Below, piece by piece: positions 1 through 64,000 of a stretch of DNA of 64,000 nt. A program made the translations under genes and the position numbers. Source of the stretch: Pyropia yezoensis (Eukaryota; Rhodophyta; Bangiophyceae; Bangiales; Bangiaceae); contig CM020619.1 in NCBI GenBank assembly GCA_009829735.1, positions 3,292,590 to 3,356,589 of the forward strand, given 5' to 3'. The stretch's first letter is position 1. Every line of letters starts with the position of its first letter. The notes below the pieces were generated by a model that saw only the letters and a program-made list of their open reading frames with translations, made no database searches and was not told where the DNA came from.

Positions 1-2960
1 TGGCCGGGGTTGCTGGCGGACTCCTTGCCGCGTCCGCCGTGGTGGCGGCCGCGGCGGCAGGCGGCGCAGGTGGCTGCGGTGACGACGCAGGGGCCTGCCT
101 GGACGGGGGGGGGCACTCCCACCCCGTCGGCGCCGCCCATGCCGCCCAGACCGCCACCGGCACCCGCCCCGCCAGCGGAGGGACGGCCCCCGGCGGCTGC
201 GTGGTGCGCGCAGCGGCGACCGTCGGCGGCGGCGACGCGGTGGTGACTGCCCGCGGCGTCCCGGCCGCGGGCGGCACGCGGGCGATGGCGGGCTCTGCCG
301 CCGTGGGCGGGGACGGGGGTCATGGAGATGGCCTGCCTGGGGGGTGGTCCTGCCCCTCCCCAGTGAGACTCCCCGCCGCCCCAACGGACGCGACGGCCGC
401 CCCTGCGGGTGCCTGCGCCGACGCCCGACACGTCGGCATCGCGGCGGTGGCGACGACGTCGGCCGGTGGCGCTGCAGTGGCGGACGCCAGAGCGGCGACG
501 GCCGCGGCGGGTGTGGCCGCTCTGGCCGTCGTCGGCGACGTGGCAGGTGTTGGCCCCTCGGCGCGGACGACGGCCGCGCCGGCAGCTGTCGGCGGCCTGG
601 CGTGGGGCGGGCGCGGGCGTGGGCGTCGCGGCGGGGGTGGCGTGGCGGGGGCGCCGGACGGGGGGGTGTCTCCCCGGCCACTTGGCCCCCCCGCCGGGGC
701 CGCCGCCGCCACGTCCCTCGCCACCACGTCCACCACAGCGCTGGCCCGCGCCGCCCTGGGCGCCCGCGCACCGAGTGGGGAGCGGACGGCGCCTGCTGCC
801 GGCTACTGTTGGCCGGCGGCGCCGACGGGCGACGCGGCGGCGGTGGCGCCCCGCGGGCAAGACGAAGCCGTGGGGGCGGTCGGCGGACAGGCAGCGGCGG
901 TGAGCGGCGGCCAGGAGGCGGCGTCGGCGCTCTGCGGCGCGGCGGCGGCGCCGACCGGCGACAAGGCGGCGGCCGCGACCGGCAGCAAGGCGGCGGCGGC
1001 GACCGGTGGCACTGCGGTGGCGCGGAGTGGCGGCGGCGGGCCCGAGACGACGCCGGCCGGCAAGACGGCGGACGAGGCCGCCCCGGTGGGCGGAGGTCTT
1101 GTGGCGCCGACGTGCGGCGCCGGTGGTGTGCCGGCAGCGGGCGCTGTGGGCCGCGGCCGCACCCGTGGCGGCGTCGCCCCGGACGGTCAGGGGGTTGGGG
1201 GGGGGGGGGAGATGCAACCCCCGCCCCCCACCCCGGGGACGCCCGCGGGGCGCGCCCCTGCAGGCGCGGGTGGGCCTATGCCGCATGGCGGCGGCGTGGC
1301 TCTGGGCCTTGGCCCCACGGCTGCGGCGCTGCCGGTCGCCGCGGCGTGCTGGGGGGGTGCGCAGGGGGGGGGGGGGGGGGGGCGGCGGCCTCGGCCGCCA
1401 TGTCCTCGCCGGCAACGCCCCCGCCCCCGCGGGGCGCCGGCAGGACACGTGGCGGGTCTCTGGCGGCGCGCAGCCGCCACGCACCCACCCCCTTGGCCGC
1501 CCCACCGGCGGTCACTACGGCGTTCGCCGGCGGGGCCCCCCCCACCGCCACCATGGGGTGGGCGGAGGCATTGCGCCCGTACCTGCCGCCCACCCCAGTG
1601 GCGGAGGCGTCGGCCGCCGATGACGGCGTCCCTGGTACGGATGCAGTCCCAGCGGCGGCCACCGCCACCCGGCCAGTGACGTTCCCGCCGCCGGTGCGGG
1701 TGGCGCCCGTCACCGGGTGGCCGGTGTAGTCCCAGCGGCTGGGGCGGACGCGGTCGCCGCCGCTGCCGCGGGCGGCTGCGGCGCCTCACCTCCCCCGCCA
1801 CCGACGGCGTCGATGGCAGCGTCGGCGGCGCTGCCGGTCGGGCTCGCAGTTCTCGTTGCATGAGAGCGCCCTGTGAGAGGGGGGGGTGCGGGGGACTGTG
1901 GGTTGCGGCGAGGGGGAAGAGGGCGCGGATGGCGGGGGGGGGCAGGGCGGAATTTGTGCAGGACTTGGGCAGGGGGGGGGGGGGGGGTTGGGGGCGAGGG
2001 GACGGGCAGGGGCTGACCGCGGGAGCGGCCGACCCGCCGGTTCACCGACATGCACGGGGTGGGGAGGCGTGGCGCTGGCGTCGGCGGCGGCCGCGCTGTT
2101 CGCTCCTTTTTCTTCATTGTCCAGGCGCAAGAGGGGGCAAGAAAAGAGATGATTGAGGGGGGGGGGGACGCATTGATAGTAACAAGGGAGGGCGTGGGAC
2201 CGGTTACAGCAGGGGGGGGGGGGGGGGGGGAGTGGGGATGGGGGGGGATGGACAGGCGCGTGTCGCGCGTCTGTCGTTGAGTCCAACGGGGGGGGAGGGG
2301 GACCCCACGCGCTGCAACGGGCCACCTCTCGACCGCCCGTGCGAATGCGCAGGGGCGCCCCGTGCGCGTTTCAGGGCGGCCTGGTGCCTCCCCTTGCCAC
2401 CCACAAACATCACACCTCGCCAGCGCGTCTGGCGCGCAGAGAACGACGGAACAAAACAACAAAGACACACCGGGGGCATCCCTCACGCCGCACCCGCACC
2501 CCACGCTCGCACCCCCTCTCCCCCGCCCCCCGCCTCCACACCGCCGCCACGTCACGACCGTCGCGGCCGCCGCCGCCGCGGCCTTGACCTCCGACAACGC
2601 ACGCCCCTCTCGCACGGCCCGCAGCTCCTCCGCCTCCGCCGCCCGCATCGCGGCCAAACGCGCCGCCGCCGCCGCCGCCGCGGACCGGCGGAGGCTCCCC
2701 CCGTCCGCCACCGCCGCCGCCACCGCCGCGTCCACCGCCGCCCCATCAGCAGCGGCGGCGGCAGTAGTGGCGGCGGCCCATGCGATGACGTCGGCGCCCA
2801 CGGCGGCGGCGGTGGCGGCGAGCCGGGCGCCAGCAGCGGGGGCGTCCACGGCTGCCGATGGCAGCTGTACAGCCGAGCACGCGGTGACGACAGCGCGCAC
2901 GCAAGGTGACGGGGCAGAGGGGGAGGAGGGCGTAGGAACGACTTGAGTCAGCACTTTCTT
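1..2960. other. GC-rich low-complexity region, coding status unclear
   Basis: Very GC-rich DNA dominated by GGC/GCC triplets, open in several frames on both strands, so open frames here are weak evidence of genes. The most protein-like stretch is on the minus strand at about 2,560-2,950. It is Ala-rich with a helical segment (RRSAAAAAAARLAAMRAAEAE) but has no in-frame ATG upstream of that segment, so it could only be an internal exon. Long G runs occur near 1,200, 1,365, 1,972 and 2,214. No domain is recognisable. Confidence 0.4.
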
Positions 2961-3194
2961 GTGACTCTAGAGGAATGACGGCTCACGCAGTAGTACCCAC
3001 TCACAAAAATCACACAAACCTTAGTAGAGGCACTTTACTGCTTCTAATGTGTCCAACAGTTCCTTAGTTGCTGGGGGGACCGCTTAAGCTGGGGGGACCG
3101 CGGGGGACCACCCCCAGAGACGCAATTTGGGGGGGTTGCGGTCCCCCCAGGCCGGATGAGGGTAGATTCTCTCAGGTCGGGGGCCCGGGAAGGA

Positions 3195-4030
3195 CATCCC
3201 CCTGCGCAGTGCTGCTAAAACCGGGATCCACGACAAGCCTGTTTTTTCTTGTTGAGACTTGTCGAGGCTTGTCCAGGCTTGTACGACCCCCTCCGCAGGC
3301 AACCATCCCGGCTGAAACGACGCCGAATCTCGGTCGAATATCGCACTTAGCGCGGTCGTAAGTGCGAAAGAGTGCGTCCCAATTAGGGAAAACGTGCCCT
3401 AACCGGCAGCTAAACAGCACACATTAAGTGGAAGACTTTCCACAGGAAACACCCATCGGCAACACGAATGGGCCGCAAATGAGCCGGTTGCGAACGCCTG
3501 ATTGGCCCATTGGTCGCATCCCCCTCGCACAGTGATCCGTCAGTCCATATCCACTCCACATGAGATGCTCTGGGCCTCTGAATGTGGGCTGCGTCAAGTC
3601 TTGCATGACGCCAAAGTCTGCTCTGCAAGCCCTCCAACACCAGCTCAGATGCTCGCCGGACCGCATATCTGCCTGTACTTCCTCCTAATAGGCTCTAATG
3701 GGCGGAAGAGGCCGGGTGCTGCCACGACTAAGGGCTCTAATGACTTTTTGTATATCGTTGTTAAAAGGTCGTAGACATCGACAGAACACAACTTTTTTTG
3801 CATCGTCGGGTACGCACCGTCACTGCGCTTCTGCTCATGTCTTCAGAACCGTGTTCTACCGATGTCTAGGACCATCCAACAACGGGTAAAGGCAAAAACC
3901 TTGTGCCTGTGGCCCTCACGGGGGTGTGAGGGCCGATCGAGGGGGCTACTGTACAAGCCTGGACATGTCTCAACAAGAAATAACACGCTTGTCGTGGATC
4001 ACGCTTTTAGCACCACTGCGCTGGACGGGG
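3195..4030. repeat. Inverted-repeat element (two ~95-bp arms, ~650-bp interior)
   Basis: The arm at 3,195-3,291, read on the minus strand, closely matches 3,941-4,030 on the plus strand. Both contain GTACAAGCCTGGACA, then TCTCAACAAGAAA, CTTGTCGTGGATC and CTTTTAGCA/GGTTTTAGCA. The plus arm lacks about 8 bp present in the other. The interior (about 3,292-3,940) is AT-richer than its surroundings and shows no convincing gene. Sequence just inside the right arm (3,780-3,955) resembles 32,032-32,220, so this is a dispersed family. It looks like a small non-autonomous transposon or a pair of opposed fragments. No target duplication was established. Confidence 0.5.
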
Positions 4031-5180
4031 TCTTCAGCCTCGATGCTGACAGAACGAACAGGCACATCCTTGCATGGTCACGTTGTCGCACCCACACGTG
4101 GCACTCAACCATGGTCAGAGGAGCTGCAGCCCTGAACGATCCCGATTTCGTTAAGATCGTCGATGCAGAACAAAATCTTGCGGTTGCAGAACGGTTGAGA
4201 AATAGTCGCGGACATGTTCACCATCTCGAGGTCGCTCTCAGGATTCGAAGCCATGGAGTCCCGTGTGATCTCGTGTCTTAACGAGTCTTTAATATTGAGC
4301 GTATCTCCTAATTGCCACTTAGTCATCACATACGATAAAAAAAATCACATCCCAGTCGGGAACACCATACTGTTCGTTGCGAACCTGCGCACTTCACCAC
4401 CGACACGCGACAGCCAGGGACCCCGCTTCTACGTCACGCTCTAACTCTACGCTACCGACCGTTACCATGTCGACCGCATGACTTGTGATATTTTGATTCA
4501 AGATTATTCGTCTGAAAAGACGGTCACCGACGTGATCGCTCGCAGGAATGCCGCTACTGCGTCGAGGAACAGAAGCGGGGTGGAGGGGCACGGCCGCACT
4601 GGCGGTGGTTCTCATCACTTTTGTGGAAGGTTGACGTGGTTGAGGCAGCCGTGCATGGGGCCACCGCGGAACTCGTCAAGACCGGTTCCGCGGCAGCGAA
4701 GGCCGAGCGGGCGCACGAGACCATCGTCAGAAGTTCGCGCAAACCCAACCAAGCGGTCATTCGCCAGGCCTGCGCTGGGGCGACGTTTGCCTGGCGAAAT
4801 CATTCGCTGGGTTTTTTTACTGGGGATGTTGGCCGAACAACCCCAACGATGCGCGGGCGTTCGTTAGGGGGTTGTTAGGTGCTGTGGGAGGGGGGACGAG
4901 GAGCCATTTGATTGCCGGGCACAGCGTGGCCGGCGCCGTCTGGCGGCGTCCTGGGCAGATGATTTTGCCGGTCGACCGACATCTGTACAACTGATGGAGA
5001 ACTATCTAATTCGTTTGTGTACACCATTACCAACTTATATCTCAGTATAAGTCGCACTATGATTTGGGGCTTAAGCAGAACCATTCAAGAGTGTAGGGTT
5101 CGTTTCATGGCATGATTGGCTACCCATGTGTGCTTACAGCACAGCTGCCCTTACGGCCTGTTGAACGTGTCTCACGTGTT
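4031..5180. other. AT-richer intergenic stretch, no recognised gene
   Basis: Lower GC than the flanks. A small plus-strand ORF from the ATG at 4,110 to 4,281 (56 codons, containing NDPDFVKIVDAEQNLAVAERL) reads like protein but has no identifiable family. An 85-codon open stretch at 4,621-4,878 lacks an ATG start. Neither can be called a gene from sequence alone. Confidence 0.3.
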
Positions 5181-5239
5181 CCCTCTTGGGGCATCGTCGT
5201 GCCACCCCCACGCCGCTACCCCACCGGCGCATGCCCGCG

Positions 5240-6890
5240 GCGACCCCCGGCCCCCCCGTCACCGCCGCCCGCCCGCCACCGCCGCCCCCCCGCCACCGCC
5301 GCCCGCCCGCCACCGCCGCCCCCCCGCCACCGCCGCCCGCCCGCCACCGCCGCCCCCCCGCCACCGCCGCCCCCCCGCCGCCGCCGCCCCCCCGCCACCG
5401 CCGTCCCCGCGCTACCGCCGCCCCCCCGCCACCGCCGCCCCCTCTGGCGGCCCACCCTTCCCGCCGTAGCTTCTGGCTGCCACTACCTCCAATACTGCAC
5501 CGCCCGCCCACCGTCGCCATCACGCAGGTGGGCTGGCCGCCGCCCCCCGGCGCCGCCAGCTGGCCGCCCTTCGTCGGCCGCCGCCACCGCCGCCGCCAAC
5601 CCATCGCCGCCCCCTCGCTGCTGCTCCGAACGCCGCCGGTTCACTGCCGCCGCCCGTTGGCCGCCGCGATGGCGGCGGCGGCTGCCGGGTGGACCCGCCC
5701 GCTGCGGCCAGCTGGCCGTCGCTCCCCGGCCGCAGCTGCCGACGCCGCTGGCTGACCGACGCCTCCCCGCCGCTCCCGCCGCTGCCGCCAGCTGGCCGCC
5801 GTCCCTCCCAACGTCGCCACCTCTCCACCGCCCCCCGGCGGACCGTTCCCCCCTCGCCAGCGCTGCTGTCGTCCGCTGGCCGCCACACCCCCGCCGCCGG
5901 TCTCGCCGCCGCCAGCAGGCAGCCGCCCCGCCGCTGCTGCTGGCTGGCCGCCGCCCCGACGCTGCCGCCACAGTCGCCAGTGCTTGCTGGTCGCGGAGAG
6001 CCTGCCGCCGCCGGCTAGTTGCCGGCCCCTGGTCGGGCGCCGCCGCGCCCGCAGCAGCCGCCGCCACCGGCTGGCCGCCGCGCCTGCCGCCGTCACCGGC
6101 TGGCCATCGCCTGCCCGCCGCTGCTGGCTCCACCGCTGGCTGTGCGCCGCCCGTCGACCACTGCGCCGCCTGCACCGGCTGGCCGCCGCCACCCGGCTGA
6201 CCACGGCCGGAGCGCCGCCGTCACCGCTGCCCGCTGGCCGTCATCTCCTTGCCGTCGCAGACGCCACCGCCGGTTGGCGGCCGTCACGCGGCTGGGCGCC
6301 GGCCGCTCGCCAGCGCCGCTGCCGCCCGCTGGCCTCCAGTGCCCCGCCGCTGTTGCCCCCGCCGCCGGCTTGCCTCTGCCGCTGCCGCCGCCCATCGCAC
6401 CGCCGCCGGCTTGTCGCTGCCTTCCGGCTGCCGGCTCTCCACGTGCCGCCGCTGCTGCCGGCAGCTGGCCGCCGTCCCCCCGCCGCTGGTGCCGCCCTTG
6501 CCAGCTTGCAGCTGCCTCGCCGCTGCCACCGGCGCCGCCGGCTGTCCTTCGCTCCTCCGCTGCTGCCGTCGCCGCCGCCGGGTAGCCGCCGCCCCCTGGC
6601 TGGCCGCTGTCGGTAAGCCTGCGTCGCTGCCGCCGGGTTGCCTCTGGCGCCCTGCCGCTGCTGCAGCCGCGGGCGGCTGGCCGCCGTCCGGCGGCTGGTC
6701 GCCGCACCCTCGCTGCCGCCGCTGCGCCCGGCTGGCCCACGTGTGCCTGCCGCCGCGACCACTGCCGCCGGCTGACGGCCACCCCGCCGTTGCCGCTGCT
6801 GCCGCCACGGCTGAATGGCCGCCGTCCAGGGGCCGTGGCGTCCCGAGGACCCGCCACCTCAGCGTCAGTCGGTCGCTCCTCTCCCGCCCC
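5240..6890. repeat. Degenerate GC minisatellite block
   Basis: From 5,260 to 5,450 the sequence is a nearly regular array of CCGCCACCGCCGCCC-type units. From 5,500 to 6,890 it becomes a degenerate array rich in GCTGGCCGCC and CCGCCGCC. Several frames on both strands are open for hundreds of codons, as expected for a stop-poor repeat. The block resembles 30,640-32,030. No gene is called. Confidence 0.6.
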
Positions 6891-7162
6891 CGGCAGCGTA
6901 CAATTGTACCTGCCGCGTCCGACGGCCACACGTGGTGTGCAAACACGTTGTGTTGCTGTCAGCCACTCCGATCCCTAGCGCATCCCCATTAGCTTAGTTA
7001 CCCAGGACAGCACCCTCTTAATGAGGATTGTATCCAGATTGTACCCAGCCTTTAACGGTGCTCTACTGGTCGCCCCCCCTCGTGCGACTTGTTGAGAGCA
7101 TGCTGCCAGGTGGCCGACCCTTGAAACAAGAGTTATCCTGGTGGGGAAAGGATGGTTGAGCC

Positions 7163-7167
7163 CCCGG
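7163..7167. repeat. Target-site duplication (left) of chromovirus copy A
   Basis: CCCGG immediately precedes the 5' LTR and is repeated immediately after the 3' LTR at 17,403-17,407. This is the 5-bp duplication expected of a Ty3/gypsy integrase. Confidence 0.9.
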
Positions 7168-7636
7168 TGTGGCAGTATTGACCCCCAGGTAGGGGGGCAA
7201 CACGTGCCATGCAAGGGGCGGCAGGCCACTAGCCTGATCCGTTCCTCCCCCTGCATTTGGGTCCATATTCCCTAAGTTTGGGATAGTTAGCTTAGTAGTA
7301 AATCCAACTTGGATTTGAGGGTTTTCTGCATTTATCGTCTTGAATTTTCGTGTGGCCCGGTGGGCAGGTGCTGGGGTGGGAGATTCTGAGTGGCGAGATT
7401 CTGAGTGGACCCTGGGGGGATAAGGGGAGGGACAGCGGGGCTTGGCCCTGCGTCCCCGTCCCGACCAAGAAACTGTTGGACCACACACCATCCTCTTGTT
7501 TGTCCGTGGGGGGTTTGCCCCACAACAGGGACAGAGTGTGTGCGACTTGCACTTCTTCCGGTTCCCCCGACACGGGAGGCAGCCCTAGCACACCGCCCCA
7601 ACTTGGGTGCCGTGTGTGCTTGTGGTTTTTGCCACA
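7168..7636 (+). repeat. 5' LTR, copy A (469 bp)
   Basis: Begins TGTGGCAGTATTGACC and ends TTTTTGCCACA, giving TG...CA ends with a short terminal inverted repeat (TGTGGCA/TGCCACA). It has the same length and sequence as 16,934-17,402. It differs from the copy B LTRs at scattered positions, including one extra G in the early G run. Confidence 0.95.
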
Positions 7637-7638
7637 TT

Positions 7639-7656
7639 TGGTGGAGCAGCAGGGGA
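7639..7656 (+). other. Primer-binding site, copy A
   Basis: TGGTGGAGCAGCAGGGGA begins two bases after the LTR. It would pair with the 3' end of a tRNA whose 5' acceptor strand reads GGAGCAG. The same sequence is in copy B. Which tRNA it is cannot be said from this window. Confidence 0.65.
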
Positions 7657-7755
7657 CAGAGGTAAACTTTACCTCCGGGTGCACCCGGGTGTAGGGGGCC
7701 CTCTGTCTCAGAGGAACGGTGGTCTTGGACCGTGTCATACGGATCGTCAGCCAAC

Positions 7756-9702
7756 ATGGCTAGCTCGGACCCCCCGTCGTCCGGGGAGTACACGGGTGAC
7801 GCACGTACTTCAGTGCCTTTGAATACTGGTGAGACACAGGTGGGTTTACCTGGGGTCGCAGAGGGACTAGAGGTCCCTCAAGCCAGCAGGACTGGAAGTA
7901 CGGGCGGGCAACAGGCCACCCCGACTCAGTCGGGAGTTCACTCGGGTGACACTTCTGATGTGGGTGGGCCGAAGTCTGGCCACCGCGTGGTATACTCAAC
8001 GGGAACGTCCCAAGGGGTGAGGACTGTCCCCGCGGGTTCCACTCGGGTTGGAGCCAACTTTGGCTTGGAGTCGTCGCCAACTAGGCTTTCGGAGGACGGT
8101 GGACCTCCGTTGGTCGGCGATGGGCTCGCGCCCATGCCCCCGGTTGAGACCCCTGAGGAACGTGGTTACCCCTCAGGTGGACTCCCGGAGGCGGACCGAG
8201 ACTCAACTGGAGTCGTCAATCCACTCCTCGCGGAAACTGTCCGTCGGGAGGCGACCAATGTGTTGCGGCAGACTTTGCCGGACCTGGTGGTCACGATGAC
8301 GAATACTATTCTGAATCAGATTGTGGCGAGTTTGCCAGATGGCCTTAATGTCCAAACCGGATTGGGGCTTTCGAGCCCGCAGGCGCAGGGGGAATCCCCC
8401 CTTACGCCTATCTCTGGTCGCCCCGAACTGGGGGCGACACCTGTGACTCCCAACGAGGGAGCCACACCATACTCGGTGGGGCGTACGCCCTTCACGGGGG
8501 AGTTCCCCCCGGAAACGCCGGCGGCTACACCAAGCGCGCCGCGCCGGACTACAGGCACTGAGAGTGAACTTACCCCAGTGCCACAGCGGCTGTTCCCTCA
8601 ACGTGAGGTGCCGCCCAAGATCCAGGTAGCCAACCCGGTCTACCAGAGGATCTTTGACTGTGAGACCTACGCCCTCCACAACAAGTCGGTGGCGTATGGT
8701 CCTGACCAGGCCCGAGCCATGGGCCGTGCCAAGAAGAATGCACTTCATTCTTTTGGGCACAAAGCGGAGTGGGACGGAACTCCCCCCCTCCGTGTCTTTG
8801 AGTTCCTACATCGTTTCACAAAAGCCTGTGACGACAATGCCATAAGTGAAGGCATGGCTTTTTACATGCTACAGGAGTTTACGAAGGGCGACCTACGGAC
8901 AGAACTTATGTCCGTCATGCCCAGCTCCTCAAGTGGAGGCGCTGGGGAGGTGACGTCCTATTTGGAGCTCGTCAACTGGTTGTTGAGAGCCATGGTTGAT
9001 GAGGCAGCGTTGGCTTCTCAAGTCGAGGAGTTTACGCAAGCCCATCAGGAAGAGGCGGAGGACGAGTTGTCCTTTGCGGAGCGAGTCCGTAAGCTCAACA
9101 ATTTTTGTGGGTTTCTTCATCCACAAGCTGTGGTGAAGAGTCGGTTTGTGGAGGGACTCCATTGGTCAGTCCGGATGGAGACCCGGGAGCATAATACTGC
9201 CCGGGCGACCCTGGCCGAGTTGGCCAGGTTCGCCTATCGCAGAGGCGAGGCCTACCGCAAGTTGCGGGAGGAACAACGCCAGGAGCGTCAGGCCGAGTTG
9301 GCCAAGGAACGGGAGGAGGCGCGCCAGGCCAGAGAGTTGAGAGAGGCACGCCGAATCCGCAAGGAGAGGGTGGTAGCTGCCGTGGGAACTTCCCAGGGTA
9401 TCCCTTCGTCTTCCCCAGTTGGGAAGACCCCTCCCGGACCGGACCATCGGTGTTGGAACTGCAACTCCGATGGTCACTGGGCATATGATTGCCCCAAGTT
9501 GAGTAAACGCATCCAACAACTTGTTAGGAATGCGAGTAAAAAGTCGGCTACGAACGAAGTACGTTCACGCCGCGAGGGTGGGTCTCGACCGGTCGTTGCG
9601 GTCGCCACACCCTCGGCGGAGGAGGCGGACACGTCGTCCTCGGACTCGTCGTCTTCCTCCCCGCCCTCAGATTCGGACGCCCAGTCGGCGGGAAACGAAT
9701 GA
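7756..9702 (+). CDS. gag: Gag polyprotein, copy A
   Basis: A 648-aa structural protein that would form the cytoplasmic virus-like particle and package element RNA. The first ATG after the leader (CCAACATGG context) was chosen; the frame is open a few codons further up without an ATG. The N-terminal third is Pro/Ser/Thr-rich. The middle contains a capsid-like helical region (around FLHRFTKACDDNAISEGMAF). A charged Glu/Arg-rich helix follows, then one CCHC zinc knuckle (CWNCNSDGHWAYDC, about residues 566-579) and a Ser/Asp-rich tail. The stop overlaps the pol ATG (ATGA), and a GGGAAAC slippery site lies 6 nt upstream of that stop. Confidence 0.93.
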   Translation: MASSDPPSSGEYTGDARTSVPLNTGETQVGLPGVAEGLEVPQASRTGSTGGQQATPTQSGVHSGDTSDVGGPKSGHRVVYSTGTSQGVRTVPAGSTRVGANFGLESSPTRLSEDGGPPLVGDGLAPMPPVETPEERGYPSGGLPEADRDSTGVVNPLLAETVRREATNVLRQTLPDLVVTMTNTILNQIVASLPDGLNVQTGLGLSSPQAQGESPLTPISGRPELGATPVTPNEGATPYSVGRTPFTGEFPPETPAATPSAPRRTTGTESELTPVPQRLFPQREVPPKIQVANPVYQRIFDCETYALHNKSVAYGPDQARAMGRAKKNALHSFGHKAEWDGTPPLRVFEFLHRFTKACDDNAISEGMAFYMLQEFTKGDLRTELMSVMPSSSSGGAGEVTSYLELVNWLLRAMVDEAALASQVEEFTQAHQEEAEDELSFAERVRKLNNFCGFLHPQAVVKSRFVEGLHWSVRMETREHNTARATLAELARFAYRRGEAYRKLREEQRQERQAELAKEREEARQARELREARRIRKERVVAAVGTSQGIPSSSPVGKTPPGPDHRCWNCNSDGHWAYDCPKLSKRIQQLVRNASKKSATNEVRSRREGGSRPVVAVATPSAEEADTSSSDSSSSSPPSDSDAQSAGNE

Positions 9703-9765
9703 CCGTTGGGGCTGGTCGTCCGAAGCTCACAACGGCAGCCTCGGCCAAGTGGGCCAGGAGGACGA
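9690..9765 (+). promoter_or_regulatory. Programmed -1 frameshift signal, gag-pol, copy A
   Basis: The heptamer GGGAAAC (9,690-9,696) is phased G GGA AAC in the gag frame, and pol lies in the -1 frame. After a 6-nt spacer, CCGTTGGGGCT (9,703-9,713) pairs with AGCTCACAACGG (9,724-9,735), with one bulged A. Loop bases TCGTCC (9,716-9,721) can pair with GGACGA (9,760-9,765), giving an H-type pseudoknot. The single stem difference from copy B (A to G) leaves a G-U pair, so the fold is kept. An alternative is reinitiation at the overlapping ATGA. Confidence 0.75.
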
Positions 9766-12700
9766 ACCAACCGTGCCGGATACTGCGGCGACCTAAGGGA
9801 GTCCGCCCACCTCGGGTAGGACTCCCCAAGAACGTAAACCCACGTCGGGTCATCGCGGTGCTGACGGGTGAGAACTTCCAGGTGGCTGGACGGGTGCAAC
9901 TTGCCCCCGGCCGTGCATGCTGTACCCGTATCGTACTTGATACCGGGTCAGGAGCCTCCTTGATACGCAAGTCGCTATTACCAAAGGAGGTGAAGCTCCA
10001 ACGCTGGAGGTCCAAAGCTGACCATATGATTGACATCAATGGTGGGGTACTTCCCATCGTTGGTGCCGTGACCCTACCAACTAGGTTGGGGACCCATGAG
10101 GTCGACGTGACCTATGGCGTAGTTGAGAATATATCGGTACCCCTGCTTCTGGGTACCCCTTATGTTGTTACACAAGTGCCTTTGATTTGTGGCCCTGAGT
10201 ACTGGGTCAAGTTGATGAATGGGGAGACTATCCCCATCCTTGGTAAGGGAAAGTCTGTGGCTCCTGTGACAGTCTCACAGTCGAAGCCTGTTTGCTCTGT
10301 GAGGGAAGGGTTTACTGCTACCCTGCGTTTAGCCCGCAAAGTCACGTTGTCCCCCAACTCGGTGGCGCACGTTGATGTTGTAACTGATTTTACGGGGAAC
10401 GGGTTGGTGCACCCTCACCCCCGTCTTGCTCGCAAGCACCAAGTGCATGTTGCCCTTGGCACGATGGACTCCAACGCCGGAGTCCCGTGGAGGATCCAGG
10501 TGATGAACCTGAGCCCGACGCCCAAGTACTTCAAGTCGGGAGCCAAGTTCGGCTATATCGACCAACACGAGGGACCGGTAGTAGCGGTCACCCTCAACGC
10601 GGGCGCAAGTAGCGACCCGAAGTCCGGAAAGGAGAAGCATCAAACCAAGTCGGCCGCCTCTCCTCGACCCCATGTGAACATGGAGGGTGTCCCCCCCAGG
10701 TTGAGGGTTCAAGTTGAACGCCTCTTGGACCAATATCACAAGCTGTGGGATGGTCAATTGGGACTCATGAGAGCCACCCAACACCGGATCGAGTTGAAGC
10801 CCGGTGCACCCCCTACACGCCAACAACCGTATAGGGGAGGACCTCGTTCAAGGGCCCTCGTTAAGGAGCAAGTTGCTCGCATGGAGGCCCTCGATGTGAT
10901 CGAGGCCAGCAACGCCGAGTGGGCGAGTCCGGTGGTTATCGTCCCCAAAGTTGATGGGACCCCCCGGTTATGTATCGACTACCGTAAGCTCAACGAGAGC
11001 ACGGTGAAGGACAGTTATCCCCTACCTAGGATGGATGACTGTCTGGACTCTCTGGGGGAGGCAAACGTGTTCTCTACCCTGGACTGTAACGCGGGGTACT
11101 GGCAAATTCCCATTGCCCCGGAGGACAGGCATAAAACTACCTTTACCTGTCACTGTGGTACCTACCAGTGCAAGCGCCTACCGTTTGGTCTGTGTAACGC
11201 GCCGGCAACTTTCCAGCGCGCTATGGACATGATTCTGGCCGGAGTACGGTGGCAGATCTGTCTTGTGTACCTAGACGATATCATTGTGTTCTCCCGAAGT
11301 CCGGAGGAACACATTGGCCATCTTGGCCAGGTGTTCAAGCTACTTGCTGACGCCGGTGTGTCACTGAAGGCGAGTAAGTGCCACCTCTTTACTCAAGAGG
11401 TGGAGTACTTGGGACATGTTGTCCATCCGGGGCGTCTCAGTGTTAACGAGAAGAACTTGAGGGCCATTCGTAAGGCTCAGTACCCCCGGACCCAGACCCA
11501 GATGAGGAGCTTCCTCGGGATGTGTAACGTGTACCGACGTTTCACCAAGGGCTTCGCCAAGGTGGCGAAGCCGTTGAATGAGCTAGTGAGCTCAACGCTA
11601 CCGAAGAACCTGCCTCCCCCAAGTCGGGTGGAGCAGGAATCCTTTGAGACTCTTCGGGACCTTCTGCTGAAGCCCCCCATCCTGGCTATTCCCAGGTTGG
11701 GAGGCCACTACATCCTGGATGTGGACGCTAGCTACGACCAACTTGGTTGTGTGTTGCTTCAGCAGCAGCCGGACAAGGAGTACTTGCCGGTGGGATACTT
11801 TAGTAAGGGGCTGAACTCGGCCGAGAAGAACTACGGAGTCACCGAGTTGGAAGGACTCGCAGTGGTGTGGGCGGTGACGTCACTTCGTCACTACCTGGAG
11901 GGTGAGAAGTTCCTCATCCGCTGTGACCACCGCGCGTTGCAGTGCATCTTTAAGACGGACTGTACGAACACTCGTCTCAACCGGTGGAGGGTGCGACTGG
12001 CACCCTTCAACTTTGACATTGAGTACCGACCTGGCAGGCAACATGCCCTTGCCGACGGCCTCTCTCGGGTACCTACCGAGGGGCTGGACACTAACCCAGT
12101 CGATGAGGACATCCCCATCGTGGGGGTAGTCACGCGCTCGGGTCAGGCGTTGAACCCCGAGGCGCCAGGGAACAAGAAGTACTTGCCCCTGTCCCTGGAC
12201 GAGGTGGTGAAGGCCCAGGCCGAGGATCCCTTCTGCAAGTCGCAGAGGGATATACTGGATACGGTGGTTGAGACGCGCTTCTTTCTGGGAGACGATGGCC
12301 TCCTCATGAGGAGGGGGGTATTCCAGGGGACCGAACAACTTGTCGTCCCCGCATCCCTCAAGGACAGTATCCTTGAGAGGGAGCACAACGCTCCCACGGG
12401 TGGACACCTGGGGTCTAGTAAACTGTACCAGACCCTGAGGACCAGGTACTACTGGCCGTCCATGGTGGTGGACATCTACAGTTGGGTGGCTGCCTGCACA
12501 AGTTGTGCACAGAATCGTCTGATGGAACGGCGGCCTAGTACGGCTATGCTATTGTTCCCGGCCAAGGAGCCCTTCGCCGCGTTGGCGATGGACATCCTTG
12601 GGCCACTGCCCGTGACCGAGGAGGGCAACCAGTACCTCCTGGTCATCTGTGACCGCTTCACGAAACTTACGCGAGCGATCCCACTGGCAGAGATCACGGC

Positions 12701-13682
12701 CATGTCGGTCGTGTCAGCCTTCCTAGATCACTAGGTTGCCGCGTATGGCATCCCAGATAGTACACTATCGGACAATGGACCGCAATTTGCGTCTGTACTG
12801 TTTCAGGGAGTGCTGGATATGTTGGGGGTTAAGGCAAACTATGCCACCCCCTACCACCCACAAACTAATGGGCAGGTGGAGCGCTTCAACAAAACTATTG
12901 TTAGGCAGCTACGCCACTATGTGAGTGAGCACGTAAAGACGTGGGACCAATACATTTCTATCCTTACTACTGCCTACAATTCGCAGGTTCACTCATCTAC
13001 AGGGGAAGTACCCCTCGCTTTTGTGACCCCCCGTCGCGTGCGGTCTATTGCCGTGCGGCGGTCGCTCCCAACTAGGGAGGATGGTGGCAGTACGCCTACT
13101 CCTACTGAGAGTAAGGCGGAGTTCGCCGCTAGGCTTGAAAACCTCATCCCTAAAGTCAGGGCTGAGATGGACAAAGCACAAAAGCGCTACAAGCGTACCT
13201 TTGACAAAAAGGTGCGCAATGCTAAACATGTCCCCGAGCAGGGTGACTGGGTGCTGGTACACTCGCACACCCCAACTGGGGGTAAGCTGGTATTCCAGAC
13301 GAAGGGACCGTACCAGGTCCTTCGTACTGATGGGCGGCGCTTCACCATCGAAAGTGACGATGGGGTCCGCACAGTGAACGGACAGGACGTGGTCAAAGTT
13401 GCACCACCGCCTGCAGGAGACCCACCTTGGGCGCGTGCGTTGGAATCGTGGCGCCTCCCCTCACTGCCTGCGGCCAAACAGGGCCCACAGGAGTACGTGT
13501 TCGATAAGTTCATCGACCACGGATGGGATGAAGACACTGACCGCCTCATGTTGAGGGTGCGTTGGTTTGGCTACAAAGCCAAGGATGATACGTGGGAGTA
13601 TGTGGAGGACCTTCCCGCTGAGAAGGTCCGGGCGTACTGTGCCCGGAATGAGATAGACCCTAACAGCCCTCCCTCAACGTGA
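9699..13682 (+). pseudogene. pol: Pol polyprotein, copy A (interrupted by an in-frame TAG)
   Basis: Protease, reverse transcriptase, RNase H, integrase and chromodomain in the same order as the intact copy B pol. The TAG at 12,732-12,734 replaces a TGG (Trp 1012) between the first and second catalytic Asp of integrase. The frame then continues to the normal end at 13,682. As read, translation would stop after 1,011 residues, giving protease, RT and RNase H but a truncated integrase and no chromodomain. Elsewhere the protein is close to copy B, with few replacements. The change could be a real mutation or a base-call error, since this copy also contains an assembly fault. Confidence 0.9.
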
Positions 13683-13836
13683 GGGAAGGCCGAGTAACAG
13701 TGCCAAGAGAGTGCTTCAAGTCGAAGTGGTACGCAGAGTGGCTTTTAACTACAGCCCTAACCCTCACACTCTCACAACAAAGGCAGCTGCCAACTAGGCA
13801 CGCATGCTAGACTCTCCCACTCCACGGCCCTCGCCC

Positions 13837-16595
13837 TCACGTGGGGGCGAGCGGCGAGACCCACGCCCGATAACGGTCTCCACTTGTTGGAGGGGGCGGC
13901 GGCTCCAAGTCGGAGCCGTCGCGTCCCTCACGGTCGCGCAAGTGGCGCCGACCGTGGCCACTCTTCTGCCAGGTCTTGCGCGCAAGTTTGCGACGCAGAC
14001 GCTGGACAGACTCCGTCTCCGACGGGGTAGAGGACTCCGAAACGGAGTAAGACAACTCGTCTTCCGATACGGAAGGAGAGCGCCGCGAGTGTCGGCGACC
14101 GACGGCGAGGAGGCGAGTATGCCGGCTCGCGCGACGTTTCCACGCCCAAGTGGGCTGGCTGGGCATAATAGCCCCAATGCGAGCCAACTCGGCTGTCATA
14201 AACTCCGCCACCGACTCGCAACTCGCGGTCGCCACTGCAGTACGAACGCGCTCCTCAAGTTGAGGAGTCTCGGAACTCTGTAGGGTTGCGGTCGACGCGG
14301 CCAACCAGGAAATGGTGCGCACCAACGTGGTGATCATCATCTCTGAGGTTAGAGGCGTGGGCGGCAACACCAACTTGGGGTATACCGTCAGGANNNNNNN
14401 NNNNNNNNNNNNNNNNNNNNNNNNNNNNNNNNNNNNNNNNNNNNNNNNNNNNNNNNNNNNNNNNNNNNNNNNNNNNNNNNNNNNNNNNNNNNNNNNNNNN
14501 NNNNNNNNNNNNNNNNNNNNNNNNNNNNNNNNNNNNNNNNNNNNNNNNNNNNNNNNNNNNNNNNNNNNNNNNNNNNNNNNNNNNNNNNNNNNNNNNNNNN
14601 NNNNNNNNNNNNNNNNNNNNNNNNNNNNNNNNNNNNNNNNNNNNNNNNNNNNNNNNNNNNNNNNNNNNNNNNNNNNNNNNNNNNNNNNNNNNNNNNNNNN
14701 NNNNNNNNNNNNNNNNNNNNNNNNNNNNNNNNNNNNNNNNNNNNNNNNNNNNNNNNNNNNNNNNNNNNNNNNNNNNNNNNNNNNNNNNNNNNNNNNNNNN
14801 NNNNNNNNNNNNNNNNNNNNNNNNNNNNNNNNNNNNNNNNNNNNNNNNNNNNNNNNNNNNNNNNNNNNNNNNNNNNNNNNNNNNNNNNNNNNNTCCGAAA
14901 CGGAGTAAGACAACTCGTCTTCCGATACGGAAGGAGAGCGCCGCGAGTGTCGGCGACGACGGCGAGGAGGCGAGTATGCCCGGCTCGCGCGACGTTTGCC
15001 ACGCCCAAGTGGGGCTGGCTGGGGCATAATAGCCCCAATGCGAGCCAACCCGGCTGTCATAAACTCCGCCACCGACTCGCAACTCGCGGTCGCCACTGCA
15101 GTACGAACGCGCTCCTCAAGTTGAGGAGTCTCGGAACTCTGTAGGGTTGCGGTCGACGCGGCCAACCAGGAAATGTGCGCACCAACGTGGTGATCATCAT
15201 CTCTGAGGTTAGAGGCGTGGGCGGCAACACCAACTTGGGGTATACCGTCAGGAGGGTGGCCCCAAGTTGGGGGACACCGGGTGGAAGACTCCACGGCCAC
15301 GCTGATCGGGATGTTCCCGTGAGGTTGGAAAGGAACAGGAGGAAGCGGAGGGGCCCGCCGAGGTGGCGGTACCCGGGTGTAACTGCGACCCCCGACTGGG
15401 GGCCCCCGCAGTGGGTTGAGTCATATGGTCATCATAGGACGGCACGGCCATAACTGTGGGCTTGTCCGGGGGTGGCGCAGTGTGGGCGATCCACCCCCGG
15501 GGCATACGGGTAGTCCCCGATGCCCAACCCCTCTCGTAGGACCACACGGCCGTCGTGAAGTTCACGAGCGACCCATACGAACTGGCGAAGTGCGCCATCG
15601 TCCTGGGCCACGAGTGGGGCGGCGCAACTTGTGCTCAATGCTCTCCCACTCGATAAACTTATGGAGCCGGAGCATCTCCTCAAGTAGAGTGAGTTGTCCT
15701 GATGAGCACCCCTCAGCAACTAGCTGAGGGGTGAGCTGTTCCAAACCTTGGAGGAGCCGGAGGGGGAGATGCCAGAGCATCCCCCGCCGCTGAACCACAA
15801 GAGACCCAGGTCGACATGACCTCGAGGAGCCACTGGGTGGCCAACATGGCCCACACCAGGTGATCAGGGGCAGCCGTCAACATGACGGAGCCGAAGTGGT
15901 CAAGCAACCGTGGCAACAACGCCGGGAACCCGTAGGGAACCTCAACTTGAGGCCACAACTCGGGCTTCTTCGGATAGTACTGCTCCTTACTGGCAGCAGA
16001 CTGTTGAGGAAACTCAAGTTGAGCCGAGGTCACCAAGTAGGGACCTCGCCGGAAGTCTCTCTCCATCCGCACATCAAAGTGATGAGTGTGTGGATCGGCC
16101 TCGTGGAGGTACGGTGGGCGAGTTTGCCACAGCGTCCCACGTGAAGGTCGGCAAGTCGCCGGGACCCGGGATAGTTCCCCCGCGGTCCACCATGGCCTTG
16201 GCACGCTGAACGTCCTCAACCTCCTCATCGTCCAGGAAGGCAAACTGGTCCGTCCTGAAGCCGGCAGGGAACCCGACCCTACGGGGATACTTCTCCCGTA
16301 GGCGGTCCCATACCCGACCCATCGCTGCGCCAAGTCGGCCACAGCGAAGAACAGTCAACCCCTCCTCATAGAGACGCCAAGCGGGGTAAAACCACCGCCC
16401 CAAGGCCTCACGCGGGACAACTTGTCCCGCCTCCGGGGGAGACCCCGCCGTCAACCCAAAGCCGGGTGACGCGGGAGTCCCATCCCCCGGAGCGATCGCG
16501 GAGCCCCCGCCGGAAGTCCTGGCGGGTGCTGCCCCGTAGGAGGTGTCCTCCATGCGCTCGTCAAGAGAGTCCGTCTCCACTCCCGGAGTCACCAT
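13837..16595 (-). pseudogene. Antisense ORF of copy A, broken and split by the gap
   Basis: Counterpart of the intact antisense ORF of copy B (52,337-54,280). The ATG at 16,595 is conserved. The frame is lost near 16,125, where copy A has an extra T, and again through further small indels near 15,800 and 15,600 and around the N gap. Segments encoding the WW-QVEVPYG motif (near 15,960) and the basic RS-rich tail (about 13,840-14,220) are still recognisable. Some indels may be assembly errors, because the LTRs are identical. Confidence 0.75.
14394..14893. other. Assembly gap of exactly 500 N
   Basis: The sequence to the left (14,036-14,393) reappears to the right (14,894-15,253) with only small differences. 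The gap is therefore probably a failed overlap of contig ends rather than missing sequence. Confidence 0.95.
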
Positions 16596-16920
16596 GGCTC
16601 TCCCCAAGTTGGGGAGAGACGCTCTGGCTATCGCAGCACGAGACCCGCCTCGAGTTGAGGGGGACTCGGATCGTGGGTATACGGGTGGCCTCCCCAGCGT
16701 GGGGCGGCCCAGTGGAAGGTGAAGGGGAGGTGGTGGTGATGGTGAAGTGTGAACTGAGGAGAGCAAGCTGCCGAGTGGGCAAGCTTGAGGATAGGGGCGG
16801 TCAACGTGACCGCCTCCACATCCGTGTTACGTACTCGATAAGGGACAGCAAGTCGCGCCCCCAACGCCGAGACGTGCGTTTACGCACCCCCTCACAGGGC
16901 CGACCGGGTCGGTCGGAACT

Positions 16921-16933
16921 GAGGAGAGGGAAG
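16921..16933 (+). other. Polypurine tract, copy A
   Basis: GAGGAGAGGGAAG, 13 purines directly before the 3' LTR, is the expected plus-strand priming site. Confidence 0.85.
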
Positions 16934-17402
16934 TGTGGCAGTATTGACCCCCAGGTAGGGGGGCAACACGTGCCATGCAAGGGGCGGCAGGCCACTAGCC
17001 TGATCCGTTCCTCCCCCTGCATTTGGGTCCATATTCCCTAAGTTTGGGATAGTTAGCTTAGTAGTAAATCCAACTTGGATTTGAGGGTTTTCTGCATTTA
17101 TCGTCTTGAATTTTCGTGTGGCCCGGTGGGCAGGTGCTGGGGTGGGAGATTCTGAGTGGCGAGATTCTGAGTGGACCCTGGGGGGATAAGGGGAGGGACA
17201 GCGGGGCTTGGCCCTGCGTCCCCGTCCCGACCAAGAAACTGTTGGACCACACACCATCCTCTTGTTTGTCCGTGGGGGGTTTGCCCCACAACAGGGACAG
17301 AGTGTGTGCGACTTGCACTTCTTCCGGTTCCCCCGACACGGGAGGCAGCCCTAGCACACCGCCCCAACTTGGGTGCCGTGTGTGCTTGTGGTTTTTGCCA
17401 CA
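16934..17402 (+). repeat. 3' LTR, copy A (469 bp)
   Basis: Identical by reading to the 5' LTR at 7,168-7,636. It is followed by the duplicated CCCGG at 17,403-17,407. Confidence 0.95.
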
Positions 17403-17407
17403 CCCGG

Positions 17408-18110
17408 GAAACACTATATCATTCTATGCATGTATTAGGCACAAGTCTTTCCCTAAGCATGACGTTTAAGTCAGCTCCCGCCCCAGTCTATAGGAGGTAG
17501 AATCGTCCCATTCGTGGATATACTGGACAGGAAAGGTAGTCTCATCTACGTGAAGTTCATGACGAAGAGAGGTGCCTACAAGTCGTCCTGTCCATTGAAC
17601 TATTTACTGTTAACCAGACGCATGCTGGATGCTCCTGCCGCTTCGCCTGCAGCATCTCGTCGGATCTGAATCTGACGAAAGCCCGAGCCCGGAACGCCCG
17701 GGTGTCTGCTCGACATATGCGCGTCCCGCCGCGTTCGGACAGCCCGGCGTCGAGTCGGGGCGTTTCTCGGGAGCGCATCCGAGACGTTCTGTGCAACCGA
17801 ACCGTCAGTGCTGGATAGTGGCGTCACTGCCGCGTTCTTTCATTACAGATGCTCCCGAGGACAGCATACATCATGTTCTCTGCTCTGGTGTACTCTGAAC
17901 GGCGTTCCGTTATCGATTCATTGTCTCATTGAGAGGGTTTCCTGGGCGTTTCCTGGCCTGCAATGTGTATTTCCTGGGCCAAATAACCAGCATAAAAACC
18001 GGGTTATTGTCCGCAGGAAACGGTCCGCGGCCGACGCCGCCGACGCGGTGCCGACCGCGATCGCCAGCTCAGGCTGAAAAATTGCGCACCAGCTGGCACC
18101 GCGTGGCGGC
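17408..18110. other. Intergenic, no recognised gene
   Basis: Unique, moderately GC DNA. A plus-strand stretch around 17,500-17,620 reads as protein-like (FVDILDRKGSLIYVKFMTKR) for about 45 codons but has no ATG start and soon stops. It could be an exon or a relic of an old element. Nothing else is supportable. Confidence 0.3.
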
Positions 18111-18112
18111 GT

Positions 18113-18282
18113 GGCGGCGCCGCACCGCGGTGGCGGCGTGGCGGCGTGGCGTCGTGGCGGCGTGGCGGCGTGGCGGCGTGGCGGCGTGGCGGCGTGGCGG
18201 CGTGGCGGCGTGGCGGCGTGGCGGCGTGGCGGCGTGGCGGCGTGGCGGCGTGGCGGCGTGGCGGCGTGGCGGCGTGGCGGCA
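18113..18282. repeat. 9-bp tandem repeat (GTGGCGGCG)n
   Basis: About eighteen nearly perfect copies of GTGGCGGCG, with a few degenerate units at the left end. It is open in all frames (Ala-Ala-Trp-Arg-type products) and is not a credible gene. A Pro-coding CA/CC-rich tract follows to about 18,450. Confidence 0.9.
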
Positions 18283-18575
18283 GCCTTAGCTGTGGAAGCG
18301 GCAACGGAGTCGGCTGGCCTCTGGCCCCCACCGCCACCACCGCCACCACCAACCCCACTCTCGGCACACACCAACAATGCGCGGCTCACAACCCCCCCGC
18401 CCCCCCCCCACCCCACCCCTACCCCCACCCCCACCTCCGCCCCGCACCCACGCGGATCCACAGAGGTGAAGTGATCTGGTAGCAAAAACTCTTAGATATA
18501 CTTACCTCTTAATTCTCCAAGTACTTACAGAACCCATGCTGCACTCAGGCGGACCGACCACAGCGACGGGGTCGC

Positions 18576-18589
18576 GTTATGTACATAAC
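18576..18589. promoter_or_regulatory. 14-bp palindrome GTTATGTACATAAC, copy 1
   Basis: Perfect palindrome in an intergenic region, preceded by GTCGC. It is one of seven exact copies in the window. Function unknown; a dimeric DNA-binding protein site is the simplest idea. Confidence 0.6.
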
Positions 18590-18911
18590 ACGATGCCAAG
18601 AGATCTCACCGGGCCGCGACTATTTTCATGTGGGTTCGCGAGGATCACGAGCGGTACACACTGAAACAGTTGGACGGAAATGTGGTTTATCTACCAACTA
18701 AGAAGTGGTCCTCGCCATCAGTTGAAAAAGTAACCTGAACACTATCATATGATATGGTGGCGTGATTCATCAAAAATCGGATCACGTCATCGATCGCACG
18801 ATTTCGTACGTGGGAATGGCACTCGTGAACAAAGCTTGTGTTTTTGTCTATCACGATCTCATTGGTTACCGACATGCCCCGACAGCGGTCGAGGTCACAC
18901 GCACCCGTCTT

Positions 18912-18925
18912 GTTATGTACATAAC
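18912..18925. promoter_or_regulatory. 14-bp palindrome GTTATGTACATAAC, copy 2
   Basis: Perfect copy, 336 bp from copy 1. The surrounding DNA to about 19,700 shows no convincing gene. Confidence 0.6.
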
Positions 18926-19753
18926 GGAGCGCTGCGCGGCTCTCGCAGGAAATATATTTCAAAGTACACGCACAACTGATAAAATAGACGGTGTTGGTCA
19001 CTTGAATATTGACAATTCCTCTCAAATACTGTGCAATGGGTTTGTCAAGGTGGTGTATCGCGGTTTCACTAGACGGTTTCCTTTGCCCTTGCCATGGCGG
19101 GGTGGCTGCGCCGCACGCCAGTCGGGCGTACCGGTGCCGTTGTCGACCGGCGTTGGGCGAACGTACCGACGCTGTTGTCGACCGCCGAGGTCGCGACGGC
19201 CGCCCGCCTAGACATGCCCAGTCCATCCACCTCCCCCACCCCTTTTTGCCACCACCCCCACCATCGGACACGTTTGCGCTGTCCATTTCCCCTGTCTCTA
19301 ATATACAGGCCGCCTCAGTGCCCGGTCACCCTTTTCGCCGGTACGGCTGTTGGGGCGGTGACAGTGGCGACGGGACAGCAGGTGCTCCACCCACTCGCAT
19401 CGGAGGGGCCATATAGTGTGGCACTGTGGCTGATGTTCTGGCCGGCCGTTGGCATGCAAGTATGCTCGTTTTTCCACGACCACAATGACCCCTTTTTCTA
19501 AATCTACACACGACAACCCGTCATGGCAGGGGACCACAGAGAACATCTGGACACGCAAACACAAGGCCACCCGACCCACAGGACAAGCAAACGTTGACGC
19601 ACAGGCGGTGCCAGCCCACCTACTCACGAACCCCCCCCCTGCTGTCAGGGCTCGCACTCGGCTACCACATGCCCGCCTCGTGTACACGAGGCGTGCCAGC
19701 CACTGCTGCCACCACCTCCGCCACCACTCGACTACATGCTGGCGCGGAAGCCC

Positions 19754-20782
19754 TTACCAAAGCTCATGGGGGGGGGGCGGAATGATAGGCACCGGCGCCA
19801 CGCTAGGCATCACGACGTCCGCCAGCACGTCCGAGGTGCAGGGCAGGCCCGGGAGATCCCCGCTTTCCCGCAGGTACACACGGCCAGCGCCGCCCTCTGG
19901 GCGGTACTCGCAGCGCAAGGCGCGCCGCTCGTCTAGGGTTTCCCCGAGGAATGCCTCCACTGCGTACTGATCGATCCACAGCAGGCGTAGTATCTCGAGG
20001 GCTGCCCCCAATACATGGCGCAGCGTGTCGTCCCCGTTGCACAGCGCCGCATAGTCGGCCTCGGCGAGGATGTCCACCAAGGCTTGAGGGATGAGCCACA
20101 GAATCTTTTTCGATACGACGGACCCCGCCAGCACGACGGCAACGCTCAGCAGCCACGAACTGGACAAGGCGGCTGCGGCCCCATTCTCAGGCCGGTCGGA
20201 CTGTAGCAGACTACCGCGGAGGGAGACGACGTTGTGAAGTGCCACGGGCATTCCGTACGGAACCTCCACCTGGTACCACCACAAGGGAAGCGCCGGACAC
20301 AGGTCAGTGAGGTTGTCGTGCGACATGGACACACACTCGACCTGGGAGGCACACACCAGTACCCGGTGCTTGCGACGGAAGAAGCGCTCGAGGTGGGCGG
20401 CACTCTCCTTGTTCTCGAGCGCCTCGTGGACCGCCGTCGGGATGTCGCCTGGGTAGTTGTCCGGGTCAAAGGACGGCAGGCTACCTACCGGCAGGTCGGC
20501 CTTGTCGCAGACGTGCTGCATGACCATCAACTCCACCCGCTCTGACGGAGTGTGCAAGAACAGCCCGTCGGTTGCCACGCCATTGGACGGTACCGGCGCG
20601 GCCAAAGGGAAGAGGGACGTGAATAGCGACCACGCAAAAAAGGCGACGTGCGTCGGCAGAGTCTCCCAGCGGTCGCGAGCACGGCAGTCGCGCAGGGTCG
20701 CGGTCCACGACGAGCCGCGAGCGGCGGGGGGGGCGGCCACCAAGGGCATAGCAGGAGAGCTGGGCGCGTCTTTGTTCTCCAT
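19754..20782 (-). CDS. Stand-alone relative of the chromovirus antisense-ORF protein
   Basis: A 342-aa ORF; the first in-frame ATG (20,782) is used. Function unknown. Residues about 150-340 align by eye with the antisense ORF protein of the chromoviruses. Shared features are FRR, an A(S/Q)Q(V/L)E block, WWxQVEVPYGxP (W168-W169 here, W213-W214 there), a WLL(S/E)V helix, a hydrophobic (I/M)LW-x-(I/L)P segment and GRV(Y/V)LRE near the end. At DNA level the WW-QVEVPYG codons differ mostly at synonymous positions, which indicates selection on the protein. It lacks the element's basic RS-rich tail. A 31-nt poly(C) tract, on the coding strand, ends 36 nt before the ATG. It may be a domesticated copy, a fragment of another element, or the host source of the element's gene. 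Confidence 0.7.
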   Translation of the reverse strand: MENKDAPSSPAMPLVAAPPAARGSSWTATLRDCRARDRWETLPTHVAFFAWSLFTSLFPLAAPVPSNGVATDGLFLHTPSERVELMVMQHVCDKADLPVGSLPSFDPDNYPGDIPTAVHEALENKESAAHLERFFRRKHRVLVCASQVECVSMSHDNLTDLCPALPLWWYQVEVPYGMPVALHNVVSLRGSLLQSDRPENGAAAALSSSWLLSVAVVLAGSVVSKKILWLIPQALVDILAEADYAALCNGDDTLRHVLGAALEILRLLWIDQYAVEAFLGETLDERRALRCEYRPEGGAGRVYLRESGDLPGLPCTSDVLADVVMPSVAPVPIIPPPPHELW

Positions 20783-20818
20783 CAGGGCCGCGTGCCGGGC
20801 GGCAGGCACAGGCGATGT

Positions 20819-20849
<31 letters not shown>
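20819..20849. repeat. Poly(G) run, 31 nt (poly(C) on the gene's strand)
   Basis: Uninterrupted G tract immediately upstream of the minus-strand gene ending at 19,754. It could form G-quadruplex DNA. Confidence 0.95.
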
Positions 20850-20852
<3 letters not shown>

Positions 20853-23800
20853 GCTGGGAAACAATCGAGGGGCGGGGGTCACGGTGAGGCGGGACTGGGG
20901 AACGGGCGAGAGGTGCCTGGACGACAGGGGTGGAGCACACCCGTGAGGCCCGCCTGTCTCTTTGTCGTGAGGGCGTGTGCGGGGCGGGCGGTGGGGGAGC
21001 CTGCAACGACCCCGTGGCGAGGCACACCCGCGGCAGGGCTTTAATAGCCTGCGGGGATAGAAAGGGGTGGGGCAGGATTGTGATGGGGGCGCGGCGGCCC
21101 TGGCGGGTGGGTGCGGGGAAGGGCACAACCACCAACAGTGTGGGTGCGGGTTGGGTTGAGTTGGAGGTTGCCTGTGCACAGGCGTGTGTCACAGAGAGCG
21201 CGTCCGCAACGGCGGATCGGCTACACTAGCGCCCCTCCAGGAGCACGCTCCTCGACCACGCACAGCACCCTCCCGTGCGTGACCATTTTTTTCACGCCAC
21301 GCGTTTGTCCACCTTTCCTGTGGGCCCCGCCCATGGTAGGGGGAGGAGGGGAGCTGCAGGGCCCGGGCACGCCCGCCCGCCCCATGCGCTGCAGGGTGCT
21401 GGCCCCGGCCGCCCCCGATACATGTTAAGCCCCGCCTTCACCCGCCATGGGCGGCTGGCGATTAGTGCGAAGCCGCGCGCCCCCGGCGCCGCGAGGCACA
21501 TATGTAACTGGGCCGCCCGCAGTGCTCGACAAGAGCACCCATTATCCTTCACGGGCAAAAACCGGGACGGGGTGCGCCTCTAATGACGGTTGAGAGAGAA
21601 GGGCCGGGCGGGGCGCTCTCCGGGAAGCGTCTAACCCCGGCGGCGAGTTTTGTGTGGGTGGGGGTGGGGACCAGGCCGCCCCAGGCGACTGAGGCGACAT
21701 GCTCTATGTGTGTGCAACGGCCCCCCCGCGACAAGGGCCAGTACTGTATGCCCCCCACTGCAGCCGGGCCCCACACTGGTCGGCAGTATCGGCGAACGTG
21801 ACCGTGTCGCCGCTGAGGTGCAAAGAGATGCGATTAGTGGCCGTGTGCTCGTTTTTACTGTGCGCATCGCGACGCGCGCTCGAGCCGCGCGCATGTGGAC
21901 TGATTGACGATCCACGTACAGTGTGCGTGTGGGGCCTGTCCACAGCCTCCAAGGACGCGGTTGCGCGGGTGGCCTGTGAAGCCTGGTTTTTGAACGGGGC
22001 ATGGGAGAGAGGGTTCCAAAGCTCCATTGAAAACAGACGCACGCGAGACCAGCACGGACGCTCGCCCGATGATGTTGAAGCAAGCGCTGCTTGCTCGGAC
22101 ACCCATACTGTACGCGACCCCCGCCCCCCCCTTCCCCTTGTCAGTCGGAGGCGGGCGTGGGAGCGTGCCCCGGACGCCCCCTCGCCTTCTCCAGGGGCCC
22201 CGTCCCTCAGAGACGGGTAACTTCGTACCATCCAATCAGGGTCTGTCTTTGCTTTTCACGTGGCGCGTCTCGTCGCCCGCTGTGGTGCACCAGGGCCAAC
22301 GGGGGGGTATAATTCCGACGCGGGTGCCACACCAGGCCGTTGTGGTAACAGGCCTTGGACAATGCACACGGGCGGTACCACCTGCCGATGGACACGTGGG
22401 GCACGGGGAATCGCGGTTTGTAAATACGACCCTCACCCACCCATCAGCCGCTGCGATGGACACGTGGGGCACGGGGAATCGCGGTTTGTACATACGACCC
22501 TCACCCACCCATCAGCCGCTGCTGTGGTCCCCGGGGATGGGGGGCGGGCACCCCCCCCCCCCCCCCCTCCCGCTCCCCCCCCCCCCCCCCCCCCTCCCCC
22601 ACGCTTCCCGCCCCGTCCCGCCCGAGGGCCGCCTTGCTTTGCCATCATGGCATGATGTCGTCAAGATTATTTACACACGGTGCGGACGCACGGCCCACAC
22701 AACCCCCCACTCCACCCCACTCTTCGGCCCTGCGCGTGTGCCCAGCCGATGACATTTAATCAGGAACGGGCCAACTTTTTCGCTAGAAGACGCCGTGTCC
22801 GGCTGGGCCCCTCCACCCCGCCCCCCCCCCCCCCCCCCCACCAACGTCGCCACCCCGCGCACTCCATCCCACGGACCTAACCGCCCCGCCTGTGCAGTCA
22901 CAGCCCGGCCCCGCCACCGCCATCACAGCCCGACCCCGCACCTCGGAGGATCGATCCCCCGTGGCGGTGCGCACGTCCTTGACCGAGGGCGAGACACGGC
23001 TGGCCATTTGCGATCACGAAAACTCTCGACTACACCGCGCTCTCGCGATGCGCGGCAGGCTGTTGCGCGGTCGTCGCCGCCTGTGAAACGGCTGGCAGCG
23101 GAACGGCCTCAGGCAGGGGAGCGTCAGTGTAGGTATGGTAAATCTGGTCCGGACAACGTCACGGAATGAATTCCCATTGGCTGAGAGACTGGATGCAGGT
23201 GCCGCCCAGCTGGGCCCTCGCCCGCCCCAGTCGGCTGATCTTCTACCGCTGTGCTGTAGCATATCCCAAACCAGGACACAGCATTGGCCGCTGAGGAGGC
23301 CATGCACGCACAGTGTACTGTACTGTACTGTACAGGTCACCTCGTTGGAAATCCAGTCCAAAACAAAACCAAGAAAAAAAAAAAAAAGCACTTGCTCGGA
23401 CTTCTGGCTGGGGCTCTCCGCGCCTACGTACATACAGTTCCGTAACATCTGTTGACCTCCACGTTTTGGTCCACCCCCTACACCCCGCGAGGACGTCATA
23501 AGGATCTCCTCGCCTGTGCGGGTCCAATATTTTTATTTAGCGGCCACGGCGATGATTGCTCGTCCTTCTGCCTCTCCCTTTGCGAGCTTCGACAAGCCAT
23601 GGGGGACCTGGTGGACCATCTGACGGACGCAGGTTCCTCTGTAAACACTATCAAACTGGTGATTCTCTGGCCTGTCATATCTGCCCGCCGTGGTCAGATT
23701 GTCCCGCGAGAAGGATACAGTGCCAGCGCCTCACGGCCATCCCGAATACCGACAAGTCATCCGCGGTCAGGCTACGTACCGACACCTCCCGGCAAAAAAA

Positions 23801-24028
23801 AATGGACCAATCAGACTGCGACTAGGACTGGGGCGACCGTGCAAACGCTGACGTGGTGCTGGACGTATGCTTGCTTTGTGGAAAGGGTGTCAACAAGGTG
23901 CAAGGCGAGACGACAGACGCGATCATGCTGCCGGATTGTATATCCCTATGGTCTTTGTGGCTGTGTGCCCTGTCCCTGGTGCATTCCCTGTGTGCCCTGT
24001 CCGTGCGCCGCGGGGGGTACCCGTGACG
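20850..24028. other. Intergenic GC-rich stretch with simple repeats
   Basis: No recognisable gene. It contains C-rich runs near 22,551-22,596 and 22,820-22,838, a short TACTG microsatellite near 23,308-23,333, an A15-type run near 23,375 and many short open frames without family features. Confidence 0.35.
22387..22522. repeat. Two 68-bp tandem repeats
   Basis: GATGGACACGTGGGGCACGG starts at 22,387 and again at 22,455. The two units are nearly identical, each ending ACCCACCCATCAGCCGCT. Confidence 0.85.
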
Positions 24029-24685
24029 ATGCCGCGTCGGTCCATCCATACCGCCAATGGTGGCGCTCTGCACGGTGCCGTCGAGACGTTTGTGCTCGTG
24101 CTGCGGTTTTTTGGACTGCTGACGGGCGTCCCCGGCGCCGCCTCCTCCCACGTCAACGACCTCACGGCGGGGAGGAGCCGTAGCGGAATGGCTGCGGCGG
24201 CCATCTTTATTGCCCTTGAGTGGGACAACACGTACTCTGTTCCTGGCCGTCTCATCAGCCCCCGGCCGGCGGCGCGGCCAGAGCCTGTGGCCGCCCAATA
24301 TGTACCGACTGCCATGCTTATGGCCTGTAGGGCCGCTTGTGATCCCCTGCAGGGATCGGGTCTGACACCCCGAGGGGCGGCAGCCGACGAAGCGCCCCTG
24401 CGGCTGATCTCCTCTGTGGTGGCACTCAACGCGGCCGACGAACTCGCTGTTGCGGTTGCAGAGCTCGCCCTCCGGGCGGTGTGGCAAGAAGCTCACCCGC
24501 CAGTGGCACATGTGGCACCGGCGTTCGCGGCGGACGTCTCTGCAATGCGACACTGTGTGGACGCTGCCAAAACCCCTATCGGAGACAATGGGGACCCGCC
24601 CGCGTCGGCGCTGGACCCCCCCGCCGGCTTGTTTAGTGCGAGTGGGTATCCCGAGGGGGATCATTTTTCGAATTTCCCTTCGTAG
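24029..24685 (+). CDS. Conserved protein of unknown function, paralogue 1
   Basis: A 218-aa protein, clearly paralogous to the inverted gene at 25,548-26,333. Shared blocks include LRFFGLLTG-PGAA, (A/E)-(H/Y)VPTA-L-ACRA-C, a central L(I/M)-FN/LNAA-helix and AELALRAVWQ-AHP. The start at 24,029 is chosen because the alignment with the paralogue begins at this Met (MPRRS here, MPGHA there). It is mostly alpha-helical and Ala-rich, with no signal peptide or obvious catalytic motif. The C-terminus is about 40 residues shorter than the paralogue. A vague resemblance to helical cyclin-type folds is not strong enough to call. Conservation between copies argues that both are, or recently were, real genes. 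Confidence 0.65.
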   Translation: MPRRSIHTANGGALHGAVETFVLVLRFFGLLTGVPGAASSHVNDLTAGRSRSGMAAAAIFIALEWDNTYSVPGRLISPRPAARPEPVAAQYVPTAMLMACRAACDPLQGSGLTPRGAAADEAPLRLISSVVALNAADELAVAVAELALRAVWQEAHPPVAHVAPAFAADVSAMRHCVDAAKTPIGDNGDPPASALDPPAGLFSASGYPEGDHFSNFPS

Positions 24686-25547
24686 GTGGTCCACGGCGCC
24701 GGCACTGTGTGGGTGGTTTGTCTGTACGACGGGTACTGGGTGTCCGTGGAGATGTATGGGTGGCTCTTCGCCCCCCCCCCCCCCCCTCCCTCCCTATCTG
24801 GCAGCTACTGTACGCCATGGCCTCGTCGGGGTCCCCGGTCTTTTGTTTGCGGTCCATGGGACGGACACGGAGTACCCCAGACGCCCTCGGCCCGTGTGGA
24901 GGTCCCATTTGGAGGCGCAAGAGGGCAGTGACGGCCAAGCAGGTCAGCACGGGCGCCTGGGCGTGGGCCGACGTGTCTGTCGCGTCGCCCATTGCGGCGC
25001 GGCAGCTCGCGTTGCGTAGCTGCGCGAGGACAAGAAGGTGAAAATGTACTTGTCTGCCTGCCCCCCCCCCCGCAGTGTGGCCCGCATTGGCGAGTAGGGC
25101 GCGCGGAAGATACGGTTTTTTGTACAGGTGGTTGGCCGGGGGCACGCTACACAACGCCAACGCACGGTCGGCCAAGGACACGACCACAGACACAACGTGT
25201 AGAAGCATGGGAATGATCTATGCAAAACATGACACGCCTCCAACCCGCACACATCTTTCACCGTAGACAGAACATGTGGTCAAGTGTTGGCACAGAGGCG
25301 TTCCACACGCGACAAAGTAGCTCTCAGGGGTGGGGCATGAGAAATCGCCCCTCCCCCCCCCCCAAACAGAAAAGGCAGCATCCTTTACATGCTTACCGCA
25401 CACACGACCAAGAGAGTCGTCGTGTGAGCTCCCGTAGGCGCTCTCCAAACGAGCGTTTCCCGACACGGCGTGGATGTACCGGGTGATGCATGGCACAGGG
25501 TCAAAGACAAAAGAAGGCGGAACAGGTCTCTTGGGCCCTTACCTCCA
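24686..25547. other. Space between convergent paralogues, no clear gene
   Basis: Contains a C15-type tract near 24,773 followed by an ATG at 24,818 with 74 open codons (ending 25,041). No family is recognisable. The stretch may be untranslated or exonic DNA of the flanking genes. Confidence 0.3.
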
Positions 25548-26333
25548 CTATCGCCCTCGTGTGCTGCGCATGGCCAGGCGCAGACTCCGGCGACGGGACG
25601 GCGGGGAGGCTTCCGGGACCGCCGCCTTCTCAACGTGCTGCCCCGTAGCCTCTCCCGCGACAGCGGCCGCTGTCGCGGTGGTGCCAGTTTCCAAGACGAG
25701 GTGCATGTCAGGGTACTTACTGACAACGGCCAGGTCCGCCGGGATACAAATGGCAGACGGCCGTGCACCCGTGCCCGTGCCAGTGGGAGCCATTGCCACG
25801 TCCACGACACGCCGCATGGACGCAACGTCCGAGACGGAAACGAACGAGGCGGTGTGCGCGGTGGGATGGGCGTCCTGCCACACCGCGCGGAGGGCCAGCT
25901 CGGCAATGGCGACGGACAGCCCCTCAGCCTCGTTGAACGCCATCAGAGAGTAGATCAGCCGCACGGGCTGTTGATCGGCTTCCGCCGCGTCCGCCGCCAG
26001 ACCACAACTCCGCAGCCGCCGACAGACGGCGCGACACGCAACGAGCAAGGCCGTGGGCACGTGCTCGCAGGCCACCGGCTGCTCCCGAGCCGGAGGGCGC
26101 CCGACACTCGCACGGGCAGCCACACAGTACAGGTTTTCCCACTGGACAGCCACGGCCACCGCTGCTAGGGCCATTCCGCCGTGAATCATTGCCGCGGCGT
26201 CTTTGCTGATACGGGAAGCGGCGGCGCCGGGGGCACCCGTGAGCAAGCCAAAAAAGCGCAAGTAGTCTACAAACACATCGACAGCAAAGTGAGCCGCCCC
26301 ACCATGAAGGCTGTGCGCCGCATGCCCCGGCAT
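25548..26333 (-). CDS. Conserved protein of unknown function, paralogue 2
   Basis: A 261-aa protein, inverted and convergent with its paralogue at 24,029-24,685. The ATG at 26,333 aligns with the paralogue's start. Conserved segments are LRFFGLLTGAPGAA near residue 25, HVPTALLVACRAVC in the middle and AELALRAVWQDAHP in the third quarter. The tail is extended, ending RRRSLRLAMRSTRGR (basic). A consensus-like splice donor (GAG|GTAAGG, minus strand, near 25,541) lies just past the stop, so an intron in the 3' untranslated region is possible. A copy of the promoter-like repeat module ends about 66 nt upstream of the ATG in the sense direction. Function unknown. Confidence 0.7.
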   Translation of the reverse strand: MPGHAAHSLHGGAAHFAVDVFVDYLRFFGLLTGAPGAAASRISKDAAAMIHGGMALAAVAVAVQWENLYCVAARASVGRPPAREQPVACEHVPTALLVACRAVCRRLRSCGLAADAAEADQQPVRLIYSLMAFNEAEGLSVAIAELALRAVWQDAHPTAHTASFVSVSDVASMRRVVDVAMAPTGTGTGARPSAICIPADLAVVSKYPDMHLVLETGTTATAAAVAGEATGQHVEKAAVPEASPPSRRRSLRLAMRSTRGR

Positions 26334-26398
26334 GATGGCAACGTTCCCCGGGGGGGCTGCTGCTCTCGAAAACCGGTCTCACAGGCGACACGCGCACC

Positions 26399-26700
26399 GC
26401 CACCACCACCCGCCGACTTGGCCACCACCTCGGGAGGCGGGCGAGGTGGGGAAGGGCAAGGAGCAAGGAAGAGGCCACGCGGCTGTGGGGCGGGGGCGCA
26501 GCTCGGGGGCGGCACGCCAGCAGCGGTGCCGGCGCCGTTTGAAAAACCGCGCCAGCCGTGCTGGCGCGATCCGCCCCCCTTCCCCAACAGAGCCGCCGCG
26601 CCTGTGCTCCCCCCCCGGCCAAGCCGCCGATCCACCTCCCTGGCGGCGCCCTCCCTCCCCCCCCCGCCTCTCCCCCCCCCCCGCCCAAACCAACCCTGGT
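26399..26700 (-). repeat. Promoter-proximal repeat module, copy 4 (minus strand)
   Basis: Read on the minus strand, this matches 36,233-36,567 and 59,320-59,637: a G-rich left part, GGCGGCTCTGTTGGGGAAGG, a degenerate GC hairpin (26,527-26,570), a pyrimidine-rich tract and GTGGTGGCCAAGTCGGCGGG. It lies directly upstream of paralogue 2, ending about 66 nt before its ATG. Confidence 0.75.
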
Positions 26701-27379
26701 CACCAACAAAGCCCAGACAACGATCGGGCAATTCGCATAGGAGGGTCGTGGTGGTGCGACGGTGTGGGTGAGCGGGCGTCCCGACAATGGCGCGTGGTGG
26801 CGCGGCTTCACGGTGAGGGGGCGGCGTGCGTGCGGGCCGCTTCAATACAGACATCGCTGGCAGGGTAGGGGGCCGGAACGAGTGTCGCATCTTGCCAATG
26901 CGAGACGTGTCCGCAGTTTGCATGGGCGACCCGACCGCGCTTACAGCAGTGCCGGACGGCGTCCAAGACCCCTCGATTAGGCAGATCACGTGTGCTGCTC
27001 AGCGCTCAGTGTGTCCACGCACTTTGTAGCGCAGCCAGTCTGGACCTAATGTCGACCTTTCTCGATGCGATCCTTGGTCTCTGTGTACTGCATGAGATGT
27101 ACGACATACCACTTTGTAAGGGAGACTAGGGGGAGTCAGATGGTATTTTTCATTTTCTGAGGCCTCTCGTTCTCTCTAAACTATGAGGAGGGAAGGCAAA
27201 CGTACCGTCAGTTATGTGCTCCCCAAAGTCGACCACGTCTTGGGGCCAATGGGGGCACCCGATGTGTGCTTACCGTCGCGGGCTGGGTGGGTGCCGGCGC
27301 GCGTGCGGGCGTCCTTTGCCGCCCGCCGGATCGGGACCGTTGCGCGGGCGCTTTGAGCTGCATTGCCGGCGGCTCGCCA

Positions 27380-28200
27380 CTGGTGCGCCGTCGCTTTTTG
27401 GCTGTCCGCCGCGTCGCGGCGGATGCTCGGCCACTTTCGGCCGGCGGTCGGGTGACCGTGGATGCTCGGCCGCTTGTGGCCTTCGTGCTGGTCGCAGCGG
27501 GTGCTCGGCCACTTTCCGGCGGTCGGGTGACCGTGGGTGCTCGGCCGCTTGTGGCCTTCGTGCTGGTCGCAGCGGGTGCTCGGCCACTTTCCGGCGGTCG
27601 GGTGACCGTGGGTGCTCGGCCGCTTGTGGCCTTCGTGCTGGTCGCAGCGGGTGCTCGGCCACTTTCGGCCGGCGGTCGGGTGGCCGCGGGTGCTCGGCCG
27701 CTTGTGGTCTCTCGTCTGGTCGCCGCGGGTGCGCTGGTGCTTTTGGCTGGCCGTCGGGTAACCGCTGGTGCCCCACCGCTATTGGACGGCTGTTGGCTTC
27801 TGGCGGATCATTCCACGAGTTCTTTTGGGGCGGCCGTCTGGTTGCGGCGGGTCGCGATGCGTGCCTGGCCGCGCTTCGCCTTCTGGGTGGTCGCGGCGGG
27901 TTCTCGGCCTCGCTGTTCTGTCTGGCAGTCTGCGACGGGTGCTCGGCCGCTTCTGGCCCCCCGCCCGGTCGTAGCGGTTGAGCGGGTGCATTTCGCCACC
28001 CGGCTGGTCGCCGCTGGTGCCCCGCCGCTTTCAGAGAGCCGTGAGGACCTGGCGGATTATGCCACGGGTGCGTTTGGCCCGCCGTTGGGTCGCCGCGGAG
28101 TGCTCGGCCGCTTCTGGCCCCCCGCTCGGTCGTGGCGGGTGCGTGCGCGTCCTTGGCCTCCCGGCGTGTTGCGGCGCGTGCGCAGGCGTGCTTGGCAGGT
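27380..28200. repeat. Tandem 75-bp repeats and degenerate flank
   Basis: Units containing GTGCTCGGCCACTTTCCGGC, then CTCGGCCGCTTGTGGCCTTC, recur with a 75-bp period between about 27,420 and 27,690 and decay on both sides to about 28,200. All three plus frames and at least one minus frame are open, so which frame is translated (if any) cannot be decided. Confidence 0.8.
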
Positions 28201-28216
28201 TTGCACGGCAGAAGCT

Positions 28217-28540
28217 ATGGACGAACTCCCGTCGCCGGTCGACGCTGCAAGACTGCTGAGCTTCTCCCCAACGCATCCGCTGGTGTACCTTGCTCGTATC
28301 CTACAGGGGACGTGTGAGCAGGTGGCATTGTGCACCAATCACGAGGTTCGCGTGCACAGAACCGACAGGACTGGCGCGTGGACACTCTCCCACCCAAGCG
28401 ACGTATGCTCTCACGATTCTGTCCACGGCGGTCGTGGTACCTCGTCCAGTGCACTGGCCATGCACCTGCTGCTACAATTGTGTGTGGCGCGGCCCGCGTA
28501 TCCACACAGACACACACCGGGTAGAAATGTCGGATGGTAA
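28217..28540 (+). CDS. Hypothetical 107-aa ORF
   Basis: Starts MDELPSPVDAARLLSFSPTH and continues with ordinary amino-acid composition after the repeat block, whose frame it shares. No domain recognised. It may be the non-repetitive end of a longer protein encoded by the 27.3-28.2 kb repeats, or not a gene at all. Confidence 0.3.
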   Translation: MDELPSPVDAARLLSFSPTHPLVYLARILQGTCEQVALCTNHEVRVHRTDRTGAWTLSHPSDVCSHDSVHGGRGTSSSALAMHLLLQLCVARPAYPHRHTPGRNVGW

Positions 28541-28702
28541 ACGATGCCAGTGTTTCGTTCTTGCTCCGTGAGCACATGTGATCCAAGTACGCGTCCAGCA
28601 ATCAAGTACTCACAATGGACTCCACGTGGCATAAAATGCATGCCACGATCAATTACTACGTGTTCCGACGTTCTCCAAGACAGGGAAACAGGGCGGGTCC
28701 GT

Positions 28703-28716
28703 GTTATGTACATAAC
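28703..28716. promoter_or_regulatory. 14-bp palindrome GTTATGTACATAAC, copy 3
   Basis: Perfect copy; first of a cluster of three at 28.7-29.0 kb. Confidence 0.6.
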
Positions 28717-28764
28717 GACACCAGTGCGTGTTGGTCCTCCAGGTCGCTCTGCGCGGCCGCACTC

Positions 28765-28778
28765 GTTATGTACAAAAC
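28765..28778. promoter_or_regulatory. Palindrome variant GTTATGTACAAAAC
   Basis: One mismatch from the 14-bp palindrome, 62 bp after copy 3. Confidence 0.45.
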
Positions 28779-29029
28779 ACAACCACATGAACCGTTCCTC
28801 ATTTAACGGCATAGAAACGCGAGCCGCAGCATGCGCCATCGTTATCAACTGCAAAAATGGACAGGACAGTCCGTATATTTTATATCTGTCGATTTCGTTC
28901 GCGAGATCAGTCCGCGTGATTTGCCACCGAATAAACGGTCAAGCCGCCTGTGAACCACATCCATGTGATCGAGTGACCGATCGGATGTGTTGACCAGTCT
29001 GGGGGTTTTGGCCACTCGTTCTGTGTCGC

Positions 29030-29043
29030 GTTATGTACATAAC
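29030..29043. promoter_or_regulatory. 14-bp palindrome GTTATGTACATAAC, copy 4
   Basis: Perfect copy preceded by TCGC, as at copy 1. It lies about 410 bp upstream of the ParB-like relic ORF. Confidence 0.6.
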
Positions 29044-29454
29044 AGCACCCCCCCCCCCTGATCTTGATGGCTTCTTCCCCGGCACACTCGTCAGTGTAAA
29101 TCGCGGTACTTGTTACTGTTAAATACCCTGAAAAGGTTGTGTTATGGCATGAGCTTTTTTTGTTGATGAATTTATTACACCCCACAAATCGTTTGTCGGA
29201 TGCGCTGGCGGGTCTTGCGAACAGGGCGCTGAGTGACACATACAGTTGTGCTCGTCCCGTTCCTGTTCACTCCCGCCAACCGCCGTCGTCCTGCCGGACA
29301 GTTCCCCCTCTACTCGACCGACGTCCCCCGCCTTTCCACACCGCCTTTTTGCGGCTGGCGATGTTTTCCAGCCGAAGCACAATCCTTCCCGGTTTCCTGT
29401 TGTTCTCGACGGCGACCAGAGGCCTCTGGGCGGTCCGGGGGCATTTCGACGGTG

Positions 29455-30132
29455 ATGGACGCCAATGGTGGGGGCCATCATGGCCACGAACGCGACGACA
29501 GCACCGGTAGCTCTGGTTGCGGCAGTGTTGGTCACGACGGTGGTCCATACGGCGGATGCACTCGTGTCGGTGTCAGCGGCGGTGGTGGCGGTGATGACCG
29601 CAACGGGGGTGGATCTGGTCGTGGTACCGGCGAAGGACACCGCCACCGTCCTACCTATGGCGGTGATCGCAACGGTGGCAACGTGGACCGCGACGTCGCT
29701 CCACTCTTGTCGTTCCATGGAGCTGGCTACGCGGCCTCGATTGACACGATGTGCGTGCATCGAGAGTTTGGTCGCTCCGTCAACGACCATGCTTTTTATG
29801 TAGTGGACGGCTCTCATCGCCTTTACACGCTGCAGCGTATGCTCGTGGGGGCGGACAGTGCGCCCGCCCACGACCATGCCTTTCCTGTGGTGGACGGCTC
29901 TCATCGCCTTTACACGCTGCGGCGTATGCTGGTGGGGGCGGACAGTGCGCCCGCCCACGACCGTGCCTTTCCTGTGGAGGACGGCTCTCATCGCCTTTAC
30001 ACGCTGCGGCGTATGCTGGTGGGGGTGGACAGTGCGCCCGCCCACGACCGTGCCTTTCCTGTGGTGGACGGCTCTCTTCGCCTGTACACACTGCAGAGGC
30101 TGGTCGCTGCTACAGCGTTTCTGTTGTGGTAG
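29455..30132 (+). pseudogene. ParB-like relic with tandemly amplified core motif
   Basis: A 225-codon ORF from an ATG. The first part is Gly/His/Asp/Arg-rich, like the leader of the ParB-like gene at 36,631. Then come REFG and VDGSHRLYTL, matching YREFG and VDGAHRLTAL of that gene, but with about 17 residues missing in between. The segment (D/N)xxF-VVDGSHRLYTL-RML then recurs four times with an 87-bp (29-aa) period. The rest of the ParB-like domain and the C-terminal half are absent. It reads as a truncated, rearranged paralogue, probably not functional as a ParB protein. Alternatively it is a young repeat protein. Palindrome cluster 28.7-29.04 kb lies upstream. Confidence 0.6.
29811..30110 (+). 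repeat. Four 87-bp tandem repeats
   Basis: CTCTCATCGCCTTTACAC or a close variant starts at 29,811, 29,898, 29,985 and 30,072. The period is exactly 87 bp, preserving the reading frame (29 codons per unit). Confidence 0.9.
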
Positions 30133-30428
30133 GGGCCCCCAAATCCTCTTCGATTCTACTCTGGTACGATGGGTTTTCTATACATTGACCACCCGACGCG
30201 CCCAATTGGGGGATGGTGACTGCCCTGTACGCGCTGTACAACTCGGACCGGGCGTGTTTGCTTGATTTATCTCTGCCACCCCTTGCCGTCAACTTAACTT
30301 TGCTCCCCCACCACGACGCTGCTCCAGCCGGACGGCCTTCCCGGGTCGTGTAGACAACAACGGCCAAGACAGTCACTGAGGGAACTTGAGGAATGCGGGC
30401 TGGGATGGAGGGGGGAGGGGGACGGCTT

Positions 30429-30456
30429 GGGGGGGGGGGGGGGGGGGGGGGGGGGG
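30429..30456. repeat. Poly(G) run, 28 nt
   Basis: Uninterrupted G tract, 120 bp to the left of a 41-nt poly(C) run with which it could pair. Confidence 0.95.
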
Positions 30457-30576
30457 CGGGGCATATTGTCACGTGAAAACCCCAAGCACCGTGCCGCCCG
30501 CCTGACTGCAGCCGCCGCACCCTCCGTCGGTACCAGCAGCCCCCAATAGGTAGCAGTCACTCGACACGCGTACCAG

Positions 30577-30617
<41 letters not shown>
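30577..30617. repeat. Poly(C) run, 41 nt
   Basis: Longest homopolymer in the window. Together with the G28 tract it forms an inverted homopolymer pair. Confidence 0.95.
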
Positions 30618-30619
<2 letters not shown>

Positions 30620-30639
30620 CTGCAGCAGCGGGAGGAGCC

Positions 30640-32030
30640 GCCTCGCCCTCAGTAGCAACGGCCCACCACCGGAAGCAGCTACCCACCACCGGTGGCACCC
30701 ACCGACCCCCCTCCCCCGCCAGTGCCAGCCACCGCCCCCCCCCCCACAGTAGCAGCAGCCGCCCCGGCCACAGCGGACGCCCCTCTATGCCGGTACCAGC
30801 CGCACCCACGCCGGTAGCAGCCGCTCTTTCCCGGCTACATCAGCCGCTTCCCGCCACAACCACCGGCCATCCTGGCCAGCAACCTTCACCGACCATCCGC
30901 ACCGGTTACCGCCGCATGAAACCTCAGGTCAAAACCTCAGGTCGCCATCGCCACCGCTCACCATCGCCGCCAGCCACCCCCGCCGGCCACAGCCTCCTGT
31001 CCCCCCCGCCGGCAGCCACCCTACGCAACTGCCGGCAGCCACTACCGCTGGCCAACCACGCCAGCTATCCCCAAGGCCACTGCCGCATACAACAGCCGCC
31101 GAGCGCCGTCGGCGGCCACCCCCACCGGCCAACCAAGCAGGCCACCGCCTTCGCAGCCGCCGCAGGCCACCACCGCAGGCAATCTCCGCCGGTCATTCAC
31201 GTCGGCCACCCTCACCTGCCCCCGCCGCAAGGCACACCCGCCGGCCACTGCCGCAGGCTGCTGCTGCCCGCCATCTTCTCGCACGACTCCTCCTGGTTGC
31301 ACCTGGGGTGCGGCAGCTCGCCTCTGCCGCCTCCGTGCACGCGTGCAGGGACTGGCACACTCTTGACTCTTAGCTGGCTTTTTAATGGCTCCTTGAGTGG
31401 TCAAACCTTAAAACGGGCCCTCCCCCCCCGTTACCCGACATCTAACGATGAACCTGGCACCGAGAGTTGTTTTATGGAGACTTCTATTGCACGGCGGAAG
31501 TAAACAGATGAAGTGATGGGGAGAGGGGTGGCCCATCTGAAAGAGCTTCTTAGTCGCTCTTGTTAACTTCCTCAAGCCCCAAACCGCCGCTACCCACCGG
31601 CACAGGCCATCCCGCATTGACCGCTGCCGCCAGCCGTCACAGCTGGCCCCCACCGCCGGCCGCTGTCGCCGGCCACGAAAGCGGCCCCCTGCAGCGGCCC
31701 ACTACCGCAGTGCACCACCGCCGGCCCCTGCAGCCAGCCACCGTTGTGTACAATCGCCACAAGCCACCTCCACCAGCACCTCCACCCCCCCCCCCCCCGC
31801 CGACCCGCCCCGCCGCTCGCCACGGCGGCCGGCCACTGCCGCACGCCGCCCCAATCGGCCGCCACCGCACGCCACTCCTGCAGGGCGCCCCTGCGGGCAA
31901 TCGCCGCGGGCAGGCCCCTCCGGCCGCCCCCGCCGGTAATCGCCGCGGGCAATCGCCACTGGTAAGCCCCTCCGGCTGTCATCGCCGGCCATCCCCAGCG
32001 GCCGTCCCCGCCGGCCATACCCCGCCTGAA
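30640..32030. repeat. Degenerate GC minisatellite block
   Basis: Rich in variants of CACCGCCGGCCA. Translation gives repeated Pro-Ala-Gly-His/Asn-Arg motifs in one frame. Like 5,240-6,890 it is open in several frames and is not called a gene. An AT-richer island at about 31,380-31,560 interrupts it. Confidence 0.5.
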
Positions 32031-32031
32031 C

Positions 32032-32220
32032 GACGGCAAAACACACCTTTTCTTCCATCTTCTGGTACGCACCGCCGCTGTGCGTCTTGGCTTACCCTCA
32101 TAAAAAATGGTGGGAAGGCGACATCTATAGGCAATTAACACGCCTCCTAGACGAAGACAATAATAAGCAGTCGGCCCGCACGGGGGTGTGGAGGGGGGTT
32201 CAGGGGGCCACTTGACAAGT
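32032..32220 (+). repeat. Diverged copy of the 3.8-4.0 kb repeat
   Basis: GGTACGCACCGCCGCTGTGC here corresponds to GGTACGCACCGTCACTGCGC at about 3,808. CACGGGGGTGTGGAGG, then GGGGGCCACTTGACAAG, corresponds to CACGGGGGTGTGAGGG and GGGGGCTACTGTACAAG at 3,917-3,955. The order and spacing are the same. Confidence 0.5.
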
Positions 32221-32785
32221 CGCCGAGTGGCGTAACGGCTGAGAAACTGGCTTTGCAAGGATCCCGGCTCAAGGATCACTGCGCGGGCGGCACACGCCGT
32301 GCCCCACAGCGCAGTGGCCACAAAGCATTCGTCAAGGGGATAGGGCGCAGTTTGGGAGTGTGACACCCTCTCTTGACGCAATCACGAATGTGGTCAAGCA
32401 CGCCTTTCCACCCTGTGTTTGAGTGAGGTCGGTCCTGTCGGCACAGCACAAGAAACACGGGACGTGCTTGGGCGTGGGCATGGCATCACAGGCTCCCAAT
32501 CTATTGTATTAAGACTGGACCTGATCTGCCTCGTGCAAGGCGCCTCTCGGATTATCAGGGAGCAGACGCGTGGGGCCTGTAGCCTCTTCGCCAGCACCAC
32601 AGTACCGTTCCCCCGCGGGCGGCCCCCTTCCCAGGACGGATGCGCGTCGGCCTGTGTGGGCTCTCCGCCACCTTTCCCGCCCTCCCGCCCCCCCCCCCCC
32701 CCCCCCCTTCCCGCCCTCGTCGCCCTCCACAAACTATTTTTTTGCACCCGCCTCGCCCGTCCCAAACCCCAGCCGGGCCTGGATC

Positions 32786-33781
32786 ATGTCGGCTGACCGC
32801 AACTACCAGCGGTGCAGCTCGGATGACGACACGGGGGAGCGGCACGGGCGCCGGCCCCCCCGGCGGTCCTCTCGGTTGGCCGAGCGGGCTGGGCGCTCAT
32901 CCGGGAGAGCGGAGGCGGATATCGCGCTCTCGACGGGTAGCGGAGCGGTCAGGTTCTCGGCGGGGGTCCACGGGGGGGCTCCTGTCCCCCCGCCCATCAT
33001 CGATTTGACCGATGACACGGCCACAGAGCCTGTCGATGCCTCTCAGGGTGCAGCGGCCATCCCGGGGTCATCCACAGCCGCGACGGCGCCCGCCGGCCTT
33101 CTCAGCGCCGCGCTCGACAACCTCAGCACGGCGGCGACGACGCCCCATGGCTCGCGTGGCCAGGTTGTCTTTGCGATGGGCCGTGTACTACAGGCGGGCT
33201 CTATCGCACAGTGGGGGTCTGCGGCGGGGGTGGTGGCGACTGCCCCCCCGTCTTGGCCGGTGGCCATCGCCCCTGTGGCGCACGGGCCGTGGCCGGCACT
33301 GCCAGCGGGTCTGCGCGTGCCCGTGATGCACGTCGATGTCTCGCTTCCGGGCATGTCTATGGTGCCTGATGTGGGTACAATGCGAGCGGATTCTGTGGCG
33401 ACTGCCCGCCCGTCTGGGCCTTTGGCCAACGCCCCTGTGGCACGCGGGCCGAGGCCGGCACTGCCAGCGGGTCCGCGCGTGACCTTTGGGGGCGCTGGCG
33501 GCGGGGCCGGGTGCATGTGCCCGGTGCCCGCATGGGCAATGTCTATGCTCCCGTCGTTCACACTGCAGGCTGCAGACGCGGCTGGTGCTGAGGACCCGTG
33601 CAGCATCTGTTTGGAAGAGTTTCAGGCTGGGGACAGGGTGCGCCGCCTGCCGTGTATGTGCGTGTTTCACAGCGGCGAGATTGACGAGTGGTTGTCACAC
33701 AAGGGCAACTGCCCTGTGCATGTCATGCGGACCGTGGTTGAGTACCTCGGCTCCTCTGAGCGCTTCACGGGGAGTGAGTAA
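32786..33781 (+). CDS. RING-type protein with SUMO-interaction-like motif (candidate STUbL)
   Basis: A 331-aa protein. The ATG at 32,786 is chosen because upstream in-frame sequence is low-complexity and lacks a better ATG. An N-terminal basic Arg/Ser region is followed at about residues 69-77 by PPIIDLTDD, an acidic hydrophobic motif of the SUMO-interaction type. A long Ala/Pro/Val-rich linker leads to a C-terminal RING-like finger from C272: C-SI-C, LPC-x-C-x-FH, EIDEWL, CPVH. Two ligand positions are unusual: Cys where His is usual after LPC, and a final His instead of Cys; the EIDxWL position has Glu. SIM plus C-terminal RING is the layout of SUMO-targeted ubiquitin ligases, so a nuclear E3 role is plausible but inferred. 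A C20 tract lies 78 nt upstream. Confidence 0.7.
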   Translation: MSADRNYQRCSSDDDTGERHGRRPPRRSSRLAERAGRSSGRAEADIALSTGSGAVRFSAGVHGGAPVPPPIIDLTDDTATEPVDASQGAAAIPGSSTAATAPAGLLSAALDNLSTAATTPHGSRGQVVFAMGRVLQAGSIAQWGSAAGVVATAPPSWPVAIAPVAHGPWPALPAGLRVPVMHVDVSLPGMSMVPDVGTMRADSVATARPSGPLANAPVARGPRPALPAGPRVTFGGAGGGAGCMCPVPAWAMSMLPSFTLQAADAAGAEDPCSICLEEFQAGDRVRRLPCMCVFHSGEIDEWLSHKGNCPVHVMRTVVEYLGSSERFTGSE

Positions 33782-33891
33782 CCGCTTGCATGACCTTGTG
33801 TCGCCGTCACCGGGCGGGTCGTGGAATGGGGCTGTGCAGGCACAAGTACTTGGCCTGCCCCACCCAATCCATGGAGCACGTTGCATTGCAC

Positions 33892-34073
33892 CGGCGGGGT
33901 GGACCAGGGGCGAAGGGTGGTCTGCTGGGGCGTGGGTGTCGGGCGGGCGCGCGAGGGGGGCGGCAGGTGTTGGGTCCCCAAGCGGCGGGGTGGACCAGGG
34001 GCGAAGGGTGGTCTGCTGGGGCGTGGGTGTCGGGCGGGCGTGCGAGGGGGGCGGCAGGTGTTGGGTCCCCAAG
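33892..34073. repeat. Two 91-bp tandem repeats
   Basis: CGGCGGGGTGGACCAGGGGC begins at 33,892 and 33,983. The units are almost identical and end TGTTGGGTCCCCAAG. Confidence 0.9.
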
Positions 34074-34079
34074 CGTAAA

Positions 34080-35400
34080 TGTAGTGCGCGGGGGGCCCAC
34101 ACTTTACCCTTGAGTTGATTGGCGAGTGCAAGGCTGGCGAGGGCTATGACCGTGTCAGGGTGTACGCGCTGCCCACGTCACCCTGGTGGTGACTGTCGGG
34201 CGGGAGAGGCCCGGTTTTTCACGGATGAACCACCGCAAAGAACTTGGCACTCGTGCACGCGCACACATTAAGCGTATCGCCGGGCAGTCTTAAACTCCCG
34301 CCCGGCCTGCGACCGCGCGCGTCGCCTCGCATTCCGCTCCCGTCAGACCGTCTGCGTAGGAACGCCCTTCTACTCGTTCATGTACTACACGCTTGCCCCG
34401 CTACGGACCCCCTCAGCAGGGGAAGCGCCGGCGAGACCCCATTTTTGTGAGGAGCATGAGGACAACCTTGTGAAGGGGTATGCGCACAGTTTTTTTTTTT
34501 TTTTTTTTTTCGCCAGCACATCCTAAAGGTGCAGAAAGACGCCCTCAATCGGGTTTGCGGGTTGCGGATGCGATTGCGAAACCCCTCTCGCGGTACCGTC
34601 CGCCCCAGCTTTCTCTATTTTTTTTGTGTACTTTCTGTTGACGTTTCGTCGGCCGACGCACGCTCGCGCTGCATATATAGATACGACCATCATGTGAGGC
34701 ATCATGCGCTGTGCTATTTATTTACAAAAGCATATGACGCGGAGGGCGTACCTCTGTCTCCCGACCGTCCCCTGCATGTGCGCCCCACAGCCGCTGTCAA
34801 AATGGACCCGCGTTGTACTGTGGAAACGGGAATCCCGCTATGGAAGGGCCATGAACGCGCGTTTCTCAGCTGGGGGTGCTGGACGATAAAGAGTGCTGGC
34901 TGGCTGATACTCACCCAGTCATCGAGACCAGACCGCGTGCTGAGTTTTTATCGGTTAATGCTCGCGAAGTCGTCACCCGGAGCCTTCCCGCAAATGTGTG
35001 CCCCGCAAATTTTCGCGTGGGGGGGGGGGGGGGGGGGGGGGGGGAGGCGGGGGGGGGGTGGGGTGGGGTTCGAATTGCGTTGGGCACATGCACACGCGCG
35101 TGCGGGTGTGGGCGTGCGCAGGGGGACAGCGTGAAGAGGGGTCCAAGCGGGGGGGTAGCCTACGGAGCACAAAGGCCCGCTTGCATTTCTGCGTTCATGG
35201 TTCACAGCAGTGCAGGATGCCAATAATATCGCCAGGCAGTGCAAGGAAAGTCGACTGACCCACCACCTGGCGGGCACAGACGAGCAGAGTGGAATTTATC
35301 GCGTCAAGAGGAAAACATGTCCTAAAACAACCTCTGTACGTACGGTCGTTTTTCCTCGACCATTTATTAATTTGCCGCTCTGATTTCGAAACGGGGTGCT
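34080..35400. other. Intergenic, no recognised gene
   Basis: Mixed-composition DNA with a T21 run (34,490-34,510) and a G26 run (35,019-35,044). Short open frames occur on both strands but none has family features. Confidence 0.4.
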
Positions 35401-35404
35401 GTGA

Positions 35405-35500
35405 CGCGCACGCATTCGTGCACCCACGCACGCGCGCATGCATGCGCGCGGCGCCCGTTGAACGGGCATGCACGCGCGCATGCGTGCACGCGCGGCCCCG
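35405..35500. repeat. Alternating CG/CA palindromic tract
   Basis: Alternating purine-pyrimidine DNA containing GCGCGCATGCATGCGCGC and a second arm near 35,467-35,495. It can form hairpins or Z-DNA. A closely similar tract is at 58,925-59,065, in each case just left of a C-rich array and the repeat modules. Confidence 0.75.
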
Positions 35501-35820
35501 TCCCCCCACCGCCCTCCGCGCCGCGCTCTGTGCGTCCCACCCCCCACCCTCGCTTTCCCGGCCGTGCCGCGCCCTCTCCCCCTCACTTTCTCCACGGTGT
35601 GCCGCGCCGCCTCCCTTCCCCCACCCTCCCCTTCCAGGTTGTGCCGCGTGCTCCCCCCCTCTCCCTCTAGACGGTGTGCCGCGCCCCCTCCCTTCCCCCA
35701 CCCTCCCTTTCCCGGTTGTGCCGCGCCCTCTCCCCCATTCCCAACCACCCTCTCCACGGTGTGCCGCGCCCCCTCCCTTCCCCCACCCCTCCCCCCGCTG
35801 CTGATGGCGGCCAAGGCGGC
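35500..35820. repeat. C-rich tandem array (left)
   Basis: Repeated CCGCGCCCCCTCCCTTCCCC, GGTTGTGCCGCGCC and CCACGGTGTGCCGCGCC blocks. The corresponding right-hand array is at 59,085-59,260. Confidence 0.8.
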
Positions 35821-35847
35821 GGGTTGTGTGGCGGCGGCGGCGACCGG

Positions 35848-36214
35848 ACCGGAGCGTTTGTTGTGGGGGGGGCGTGAGGGTGGGGGGGGCGTGAGGGGGG
35901 GGGGGGGCGTGAGGAGGGGGGCGTGAGGACGGGGGAGAGTGTGAGAGGGGTGGGGAGGAGGATCGGCGGCCTGCCGGGCGGGAGAACGGGCGAGGCGGCT
36001 CTGTTGGGGAAGGGGGGGCAGGTCGCGCCAGCACCGGCGGCGCGGGTTTTCAAACCGCGCCGCCGCCGCTGCTGGTGTGCTGCTCCCAAGCCGCGCCCCC
36101 ACCCCACGGCCGCTGATTCTCTGCCGTGCCTTTTTTGCCTCTCCTCCCCCACCCCCTTTCCCCACCCCCTCCCCCCGCAGGCGGGAGCGGCCAATGCGGC
36201 GGGTTGTGTGGTGG
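35848..36214 (+). repeat. Promoter-proximal repeat module, copy 1
   Basis: G-rich left part, GGCGGCTCTGTTGGGGAAGG, a GC hairpin (36,031-36,079), CGCTGATTCTCTGCCGTGCC, a pyrimidine tract ending CAG and GCGGCCAATGCGGCGGGTTG. Tandem with copy 2. Confidence 0.85.
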
Positions 36215-36232
36215 TGGCGCCGGCCGGACCGG

Positions 36233-36567
36233 TGCGTTTGTTGTGGGGGGGGGGGGGCGAGAGGAGGGGGCGTGAGGAGGGGGGAGAGTGTGAGAGGGGT
36301 GGGGCAGAGGATCGGCGGCCGGCCTGGGGGGGAGCACGGGCGCGGCGGCTCTGTTGGGGGAGGGGGGCAGGTCGCGCCAGCACCGGCGGCGCGGTTTCTT
36401 TAAACCGCGCCGCCGCCGCTGCTGGTGTGCCGCCCCCAAGCCGCGCCCCCACCCCACGGCCGCTGATTCTCTGCCGTGCCTTTTTCCCCTCTTTCCCCCC
36501 ACCCCCTTCCCCCACCCCCTCCCCCCCCCCGCAGGTGGCAGCGGCCAAGGCGGCGGGTTGCGTGGTG
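36233..36567 (+). repeat. Promoter-proximal repeat module, copy 2
   Basis: Same architecture. The hairpin is GGCGGCGCGGTTT-CTTT-AAACCGCGCCGCC (about 36,385-36,415). The pyrimidine tract and CAG at about 36,485-36,534 look like a 3' splice site. The last block, GCGGCCAAGGCGGCGGGTTG, ends 63 nt before the ParB-like gene's ATG. Confidence 0.85.
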
Positions 36568-36630
36568 TTTGCGGTCCGTTTGGTGCGCGTGGTGGCGCGG
36601 CCGACACCCCTTGGTGGCTGTCTAGGACCG

Positions 36631-39309
36631 ATGGCACCGGGAATGGCCGGTGGCGGTGCTTGTGGTGGTGGCCGTGGCGGTGGTGTCGGCGGTGGTGGTG
36701 GCGGTGCCCGGGGTGGTGCCCGGGGCGGTGCCCGGGGCGGTCCCCGTGGCGGTCCCCGTGGTGGCGGTAGTTATGGTGGACGTGGCGGTGCCCGCGGTGG
36801 TGATAGTGGTTGTGATAGCGGTGGTGGACGTGGCGGTGTCTCTAGTGGTGGCAGCATCGGTCACGGAGCCGATAGTGTCGACCGAGAAGTCACCTTGCGT
36901 CACGCTGATCGCGACGGACGTGGTGACGATGACGGCGGACGTCGGGATAGCGGCAGCACTGACCGACTTGGTTACGCTTTTCGCGACGCCGGCCGGCCTC
37001 GCCAAGCGTGTCGTGACGCTGCTGATCGTGGTCGCGGTCACGCTCGAAGCACCGATCGTGGTGGACGCGGAGGCGATGACGGCGGACGTCGAGCTGATGG
37101 TGGTGGTGACCGACCTCGTACGACTTCCCGTGACACTACCGATCGTGGTCGCGGTCACGCTCGAAGCACCGATCGTGGTGGACGCGGAGGCGATGACGGC
37201 GGACGTCGGGCCGATGGCGGGGCTGACCGACCTCGTACGACTTCTTGTGACACTACCGATCGTGGTCGCGGTCACGCTCGAAGCACCGATCGTGGTGGAT
37301 GCGGAGGCGATGACGGCGGACGTCGGGCCGATGACGGCGGACGTCGAGCTGATGGCGGTGGTGACCGACCTCGCCTGACTTCCCGTGACACTACTGATCG
37401 TGGTCGCAGTCGGGCTCGTAGCACCGATCGTGGTGGACGCGGAGGCGATGACGGCGGACGGCGGGCCGATAACGGGGCTGACAGACCTCGCACGAGTTCC
37501 CGTGACACTACTGATCGTGGTCGCAGTCGTAGCGCCGAGCGTGACGGTCAAGGTGGCGGTCGGGGTGGCGGTCGGGGTGGCGGTGGTGGTGGCGGAGGTG
37601 GTGCATCAGCGGGAGCGGGTGGGGCGGGCCGACCAGGCGATGGTGGAGACGGCGAAGGTCGTGGCGTCACTGGCGGCAGTTCTGGTCGTCGTACTGGCAC
37701 CGGCGGAGCGAGTGGGTCCGGCCGACCGGGCAGTGGTGGAGACGGCGATGGCCGTGGCGTCGCTGATGACAGTCGTTCTGACAGCAACTCTCGGGCCCCG
37801 TCTGACGATGAGCAGCTGCCACCAGCACCTGGGGATGTTCCAGTACCGCATATGGACAGTGGCGTGGTGACGGCGTCGGCGCCTACATGGGTCGGTCCTT
37901 CCAGCGACTACGCTATCGCGTCGAAGCGGTATGTACCGATCGAGGCCATTCGCATTGCCCCGCGGACGGTGCGTACTATCAACCGCGGCACTGTCGACGA
38001 ACAGCTGCGGTCGTACCGCGAATTTGGTTATACGACCACGTACGGATTGATATCCGTATGCGCAGACCCAGAGTGTCCCGTGGCCGAGGATAGCTTTTCA
38101 CTCGTGGACGGCGCGCATCGACTGACGGCGCTGCGGGAGCTGCACAAGGAAGGGCACGCCAATGCTGTCGGTGAGGTGCACGTGGCGGTCATCGTTCGGC
38201 GTGACGGGCAACCCTTGACGCTCATAATGGCCCTCACGTTGGGTGTGCGCGCCAACTCGACGGCGGCCAAGGCCAAGGAGATGAGCGACGTGGACAACAT
38301 CCACTTCATTACAAGCTGGCTACGCGAGTACAACGACGGCCAACCTTTGGGCAAGAAGCAGTCTCTAAACCAGCACAGTATGTCGGACCTCATCCGCATC
38401 TTCTACACGTACGTGGACAACCGCAAGCAGAAACCTATGGACGTGGACCTTGCTCACCGTGAGTCCGATGAGGCGGACCGTGAACAAGAGGACCAAGACG
38501 ACGCGACCGCCTGGGGCGGCCCGGAAACGTCCCGTATTGGCAAGGCCGTCTTGCGACGCATGATCAAGATTGCCCTGATCTACATTGAGGACGAGCGGTC
38601 TGGCGAGTACATTATCAAGCGCATCACCGACTCTGTGGGCTCACGGGGCAAGCACGCCTTGACGACCGAGTCGTGTGCGTCTCCGGCGCTTTGCACTTTG
38701 TCGGGCGTACCGCTGCAGTACTGCAATGAGGTGCGCCTGTGGATGCTCCAGGTCGGTTGGGAGTGGACATGTCGTCGCAACGCGAGCAACAATGCCATCC
38801 GACGGCTCACACGGGGCACCGACTCTCCGTTCTTTTCTACTCTTGTCTATTTCGTGCGCTTCGCGATCAACGAAGCGAAGATGCGGCGCACCCTTCTTCG
38901 CCTCGCATCGGCCAAGGACCGTGCAATTGCAGAGGCGCAGGCGCTTACGGCTGGGTGTGCCGTTTTCACTCACAGAGCGCCTCTGACGGACGTTTTGAAG
39001 CAGAAGTCTCGCCGACAGAACCTCTCGCTGCTGGACGAGCTGCAGGTGTTGGTCCTCACCAAGTACGACTCTCCACAGCCACCGGCCCGAGCCGTCTTGG
39101 CTGCGGGTGGCGGTGGCGGCGGCAAGGGCAAGGGCAAGGGTCGACCCGGAAGCAGGGGCACGGCGGCGTCGGGTGGTGCAGAAGACCCTTTCAGGTTTGT
39201 GGAAGACCTGTCGATTCACGAGCTCTTCTTCCCCGAGTGGGCAGCCAAGGTGCGGGCCTTCATAACCCCTCCCCCGGATGAGCAGGACCGCCCCCTCCCT
39301 ACCGATTGA
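36631..39309 (+). CDS. ParB/sulfiredoxin-like domain protein with RG-rich repeat leader
   Basis: An 892-aa protein; the ATG at 36,631 is the first after the repeat module (the frame is open upstream only through low-complexity DNA). Residues 1-about 430 are Gly/Arg/Asp-rich and include five 39-aa repeats (RGxxHARSTDRGGRGGDDGG type), a possible nucleic-acid-binding disordered region. A ParB-like domain follows at about 430-540: YVPIEAIRIAPRTV, YREFG and the hallmark VDGAHRLTAL (from residue 492). ParB folds bind or cut nucleic acid or hydrolyse nucleotides; which applies here is unknown. The C-terminal part is helical, then a Gly/Lys linker and a conserved-looking tail (HELFFPEWAAKVRAF). It is co-oriented with the 2OG and methyltransferase genes. 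A decayed relative lies at 29,455. Confidence 0.75.
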   Translation: MAPGMAGGGACGGGRGGGVGGGGGGARGGARGGARGGPRGGPRGGGSYGGRGGARGGDSGCDSGGGRGGVSSGGSIGHGADSVDREVTLRHADRDGRGDDDGGRRDSGSTDRLGYAFRDAGRPRQACRDAADRGRGHARSTDRGGRGGDDGGRRADGGGDRPRTTSRDTTDRGRGHARSTDRGGRGGDDGGRRADGGADRPRTTSCDTTDRGRGHARSTDRGGCGGDDGGRRADDGGRRADGGGDRPRLTSRDTTDRGRSRARSTDRGGRGGDDGGRRADNGADRPRTSSRDTTDRGRSRSAERDGQGGGRGGGRGGGGGGGGGASAGAGGAGRPGDGGDGEGRGVTGGSSGRRTGTGGASGSGRPGSGGDGDGRGVADDSRSDSNSRAPSDDEQLPPAPGDVPVPHMDSGVVTASAPTWVGPSSDYAIASKRYVPIEAIRIAPRTVRTINRGTVDEQLRSYREFGYTTTYGLISVCADPECPVAEDSFSLVDGAHRLTALRELHKEGHANAVGEVHVAVIVRRDGQPLTLIMALTLGVRANSTAAKAKEMSDVDNIHFITSWLREYNDGQPLGKKQSLNQHSMSDLIRIFYTYVDNRKQKPMDVDLAHRESDEADREQEDQDDATAWGGPETSRIGKAVLRRMIKIALIYIEDERSGEYIIKRITDSVGSRGKHALTTESCASPALCTLSGVPLQYCNEVRLWMLQVGWEWTCRRNASNNAIRRLTRGTDSPFFSTLVYFVRFAINEAKMRRTLLRLASAKDRAIAEAQALTAGCAVFTHRAPLTDVLKQKSRRQNLSLLDELQVLVLTKYDSPQPPARAVLAAGGGGGGKGKGKGRPGSRGTAASGGAEDPFRFVEDLSIHELFFPEWAAKVRAFITPPPDEQDRPLPTD
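37024..37620 (+). repeat. 117-bp tandem repeats in the ParB-like gene
   Basis: GATCGTGGTCGC starts at 37,024, 37,141, 37,258, 37,396 and 37,513. The period is 117 bp (39 codons), with one unit enlarged by 21 bp, so the frame is always kept. Confidence 0.9.
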
Positions 39310-39411
39310 GCCACCGCGTCGGGTACGGCGCCGGCGGCTACAAGGGCCGGTTTACGTGAAGGGGGTGGCAACAGTGCCGTCGCGGGGACCAGGCCTGATG
39401 CCGATGCCCGC

Positions 39412-40275
39412 ATGGGTTGCCGTACCGGTGGCGATGGTGACGGCGGCGGTGCTGGGGGTGGAGCTGGGAGCGGAGCTGCGAGCGGAGGTGGCGGAGGTGA
39501 TGGTGCGGTCGGCGGCGGAGGTGATGGTGCGGTCGGTGGCGGAGGTGATGGTGGGGTCGGTGGCGGAGGTGATGGCGAGGTTCGAGGCGACCACGTGACC
39601 GGCACCGACGGGGCCGCTGGTGGTGACGGTGGCGACGGTGGTGACGGTGGCGACGGTGGCGACGGTGGCGACGGCGGAGGCGGTGGCGACGGCGGGGGTG
39701 GTGGCGACGGCGGGGGCGGCGGGGACAAGGCACCCGCTGTGCCTGACGTTGCGGGCACAGCCGGCCCCGAGGAGCCGGCCAACGGTGGCGACGGTGCCGC
39801 CGGCGACGGGGCCGTTCGCAAGTCAAACCGACTCTCGCGCCCGCGCAAACCAGCTTCGGATTCTGGTTCTAGTGATGAAGCGTCCGTGCCACGGCCCAAA
39901 AAGAAGCGTCGCCGGACGGCGCCGCGAAAGAAGGCGAAAAGTGGTGCTGGTGCTCCCGGTGGCCGCGGAAGCGCTGGCTGTGGAGGGGGTGGCCGTGGAC
40001 AAGGTGGCGGTCCTGGGGCGTTTGCACGCAAGCGCACTGTCACACTAGGGCGTCCAAGTGTTCCAGGAGGTTCTCCGGAGGACGACGACCAGGCCTATGA
40101 GGATACCGTACCCGACATCCCGGACTGTATGAAGGAGGCGGCCAAGGAGAATCGCCGAGCATTGGACCTCTCTTCCGGGCCCCGTGATACTGCTCTGCCG
40201 ACGCCGCTGCCGCCCTTTGCTCTCCTGCAACCCCTGGAGCACCAGAGCCGCGACTTTGTTCCACGGTCCACGTGA
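39412..40275 (+). CDS. Gly-rich basic nuclear-type ORF
   Basis: A 287-aa ORF from ATG. The first 115 residues are almost pure Gly/Asp/Ala repeats. The middle is strongly basic with a likely nuclear localisation signal (PRPKKKRRRTAPRKKAKSG), and the C-terminus has normal composition (EDTVPDIPDCMKEAAKENRR). Its TGA (40,273-40,275) is followed 6 nt later, in the same frame, by the ATG of the dioxygenase ORF. The two may be parts of one gene, joined by removal of a short intron (GTGAG at 40,270 resembles a donor) or separated by an error. No enzymatic domain is seen. Confidence 0.5.
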   Translation: MGCRTGGDGDGGGAGGGAGSGAASGGGGGDGAVGGGGDGAVGGGGDGGVGGGGDGEVRGDHVTGTDGAAGGDGGDGGDGGDGGDGGDGGGGGDGGGGGDGGGGGDKAPAVPDVAGTAGPEEPANGGDGAAGDGAVRKSNRLSRPRKPASDSGSSDEASVPRPKKKRRRTAPRKKAKSGAGAPGGRGSAGCGGGGRGQGGGPGAFARKRTVTLGRPSVPGGSPEDDDQAYEDTVPDIPDCMKEAAKENRRALDLSSGPRDTALPTPLPPFALLQPLEHQSRDFVPRST

Positions 40276-40281
40276 GACGCA

Positions 40282-41595
40282 ATGGGTAATGCGGCCGAGA
40301 CGCTCATGTGTAACCGTGGCTTCGCGCTCCTTGACTACACATGCCTGGCTCTGGACATGCCCACCGCCCCCCCCGCCGCGGTGGAGCGCGATCGACATAT
40401 CCCCGACACCCGTTTGCTGCTGACCAACCTCGCGCCTATCCAGTACGGGACCGAGCTTGTCGAGCGAGGCTGGACGGTGGTCGAGCACGCAATGACCTGC
40501 ATGACCCGTGTGGAGGGTGGTGGTGGCGCGGAAGTCGGCGTCGACGGCGCTGCCGTCTCGTCTGGATCATCCACACCCCCGACCAAGATGGACCCCGTCG
40601 GCGATTTTCTTCATTCTGTGATCAACAAGTTCCCAGGTGAAGCCGCGCTCAAGAACGACGACCCGATGTGGACGCCCATCCACAACGTCGACCTTGGCAA
40701 GGTCGACGAAACCGCAATGAAACGTGGTCAGGGGCGGCTCACCGTGCGACAGTTCGCTCTGGCCGCCAATGGGGACGATAAGGACGCGGACGACTTGTAC
40801 AAGACCAAGCTGCACTGTGGCATGCTGATGGCTGCCATGGCTCACCAAGTGCTGGTCGGTGCACAAGCGGCGCAGCAGCTTAATGAGCGCCCACTGGTGC
40901 GGGTGCCCAAGTCTGGCGCCCGGGTATTGCTGACCACCTCTCGAGCGGTGCGGCAACAGCCACACGTGGACGCCACTGTCCGTGCTGGGAAGCCAGACCC
41001 CCCAACTGACCAGAATGCCGACGACAGCCGCCGAGCGCCGCTGCAGACGTTCTCGCGCGCGCGCAGTCACAACTACTTTGCCATGGCGGCCGGGAAGGAT
41101 GGGTTCTCTGTTGTCGTGTATCCCGGCACATTTCACGTTGTCCATCGCCTGGAGAAGAAGCTGGATGTCCCGCATCTGGTGAGACCAGAGAGGGTGGTTG
41201 TGCCTGCGGGTGGTCTCCTCGTCGTCCGCGCGGACGTTGCTCACTGTGGTGCCGGTCACGAGGACGATCTCTGGCGACTGCGCGCCGCGCCGGCATTGCT
41301 GTCCTACTCGCACTCCATCCGGCTGCACCTCTACCTACAACGTTTTCATGAGCCGCTGCAGAACGCGATATACAAAATCCCTGGGTGGTTGCTTGGTGGG
41401 GGCACTGGCGCCCCGTGTCTCGAGCTGAGCAAGTGCAAGAATTGTGGCGAAATGGTCTACGCCAGTGACGTGGAAGATACCCACTCTGCAGAAGGGGCGG
41501 ACATGTCAGACACCTCGTCTCGGGACAAGGATGATCAAGATGATGCAGAGGACTCTCAGCGGTCGAGCTCGTCGGATGAAGACTACGATCCTTGA
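40282..41595 (+). CDS. 2OG-Fe(II) dioxygenase-like protein
   Basis: A 437-aa protein. The N-terminal part includes an ERGWTVVEHAMT segment typical of the lead-in of 2-oxoglutarate/iron dioxygenases. The double-stranded beta-helix metal triad is visible as H228-V-D230, distal H321 (VVRADVAHCGAG) and the 2OG-binding Arg R347 (SIRLHLYL). A CKNCGE (CxxC) pair and a Ser/Asp-rich acidic tail follow. Such enzymes hydroxylate or demethylate nucleic acids, proteins or small molecules. The substrate is not evident. Position between a ParB-like and a DNA methyltransferase-SET gene suggests a DNA or chromatin substrate, which is inference. It shares frame with the preceding Gly-rich ORF, separated by one stop. 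Confidence 0.7.
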   Translation: MGNAAETLMCNRGFALLDYTCLALDMPTAPPAAVERDRHIPDTRLLLTNLAPIQYGTELVERGWTVVEHAMTCMTRVEGGGGAEVGVDGAAVSSGSSTPPTKMDPVGDFLHSVINKFPGEAALKNDDPMWTPIHNVDLGKVDETAMKRGQGRLTVRQFALAANGDDKDADDLYKTKLHCGMLMAAMAHQVLVGAQAAQQLNERPLVRVPKSGARVLLTTSRAVRQQPHVDATVRAGKPDPPTDQNADDSRRAPLQTFSRARSHNYFAMAAGKDGFSVVVYPGTFHVVHRLEKKLDVPHLVRPERVVVPAGGLLVVRADVAHCGAGHEDDLWRLRAAPALLSYSHSIRLHLYLQRFHEPLQNAIYKIPGWLLGGGTGAPCLELSKCKNCGEMVYASDVEDTHSAEGADMSDTSSRDKDDQDDAEDSQRSSSSDEDYDP

Positions 41596-41882
41596 GGGCC
41601 GCCCAGGGTTGTGTAATACTGGAACGTGTTGTCTCTCTTGTCTACGACTGCTTTGATATTGTTGTTTTCTGTCGTTTGTGGAAAGGTTGAGGACGTGGCC
41701 CGTCGGCTTTGTCATGTGGTAATGTCTCCGTGAGCTGTTCCCGCCCTCGTTCCAGGTGTCGATTTTCATCACGAGAACTCTGGACGGCTCTCCGTATTGT
41801 CCACGACACGATCACGCTGCTGATGAGACAGGGCACAGTCGGCGTGCGTGCCTCTTGTCGTTGGGCACAACCCCTGGTTCGC

Positions 41883-41896
41883 GTTATGTACATAAC
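41883..41896. promoter_or_regulatory. 14-bp palindrome GTTATGTACATAAC, copy 5
   Basis: Perfect, and extended here to the 20-bp palindrome CGCGTTATGTACATAACGCG (41,880-41,899), followed by AGCACGG. In the spacer between dioxygenase and methyltransferase genes. Confidence 0.65.
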
Positions 41897-42047
41897 GCGA
41901 GCACGGGAGGGGCGCTCGGGCGACGGGGCACGAAACATCTGACAGGATTGCATTTGCACAGCAAGGAAGGGTGGACAAGCCCGCCGCTGTGTCGTTGCGC
42001 AAAATCGCCCCACCGGGGCCAGACTGCATTGCAATCCCGTGCGACGC

Positions 42048-42061
42048 GTTATGTACATAAC
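42048..42061. promoter_or_regulatory. 14-bp palindrome GTTATGTACATAAC, copy 6
   Basis: Perfect. It has the same 20-bp extension (42,045-42,064) and the same following AGCACGG as copy 5, 165 bp away. Confidence 0.65.
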
Positions 42062-42102
42062 GCGAGCACGGACTCGGCGCGGGTGCTCTGAGACCTCGCG
42101 AT

Positions 42103-42116
42103 GTTATGTACATAAC
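42103..42116. promoter_or_regulatory. 14-bp palindrome GTTATGTACATAAC, copy 7
   Basis: Perfect. It lies 251 bp upstream of the methyltransferase ATG at 42,367. Confidence 0.65.
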
Positions 42117-42366
42117 AAACCCATAGTTCCGATGCTGTAATTCTTTTAAATGTTTGGTAAATGAGTTGGTATTGGACAAATCGGACGAGGTGTTCCCTGT
42201 GCTGGAAGCAAGTTCATTTGTACTTGAGATACGATCAGTGTCAGTCTCCTTGCCGGTCTCCTCTCGGCATCGTCATCGCCGTTCCTCTCCACGTGTACTG
42301 TCCGCACGGTGCGACCTAGGCTGCGTTCTCTTCCGCGATTTGTGGCCCCTCCTCTGCGTCACCACC

Positions 42367-44640
42367 ATGCCGTCAAGGGATTCTGTAGAGGTGGTCAACC
42401 TTGTCACGATCTTCGCAGAGCGTGCCGCGTTGGCGGTTGCGGGAGCAGAGACGTCTTCACCATCTTTGCCGTATCCTTGTGGGGTTGTCGTTTACGTCCT
42501 TGGGACTTTGCGCGATCTGTTTTTCCTCCATTCCCTGGAGGGCAGGGGGGGGCGCTTGCTAGGCTCAGGGACGTGGGTTGATCTTGTCGACTGGTGCGAG
42601 CACCATTGCCAACCTATGGTTGACATGGATCCGGTCTATCTGTGGGACAGAGTGGGCCAACCCAGGCTACATTCCCGCACTCGCTGGCTGCACGATAGCA
42701 TCGCGCACGGGGTCTATGAAGCCGTGTGGGTACTGAAGCGGTTCGTAGCAGTACCGCGTGCTTCCTTCAGTCTTGGTCGGGTACTGCGCTTTGCATCCGG
42801 GTCGCGGTGGCACACAGTGGCAACCGCGAGTGGTACTGTCCCCCGTGCTGGGGCCGAAGACCCCTCGGATGACGAGGACATGCACCGGCAGCGGAACGTT
42901 AGGCTGGTGCCCGTCCCCGCGGACGAGGATGTTGACCTGAGGGTGTGGCAACTGCTGCTTGTACTGGGCGGCGAGGTTGATGGCGTTGCCGAGCTCTGTC
43001 GTTGGGCGTCCCGCCGGCGGTGTCATACGGAAGAGGAGCATGCCCCAGATCGCCCTGTAAGGGGAAGTTGGCGCGCGTGTCCCGGGCTAGCGCAACACCT
43101 GCTGCTTCGCGATGTGCTCGGTGTGGGTGGTCGCGGTACCCCTTTAGACACTGTGGACGACGACGACGACGACCTCTCCACTTTCCGTGCATTTGAGCAC
43201 GTTTTGTCCATGTCGTGTTACTACTGTCTAGAGCAACATCTCCGACGGGCATCCCTGTCCACATGGACTCCACACACGGGCGAGCAGGAAAGGCAGTACG
43301 AGGAGCGTCTAGCCAGCTGTTTGGACGGCGTGGCAGCCCGAATTCGGATTATTGTTCGCGACGTCGTTTCTGGTTGGGATGTCGTGGCGCGCAGTCGGGG
43401 TTTTCGCTCCGCCGAGGTGATGCTGTCTACGCACATGCTGTGGTGTCCGTCTGGGGGCTTCTTCGTGGCGCTGGGGCGGTCATTGGACGCAGAGGATAAC
43501 CTCACATCACCCGACGGACAGGCAGTGGACCTGCACACCAGGAAAGGGCCGGTCCGTGGTGGCACTGTCCCGGTACAACGGCAGAGCGCAGCGTCAGGCC
43601 AGCAGTCGGATGGAAAAGATGATGAGCAGAGGGCGGTGGGGAGGCTGACGCCGCTTGCAGATGCTCAGCTCCGTGCTGCCGCTGGCACCATGCTTGAGCA
43701 CGTACACGTGTGCACCGGCGCACACCGCCTGGGCATTACGGTGACGCGCGGCCTGCTGGGCCGTGGAGGTCGGGGTGACGCGAGCGCCGCGACCCCTGCG
43801 GGCGACGGTGACGACGCAGCCCACACTGGACAGCGGCGTCGTAAGCAGCGCAAGGTCGTGGGCTTCTTGACCGTGGAGGACTACAGGCACCCAGAGTGGG
43901 ACCGCCTGTCTGGCAATGTGCCTAGAGTACTGCGCAGCGTCTTGGCGGGGCTGACTGCGTTTTCAAGCTCCCCCCCCGCTGGCCGCGGGGGTACGGCGCC
44001 TGCGTGGGCGACGGCGTCTACTGTCGCTCGTCGGGGGCTGTCACCTGCGCCCGACCGTTGTGCATCTTCCGCCAGAACGATTGAGTTGGCGTTTCGTGCT
44101 GACTGCAGAGTGGGTGGCTGGATGGCAGAGCAGCAGGTGGTGGGAGGGTGTCGATCAGGGCTGTCAATTGGCCGCGGGGCGTTGTTGTGTGGGGGTGGCC
44201 GGCAGGACCAGCCGTTTCAGCAGCCTCAGCAGCCCGACGGCCCCGGTGATGCTCCGCAGGCTGACCTGGGGGAAGCCTGGGGCGCGCTGGATGATGCCAT
44301 GGGCCAGGTTTGTGCGACCTACGCTTGTGGGTTTGATGACTTGCTCTCGGCTCACGCCACAGATGTGGCGGCGCGGTCCAACGCGTCTCGTCGCATGGGT
44401 GGTGGCGGTGCGCGTGGCATCCACGGGGACGGCAGCGCCGGGGGGCGGGCAACGACAACCTCTACACCGACAGGCGAGCACACCCTCCCCCCGTTTATTA
44501 GTTCTTCGGTACAGCTGGTGCTCTGTAATCCTCCGGACAGCATTCGGGCGGACAGGAGCCCGGAGCAGTCTGCACATGACGTGTTTGCCTCTGACTGTGG
44601 CGTTCTGAGCCCCTGGGACCGTTGGAACCCGGGAGACTGA
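42367..44640 (+). CDS. DNA methyltransferase-SET gene, first long exon (N-terminal region and motif IV)
   Basis: 757 open codons from the first ATG. The N-terminal 600 residues have no recognised domain; they include acidic DDDDDD and several hydrophobic helices. The last 50 residues contain VQLVLCNPPDSIR, with NPPD at about residues 721-724. This resembles catalytic motif IV (D/N/S-P-P-Y/F) of amino-methyltransferases, though Asp replaces the usual aromatic. The stop at 44,638-44,640 is probably inside an intron, because the next methyltransferase motifs resume at about 45,184 in another frame. Assignment to the same gene rests on motif order (IV, then V-VI-like, then QK, then I), as in beta-class enzymes. 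It could instead be a separate gene. Confidence 0.6.
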   Translation: MPSRDSVEVVNLVTIFAERAALAVAGAETSSPSLPYPCGVVVYVLGTLRDLFFLHSLEGRGGRLLGSGTWVDLVDWCEHHCQPMVDMDPVYLWDRVGQPRLHSRTRWLHDSIAHGVYEAVWVLKRFVAVPRASFSLGRVLRFASGSRWHTVATASGTVPRAGAEDPSDDEDMHRQRNVRLVPVPADEDVDLRVWQLLLVLGGEVDGVAELCRWASRRRCHTEEEHAPDRPVRGSWRACPGLAQHLLLRDVLGVGGRGTPLDTVDDDDDDLSTFRAFEHVLSMSCYYCLEQHLRRASLSTWTPHTGEQERQYEERLASCLDGVAARIRIIVRDVVSGWDVVARSRGFRSAEVMLSTHMLWCPSGGFFVALGRSLDAEDNLTSPDGQAVDLHTRKGPVRGGTVPVQRQSAASGQQSDGKDDEQRAVGRLTPLADAQLRAAAGTMLEHVHVCTGAHRLGITVTRGLLGRGGRGDASAATPAGDGDDAAHTGQRRRKQRKVVGFLTVEDYRHPEWDRLSGNVPRVLRSVLAGLTAFSSSPPAGRGGTAPAWATASTVARRGLSPAPDRCASSARTIELAFRADCRVGGWMAEQQVVGGCRSGLSIGRGALLCGGGRQDQPFQQPQQPDGPGDAPQADLGEAWGALDDAMGQVCATYACGFDDLLSAHATDVAARSNASRRMGGGGARGIHGDGSAGGRATTTSTPTGEHTLPPFISSSVQLVLCNPPDSIRADRSPEQSAHDVFASDCGVLSPWDRWNPGD

Positions 44641-45183
44641 CTTGGGACCCGGCTGGCTGCGTTACGTGGAACCACGCGCTGGCCGAGGATCCCTGCATCG
44701 GTGGCCCGGGGCAGTGGCGACACGCCCGGTGCCCTGATTGGTCACCCGGAGCGGTGGACTTGCCGGGTTGGGGCATACTGAACTTCGGGTTACTTGTTTG
44801 ATTTTTCGCATTGGTTTTCCTTGCGTGATTTCGTGTCTTTCCCCTTTTTCCCACTGGGTTTTATTTGGGGATTGACATTTGTGTGTGAGGGGATTTCGCT
44901 TGCTTTTTGTGTGTTGGCCCGGTGAGCGGCCGGTGCCTTGCTGGCACTTGGCCCGCTGGGGGCGCCCTCTGGGGGCCTCGCTCAGGGCCCCTGGAGGGGC
45001 CAGGGGGGGGGAGGTTCTTGAGAGGTGCTCCGGGGTTCTCCCCGGGGCCATCTTGTAAAATCAACAGTACTTTGGGTTCCTTCTCCCTCAGGCTTTTGTC
45101 CTGTTTACCTTTGCCTCGTATCGTGGCGGGCGAGTGGATCAGAAAGGGCTCTTACCTGTTCCTTCCTGGGCCTCGGACTGTAG
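44641..45183. other. Probable intron between methyltransferase exons
   Basis: No coding signal that continues either neighbour. Pyrimidine-rich stretches end in CTCAG near 45,093 and CTGTAG near 45,183, both possible 3' splice sites. Exact boundaries are not decidable. Confidence 0.4.
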
Positions 45184-45567
45184 TCTCTGTGTGTGTGGTT
45201 GTGGTTTCTGGGTCCGGGAATCTGGGTCCCATTACGCTACACTGACGACATGCAGCGTGCCGCCCGATTGTTTCAGACCGTCGTCCGCCCTGGCGGCCAT
45301 GTGCTCATTTTTTGCTCTGCGGTACAGCTGGGTCCGTGGATGGACACGCTCAAGGCGCTCAAGGATATGGATCCGGTGGGGAGGAAGAGCCTGTCGGCGT
45401 TTCGAGTGGACGGCCACCCGCTGGTGGCGATCAAGGACGCACACGCGGTGAACTCGCTGCGGCAGAGCACGGCCAACCTGTCCAAAAAGGTCGAGTTTTT
45501 TGTCCAGGCCACGCGCGCTGGGGTGTCCCGGGAAGAGTGCTACGCCATGGTCAACTACCGTACTTGA
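45184..45567 (+). CDS. DNA methyltransferase, second exon region
   Basis: About 120 codons containing RLFQTVVRPGGHVLIFCSA, the strand-turn-strand found after motif IV in beta-class DNA N4-cytosine/N6-adenine methyltransferases (typical form: LKPGG-LLVF). The remainder, to AMVNYRT, is charged and helical and could be the start of the target-recognition region. The start is approximate (possible acceptor at 45,183). The frame ends in TGA at 45,565, and coding resumes one nucleotide out of frame, either by a very short intron or through a 1-nt sequence error. Confidence 0.6.
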   Translation, partial: SLCVWLWFLGPGIWVPLRYTDDMQRAARLFQTVVRPGGHVLIFCSAVQLGPWMDTLKALKDMDPVGRKSLSAFRVDGHPLVAIKDAHAVNSLRQSTANLSKKVEFFVQATRAGVSREECYAMVNYRT

Positions 45568-45711
45568 AACGCTGTGTGTGCCGTCGCGGTTCCTGGCCCA
45601 CGACAATGTCATTGACAATGTGAGACCGCCACACTTTAAGGAGGTGGTGCTTCGATGGCGGGATGGGTCGCGGCAATGGATACGACCAGAGCAAAAGTGC
45701 CTTGCCCTCAT
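45556..45711 (+). CDS. DNA methyltransferase, exon up to the retrotransposon insertion
   Basis: About 50 codons (PSRFLAHDNVID, FKEVVLRWRDG) ending RPEQKCLALI. This is the conserved (H/R)PxQK-xxL segment that precedes motif I in beta-class DNA methyltransferases. The coding sequence stops abruptly at the LTR. The last two bases of an Ile codon (AT) fall within the CTCAT target duplication and are completed by the C at 55,096. The start boundary is approximate. Confidence 0.7.
45707..45711. repeat. Target-site duplication (left) of chromovirus copy B
   Basis: CTCAT, repeated at 55,091-55,095 directly after the 3' LTR. Confidence 0.95.
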
Positions 45712-46179
45712 TGTGGCAGTATTGACCCCCAGGTAGGGGGCAACACGTGCCATGCAAGGGGCGGCAGGCCACTAGCCTGGTCCGTTCCTCCCCCTGCATT
45801 TGGGTCCATATTCCCTAAGTTCGGGATAGTTAGCTTAGTAGTAAATCCAACTTGGATTTGAGGGTTTTCTGCATTTATCGTCTTGAATTTTCGTGTGGCC
45901 CGGTGGGCAGGTGCTGGGGTGGGAGATTCTGAGTGGCGAGATTCTGAGTGGACCCTGGGGGGATAAGGGGAGGGACAGCGGGGCTTGGCCCTGCGTCCCC
46001 GTCCCGACCAAGAAACTGTTGGACCACACACCATCTTCTTGTTTGTCCGTGGGGGGATTGCCCCACAACAGGGATAGAGTGTGTGCGACTTGCACTTCTT
46101 CCGGTTCCCCCGACACGGGAGGCAGCCCTCGCACACCGCCCCAACTTGGGTACTGTGTGTGCGAGTGGTTTTTGCCACA
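45712..46179 (+). repeat. 5' LTR, copy B (468 bp)
   Basis: TGTGGCAG...TTGCCACA, identical to 54,623-55,090. It differs from the copy A LTRs by one fewer G in an early run and several substitutions. Confidence 0.97.
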
Positions 46180-46181
46180 TT

Positions 46182-46199
46182 TGGTGGAGCAGCAGGGGA
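46182..46199 (+). other. Primer-binding site, copy B
   Basis: TGGTGGAGCAGCAGGGGA, two bases after the LTR, identical to copy A. Confidence 0.65.
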
Positions 46200-46298
46200 C
46201 AGAGGTAAACTTTACCTCCGGGTGCACCCGGGTGTAGGGGGCCCTCTGTCTCAGAGGAACGGTGGACTTGGACCGTGTCATACGGATCGTTAGCCAAC

Positions 46299-48245
46299 AT
46301 GGCTAGCTCGGACCCCCCGTCGTCCGGGGAGTACACGGGTGACGCACGTACTTCAGTGCCTTTGAATACTGGTGAGACACAGGTGGGTTTACCTGGGGTC
46401 GCAGAGGGACTAGAGGTCCCTCAAGCCAGCAGGACTGGAAGTGCGGGCGGGCAACAGGCCACCCCGACTCAGTCGGGAGTTCACTCGGGTGACACTTCTG
46501 ACGTGGGTGGGCCGAAGTCTGGCCACCGCGTGGTATACTCAACGGGAACGTCCCAAGGGGTGAGGACTGTCCCCGCGAGTTCCACTCGGGTTGGAGCCAA
46601 CTTTGGCATGGAGCCATCGCCAACTAGGCTTTCGGAGGACGGCGGACCTCCGTTGGTCGGCGATGGGCTCGCGCCCATGCCCCCGGTTGAGACCCCTGAG
46701 GAACGTGGTTACCCCTCAGGTGGACTCCCGGAGGCGGACCGAGACTCAACTGGAGTCGTCAATCCACTCCTCGCGGAAACTGTCCGTCGGGAGGCGACCA
46801 ATGTGTTGCGGCAGACTTTGCCGGACCTGGTGGTCACGATGACGAATACTATTCTGAATCAGATTGTAGCGAGTTTGCCAGATGGCCTGAATGTCCAGAC
46901 CGGATTGGGGCTTTCGAGCCCACAGGCGCAGGGGGAATCCCTCCCCACGCCTATCTCGGGTCGCCCCGAACTGGGGGCGACACCTGTGACTCCCAACGAG
47001 GGAGCCACACCATACGCGGTGGGGCGTACGCCCTTCACGGGGGAGTTCCCCTCGGAAACGCCGGCGGCTACACCAAGCTCGCCGTACCAGACTACAGGCA
47101 CTGAGGGTGGACTTACCCCAGTGCCACAGCGGCTGTTCCCTCAACGTGAGGTGCCGCCCAAGATCCAGGTAGCCAACCCGGTCTACCAGAGGATCTTTGA
47201 CTGTGAGACCTACGCCCTCCACAACAAGTCGGTGGCGTATGGTCCTGACCAGGCCCGAGCTATGGGCCGTGCCAAGAAGAATGCACTTCATTCTTTTGGG
47301 CACAGAGCGGAGTGGGATGGAACTCCCCCCCTCCGTGTCTTTGAGTTCCTACGTCGTTTCACAAAAGCCTGTGACGACAATGCCATAAGTGAAGGCATGG
47401 CTTTTTACATGCTACAGGAGTTTACGAAGGGAGACCTGCGGACAGAACTTATGTCCGTCATGCCCAGCTCCTCAAGTGGAGGCGCTGGGGAGGTGACGTC
47501 CTATTTGGAGCTCGTCAACTGGTTGTTGAGGGCCATGGTTGATGAAGCGGCGTTGGCTTCTCAAGTCGAGGAGTTTACGCAAGCCCATCAGGAAGAGGCG
47601 GAGGACGAGTTGTCCTTTGCGGAGCGAGTCCGTAAGCTCAACAATCTTTGTGGGTTTCTTCATCCACAAGCTGTGGTGAAGAGTCGGTTTGTGGAAGGAC
47701 TCCACTGGTCAGTCCGGATGGAGACCCGGGAGCATAACACTGCCCGGGCGACCCTGGCCGAGTTGGCTAGGTTCGCCTACCGCAGAGGCGAGGCCTACCG
47801 CAAGTTGCGGGAGGAACAACGCCAGGAGCGTCAGGCCGAGTTGGCCAAGGAACGGGAAGAGGCGCGCCAGGCCAGAGAGTTGCGAGAGGCACGCCGAATC
47901 CGCAAGGAGAGGGTGGTAGCTGCCGTGGGAACTTCCCAAGGTACCTCGTCGTCTTCCCCAGTTGGGAAGACCCCTCCGGGAACTGATCATCGGTGTTGGA
48001 ACTGCAACTCCGATGGTCACTGGGCATATGATTGCCCCAAGTTGAGTAAACGCATCCAACAGCTTGTTAGGAATGCGAGTAAGAAGTCGGCTACGAACGA
48101 AGTGCGTTCACGCCGCGAGGGTGGGTCTCGACCAGTGGTGGCGGTCGCCACACCCTCGACGGAGGGGGCGGACACGTCGTCCTCGGACTCGTCGTCGTCC
48201 CCTTCGCCCTCAGATTCGGACGCCAAGTCGGCGGGAAACGAATGA
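46299..48245 (+). CDS. gag: Gag polyprotein, copy B
   Basis: A 648-aa structural protein, start ATG in CCAACATGG context. It has a disordered Pro/Thr-rich N-terminus, a capsid-like central region, an Arg/Glu-rich helix, one CCHC knuckle (CWNCNSDGHWAYDC from residue 566) and a Ser/Asp tail. It is nearly the same as the copy A gag, with scattered replacements mainly in the disordered parts. The last codons overlap the frameshift site; the stop shares ATGA with the pol ATG. Expected in the cytoplasm as a particle protein that packages the element RNA. Confidence 0.95.
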   Translation: MASSDPPSSGEYTGDARTSVPLNTGETQVGLPGVAEGLEVPQASRTGSAGGQQATPTQSGVHSGDTSDVGGPKSGHRVVYSTGTSQGVRTVPASSTRVGANFGMEPSPTRLSEDGGPPLVGDGLAPMPPVETPEERGYPSGGLPEADRDSTGVVNPLLAETVRREATNVLRQTLPDLVVTMTNTILNQIVASLPDGLNVQTGLGLSSPQAQGESLPTPISGRPELGATPVTPNEGATPYAVGRTPFTGEFPSETPAATPSSPYQTTGTEGGLTPVPQRLFPQREVPPKIQVANPVYQRIFDCETYALHNKSVAYGPDQARAMGRAKKNALHSFGHRAEWDGTPPLRVFEFLRRFTKACDDNAISEGMAFYMLQEFTKGDLRTELMSVMPSSSSGGAGEVTSYLELVNWLLRAMVDEAALASQVEEFTQAHQEEAEDELSFAERVRKLNNLCGFLHPQAVVKSRFVEGLHWSVRMETREHNTARATLAELARFAYRRGEAYRKLREEQRQERQAELAKEREEARQARELREARRIRKERVVAAVGTSQGTSSSSPVGKTPPGTDHRCWNCNSDGHWAYDCPKLSKRIQQLVRNASKKSATNEVRSRREGGSRPVVAVATPSTEGADTSSSDSSSSPSPSDSDAKSAGNE

Positions 48246-48308
48246 CCGTTGGAGCTGGTCGTCCGAAGCTCACAACGGCAGCCTCGGCCAAGTGGGCCAA
48301 GAGGACGA
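48233..48308 (+). promoter_or_regulatory. Programmed -1 frameshift signal, gag-pol, copy B
   Basis: GGGAAAC at 48,233-48,239 is read G GGA AAC in gag. A -1 slip enters the pol frame directly. After a 6-nt spacer, CCGTTGGAGCT (48,246-48,256) pairs with AGCTCACAACGG (48,267-48,278): 11 bp with one bulged A. Loop bases TCGTCC (48,259-48,264) are complementary to GGACGA (48,303-48,308), which would complete an H-type pseudoknot. The pol frame is also open upstream of its ATG, as a frameshift product requires. Reinitiation at ATGA is the alternative. Confidence 0.78.
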
Positions 48309-51300
48309 ACCAACCGTGTCGGATACTGCGGCGACCTAAGGGAGTCCGCCCACCTCGGGTGGGACTTCCCAAGAACGTAAACCCACGTCGGGTCATCGCG
48401 GTGCTGACGGGTGAGAACTTCCAGGTGGCTGGACGGGTGCAACTTGCCCCCGGCCGCGCCTGTTGTGCCCGTATCGTACTTGATACCGGGTCAGGAGCCT
48501 CCTTGATACGCAAGTCGCTATTACCAAAGGGGATGAGGCTCCAACGCTGGAAGTCTAAAGCTGACCATCTGATCGATATCAATGGTGGGGTACTTCCCAT
48601 CGTTGGTGCCGTGACCCTACCAACTCGGTTGGGGACCCATGAGGTCGACGTGACCTATGGTGTAGTTGAGAATATATCGGTACCCCTGCTTCTGGGTACC
48701 CCTTATGTCGTAACACAAGTGCCTTTGATTTGTGGCCCTGAGTACTGGGTCAAGTTGATGAATGGGGAGACTATCCCCATCCTTGGTAAGGGAAAGTCTG
48801 TGGCTCCTGTGACAGTTTCACAGTCGAAGCCTGTTTGTTCTGTGAGGGAAGGGTTTACTGCTACTCTGCGTTTAGCCCGTAAAGTCATGTTGCCCCCCAA
48901 CTCGGTGGCGCACGTGGATGTTGTAACTGATTATGCGGGGAACGGGTTGGTGCACCCTAACCCCCGTCTTGCTCGCAAGCACCAAGTGCATGTTGCCCTT
49001 GGCACGATGGACTCCAAAGCCGGAGTCCCGTGGAGGATCCAGGTGATGAACCTGAGCTCGTCGCCCAAGTTCTTCAAGTCGGGGGCCAAGTTCGGCTATA
49101 TCGACCAACACGAGGGACCGGTAGTAGCGGTCACCCTCAGCGCGGGCGCAAGTAGCGACCCGCAGTCCGGAAAGGAGAAGCATCAAGCCAAGTCGGCCGC
49201 CTCTCCTCGGCCCCAGGTAAACATGGAGGGTGTTCCACCCAGGTTGAGGGTTCAAGTTGAACGCCTCTTGGACCAATATCACAAGTTGTGGGATGGTCAA
49301 TTGGGACTCATGAGAGCTACCCAACACCGGATCGAGTTGAAACCCGGTGCGCCCCCTATACGCCAACAACCGTATAGGGGGGGACCCCGTTCAAGGGCCC
49401 TCGTTAAGGAGCAAGTTGCTCGCATGGAGGCCCTCGATGTGATCGAGGCCAGCAACGCCGAGTGGGCGAGTCCGGTGGTGATCGTCCCCAAAGTTGATGG
49501 GACCCCCCGGTTCTGTATCGACTACCGTAAGCTCAACGAGAGCACGGTGAAGGATAGTTATCCCCTACCTCGGATGGATGACTGTCTGGACTCTCTGGGG
49601 GAGGCAAACGTGTTCTCTACCCTGGACTGTAACGCGGGGTACTGGCAAATTCCCATTGCCCCGGAGGACAGGCATAAAACTACCTTTACCTGTCACTGTG
49701 GTACCTACCAGTGCAAGCGCCTACCGTTTGGCCTGTGTAACGCGCCGGCAACTTTCCAGCGCGCTATGGACATGATTCTGGCCGGAGTACGGTGGCAGAT
49801 CTGTCTCGTGTACCTAGACGATATCATTGTGTTCTCCCGAAGTCCGGAGGAACACATTGGCCATCTTGGCCAGGTGTTCAAGCTACTTGCTGACGCCGGA
49901 GTGTCACTGAAGGCGAGTAAGTGCCACCTCTTCACTCAAGAGGTGGAGTACTTGGGACATGTTGTCCGTCCGGGGCGTCTCAGTGTCAACGAGAAAAACT
50001 TGAGGGCCATCCGCAAGGCTCAGTACCCCCGGACCCAGACCCAGATGAGGAGCTTCCTCGGGATGTGTAACGTGTACCGACGTTTCACTAAGGGCTTCGC
50101 CAAAGTGGCGAAGCCGTTGAATGAGTTAGTGAGCTCAACGCTACCGAAGAACCTGCCTCCCCCAAGTCGGGTGGAGCAGGAATCCTTTGAGACTCTTCGG
50201 GACCTTCTGCTGAAGCCCCCTATCCTGGCTATTCCCAGGTTGGGAGGCCACTACATCCTGGATGTGGACGCTAGCTACGACCAACTTGGTTGTGTGTTGC
50301 TTCAGCAACAGCCGGACAAGGAGTACTTGCCGGTGGGATACTTCAGCAAGGGGCTAAACTCGGCCGAGAAGAACTACGGAGTCACCGAGTTGGAAGGACT
50401 CGCAGTGGTATGGGCGGTGACGTCACTTCGTCACTACCTAGAGGGTGAGAAGTTCCTCATCCGCTGCGACCACCGCGCGTTGCAGTTCATCTTCAAGACG
50501 GACTGTACGAACACTCGTCTCAACCGGTGGAGGGTGCGACTTGCACCCTTCAACTTTGATATTGAGTACCGACCTGGCAGGCAACATGCCCTTGCCGACG
50601 GCCTCTCTCGGGTACCTACCGAGGGACTGGACACCACCCCAGTCGATGAGGACATCCCCATCGTGGGGGTAGTCACGCGCTCGGGTCAGGCGTTGAATCC
50701 CGAGGCGCCAGGGAACAAGAAGTACTTGCCCCTGTCCCTGGACGAAGTAGTGAAGGCCCAGGCCGAGGATCCCTTCTGCAAGTCGCAGAGGGATACCCTG
50801 GATACAGTGGCGGAGACGCGGTTCTTCCTGGGAGACGATGGCCTCCTCATGAGGAGGGGGGTATTCCAGGGGACCGAACAACTTGTCGTCCCCGCATCCC
50901 TCAAGGACAGTATCCTTGAGAGGGAGCATAACGCTCCCACGGGTGGACACCTGGGGTCTAGTAAACTGTACCAGACCCTGAGGACCAGGTACTACTGGCC
51001 GTCCATGGTGGTGGACATCTACAGTTGGGTGGCTGCCTGCACAAGTTGTGCACAGAACCGTCTGATGGAACGGCGGCCTACTACGGCTATGCTATTGTTC
51101 CCGGCCAAGGAGCCCTTCGCCGCGTTGGCGATGGACATCCTTGGGCCACTGCCAGTGACCGAGGAGGGCAACCAGTACCTCCTGGTCATCTGTGACCGCT
51201 TCACGAAACTTACGCGAGCGATCCCACTGGCAGAGATCACGGCCATGTCGGCCGTGTCAGCCTTCCTAGATCACTGGGTTGCCGCGTATGGCATTCCGGA

Positions 51301-52225
51301 TAGTACACTATCGGACAATGGACCGCAATTTGCGTCTGTACTGTTTCAAGGAGTGCTGGATATGTTGGGGGTTAAGGCAAACTATGCCACCCCCTACCAC
51401 CCACAAACTAATGGGCAGGTGGAGCGCTTCAACAAAACTATTGTTAGGCAGCTGCGCCATTATGTGAGTGAGCACGTGAAGACGTGGGACCAATACATTT
51501 CTATTCTGACCACTGCCTACAATTCGCAGGTTCACTCATCTACCGGGGAAGTACCCCTCGCTTTTGTGACCCCCCGTCGCGTGCGGTCTATTGCCGTGCG
51601 GCGGCCGCTCCCAACTAGGGAGGATGGTGGCAGTACGCCCACTCCTACTGAGAGTAAGGCGGAGTTCGCTGCTAGGCTTGAAAACCTCATCCCTAAAGTC
51701 AGGGCTGAGATGGACAAAGCACAAAAGCGCTACAAGCGTACCTTTGACAAAAAGGTGCGCAACGCCAAGCATGTCCCCGAGCAGGGTGACTGGGTATTGG
51801 TCCACTCACACACCCCAACTGGGGGTAAGTTGGTGTTCCAGACGAAGGGGCCGTACCAGGTCCTTCGTACTGATGGGCGGCGCTTCACCATCGAAAGTGA
51901 CGATGGGGTCCGCACAGTGAACGGACAGGACGTGGTCAAAGTTGCACCACCGCCTGCAGGCGACCCAGCTTGGGCGCGTGCCTTGAAAACGTGGCGCCTG
52001 CCCTCGCTGCCTGCAGCCAAACAGGGCCCGCAGGAGTACGTGTTCGACAAGTTCATCGACCACGGCTGGGATGAGGATACTGACCGCCTCATGTTGAGGG
52101 TGCGTTGGTTTGGCTACAAAGCCAAGGACGATACGTGGGAGTATGTGGAGGACCTTCCTGCTGAGAAGGTCCGGGCGTACTGTGCCCGGAACGAGATAGA
52201 CCCTAACAGCCCTCCCTCAACGTGA
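48242..52225 (+). CDS. pol: Pol polyprotein (PR-RT-RH-IN-chromodomain), copy B
   Basis: 1,327 residues if counted from the overlapping ATG. Domains in order: aspartic protease (DTGSGAS from D81), reverse transcriptase (YLDD at 524-527), RNase H (D674/D676, the TELE Glu near 716, D743 in RCDHRAL), integrase zinc finger (H896, H903, C933, C936), and catalytic core D965, D1025, E1061 with 35 residues between the last two. The C-terminal chromodomain at about 1,266-1,317 has YVFDKFIDH, LRVRWFGYKAKDDTWE. This order and the chromodomain place it among chromoviruses, whose integrases often steer insertion toward particular histone marks. No inactivating change is seen. Probably made as a Gag-Pol fusion by -1 frameshifting. 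Confidence 0.96.
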   Translation: MTVGAGRPKLTTAASAKWAKRTNQPCRILRRPKGVRPPRVGLPKNVNPRRVIAVLTGENFQVAGRVQLAPGRACCARIVLDTGSGASLIRKSLLPKGMRLQRWKSKADHLIDINGGVLPIVGAVTLPTRLGTHEVDVTYGVVENISVPLLLGTPYVVTQVPLICGPEYWVKLMNGETIPILGKGKSVAPVTVSQSKPVCSVREGFTATLRLARKVMLPPNSVAHVDVVTDYAGNGLVHPNPRLARKHQVHVALGTMDSKAGVPWRIQVMNLSSSPKFFKSGAKFGYIDQHEGPVVAVTLSAGASSDPQSGKEKHQAKSAASPRPQVNMEGVPPRLRVQVERLLDQYHKLWDGQLGLMRATQHRIELKPGAPPIRQQPYRGGPRSRALVKEQVARMEALDVIEASNAEWASPVVIVPKVDGTPRFCIDYRKLNESTVKDSYPLPRMDDCLDSLGEANVFSTLDCNAGYWQIPIAPEDRHKTTFTCHCGTYQCKRLPFGLCNAPATFQRAMDMILAGVRWQICLVYLDDIIVFSRSPEEHIGHLGQVFKLLADAGVSLKASKCHLFTQEVEYLGHVVRPGRLSVNEKNLRAIRKAQYPRTQTQMRSFLGMCNVYRRFTKGFAKVAKPLNELVSSTLPKNLPPPSRVEQESFETLRDLLLKPPILAIPRLGGHYILDVDASYDQLGCVLLQQQPDKEYLPVGYFSKGLNSAEKNYGVTELEGLAVVWAVTSLRHYLEGEKFLIRCDHRALQFIFKTDCTNTRLNRWRVRLAPFNFDIEYRPGRQHALADGLSRVPTEGLDTTPVDEDIPIVGVVTRSGQALNPEAPGNKKYLPLSLDEVVKAQAEDPFCKSQRDTLDTVAETRFFLGDDGLLMRRGVFQGTEQLVVPASLKDSILEREHNAPTGGHLGSSKLYQTLRTRYYWPSMVVDIYSWVAACTSCAQNRLMERRPTTAMLLFPAKEPFAALAMDILGPLPVTEEGNQYLLVICDRFTKLTRAIPLAEITAMSAVSAFLDHWVAAYGIPDSTLSDNGPQFASVLFQGVLDMLGVKANYATPYHPQTNGQVERFNKTIVRQLRHYVSEHVKTWDQYISILTTAYNSQVHSSTGEVPLAFVTPRRVRSIAVRRPLPTREDGGSTPTPTESKAEFAARLENLIPKVRAEMDKAQKRYKRTFDKKVRNAKHVPEQGDWVLVHSHTPTGGKLVFQTKGPYQVLRTDGRRFTIESDDGVRTVNGQDVVKVAPPPAGDPAWARALKTWRLPSLPAAKQGPQEYVFDKFIDHGWDEDTDRLMLRVRWFGYKAKDDTWEYVEDLPAEKVRAYCARNEIDPNSPPST

Positions 52226-52336
52226 GGGAAGGCCGAGCAACAGTGCCAAGAGAGTGCTTCAAGTCGAAGTGGTACGCAGAGTGGCTTTAAACTACAGCCC
52301 TAACCCTCACACTCTCACAACAAAGGCAGCTGCCAA

Positions 52337-54280
52337 CTAGGCACGCATGCTAGACTCTCCCACTCCACGGCCCTCGCCCTCACGTGGAGGCGAGCGGCGA
52401 GACCCACGCCGATAACGGTCTCCACTCGTTGGAAGGGGCGGCGGCTCCAAGTCGGAACCGTCGCGCCCCTCACGGTCGCGCAAGTGGCGCCGACCGTGGC
52501 TACTCTTCTGCCTGGTCTTGCGCGCAAGTTTGCGACGCAGACGCTGGACAGACTCCGTCTCCGATGGGGTAGAGGACTCCGAGACGGAGTAAGACAACTC
52601 GTCTTCCGACACGGAGGGAGAGCGCCGCGAGTGACGGCGACGACGGCGAGGAGGCGAGTATGCCCGGCTCGCACGACGCTTGCCACGCCCAAGTGGGGTT
52701 GGCTGGGGCATAATAGCCCCAATGCGAGCCAACTCGGCCGTCATAAACTCCGCCACCGACTCGCAACTCGCGGTCGCCACTGCAGTACGAACGCGCTCCT
52801 CAAGTTGAGGAGTCTCGGAACTTTGGAGGGTTGCGGTCGACGCGGCCAACCAGGAAATGGTGCGCACCAACGTGGTGATCATCATCTCTGAGGTTAGAGG
52901 CGTGGGCGGTAACACCAACTTGGGGTATACCGTCAGGAGGGTGGCCCCCAAGTTGGGAGACACCGGTGTGGATGACTCCACGGCCACGCTGATCGGGATG
53001 TTCCCGTGAGGCTGGAAAGGAACAGGAGGAAGCGGAGGGGCACGCCGAGGTGGCGGTACCCGGGTGTAACTGCGACCCCGACTTGGGGCTCCCGCAGTAG
53101 GTTGAGTCATATGGTCATCATATGAGGGCACAGCCATAACTATGGGCTTGTCCGGGGGTGGCGCAGTGTGACGATCCACCCCCGGGGCATACGGGTAGTC
53201 CCCGATGCCCAACCCCTCTCGTAGGACCACACGGCCGTCGTGAAGTTCACGAGCGACCCACACGAACTGGCGAAGTGCGCCATCGTCCTTGGGCCCCCGA
53301 GTGGGGCGGCGCAACTTGTGCTCAATGCTCTCCCACTCGATAAACTTGTGGAGGCGGAGCATCTCCTCAAGTAGAGTGAGTTGTCCTGACGAGCACCCCT
53401 CAGCAACTAGCTGAGGGGTGAGCTGTTCCAAACCCTGGATGAGCCGGAGGGGGAGATGCCAGAGCATCCCCCGCCGCTGAACACATGACACCCAGGTCGA
53501 CATGACCTCGAGGAGCCACTGGGTGGCCAACATGGCCCACACCAGATGATCAGGGCCAGCCGTCAACATGACGGAGCCGAAGTGGTCAAGCAACCGTGGC
53601 AACAATGCCGGGAACCCGTAGGGGACCTCAACTTGAGGCCACCACTCGGGCTTCTTCGGGTAGTATTGCTCCTTACTGGCAGCAGACTGCTGAGGAAACT
53701 CAAGTTGAGCCGAGGTCACCAAGTAGGGACCTCGCCGGAAGTCCTTCTCCATCCGCACATCAAAGTGATGAGTGTGCGGATCGGCCTCGTGAAGGTACGG
53801 GGGGCGAGTTGCCACCGCGTCCCAAGTGAAGATCGGCAAGTCGCCGGGACCCGGGATAGTTCCCCCGCGGTCCACCATGGCCTTGGCCCGCTGCACGTCC
53901 TCGACCTCCTCGTCGTCCAGGAAGGCAAACTGGTCCGTCCTGAAGCCGGCAGGGAACCCGACCCTACGGGGATACTTCTCCCGTAGGCGGTCCCATACCC
54001 GACCCATCGCTGCGCCGAGTCGGCCACAGCGAAGAACAGTCAACCCCTCCTCATACAGAGGCCAAGCGGGGTAAAACCACCGCCCCAAGGCCTCACGCGG
54101 GACAACTTGTCCCGCCTCCGGGGGAGATCCTGCCGTCAACCCAAAGCCGGGTGACGCGGGAGTCCCACCCCCCGGAGCGATCGCGGAGCCCCCGCCGGAA
54201 GTCCCGGCAGGCGCTGCACCGTAGGAGGTGTCCTCCATACGCTCATCGAGAGAGTCCGTCTCCACTCCCGGAGTCGCCAT
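52337..54280 (-). CDS. Antisense ORF protein of the chromovirus (647 aa)
   Basis: Convergent with pol (111 bp between their ends) and begins 342 bp inside the 3' LTR. The frame stays open 57 codons further up, but without an ATG. Layout: disordered N-terminus, a folded-looking middle (about 100-390) with FPAGFRTDQFAFLDDEEVED, WWPQVEVPYGFPALL (W213-W214) and VVLREGLGIGDYP, a Pro-rich linker, a helical stretch (EERVRTAVATASCESVAEFM) and a basic Arg/Ser-rich tail (RRRRRHSRRSPSVSEDE). The middle matches the stand-alone 342-aa protein at 19,754-20,782, supporting real translation. Some plant Ty3 elements carry extra or antisense ORFs in this position, of unknown role. The basic tail suggests nuclear or nucleic-acid binding; it could act in regulation, packaging or counter-defence. 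Confidence 0.8.
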   Translation of the reverse strand: MATPGVETDSLDERMEDTSYGAAPAGTSGGGSAIAPGGGTPASPGFGLTAGSPPEAGQVVPREALGRWFYPAWPLYEEGLTVLRCGRLGAAMGRVWDRLREKYPRRVGFPAGFRTDQFAFLDDEEVEDVQRAKAMVDRGGTIPGPGDLPIFTWDAVATRPPYLHEADPHTHHFDVRMEKDFRRGPYLVTSAQLEFPQQSAASKEQYYPKKPEWWPQVEVPYGFPALLPRLLDHFGSVMLTAGPDHLVWAMLATQWLLEVMSTWVSCVQRRGMLWHLPLRLIQGLEQLTPQLVAEGCSSGQLTLLEEMLRLHKFIEWESIEHKLRRPTRGPKDDGALRQFVWVARELHDGRVVLREGLGIGDYPYAPGVDRHTAPPPDKPIVMAVPSYDDHMTQPTAGAPSRGRSYTRVPPPRRAPPLPPVPFQPHGNIPISVAVESSTPVSPNLGATLLTVYPKLVLPPTPLTSEMMITTLVRTISWLAASTATLQSSETPQLEERVRTAVATASCESVAEFMTAELARIGAIMPQPTPLGRGKRRASRAYSPPRRRRRHSRRSPSVSEDELSYSVSESSTPSETESVQRLRRKLARKTRQKSSHGRRHLRDREGRDGSDLEPPPLPTSGDRYRRGSRRSPPREGEGRGVGESSMRA

Positions 54281-54609
54281 GGCTCTCCCCAAGTTGGGGA
54301 GAGACGTCCTGGCTATCGCGGCACGAGACCCGCCTCGAGTTGAGGGGGACTCGGATCGTGGGTAAACGGGTGGCCTCCCCAGCGTGGGGTGGCCCCGTGT
54401 AAGGTGAAGGAGAAGTGGTGGTGGTGGTGAGGTGTGAACCGGGGAGAGCAAGCTGCCAAGTGGGCAAGCTTGAGGAGAGGGGCGGCCAACGTGACCGCCT
54501 CCACATCCGCGTTACGTACTCAAGGGGGGACAGCAAGTCGCGTCCCCCCCCAACGCCGAGACGTGCGTTTACGCACCCCCTCACAGGGCCGACCGGGTCG
54601 GTCGGAACT

Positions 54610-54622
54610 GAGGAGAGGGGAG
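54610..54622 (+). other. Polypurine tract, copy B
   Basis: GAGGAGAGGGGAG directly before the 3' LTR. Confidence 0.85.
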
Positions 54623-55090
54623 TGTGGCAGTATTGACCCCCAGGTAGGGGGCAACACGTGCCATGCAAGGGGCGGCAGGCCACTAGCCTGGTCCGTTCCT
54701 CCCCCTGCATTTGGGTCCATATTCCCTAAGTTCGGGATAGTTAGCTTAGTAGTAAATCCAACTTGGATTTGAGGGTTTTCTGCATTTATCGTCTTGAATT
54801 TTCGTGTGGCCCGGTGGGCAGGTGCTGGGGTGGGAGATTCTGAGTGGCGAGATTCTGAGTGGACCCTGGGGGGATAAGGGGAGGGACAGCGGGGCTTGGC
54901 CCTGCGTCCCCGTCCCGACCAAGAAACTGTTGGACCACACACCATCTTCTTGTTTGTCCGTGGGGGGATTGCCCCACAACAGGGATAGAGTGTGTGCGAC
55001 TTGCACTTCTTCCGGTTCCCCCGACACGGGAGGCAGCCCTCGCACACCGCCCCAACTTGGGTACTGTGTGTGCGAGTGGTTTTTGCCACA
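54623..55090 (+). repeat. 3' LTR, copy B (468 bp)
   Basis: Identical by reading to 45,712-46,179, and followed by the CTCAT duplication. Confidence 0.97.
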
Positions 55091-56602
55091 CTCATCCTCG
55101 AGCTCATATTGCGGTTTTCCCAGCCCGGGGACATCGTACTGGACACGTTTGCGGGGACGTGTGTGGCGGCGGCAGCGTGTATTCGGGCGGTCCTGGGCCA
55201 GCACCGTTTGGTCATCAGCTGCGACTCGGATGCTGTTGTCATTGACGCGAGTCGGGCTCATCTGCGTCGGGAGTTTGTCAACCAGGGGCTGATGGTGGGC
55301 TACGAAAGCTCGGGGGTGGTCACATCCGATGTCATTGCGGCCGCACGGACAATCGAAGCCGCGTCGGTCGCTGCCGCTACAGCTACAACAGCAGCAGGGG
55401 CGGGGGGGGAGACCGACAGCGAGGGCCGAGGCGGTAGTGGTGCGGCTGTCGGGGAGGAGATTGAGCTGATGATCAACCCACCCTCGTCTGTCATGGGAGA
55501 TGATGCTGCTGTCTGGGAGCCCCCCCCCGGGCTGCCCTGCCACTCTGCCTGGTCGTTGGAGCTGGTGCGACACTTTGCCGGGCGGTGGGCCATGCAAGAA
55601 GACGCTCAACGGGCGGGCCTCGTGGCACAGACACCCGGGCTGCCGCGACCTGGCGCAGATGTGGGTGTCGAGGTGGCCCGCCTGGAGGGCGTTGGCGTGG
55701 CGAGCTGGCCGCGCCTGTACCAGTGCGCCCTCGCCGTGGAGGACGCGGAGGTCGCGCTGCACGTGTCGGCCGCACACCTGGGGCTGTACGTTGCCCAAAG
55801 CCGCTTGGCGGGTGGGACGGCCGGTCGTGGCGTCTTTGCGTTGCGCCCGTTCAAACGACAGGACGCGATTGCACCTTTTTGGGGGACCATTGTGTACGCT
55901 GACCTGACAGAGCAGCGGGTCAAGACGCCGCGGTATGCCGCTTCTGTGCTGGGTGCCCACGGCCCCACGGCGCGGGAGTTTTCGGAGCGCGCGATGGAAA
56001 TGGTGTTTGACGACTTGGACGTAGATGGCCCGAATGACGCCGTAGAGGCGGACGTCGGGGGGGGTGAGCCGGGTAACCAGAAGCACGCTGACGTTCGCCC
56101 TCGCCACCACCGCCGCCGTCGGTACGATGGCGAAGAAGGGGGGGGGGGTGGTCGCACAATGCGAAAGCGACAGAGCCAACAAGGCCATAACCACGGCGGC
56201 GGCCCTGCTACTGACCTCGGTACCGGAACATTGGCTGGGTGCAGGGGCGTGCCGACATCTCTCTTTATCGTACCGTCCCCACTGTGTGCGACGGGCTACG
56301 TCAATGACGGGCGGGCAACGTCCCCGGTTGATGCCGAAGCGACATTGGCCCAGACGGGCGCCGGGCCCGCGGACAGTGATGGAAGACGAGGCGGCGCCGG
56401 CGGCAGACGTGGCGACCGGGGAGACGTCCGGCTGGTGCGGCCAAACGTGGCCATCGTCGCCAATGTCGATGACGCGCAGCCGGTACGGCTGACGCCTGCA
56501 CACTTTGTCAGGCCCGTCATGATGGTGGTCATCGCGCTGAGGGACATTGCCGTTGGTGAGGAGCTCGTTGCGGATTACGGGGCGGACTATGTCTTTTGTT
56601 AG
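55091..56602 (+). CDS. DNA methyltransferase motif I fused to a SET domain (3' part of the interrupted gene)
   Basis: One uninterrupted frame of about 504 codons. It opens with the second half of the methyltransferase core: LILRFSQPGDIVLDTFAGTC, the motif I (FxGxx) AdoMet-binding loop, then VAAAACIR and an acidic motif II-like end (LVISCDSD). A 150-residue Ala/Gly linker and a helical region follow. The SET domain comes next: GRGVFALRPFKRQDAIAPFWG (N-SET), GYVNDGR (the position of the NHxxxPN-type loop, with ND instead of NH), RPNVAIV, and VVIALRDIAVGEELVADYG with catalytic-type Tyr (C-SET). A basic/Gly insert splits the SET halves. Expected role: nuclear enzyme coupling DNA N4-cytosine or N6-adenine methylation with protein lysine methylation. 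It is severed from its N-terminal half by copy B. Confidence 0.82.
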   Translation, partial: LILELILRFSQPGDIVLDTFAGTCVAAAACIRAVLGQHRLVISCDSDAVVIDASRAHLRREFVNQGLMVGYESSGVVTSDVIAAARTIEAASVAAATATTAAGAGGETDSEGRGGSGAAVGEEIELMINPPSSVMGDDAAVWEPPPGLPCHSAWSLELVRHFAGRWAMQEDAQRAGLVAQTPGLPRPGADVGVEVARLEGVGVASWPRLYQCALAVEDAEVALHVSAAHLGLYVAQSRLAGGTAGRGVFALRPFKRQDAIAPFWGTIVYADLTEQRVKTPRYAASVLGAHGPTAREFSERAMEMVFDDLDVDGPNDAVEADVGGGEPGNQKHADVRPRHHRRRRYDGEEGGGGGRTMRKRQSQQGHNHGGGPATDLGTGTLAGCRGVPTSLFIVPSPLCATGYVNDGRATSPVDAEATLAQTGAGPADSDGRRGGAGGRRGDRGDVRLVRPNVAIVANVDDAQPVRLTPAHFVRPVMMVVIALRDIAVGEELVADYGADYVFC

Positions 56603-56733
56603 GCCGACTGGGAGCGACGCGGCAGGGCAAGTGAGGCGGGCGTGCTGCTGAGCCACTCGACACCCCACACGTTTGCCCCCCTGAGCGGGTGAAGATTGGG
56701 GTGGGGTGTGCCCTTTTTTCGTTGGCACTTTGG

Positions 56734-56734
<1 letters not shown>

Positions 56735-56768
<34 letters not shown>
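56735..56768. repeat. Poly(G) run, 34 nt
   Basis: Uninterrupted G tract between the 3' ends of the SET-containing gene and the convergent minus-strand gene. Confidence 0.95.
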
Positions 56769-56769
<1 letters not shown>

Positions 56770-56931
56770 GGGGGCCCGTCTTGCAGACACGCAGGTGGGG
56801 GAGGGAAACGTGTGAACATCAGCCACGCATACGCACAGAGAAGAGCTCCGAAGAAAAGCCAGGATGAAGAAGAAAACAACAGAGAGACAATACAAAGCCG
56901 ACGCCAGCCAGCCGGTGGCTGCGGCTCCCTG

Positions 56932-58020
56932 TCAATGGCGGCCAGGCTCCGGCCCTGCCGGCTGGTCCAAACCCCCACCCCCACCCAATCCGCACCCGCA
57001 CCCGCCCCCACCGGAGTCATCCGACCCCTGAAGGGAGTCGTCGTCGTCGCCCCGCTGCCGTGCAGTGGCTGCACGCGCGAGTGCATTGCGGAGCTCCTCG
57101 TTCCGGCGCGTCTGGTGTGCCAAGTTGTCGGACATCGTTTGCAGATTCCTCGAGGATTCGAGGAGCCTCTCCGACATCCCGGCCAACAGGCTCAGCGCCT
57201 CAGTGATGTGAGGAGTGGCGGGGTCGGACTCCCGGGACACGCGCACGGGAACAACCTCCGTGGATGGTCCGCCAGTGAGCACCACGTTAGGCACGTCAGT
57301 ACGCAACAGTGCGGCCAGATTGTTGGTCGTCTGCAGCAGGTGCTGTACGTGTGCGGCTTGCTCTGCCACCCGGCGGTTGAGGTCCTCCATCACTTCACGG
57401 CGCGCGCCCGTAAGTCTGCGACGGAGGAGCTGCCTCTTGGTCACTCTGCCCGCATGGCCATCCCGGTCGGCGGCCCCCCCAGCCCCAGTGTCCGGTTCGA
57501 AAAAACCGATGCGCGTCAGCACGTCTTTGTTGCTGGCAAGGGGTGACTCGTCGGGTGCGGGGCCCGCCCCACCTGCCCCCTCCTCCTCGTCGTCGTCAAT
57601 GGCGGTATAGCGCGGGGGCGGCTGCGCCGCCGCCGCACCCATTCCCCCGCCCGGTGCGGCCGCCGAGGAGTAGATGGCACGCTCACCTGCCGCGCCGCCC
57701 TCGCCGGCCCACTCGGATGACGCCCCTTTCCCGCGCGTCGTAGACACGCGCCGCAGGAAATTTAGCACGGCGTCCTTGACGGCCGTCGACAGGTCGAGCC
57801 GTCCCGGGTTCTTCAGTTCGACTTTGCTTCTGGTCCTTGCCGGTCCTGCCCCACTGCCGCCGTCTGTCTCGCTATGGAACTCGAGTGCCAGGCGCCGAAA
57901 AGACGCCACAGCTTCATCGGCAACGTCAAAGACAGTGCGGAGTACATCTGGGTGCACATCACGCGCGACGCCCACTCGGGCCTTGGCGGCCGAGACACGG
58001 CGCGCAGGGTGCCGAGGCAT
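56932..58020 (-). CDS. Coiled-coil protein of unknown function
   Basis: A 362-aa protein from an ATG at 58,020, convergent with the methyltransferase-SET gene. The N-terminal about 100 residues (VHPDVLRTVFDVADEAVASFRR, LDLSTAVKDAVLNFLRRV) look like a small helical domain. The middle is Gly/Ala/Pro-rich and acidic. Residues about 200-330 form two predicted coiled-coil stretches (REVMEDLNRRVAEQAAHVQ, EALSLLAGMSERLLESSRNL). The tail is Gly/Asp/Pro low-complexity. No catalytic motif. A C22 tract (coding strand) ends 37 nt before the ATG, almost the same spacing as in the gene at 20,782. A structural or scaffolding role is a guess. Confidence 0.6.
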   Translation of the reverse strand: MPRHPARRVSAAKARVGVARDVHPDVLRTVFDVADEAVASFRRLALEFHSETDGGSGAGPARTRSKVELKNPGRLDLSTAVKDAVLNFLRRVSTTRGKGASSEWAGEGGAAGERAIYSSAAAPGGGMGAAAAQPPPRYTAIDDDEEEGAGGAGPAPDESPLASNKDVLTRIGFFEPDTGAGGAADRDGHAGRVTKRQLLRRRLTGARREVMEDLNRRVAEQAAHVQHLLQTTNNLAALLRTDVPNVVLTGGPSTEVVPVRVSRESDPATPHITEALSLLAGMSERLLESSRNLQTMSDNLAHQTRRNEELRNALARAATARQRGDDDDSLQGSDDSGGGGCGCGLGGGGGLDQPAGPEPGRH

Positions 58021-58057
58021 GACTGAGCAGCAGAGGTTGGGGGAAGGACGAGGGGGA

Positions 58058-58090
58058 GGGGGGGGGGGGGGGGGGGGGGAGGGGGGGGGC
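58058..58090. repeat. Poly(G)-rich tract (G22 plus G-rich tail)
   Basis: G22 at 58,058-58,079, then A and a further G run. It lies in the 5' flank of the coiled-coil gene. Confidence 0.9.
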
Positions 58091-58721
58091 GGGAGGAGGG
58101 GGGGGTGGCGGGGGGAGGGGGCCTTGTGCAGGAAAAAAAAGTGCCTTCAGTGGAAGTACTCCACTGTGCGGCGTCATGCACACCAAGACCCTCCGCACCG
58201 ACAAGCCGCGAGCTCAGCAGGCAGCCACCCACCAGGCCGATGAAAACATGGGAAGCGGCCGCCCACCGACCCCACCAAGAGCCCCGCCTCGGCGACTAGA
58301 CGCCACGCCCGCGACGGCGGCGGCCACGACCCTTGCCTGTTCGTCCCCTGCCTCCCCCTCAATTGTTGTGCTGTGCGCCCACTTGGGCCTGCTCAGGCCC
58401 GTTCTGTCAACGTCCTTAATACACGCTTCTCGCGGAACGTCCCTCGTGAGCAACGCACCAACATTGTACGGGCTCTGACACTGGCCGTCAGGGCATACCC
58501 GCAAGACCGAGAGTCTTGACGTCTCAGGACCGTCACAGGAAATGCGATTTATCGATTGGAGGAGGGGTTACAAAAACTCCACGCTTTTTCAGATGTCCGC
58601 GGACACGGAGTTTTCTGTACGATTTAGCCTTCTGTCGATCTTACGAACGGTTCCCCAATGTGGGCCCACAGCTCACACCCTTGCCCCGAACCCCCCCCCC
58701 CCCCCTCTATCTAAAGGAACA

Positions 58722-58780
58722 GCCCCCTCCTAATGAACCGCCACCTCCTAATGAACCGCCCCCCCCCTTATGAACCGCTC
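58722..58780. repeat. Short tandem repeat CCTCCTAATGAACCGCC
   Basis: About three imperfect 17-bp units following a C run, ending TTATGAACCGCTCC. The region 58,200-58,900 otherwise shows no convincing gene. Confidence 0.7.
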
Positions 58781-58924
58781 CTCACTCTGTTCATAATGAG
58801 GGACCTTTTTCGGGACGTAGATCTTGGGGGCGTCGATCGCTAAGGGTTGTGCTGAAAAGTCTTCTGGCTTTTCCGCAAACTGCCGGTGTGTAATACGCAG
58901 GACAAAATTCGTCGTTTCCCGCGG

Positions 58925-59260
58925 CGCACGTCTCACGGACGTGCGCGCGCGAGTGCACGCGCGCATGCATGCGCGCAGCGCCCGCCCACGCACTCGCACA
59001 TGCGTGCGCGCGGACCGTGCGCGTGCATCCTCGGGCGTGCACGCGCGCATGCGTACACGCGCGGCCCCGTCCCCCCACCGCCCTCCCTCTCCCGGTTGTG
59101 CCGCGCCCTCTCCCCCTCACCCTCTTGACGGTGTGCCGCGCCCCCTCCCTTCCCCCACCCTCCCTATCCCGGTTGTGCCGCGCCCTCTCCCCCATTCCCA
59201 ACCACCCTCTCCACGGTGTGCCGCGCCCCCTCCCTTCCCTCACTCCTCCCCCCACCCCCC
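58925..59260. repeat. Alternating CG/CA tract plus C-rich array (right copy)
   Basis: Close match to 35,405-35,820: GCGCGCATGCATGCGCGC near the start, GCGGCCCCGTCCCCCCACCG, then GGTTGTGCCGCGCC and CCACGGTGTGCCGCGCC blocks in the same order. This copy is shorter. Confidence 0.85.
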
Positions 59261-59319
59261 CCGCTGCTGGCGGCCGCCAAGGCGGCGGTTTGTCTGGCGG
59301 CTGTGGCGGCCGGACCGGT

Positions 59320-59637
59320 GCGTTTGTTGTGGGGGGGGGGGGCGAGAGGACGGGGGAGAGTGTGGGAGGGGTGGGGTGGAGCATCGGCGGCCGGCCGGGG
59401 GGGAGCACGGGCGCAGCGGCTCTGTTGGGGGAGGGGGGCAGGTCGCGCCAGCACCGGCGGCGCGGTTTCTTTAAACCGCGCCGCCGCCGCTGCTGGTGTG
59501 CCGCCCCCAAGCCGCGCCCCCACCCCACGGCCGCTGATTCTCTGCCGTGCCTTTTTCGCCTCTTCCCCCCCACCCCCCTCCCCCCACCGCCTCCCCCTAC
59601 GCAGGTGGTGGCGGCCAAGGCGGCGGGTTGTGTGGTG
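59320..59637 (+). repeat. Promoter-proximal repeat module, copy 3
   Basis: Same order as copy 2: G-rich part, GGCGGCTCTGTTGGGGGAGG, hairpin GGCGGCGCGGTTT-CTTT-AAACCGCGCCGCC (about 59,455-59,485), CGCTGATTCTCTGCCGTGCC, pyrimidine tract, CGCAG and GTGGTGGCGGCCAAGGCGGC. It ends 69 nt before an ATG at 59,707. Confidence 0.88.
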
Positions 59638-59706
59638 TTGCTGTGTCGGGCGGCCCAGCCTGCAGGTGTTGGAGCGGCAGCGAGGCCGGTGGGTCCGCTG
59701 GTGGGG

Positions 59707-60315
59707 ATGGCGGTCACGCCACCGGTGGCTGACCCGGCTGCTGCGTCGGCGGTGGCGGTGTCGGCAGTCGAGTCAGTCGCGACGGCGGGTACGGTGCCCG
59801 CCGCCTCAGCTGCGCTGGCGGACGAAGGGCCGGCGGGCGACGTGCCGGTCGCCGAGCCGGCCGTGCCGGCGCTCGTCGCGTCGGCGTCGGCCGCGGCTGA
59901 CGTGGTGGCCGAGCCGGCTGGTGTGGCGCCTGCGGAGCCGACGGTCTCGGCACCAGTGGCGCCACCGACCGAGTCGACAGCGGCGTCGGCAGAGTCGTTG
60001 GAGGCGGCGTCGGCGGGCAAGTGCACGGCAGCCTCGGTTGGTGTGGCGGCGACCGTCGAGTCGTCCGTGTCGGCGGGCATGTGGACGGCGGCGTCGGGGG
60101 GTGTGGCGCCGCCGGAGCCGCCGGCCGTGTCGGCGGCTGGGATGCTGGTCGCCGAGTCGGTGGATGTGGCTGCAGTGCCGGCCGATTCAGCGGCTGACCG
60201 AGCGGCCGTGCCGGCCGTGTCGGCGGCTGACCCAGAGTGCGAGCAGGTCGTGTCGGCGGGCGCGGTGTTGCGGACGTTGGCCGCGTCGCCACCTGGCATG
60301 TCGGCTGATCCGTAG
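59707..60315 (+). CDS. Ala/Val/Pro-rich low-complexity ORF
   Basis: 202 codons from the first ATG after repeat module copy 3. The protein is nearly all Ala, Val, Pro, Ser, Glu and Thr in degenerate short repeats (about 20-bp DNA periodicity, variants of GTGTCGGCGGCTGAC). The minus strand is open too. After the TAG at 60,313, another plus frame (about 60,343-60,680; SERLKEMDCDVDEIVPV) looks more protein-like. The ORF may therefore be the first exon of a gene that continues into 60,684-62,720. No domain recognised. Confidence 0.4.
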   Translation: MAVTPPVADPAAASAVAVSAVESVATAGTVPAASAALADEGPAGDVPVAEPAVPALVASASAAADVVAEPAGVAPAEPTVSAPVAPPTESTAASAESLEAASAGKCTAASVGVAATVESSVSAGMWTAASGGVAPPEPPAVSAAGMLVAESVDVAAVPADSAADRAAVPAVSAADPECEQVVSAGAVLRTLAASPPGMSADP

Positions 60316-60683
60316 GGCGCACCGCCGACTGGCCCGGCGGTCGTGCCGGTGGCTGTCGTACCTCCCGCGTCGGTGGGTGTGGTGCATGAGGCGTCACCGA
60401 CTGACCCGGTGGCCGTGGCGCTGGGAACCCCGGTGGTTGAGTCGGCGGTGCAAATGTCGGGCGTGGCCCAGCTGATGGGGTCACCAGTGCGGGCGACCGA
60501 TCCGTCGGAGCGGCTGAAGGAGATGGACTGTGACGTCGACGAGATTGTGCCGGTGCGACCGGGCGGGTGTGCGTCTGTAGTGGCAGACGAGCCGGCGGAG
60601 ACAATGCTGGACGTCACGCATCCGGTGGTGAGGTCCGTGGTGACGGGAACGACGCCGTTGGTACCGACCCGGCGGGGGGTGCC

Positions 60684-61043
60684 ATGGCCACTCGGGGTGA
60701 CACGACGAGTGCCCTCGGACTGGTGCGTGCTTTTGACGCCCTCTTTGCTCGCATGGGCTTGCAGGCGACGTCCCAGGCCGACGCCTTGTGTGTCATCCAG
60801 ACCACGTCGACCCTTCTTCGTTGCGACCCGGGTGTACGGGTTGCCAAAGCCGCTGTTGCACACCTGTCCCGTCTGTACCAGCCGCACGCGAGTGACCCAG
60901 TCGTGGTACGTGAAATGGCAACCACTGTGAGGCACGCACTTCGCGGCACGGGCTTGGCCAGCCTGCCGCGCGCCAACCTCGAGGCACTTGTGGACATGTT
61001 TTTCATCCCCATTATGGTTCCGACCGTGTGGCGGGCAAGATAG
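60684..61043 (+). CDS. Helical hypothetical protein, upstream part
   Basis: 119 codons from an ATG in a strong context (GCCATGG). Composition is that of a real helical protein (LVRAFDALFARMG, VREMATTVRHALRG, LEALVDMFFIPIMV), vaguely like an ARM/HEAT-type repeat. The TAG at 61,041-61,043 is followed in the same frame by 18 open codons and then the ATG of the next ORF. The two are likely one gene, split by a short intron, a stop codon or an error. Confidence 0.5.
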   Translation: MATRGDTTSALGLVRAFDALFARMGLQATSQADALCVIQTTSTLLRCDPGVRVAKAAVAHLSRLYQPHASDPVVVREMATTVRHALRGTGLASLPRANLEALVDMFFIPIMVPTVWRAR

Positions 61044-61097
61044 GCAATCGACGACCTGTCTCTGCGGGCGGCGGCGGCGGCGGCAGCGCCCACCCGG

Positions 61098-62720
61098 ATG
61101 ATGATCACCGGCCGGTCGGGGCAAAAGCGGCTGCGTCTCGCCGCGCCCGGTGGTCCTGGTGGCCCCGCGGGTCCGGCTGCAGTGCCGTCTCCCCGTTTTC
61201 TGGCCCTAACCCCCCCCCGCGAGGCCGGTCGTCGTCCTGGGGCGGACGCGCCGCCGGCGACGCTTCCCGCGCAAGGTGCGCGTGCAGCAGACGCTGGCAG
61301 TGGGGGTGGTCCGAAGCTCGCCCACTTCAGCCGCGAGATGGTCGCTGCCGTCGGCGCCGCCTGCTCGAAACTGTTGCACGATCACGGGTCGCTGGCCGAT
61401 TCTCCCTCCTGGCCGCACCAAGTGACGTTTTTTCGCACCGCCTGGTCCATGGGTGTCTGGCCCCCCGAGGCCCAGAGGTTCCTACTGAGCGCGTGTAGCG
61501 CAGACACTGCCATCGTCCACCGGGCGGTGCAGGCGGGCAAGGGAGGTGCTGAGGTGCTGCAGCCGCAGCCGTTGAATCTACACACCCGCCTGTGGTCGCA
61601 TTTGTTCGAGTCTGGCCGCAACCCTTCCGCCCTGGGGCGGGGTCATGGCGACGGCATGCTTGTCCCGGAAGGCGCAGGCAGCCCCGACGACGTGGCCCTG
61701 CTGATGTCCATGCCCGGGTCGTTGGCGATGTTGCCGACAGACTTCTTCGTCGCCTTTAAAGAGGTCGACGCATGGAAAACCGTCCTATGGGACATGACGG
61801 CGTTGCTGTTTTCGTCCGTCCTTGGCTCTCTTGGTGCTGCTACTGCTGTCGCGCCGGCTGCGGCCCTGTTTTCACGTGTTGCGAGTGTGACAGCTTCAAA
61901 CACTGGCGTCGGGTGGCTGGTAGCCCCCAGTTCACACTTCCGACGGACCGCCCGGCAGGTCATCCGCTGCCTGTCCGAGGTGGGTGAGCGGGGGGGCGGT
62001 GGGTCCGATTCGTGGTCCATCACGGACCTGTTCGATGGGTGTGCACCCGTCCCGTCCGATAAGGGGGGGCGCGCTGTGTCCGCCCGCGAGACCACCAGCG
62101 CTCCCGCCCCGGGTCTGTCGTCGAGTGGCCCCCCCCCACGGCCTTTTGACGCCCTGCGCGTCGTCGAAAACGCCCTGCACTTGCTAGACGTCTCTGTGCG
62201 CGCTCGCGGGGAAGATCGTGATGATCGTGCCTGGAAAGGTGTTCCCCTGCAGCAGTTTGCCGTATGTACGGCGTTTGTGCGGAGCAGCCGGCAAGTGTTG
62301 GCGAACGTGGGCGCGGGGCGCCCGCCTGCGGACTCACCCGGCGAGTCGGTTAAGCTGTGGGCGAGCAGAGCGCTCGCCAGTGTCTTGCACCTGCTCATGC
62401 GGCTGGACATCCACCGAGACGTGGGAGGCACACAGGGTGTCGACCGAAAGGTCTTGGTCTCGTGCCTCGTCCTACTCTCCGACCACAAGCAGTTCAGCAC
62501 ACGCTTCGATATCATGGACGTGGCAAACTTGGCCCCCGTTGTCAACGAGTGGATGGAAACACTCCCGTGGCTTTGGGAGGTTCTTATCGTGCACGTCGAG
62601 GCGGACCGGTCACTATACGACTGGTTGTACTTCGCGGCCGTCCATAACCTGGTGCGAACCCCTCTTGCGGCTGGCGTGTGGGCATCTCGGCGCGTGTTGG
62701 CCCAGTCAACGTTAGATTGA
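61098..62720 (+). CDS. Helical hypothetical protein (540 aa)
   Basis: Long ORF with a Pro/Gly/Ala-rich start and then an ordinary, mostly alpha-helical sequence (EMVAAVGAACSKLLHDHG, TDFFVAFKEVDAWKTVLWDM, VNEWMETLPWLWEVLIVHVE). Hydrophobic stretches such as ALLFSSVLGSLGAATAVAPA could be buried or membrane-associated. No family recognised and no catalytic motif. It is in frame with, and 54 nt after, the ORF at 60,684-61,043. Same orientation as the ParB-like, dioxygenase and methyltransferase-SET genes. Confidence 0.65.
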   Translation: MMITGRSGQKRLRLAAPGGPGGPAGPAAVPSPRFLALTPPREAGRRPGADAPPATLPAQGARAADAGSGGGPKLAHFSREMVAAVGAACSKLLHDHGSLADSPSWPHQVTFFRTAWSMGVWPPEAQRFLLSACSADTAIVHRAVQAGKGGAEVLQPQPLNLHTRLWSHLFESGRNPSALGRGHGDGMLVPEGAGSPDDVALLMSMPGSLAMLPTDFFVAFKEVDAWKTVLWDMTALLFSSVLGSLGAATAVAPAAALFSRVASVTASNTGVGWLVAPSSHFRRTARQVIRCLSEVGERGGGGSDSWSITDLFDGCAPVPSDKGGRAVSARETTSAPAPGLSSSGPPPRPFDALRVVENALHLLDVSVRARGEDRDDRAWKGVPLQQFAVCTAFVRSSRQVLANVGAGRPPADSPGESVKLWASRALASVLHLLMRLDIHRDVGGTQGVDRKVLVSCLVLLSDHKQFSTRFDIMDVANLAPVVNEWMETLPWLWEVLIVHVEADRSLYDWLYFAAVHNLVRTPLAAGVWASRRVLAQSTLD

Positions 62721-63427
62721 TTGGCGTCACCGTTGGGCCTGCGGCCCTGGGTCGGAAAAATCGGTGGTACGACCTATTCGGAGGCCCTCCACGCGCTGAG
62801 GGGTGCGCTCTGTCCGCCGGCCAGGCCTGGCAAGCGGGCCAGCCCACTGGTCGTACGACTACGTTGTGGTATAAAACTCGATCCTCTCAGACACGTGTCT
62901 ATATCCCTCGGGGGAAAGGGACAGGTAACATAGAAAGGGGAACTACGAGAATGGTATGCCTGTTGCCTCACGTGCCTGCTCGCAGAGCAAACAGATACGC
63001 ACGGTAGTGCACACGGGGAAGAGGAAAGCAAACGCGCAGTTGTCTTTTTCCTGAGGGCGCGGGCCAAGGGCGCCTCGCTGTCCCTCTTAACGTGCATCTG
63101 GGGGAGCCTCGGCACGTTGGCCAGGTAGCCCCCCCATAACCCCGAGTGGCCCCGACCCGAGTCTAACCTCGTCAGGTCGGGGGCCACTATCACTACTAAT
63201 TCTATTCCCACTCACTAATCTCACACTCAAATTCTCTCAAATCAAGTCCCTCACAAGTATGCAAAAACCCATCAGCAATCCCTCGCTCACGTGTGGATAG
63301 CGTAGTCCACCGCATCCCAGTGCCGGGCACGGGCCACGGCCGCCAACCATCACCACACGGCGGGCGTGTTCTGGCACCTGGTGCCCTCTGGTTGTAGTCC
63401 CGGGTCGGCGCCAAGTCGGGGCCAGGG
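62721..63427. other. Non-coding stretch, possibly LTR/leader of another retrotransposon
   Basis: Contains a TATA-like TATAAAA (62,870-62,876), then an AT-rich pyrimidine tract at about 63,185-63,260. A TGGTGCCCTCTGG at 63,379 resembles a primer-binding site, as it starts with TGG. Without a second copy in the window, an LTR cannot be proved. Confidence 0.25.
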
Positions 63428-64000
63428 ATGCTACATAGCTCCCTCCCTAGTCCGGCACGTCCTCGGGCCGAACCAGGTGCCACCGTGCACAGCCTCGAGC
63501 ACGTCCACACCGGTGCCGAGGTCGAGCGTCTTCAACCTGGTCACGATCACCTGCTCCGGTTCCCTGCCCCCCTTCTCTCCTTCACCTTGGCCCTCGCGTT
63601 CCCCCGGAGTATGGACGTCATGTCCAGTTCCGAGATCCAAGCTGGGCCCGTGGTTCCGGCGGCGAGTGTTGCGGAGGAGAACACGGGTAGTCGCGCCCCT
63701 CTCCTGCCTCCGGTTCCTCGGGTGTCGATGTCGGCGCCGGTCGCCACGGCGGGGACGGATCGGGTTCCCCCGGCTTCTGTGATGCACCCGGTCGAGACCC
63801 CCCCGGTGGGTCTCCCGGAGATGCTTCTTGGGCAGGACCCTCTGGCGGGCCGGCGCTACTCCACGGTGGTCGGCAACGCCGGCGCGGCCCAGTGCCAGCA
63901 GGATTGCTTGGACCTCTGGCGCAAGGAACTCCAGCGCGGGGTCTTGACAGAGATGGATAAGGCTCGTCTTCACACGGCGGACCAGATGCGCCTGGCACAA
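63428..64000 (+). CDS. Partial ORF running off the window, possible gag
   Basis: 191 codons without a stop from an ATG at 63,428, with a second in-frame ATG at 63,611 that may be the true start. After the second ATG the protein begins MDVMSSSEIQAGPV and continues Pro/Val/Ala-rich, then turns charged and helical (LDLWRKELQRGVLTEMDKAR) at the window edge. A disordered Pro-rich start before a helical region resembles the chromovirus Gag layout, but no zinc knuckle is reached. It could equally be a host gene. Confidence 0.4.
   Translation, partial: MLHSSLPSPARPRAEPGATVHSLEHVHTGAEVERLQPGHDHLLRFPAPLLSFTLALAFPRSMDVMSSSEIQAGPVVPAASVAEENTGSRAPLLPPVPRVSMSAPVATAGTDRVPPASVMHPVETPPVGLPEMLLGQDPLAGRRYSTVVGNAGAAQCQQDCLDLWRKELQRGVLTEMDKARLHTADQMRLAQ

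Follow-up and report, generated by a model that had tools for sequence, protein, structure and literature searches.

Locus and fusion gene copy in the window

The window analysed here, a stretch of 64,000 nucleotides of Pyropia yezoensis (nori) contig CM020619.1 to which all positions refer, contains a damaged methyltransferase-SET fusion gene within a giant mobile element that is itself broken by nested insertions. The following features were identified:

7131..7167 (+): giant element, left terminus, starting AGTTATCCTGGTGGGGAAAGG; four further copies share this start while their flanks are unrelated
7168..17402 (+): nested Ty3/gypsy element interrupting the giant element at its left end; TSD CCCGG, LTRs 469/469 identical
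17403..62864 (+): body of the giant element, which runs past the window edge; multi-copy homology along the span, with nested insertions in between
32525..33778 (+): ORF of the giant element encoding a RING finger (zf-RING_2 37.9 bits, cut-off 27.3)
39310..41592 (+): ORF that a stop divides in the window; it matches a portion of an open frame of 983 aa in copy L047 (Zn_ribbon_ACC 22.9 bits, under the cut-off of 24.5)
42367..44595 (+): methyltransferase-SET pseudogene, N-terminal part to past motif IV (NPPDS for DPPYN), from the frame and sister comparison
44596..45241 (strand not assigned): solo-LTR-like insert of 646 bp (TG...CA), TSD CTGAC; a 93% identical repeat occurs in L048
45242..45711 (+): pseudogene, middle part, containing RPGGHVLIFCS to RPEQKCLALI and disrupted near 45565 by a stop/frame break; the last five bases are the TSD CTCAT
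45712..55090 (+): Ty3/gypsy-type LTR retrotransposon of 9,379 bp inside the coding sequence; LTRs 45712-46179 and 54623-55090, pol 48083-52222
55096..56602 (+): pseudogene, motif I and SET domain, ending about 30 aa before its sisters (frame, Pfam, sister comparison)
56935..58146 (-): 404-aa ORF of the giant element, for which the domain search found none
61044..62717 (+): N-terminal part of a long ORF whose end, a UPF1-like SF1 helicase domain, is beyond the window; in the C1 copy the frame stays open throughout
62865..64000 (+): a different high-copy repeat nested in the giant element, LTR-like start TGTGG, 99% identical copies

As the preliminary description had stated, a single open frame on the forward strand at 55,091-56,602 contains both motif I (PGDIVLDTFAGTC) and the SET region, and RPGGHVLIFCS followed by RPEQKCLAL was found upstream in the order expected for the beta class. 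The exons to which these two motifs had been assigned did not hold up: both gaps in the gene are TSD-flanked insertions that are missing from the sister copies, so no intron is needed, splicing of the window copy was rejected, and the split structure is transposon damage. The LTRs of the larger insertion are identical (468/468 bases); RVT_1, RNase H, Integrase_H2C2 and rve were recognised over their Pfam cut-offs and a chromodomain under its cut-off, and the empty site reads through as RPEQKCLALILELILRFSQPGDIVLDTFAGTC.

The window copy is a dead pseudogene that cannot make the fusion protein. The motif-IV-like NPPDS within frame 42,127-44,640 aligns where the sister copy L047 has DPPYN, so the catalytic motif has been lost. 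Searched alone, the piece at 55,091-56,602 scored 25.2 bits with the Pfam SET model (cut-off 22.4), in an alignment confined to the final 22 residues, and 19.7 bits with N6_N4_Mtase, under the cut-off of 26.7. The profile check proposed for both halves thus succeeded for SET but failed for the methyltransferase in this piece, whereas sister copy L047 passes both.

Intact copies and the two halves of the protein

Sister copies of the window gene were found at 22 places in the nori genome at 80% identity or more, some of them partial. Four copies (L046, L047, L043 and L045) are single open methyltransferase-SET frames, and in L047 the whole protein lies in one intronless frame of 1,431 aa from its Met that clears both Pfam cut-offs (N6_N4_Mtase 42.3 bits, SET 23.4 bits). 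The same architecture is present in independent deposits, Chondrus crispus among them, and both Pfam domains were recognised in 40 of 85 homologues. An alignment of 97 rows was constructed from 94 of the 95 family sequences (P-ids) together with L043, L045 and L047; P0003, a gene model without motif X/I, was left out. The motif-IV Asp, the motif-I Asp and the motif-I Gly are each kept in all 97 rows and the SET region is covered in 92, so these rows span both parts and the match in the window is more than chance. The AlphaFold2 model confidently places a CcrM-like methyltransferase before a PRDM9-like SET fold.

That the two parts are neighbouring genes or an annotation accident, and hence separate proteins, might be read from the window itself, where the pieces are parted by insertions and a frame break, but the single open frames, the independent deposits and the rows spanning both parts make this scarcely credible. 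The fusion is thereby supported as a genuine gene architecture, laid out as an N-terminal domain, a beta-class amino-methyltransferase and a SET domain. The single polypeptide proposed in the preliminary description is accordingly borne out by the uninterrupted nori copies and the Chondrus crispus homologue, which also answer its suggestion that uninterrupted orthologues be sought. Outside red algae, a first scan of viral contigs returned none and a second at least 11 loci with only the methyltransferase part among the matches listed; four bacterial loci matched in the methyltransferase part only, and phage gave one weak record at 24% identity. A full-text literature search, assessed by titles and abstract openings, returned no description of the fusion or of the giant element.

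In the methyltransferase half, N6_N4_Mtase (PF01555) was also recognised in L043 (42.4 bits) and L045 (37.0 bits). The motif order in L047 (DPPYN at 722, RPEQK at 889, DTFAGT at 914) places motif IV before motif X/I, and the AlphaFold2 model has the beta-class amino-methyltransferase fold. By structure and sequence matches the nearest solved relatives are the N6-adenine enzymes CcrM, RsrI, DpnA/HpyAVI and M.BceJIV, so the predicted DNA product is likelier to be 6mA than 4mC. An N4-cytosine methyltransferase, as found in bdelloids, is improbable given these matches and the motif DPP[YF], which counted with its fourth position occurs in 95/97 rows.

The SET half passes its Pfam cut-off by small margins in L043 (24.0 bits) and L045 (23.1 bits) as well; two homologues score below it (P0004, 20.5; P0007, 21.5) and P0087 has no match. 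The SET fold is present in the AlphaFold2 model, with PRDM9 as best fold match, and PBCV-1 vSET, a viral SET protein, was among the profile matches (E 0.0012). The NHxC motif is altered, its Asn being kept in 82/97 rows and its His replaced by Asp in 79/97; the C-terminal Tyr (GEExxxDY) is kept in 79/97, with seven gaps and 11 other residues, and the nori copies have long insertions within the SET region. Within the recent nori family dN/dS was 0.81 over 13 copies (78 pairs) and 0.71 over the seven copies whose C-terminal part is open (21 pairs); the corresponding SET-part values were 0.94 and 0.83. Resident copies therefore look mostly unconstrained, and evolution of the recent copies looks near-neutral.

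The altered His, the incompletely kept Tyr, the insertions and a SET-part dN/dS near 1 would all suit a SET part that is no longer an enzyme and serves as a targeting or reader module, guiding a DNA methyltransferase of single activity to chromatin in the manner of the bdelloid chromodomain. We consider this possible but doubtful, since most rows retain Asn and Tyr and the closest fold match belongs to the PRDM9 class, which is active without NHxC.

The giant mobile element

One copy of the element measures 48.9 kb, with AGTTA at both ends and unrelated flanks, and sharp fixed ends in unrelated surroundings were found for several copies on three chromosomes. The right end was determined by comparing C1:32673870-32693850 with C2:21375528-21385500; among 11 further predicted right ends only three showed the right terminus, and no terminal inverted repeat was found when the left end was searched inverted near the right end. 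Two candidate ends were rejected: position 62864, where 17 rows stop at query 6263-6264, is the site of a nested repeat beyond which other copies run on, and L064:1864 is a nested Ty3 element. Rather than one acquired gene of the host, the fusion is part of giant mobile elements present in many copies.

At C2:3382498-3386513 window 16200-20214 recurs at 100% identity, so either a recent duplication or an assembly duplicate occurs here. This identity is what an ordinary, immobile family of host genes that had expanded through segmental duplication would lead one to expect, but the fixed ends and unrelated flanks render such an origin very improbable.

The helicase was recognised in L063 by AAA_11 (80.6 bits) and AAA_12 (119.3 bits; cut-offs 27 and 27), TIGR00376 scoring 135.6 bits, under its cut-off of 348.9. 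Fusion genes with only 32-44% identity adjoin nearly identical helicases (85-96%); in the mid group of methyltransferase-SET places the helicase was found in 0/8. These comparisons rest on 54 methyltransferase-SET places, obtained by joining 14 fragment rows to adjacent ones and discarding 21 SET-only rows with weak E-values (3e-6 to 4e-4), and on the 57 helicase places with 70% identity or more among the 69 to which 81 helicase rows had been reduced; both counts are lower bounds, only the best candidates having been scored, and random placement was uniform, with repeat-rich regions not modelled. The tyrosine-recombinase model Phage_integrase (PF00589) matched 13 genomic places, the closest lying about 45 kb from a methyltransferase place, and no recombinase was found for the element.

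An ORF at the right end has the order D...[TS][TS]xxCxxC...RD and was compared with the Fanzor/TnpB criterion D-X(125,275)-[TS][TS]xx-C4-X(5,50)-RD. Its D-to-TS distances (404 and 366 residues) and TS-to-RD distances (142 and 130) are outside the published spacings, its Pfam match is under the cut-off, the PDB yielded no meaningful sequence match, only two homologues were found, and the AF2 model (pLDDT 33) is unusable.

Large algal viruses, too, typically carry a helicase, a RING protein, a methyltransferase and a Fanzor-like ORF. This set, the size of the element and the vSET match are consistent with endogenous remnants of a large red-algal DNA virus, with the fusion as a viral gene; no capsid, terminase or DNA polymerase was found in the subset of the element's ORFs that was scanned, however, and the viral contigs gave, among the matches listed, at most the methyltransferase part, so we judge this origin improbable.

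Proposed role and comparison with known systems

Very probably, the window copy is the inactive remnant of a real gene for a two-headed enzyme, and this gene belongs, in nori, to a family of giant modular mobile elements of about 49 kb. The right arm with the helicase and the Fanzor-like ORF is probably a mobility module and the methyltransferase-SET arm probably exchangeable. We tentatively suggest that the element-encoded fusion acts as a dual writer in cis: unbroken copies would methylate adenine N6 in DNA and also protein lysine, most likely of a histone, both marks would fall on the element's own chromatin, and jointly they might control element expression or provide self-protection. More speculative still is the wider proposal that red-algal giant elements encode such a bifunctional writer of 6mA and histone methyl-lysine in divergent versions, swapped on a shared helicase/Fanzor-like mobility arm, which would equip mobile DNA with a marking system of its own for both DNA and histones. 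The near-neutral dN/dS, the Asp in place of the NHxC His and the SET Tyr absent or changed in 18 rows are contrary to the dual-writer reading. The narrow SET scores, the lack of a helicase in the mid group, the few right ends with the terminus and the missing recombinase also count against the overall account of gene and element. If both substrates are used, this would apparently be, within the literature searched, the first single protein to link protein lysine methylation with a DNA mark of bacterial type, and its placement on giant elements would open the handling of host chromatin by mobile DNA to testing in an alga that is cultivated, has been sequenced and possesses three chromosomes.

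Compared with the bacterial beta-class N6-adenine methyltransferases (CcrM, RsrI, M1.HpyAVI/DpnA, M.BceJIV), the nori fusion has about 720 additional residues N-terminal to motif IV and a SET domain following the methyltransferase, is eukaryotic and lies on mobile elements. From SET domains of the PRDM9, KMT2 and SETD8 type it differs by ND for NHxC in most rows and by the long insertions of the nori copies. SETMAR, a host gene that captured the Hsmar1 transposase, likewise joins a SET-type lysine methyltransferase to mobile-element machinery, whereas in nori the element itself encodes the SET domain, fused to a DNA methyltransferase. The Starship giant transposons of fungi carry a DUF3435 tyrosine-recombinase captain; the nori element is similarly giant, modular and cargo-carrying with short direct repeats at its ends, but it occurs in a red alga and no tyrosine recombinase was recognised with the PF00589 model. 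With Fanzor-bearing transposons, for which motif spacing ranges are given in PMC3627910, the right-end ORF shares the motif order but neither the spacings nor a Pfam match over the cut-off.

The bdelloid rotifer N4CMT is a PF01555 methyltransferase fused to a chromodomain, encoded by an allelic pair of one gene, for which 4mC has been shown (PMC8885841). No Chromo match was found in the methyltransferase-SET proteins scanned; the bdelloid protein pairs the reading of histones with the writing of a DNA mark, in contrast to the possible two-writer protein with a SET domain described here, which is encoded by many element-borne copies and whose activity is predicted only. In the red alga Asparagopsis 66 N6_N4_Mtase genes were reported, an expansion for which the passage concerned (PMC12115072) gives no mobile-element explanation and on which the present finding may bear.

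The window copy and its sisters in the nori genome

Motif I of a beta-class amino-methyltransferase (MTase; N6_N4_Mtase, PF01555) and then a SET domain (PF00856) were present in one frame at 55,091-56,602 of the window, and the order RPGGHVLIFCS, RPEQKCLAL proposed for the upstream part was confirmed; a motif-IV-like NPPDS lies in the frame 42,127-44,640. The interruptions of the gene, which the preliminary description had treated as introns, are two insertions, each with a target site duplication (TSD):

44,596-45,241: solo-LTR-like insert, 646 bp, TSD CTGAC
Within the codon run LALI/LELILRF, split at the slash: Ty3/gypsy element, 9,379 bp, TSD CTCAT

The Ty3/gypsy element has identical LTRs of 468 bases and a reverse transcriptase, RNase H and integrase above the Pfam cut-offs, with a chromodomain below. 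With its changed motif IV, broken frame, shortened end and two insertions, the window copy is a pseudogene next to its sisters. Within 13840-15420, the first Ty3 copy has a run of undetermined bases that translate as X, either an assembly gap or a masked stretch.

The genome searched was a 107.5-Mb assembly with three large contigs of 43.6, 34.3, and 29.4 Mb; PMC7423979 describes a Pyropia yezoensis assembly of three scaffolds. Using the motif I-SET piece as query, at least 89 matches were obtained and collapsed to at least 54 places (14 fragment rows merged, 21 weak SET-only rows left out), of which at least 22, including the window and some partial, were at ≥80% identity (close), at least 8 at 46-65% (mid), and at least 24 at ≤45% (far). 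The sister locus L047 holds the entire protein in a single intronless frame in the order DPPYNIRADRS, RPGGHVLIFCS, RPEQKCLAL, DTFAGTC, SET, and the profile check suggested for both domains, run on this unbroken copy, passed both Pfam cut-offs, as did L043 (49% identity) and L045 (38%). L046 is also a single frame, with motif X changed. A closely similar protein on a 34.3-Mb contig is I4F81_007964 of P. yezoensis. The 36 PF00856 matches in the genome included, besides the fusion, many small SET-only frames of ~200-460 aa; several of these have nearly the same score, and they may form another dispersed SET family.

The giant mobile element

Elements bearing MTase-SET are dispersed and have defined ends. 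Homology with other copies spans window 7131-62864, broken by nested elements, and extends further in other copies; the copy at C1:32635847-32684705 measures 48,859 bp (by subtraction of coordinates). All five left ends read start with AGTTA, and the right end was seen in 5 of 13 stretches examined (AGTTA in three, AGTTC and TGTTC in one each), the terminus not being found at 8 of 11 newly fetched predicted right ends. No inverted repeat was seen at the element ends, and the flanks lack mutual similarity. Minisatellite-like repeats (window 35526-37645 and 59060-59597) recur in both the left and the right part of the element and are amplified in other copies. About 74 kb downstream, 4,015 bases (C2:3382498-3386513) are 100% identical to window 16200-20214 (the left-end region, nested Ty3 end included), reflecting either a duplicate in the assembly or a very recent duplication event.

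Apart from MTase-SET, the coding content of the element comprises a RING protein, one frame of 983 aa and one of 404 aa, a long frame open for 1,779 aa that ends in a UPF1-like helicase, and a right-end frame of 1,455 aa keeping the motif order of Fanzor and not its spacing. A same-strand helicase lay within 60 kb downstream of the MTase at 20/22 close, 0/8 mid, and 12/24 far places (chance level for 24 places under uniform random placement, 2,000 trials: mean 0.39, maximum 3). In the 12 far pairs MTases at 32-44% identity stand beside helicases at 85-96%, which suggests that elements exchanged arms; alternatively, MTase and helicase may have changed at very different rates.

Further genes were noted at the following positions:

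Window 52340-54511 (-): 724-aa antisense ORF in the Ty3 element
L067:2321-3439 (-): related gene near the giant-element left end (26% over 295 aa, E 5e-17), so that one gene is common to retrotransposon and giant element
Window ~24102-24498 and 25864-26260; L067 6385-7242 (+) and 8195-9022 (-): two paralogous giant-element genes in opposite orientation, 50% identical over 214 aa
C1:39063250-39078480: four tandem copies ~5 kb apart with a Phage_integrase match, three frames of 1,391 aa

Conservation, constraint and proposed function

As protein queries, L047 retrieved 15 proteins (E ≤ 1e-5) and the Chondrus crispus member 85 (E ≤ 1e-10), all 85 with PF01555 and 40 with PF00856 as well (precomputed annotation); a large group of MTase-SET homologues (P0017-P0096) comes from public contigs. 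Across the 97 aligned rows, Asp of motif IV and both Asp and Gly of motif I never vary, and the fourth motif-IV residue is Tyr (73/97) or Phe (22/97). The SET region is covered by 92 rows, with its Asn in 82 and its Tyr in 79.

Among three in-genome subfamilies, differences were 0.63-0.72 at 4-fold sites and 0.33-0.43 at codon positions 1+2, alike in the MTase and SET parts, so long-term constraint has acted on both halves. Within the recent family, by contrast, dN/dS was 0.81 (78 pairs) and, for open copies, 0.71 (21 pairs), with SET-part values of 0.94 and 0.83, which indicates that resident copies for the most part decay once inserted.

The fusion, its predicted folds, the conserved residues, the dispersal and ends of the elements, and the helicase association were demonstrated here, and for the function we propose that the MTase half would methylate adenine in DNA and the SET half a lysine on a protein, the target would be the element's own new chromatin, and the element would gain controlled expression or protection. 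The strongest rival is a dead SET part serving as a targeting module, because the NHxC His is lost, being replaced by Asp in 79/97 rows. The fold match of the SET part is, however, PRDM9, and PRDM-type SET domains also lack this His, so its loss alone does not mean inactivity.

Comparison with known systems

Our literature search found no description of an MTase-SET fusion or of the giant element, and the architecture is already present among database entries. For Asparagopsis 66 N6_N4_Mtase genes are reported, the accessible portion of PMC12115072 mentioning neither SET fusion nor mobile element. Already known are, in bdelloids, an amino-methyltransferase of bacterial type joined to a chromodomain (PMC8885841), SETMAR as a fusion of SET and transposase, transposons bearing Fanzor (PMC3627910), and the giant cargo-carrying elements of fungi.
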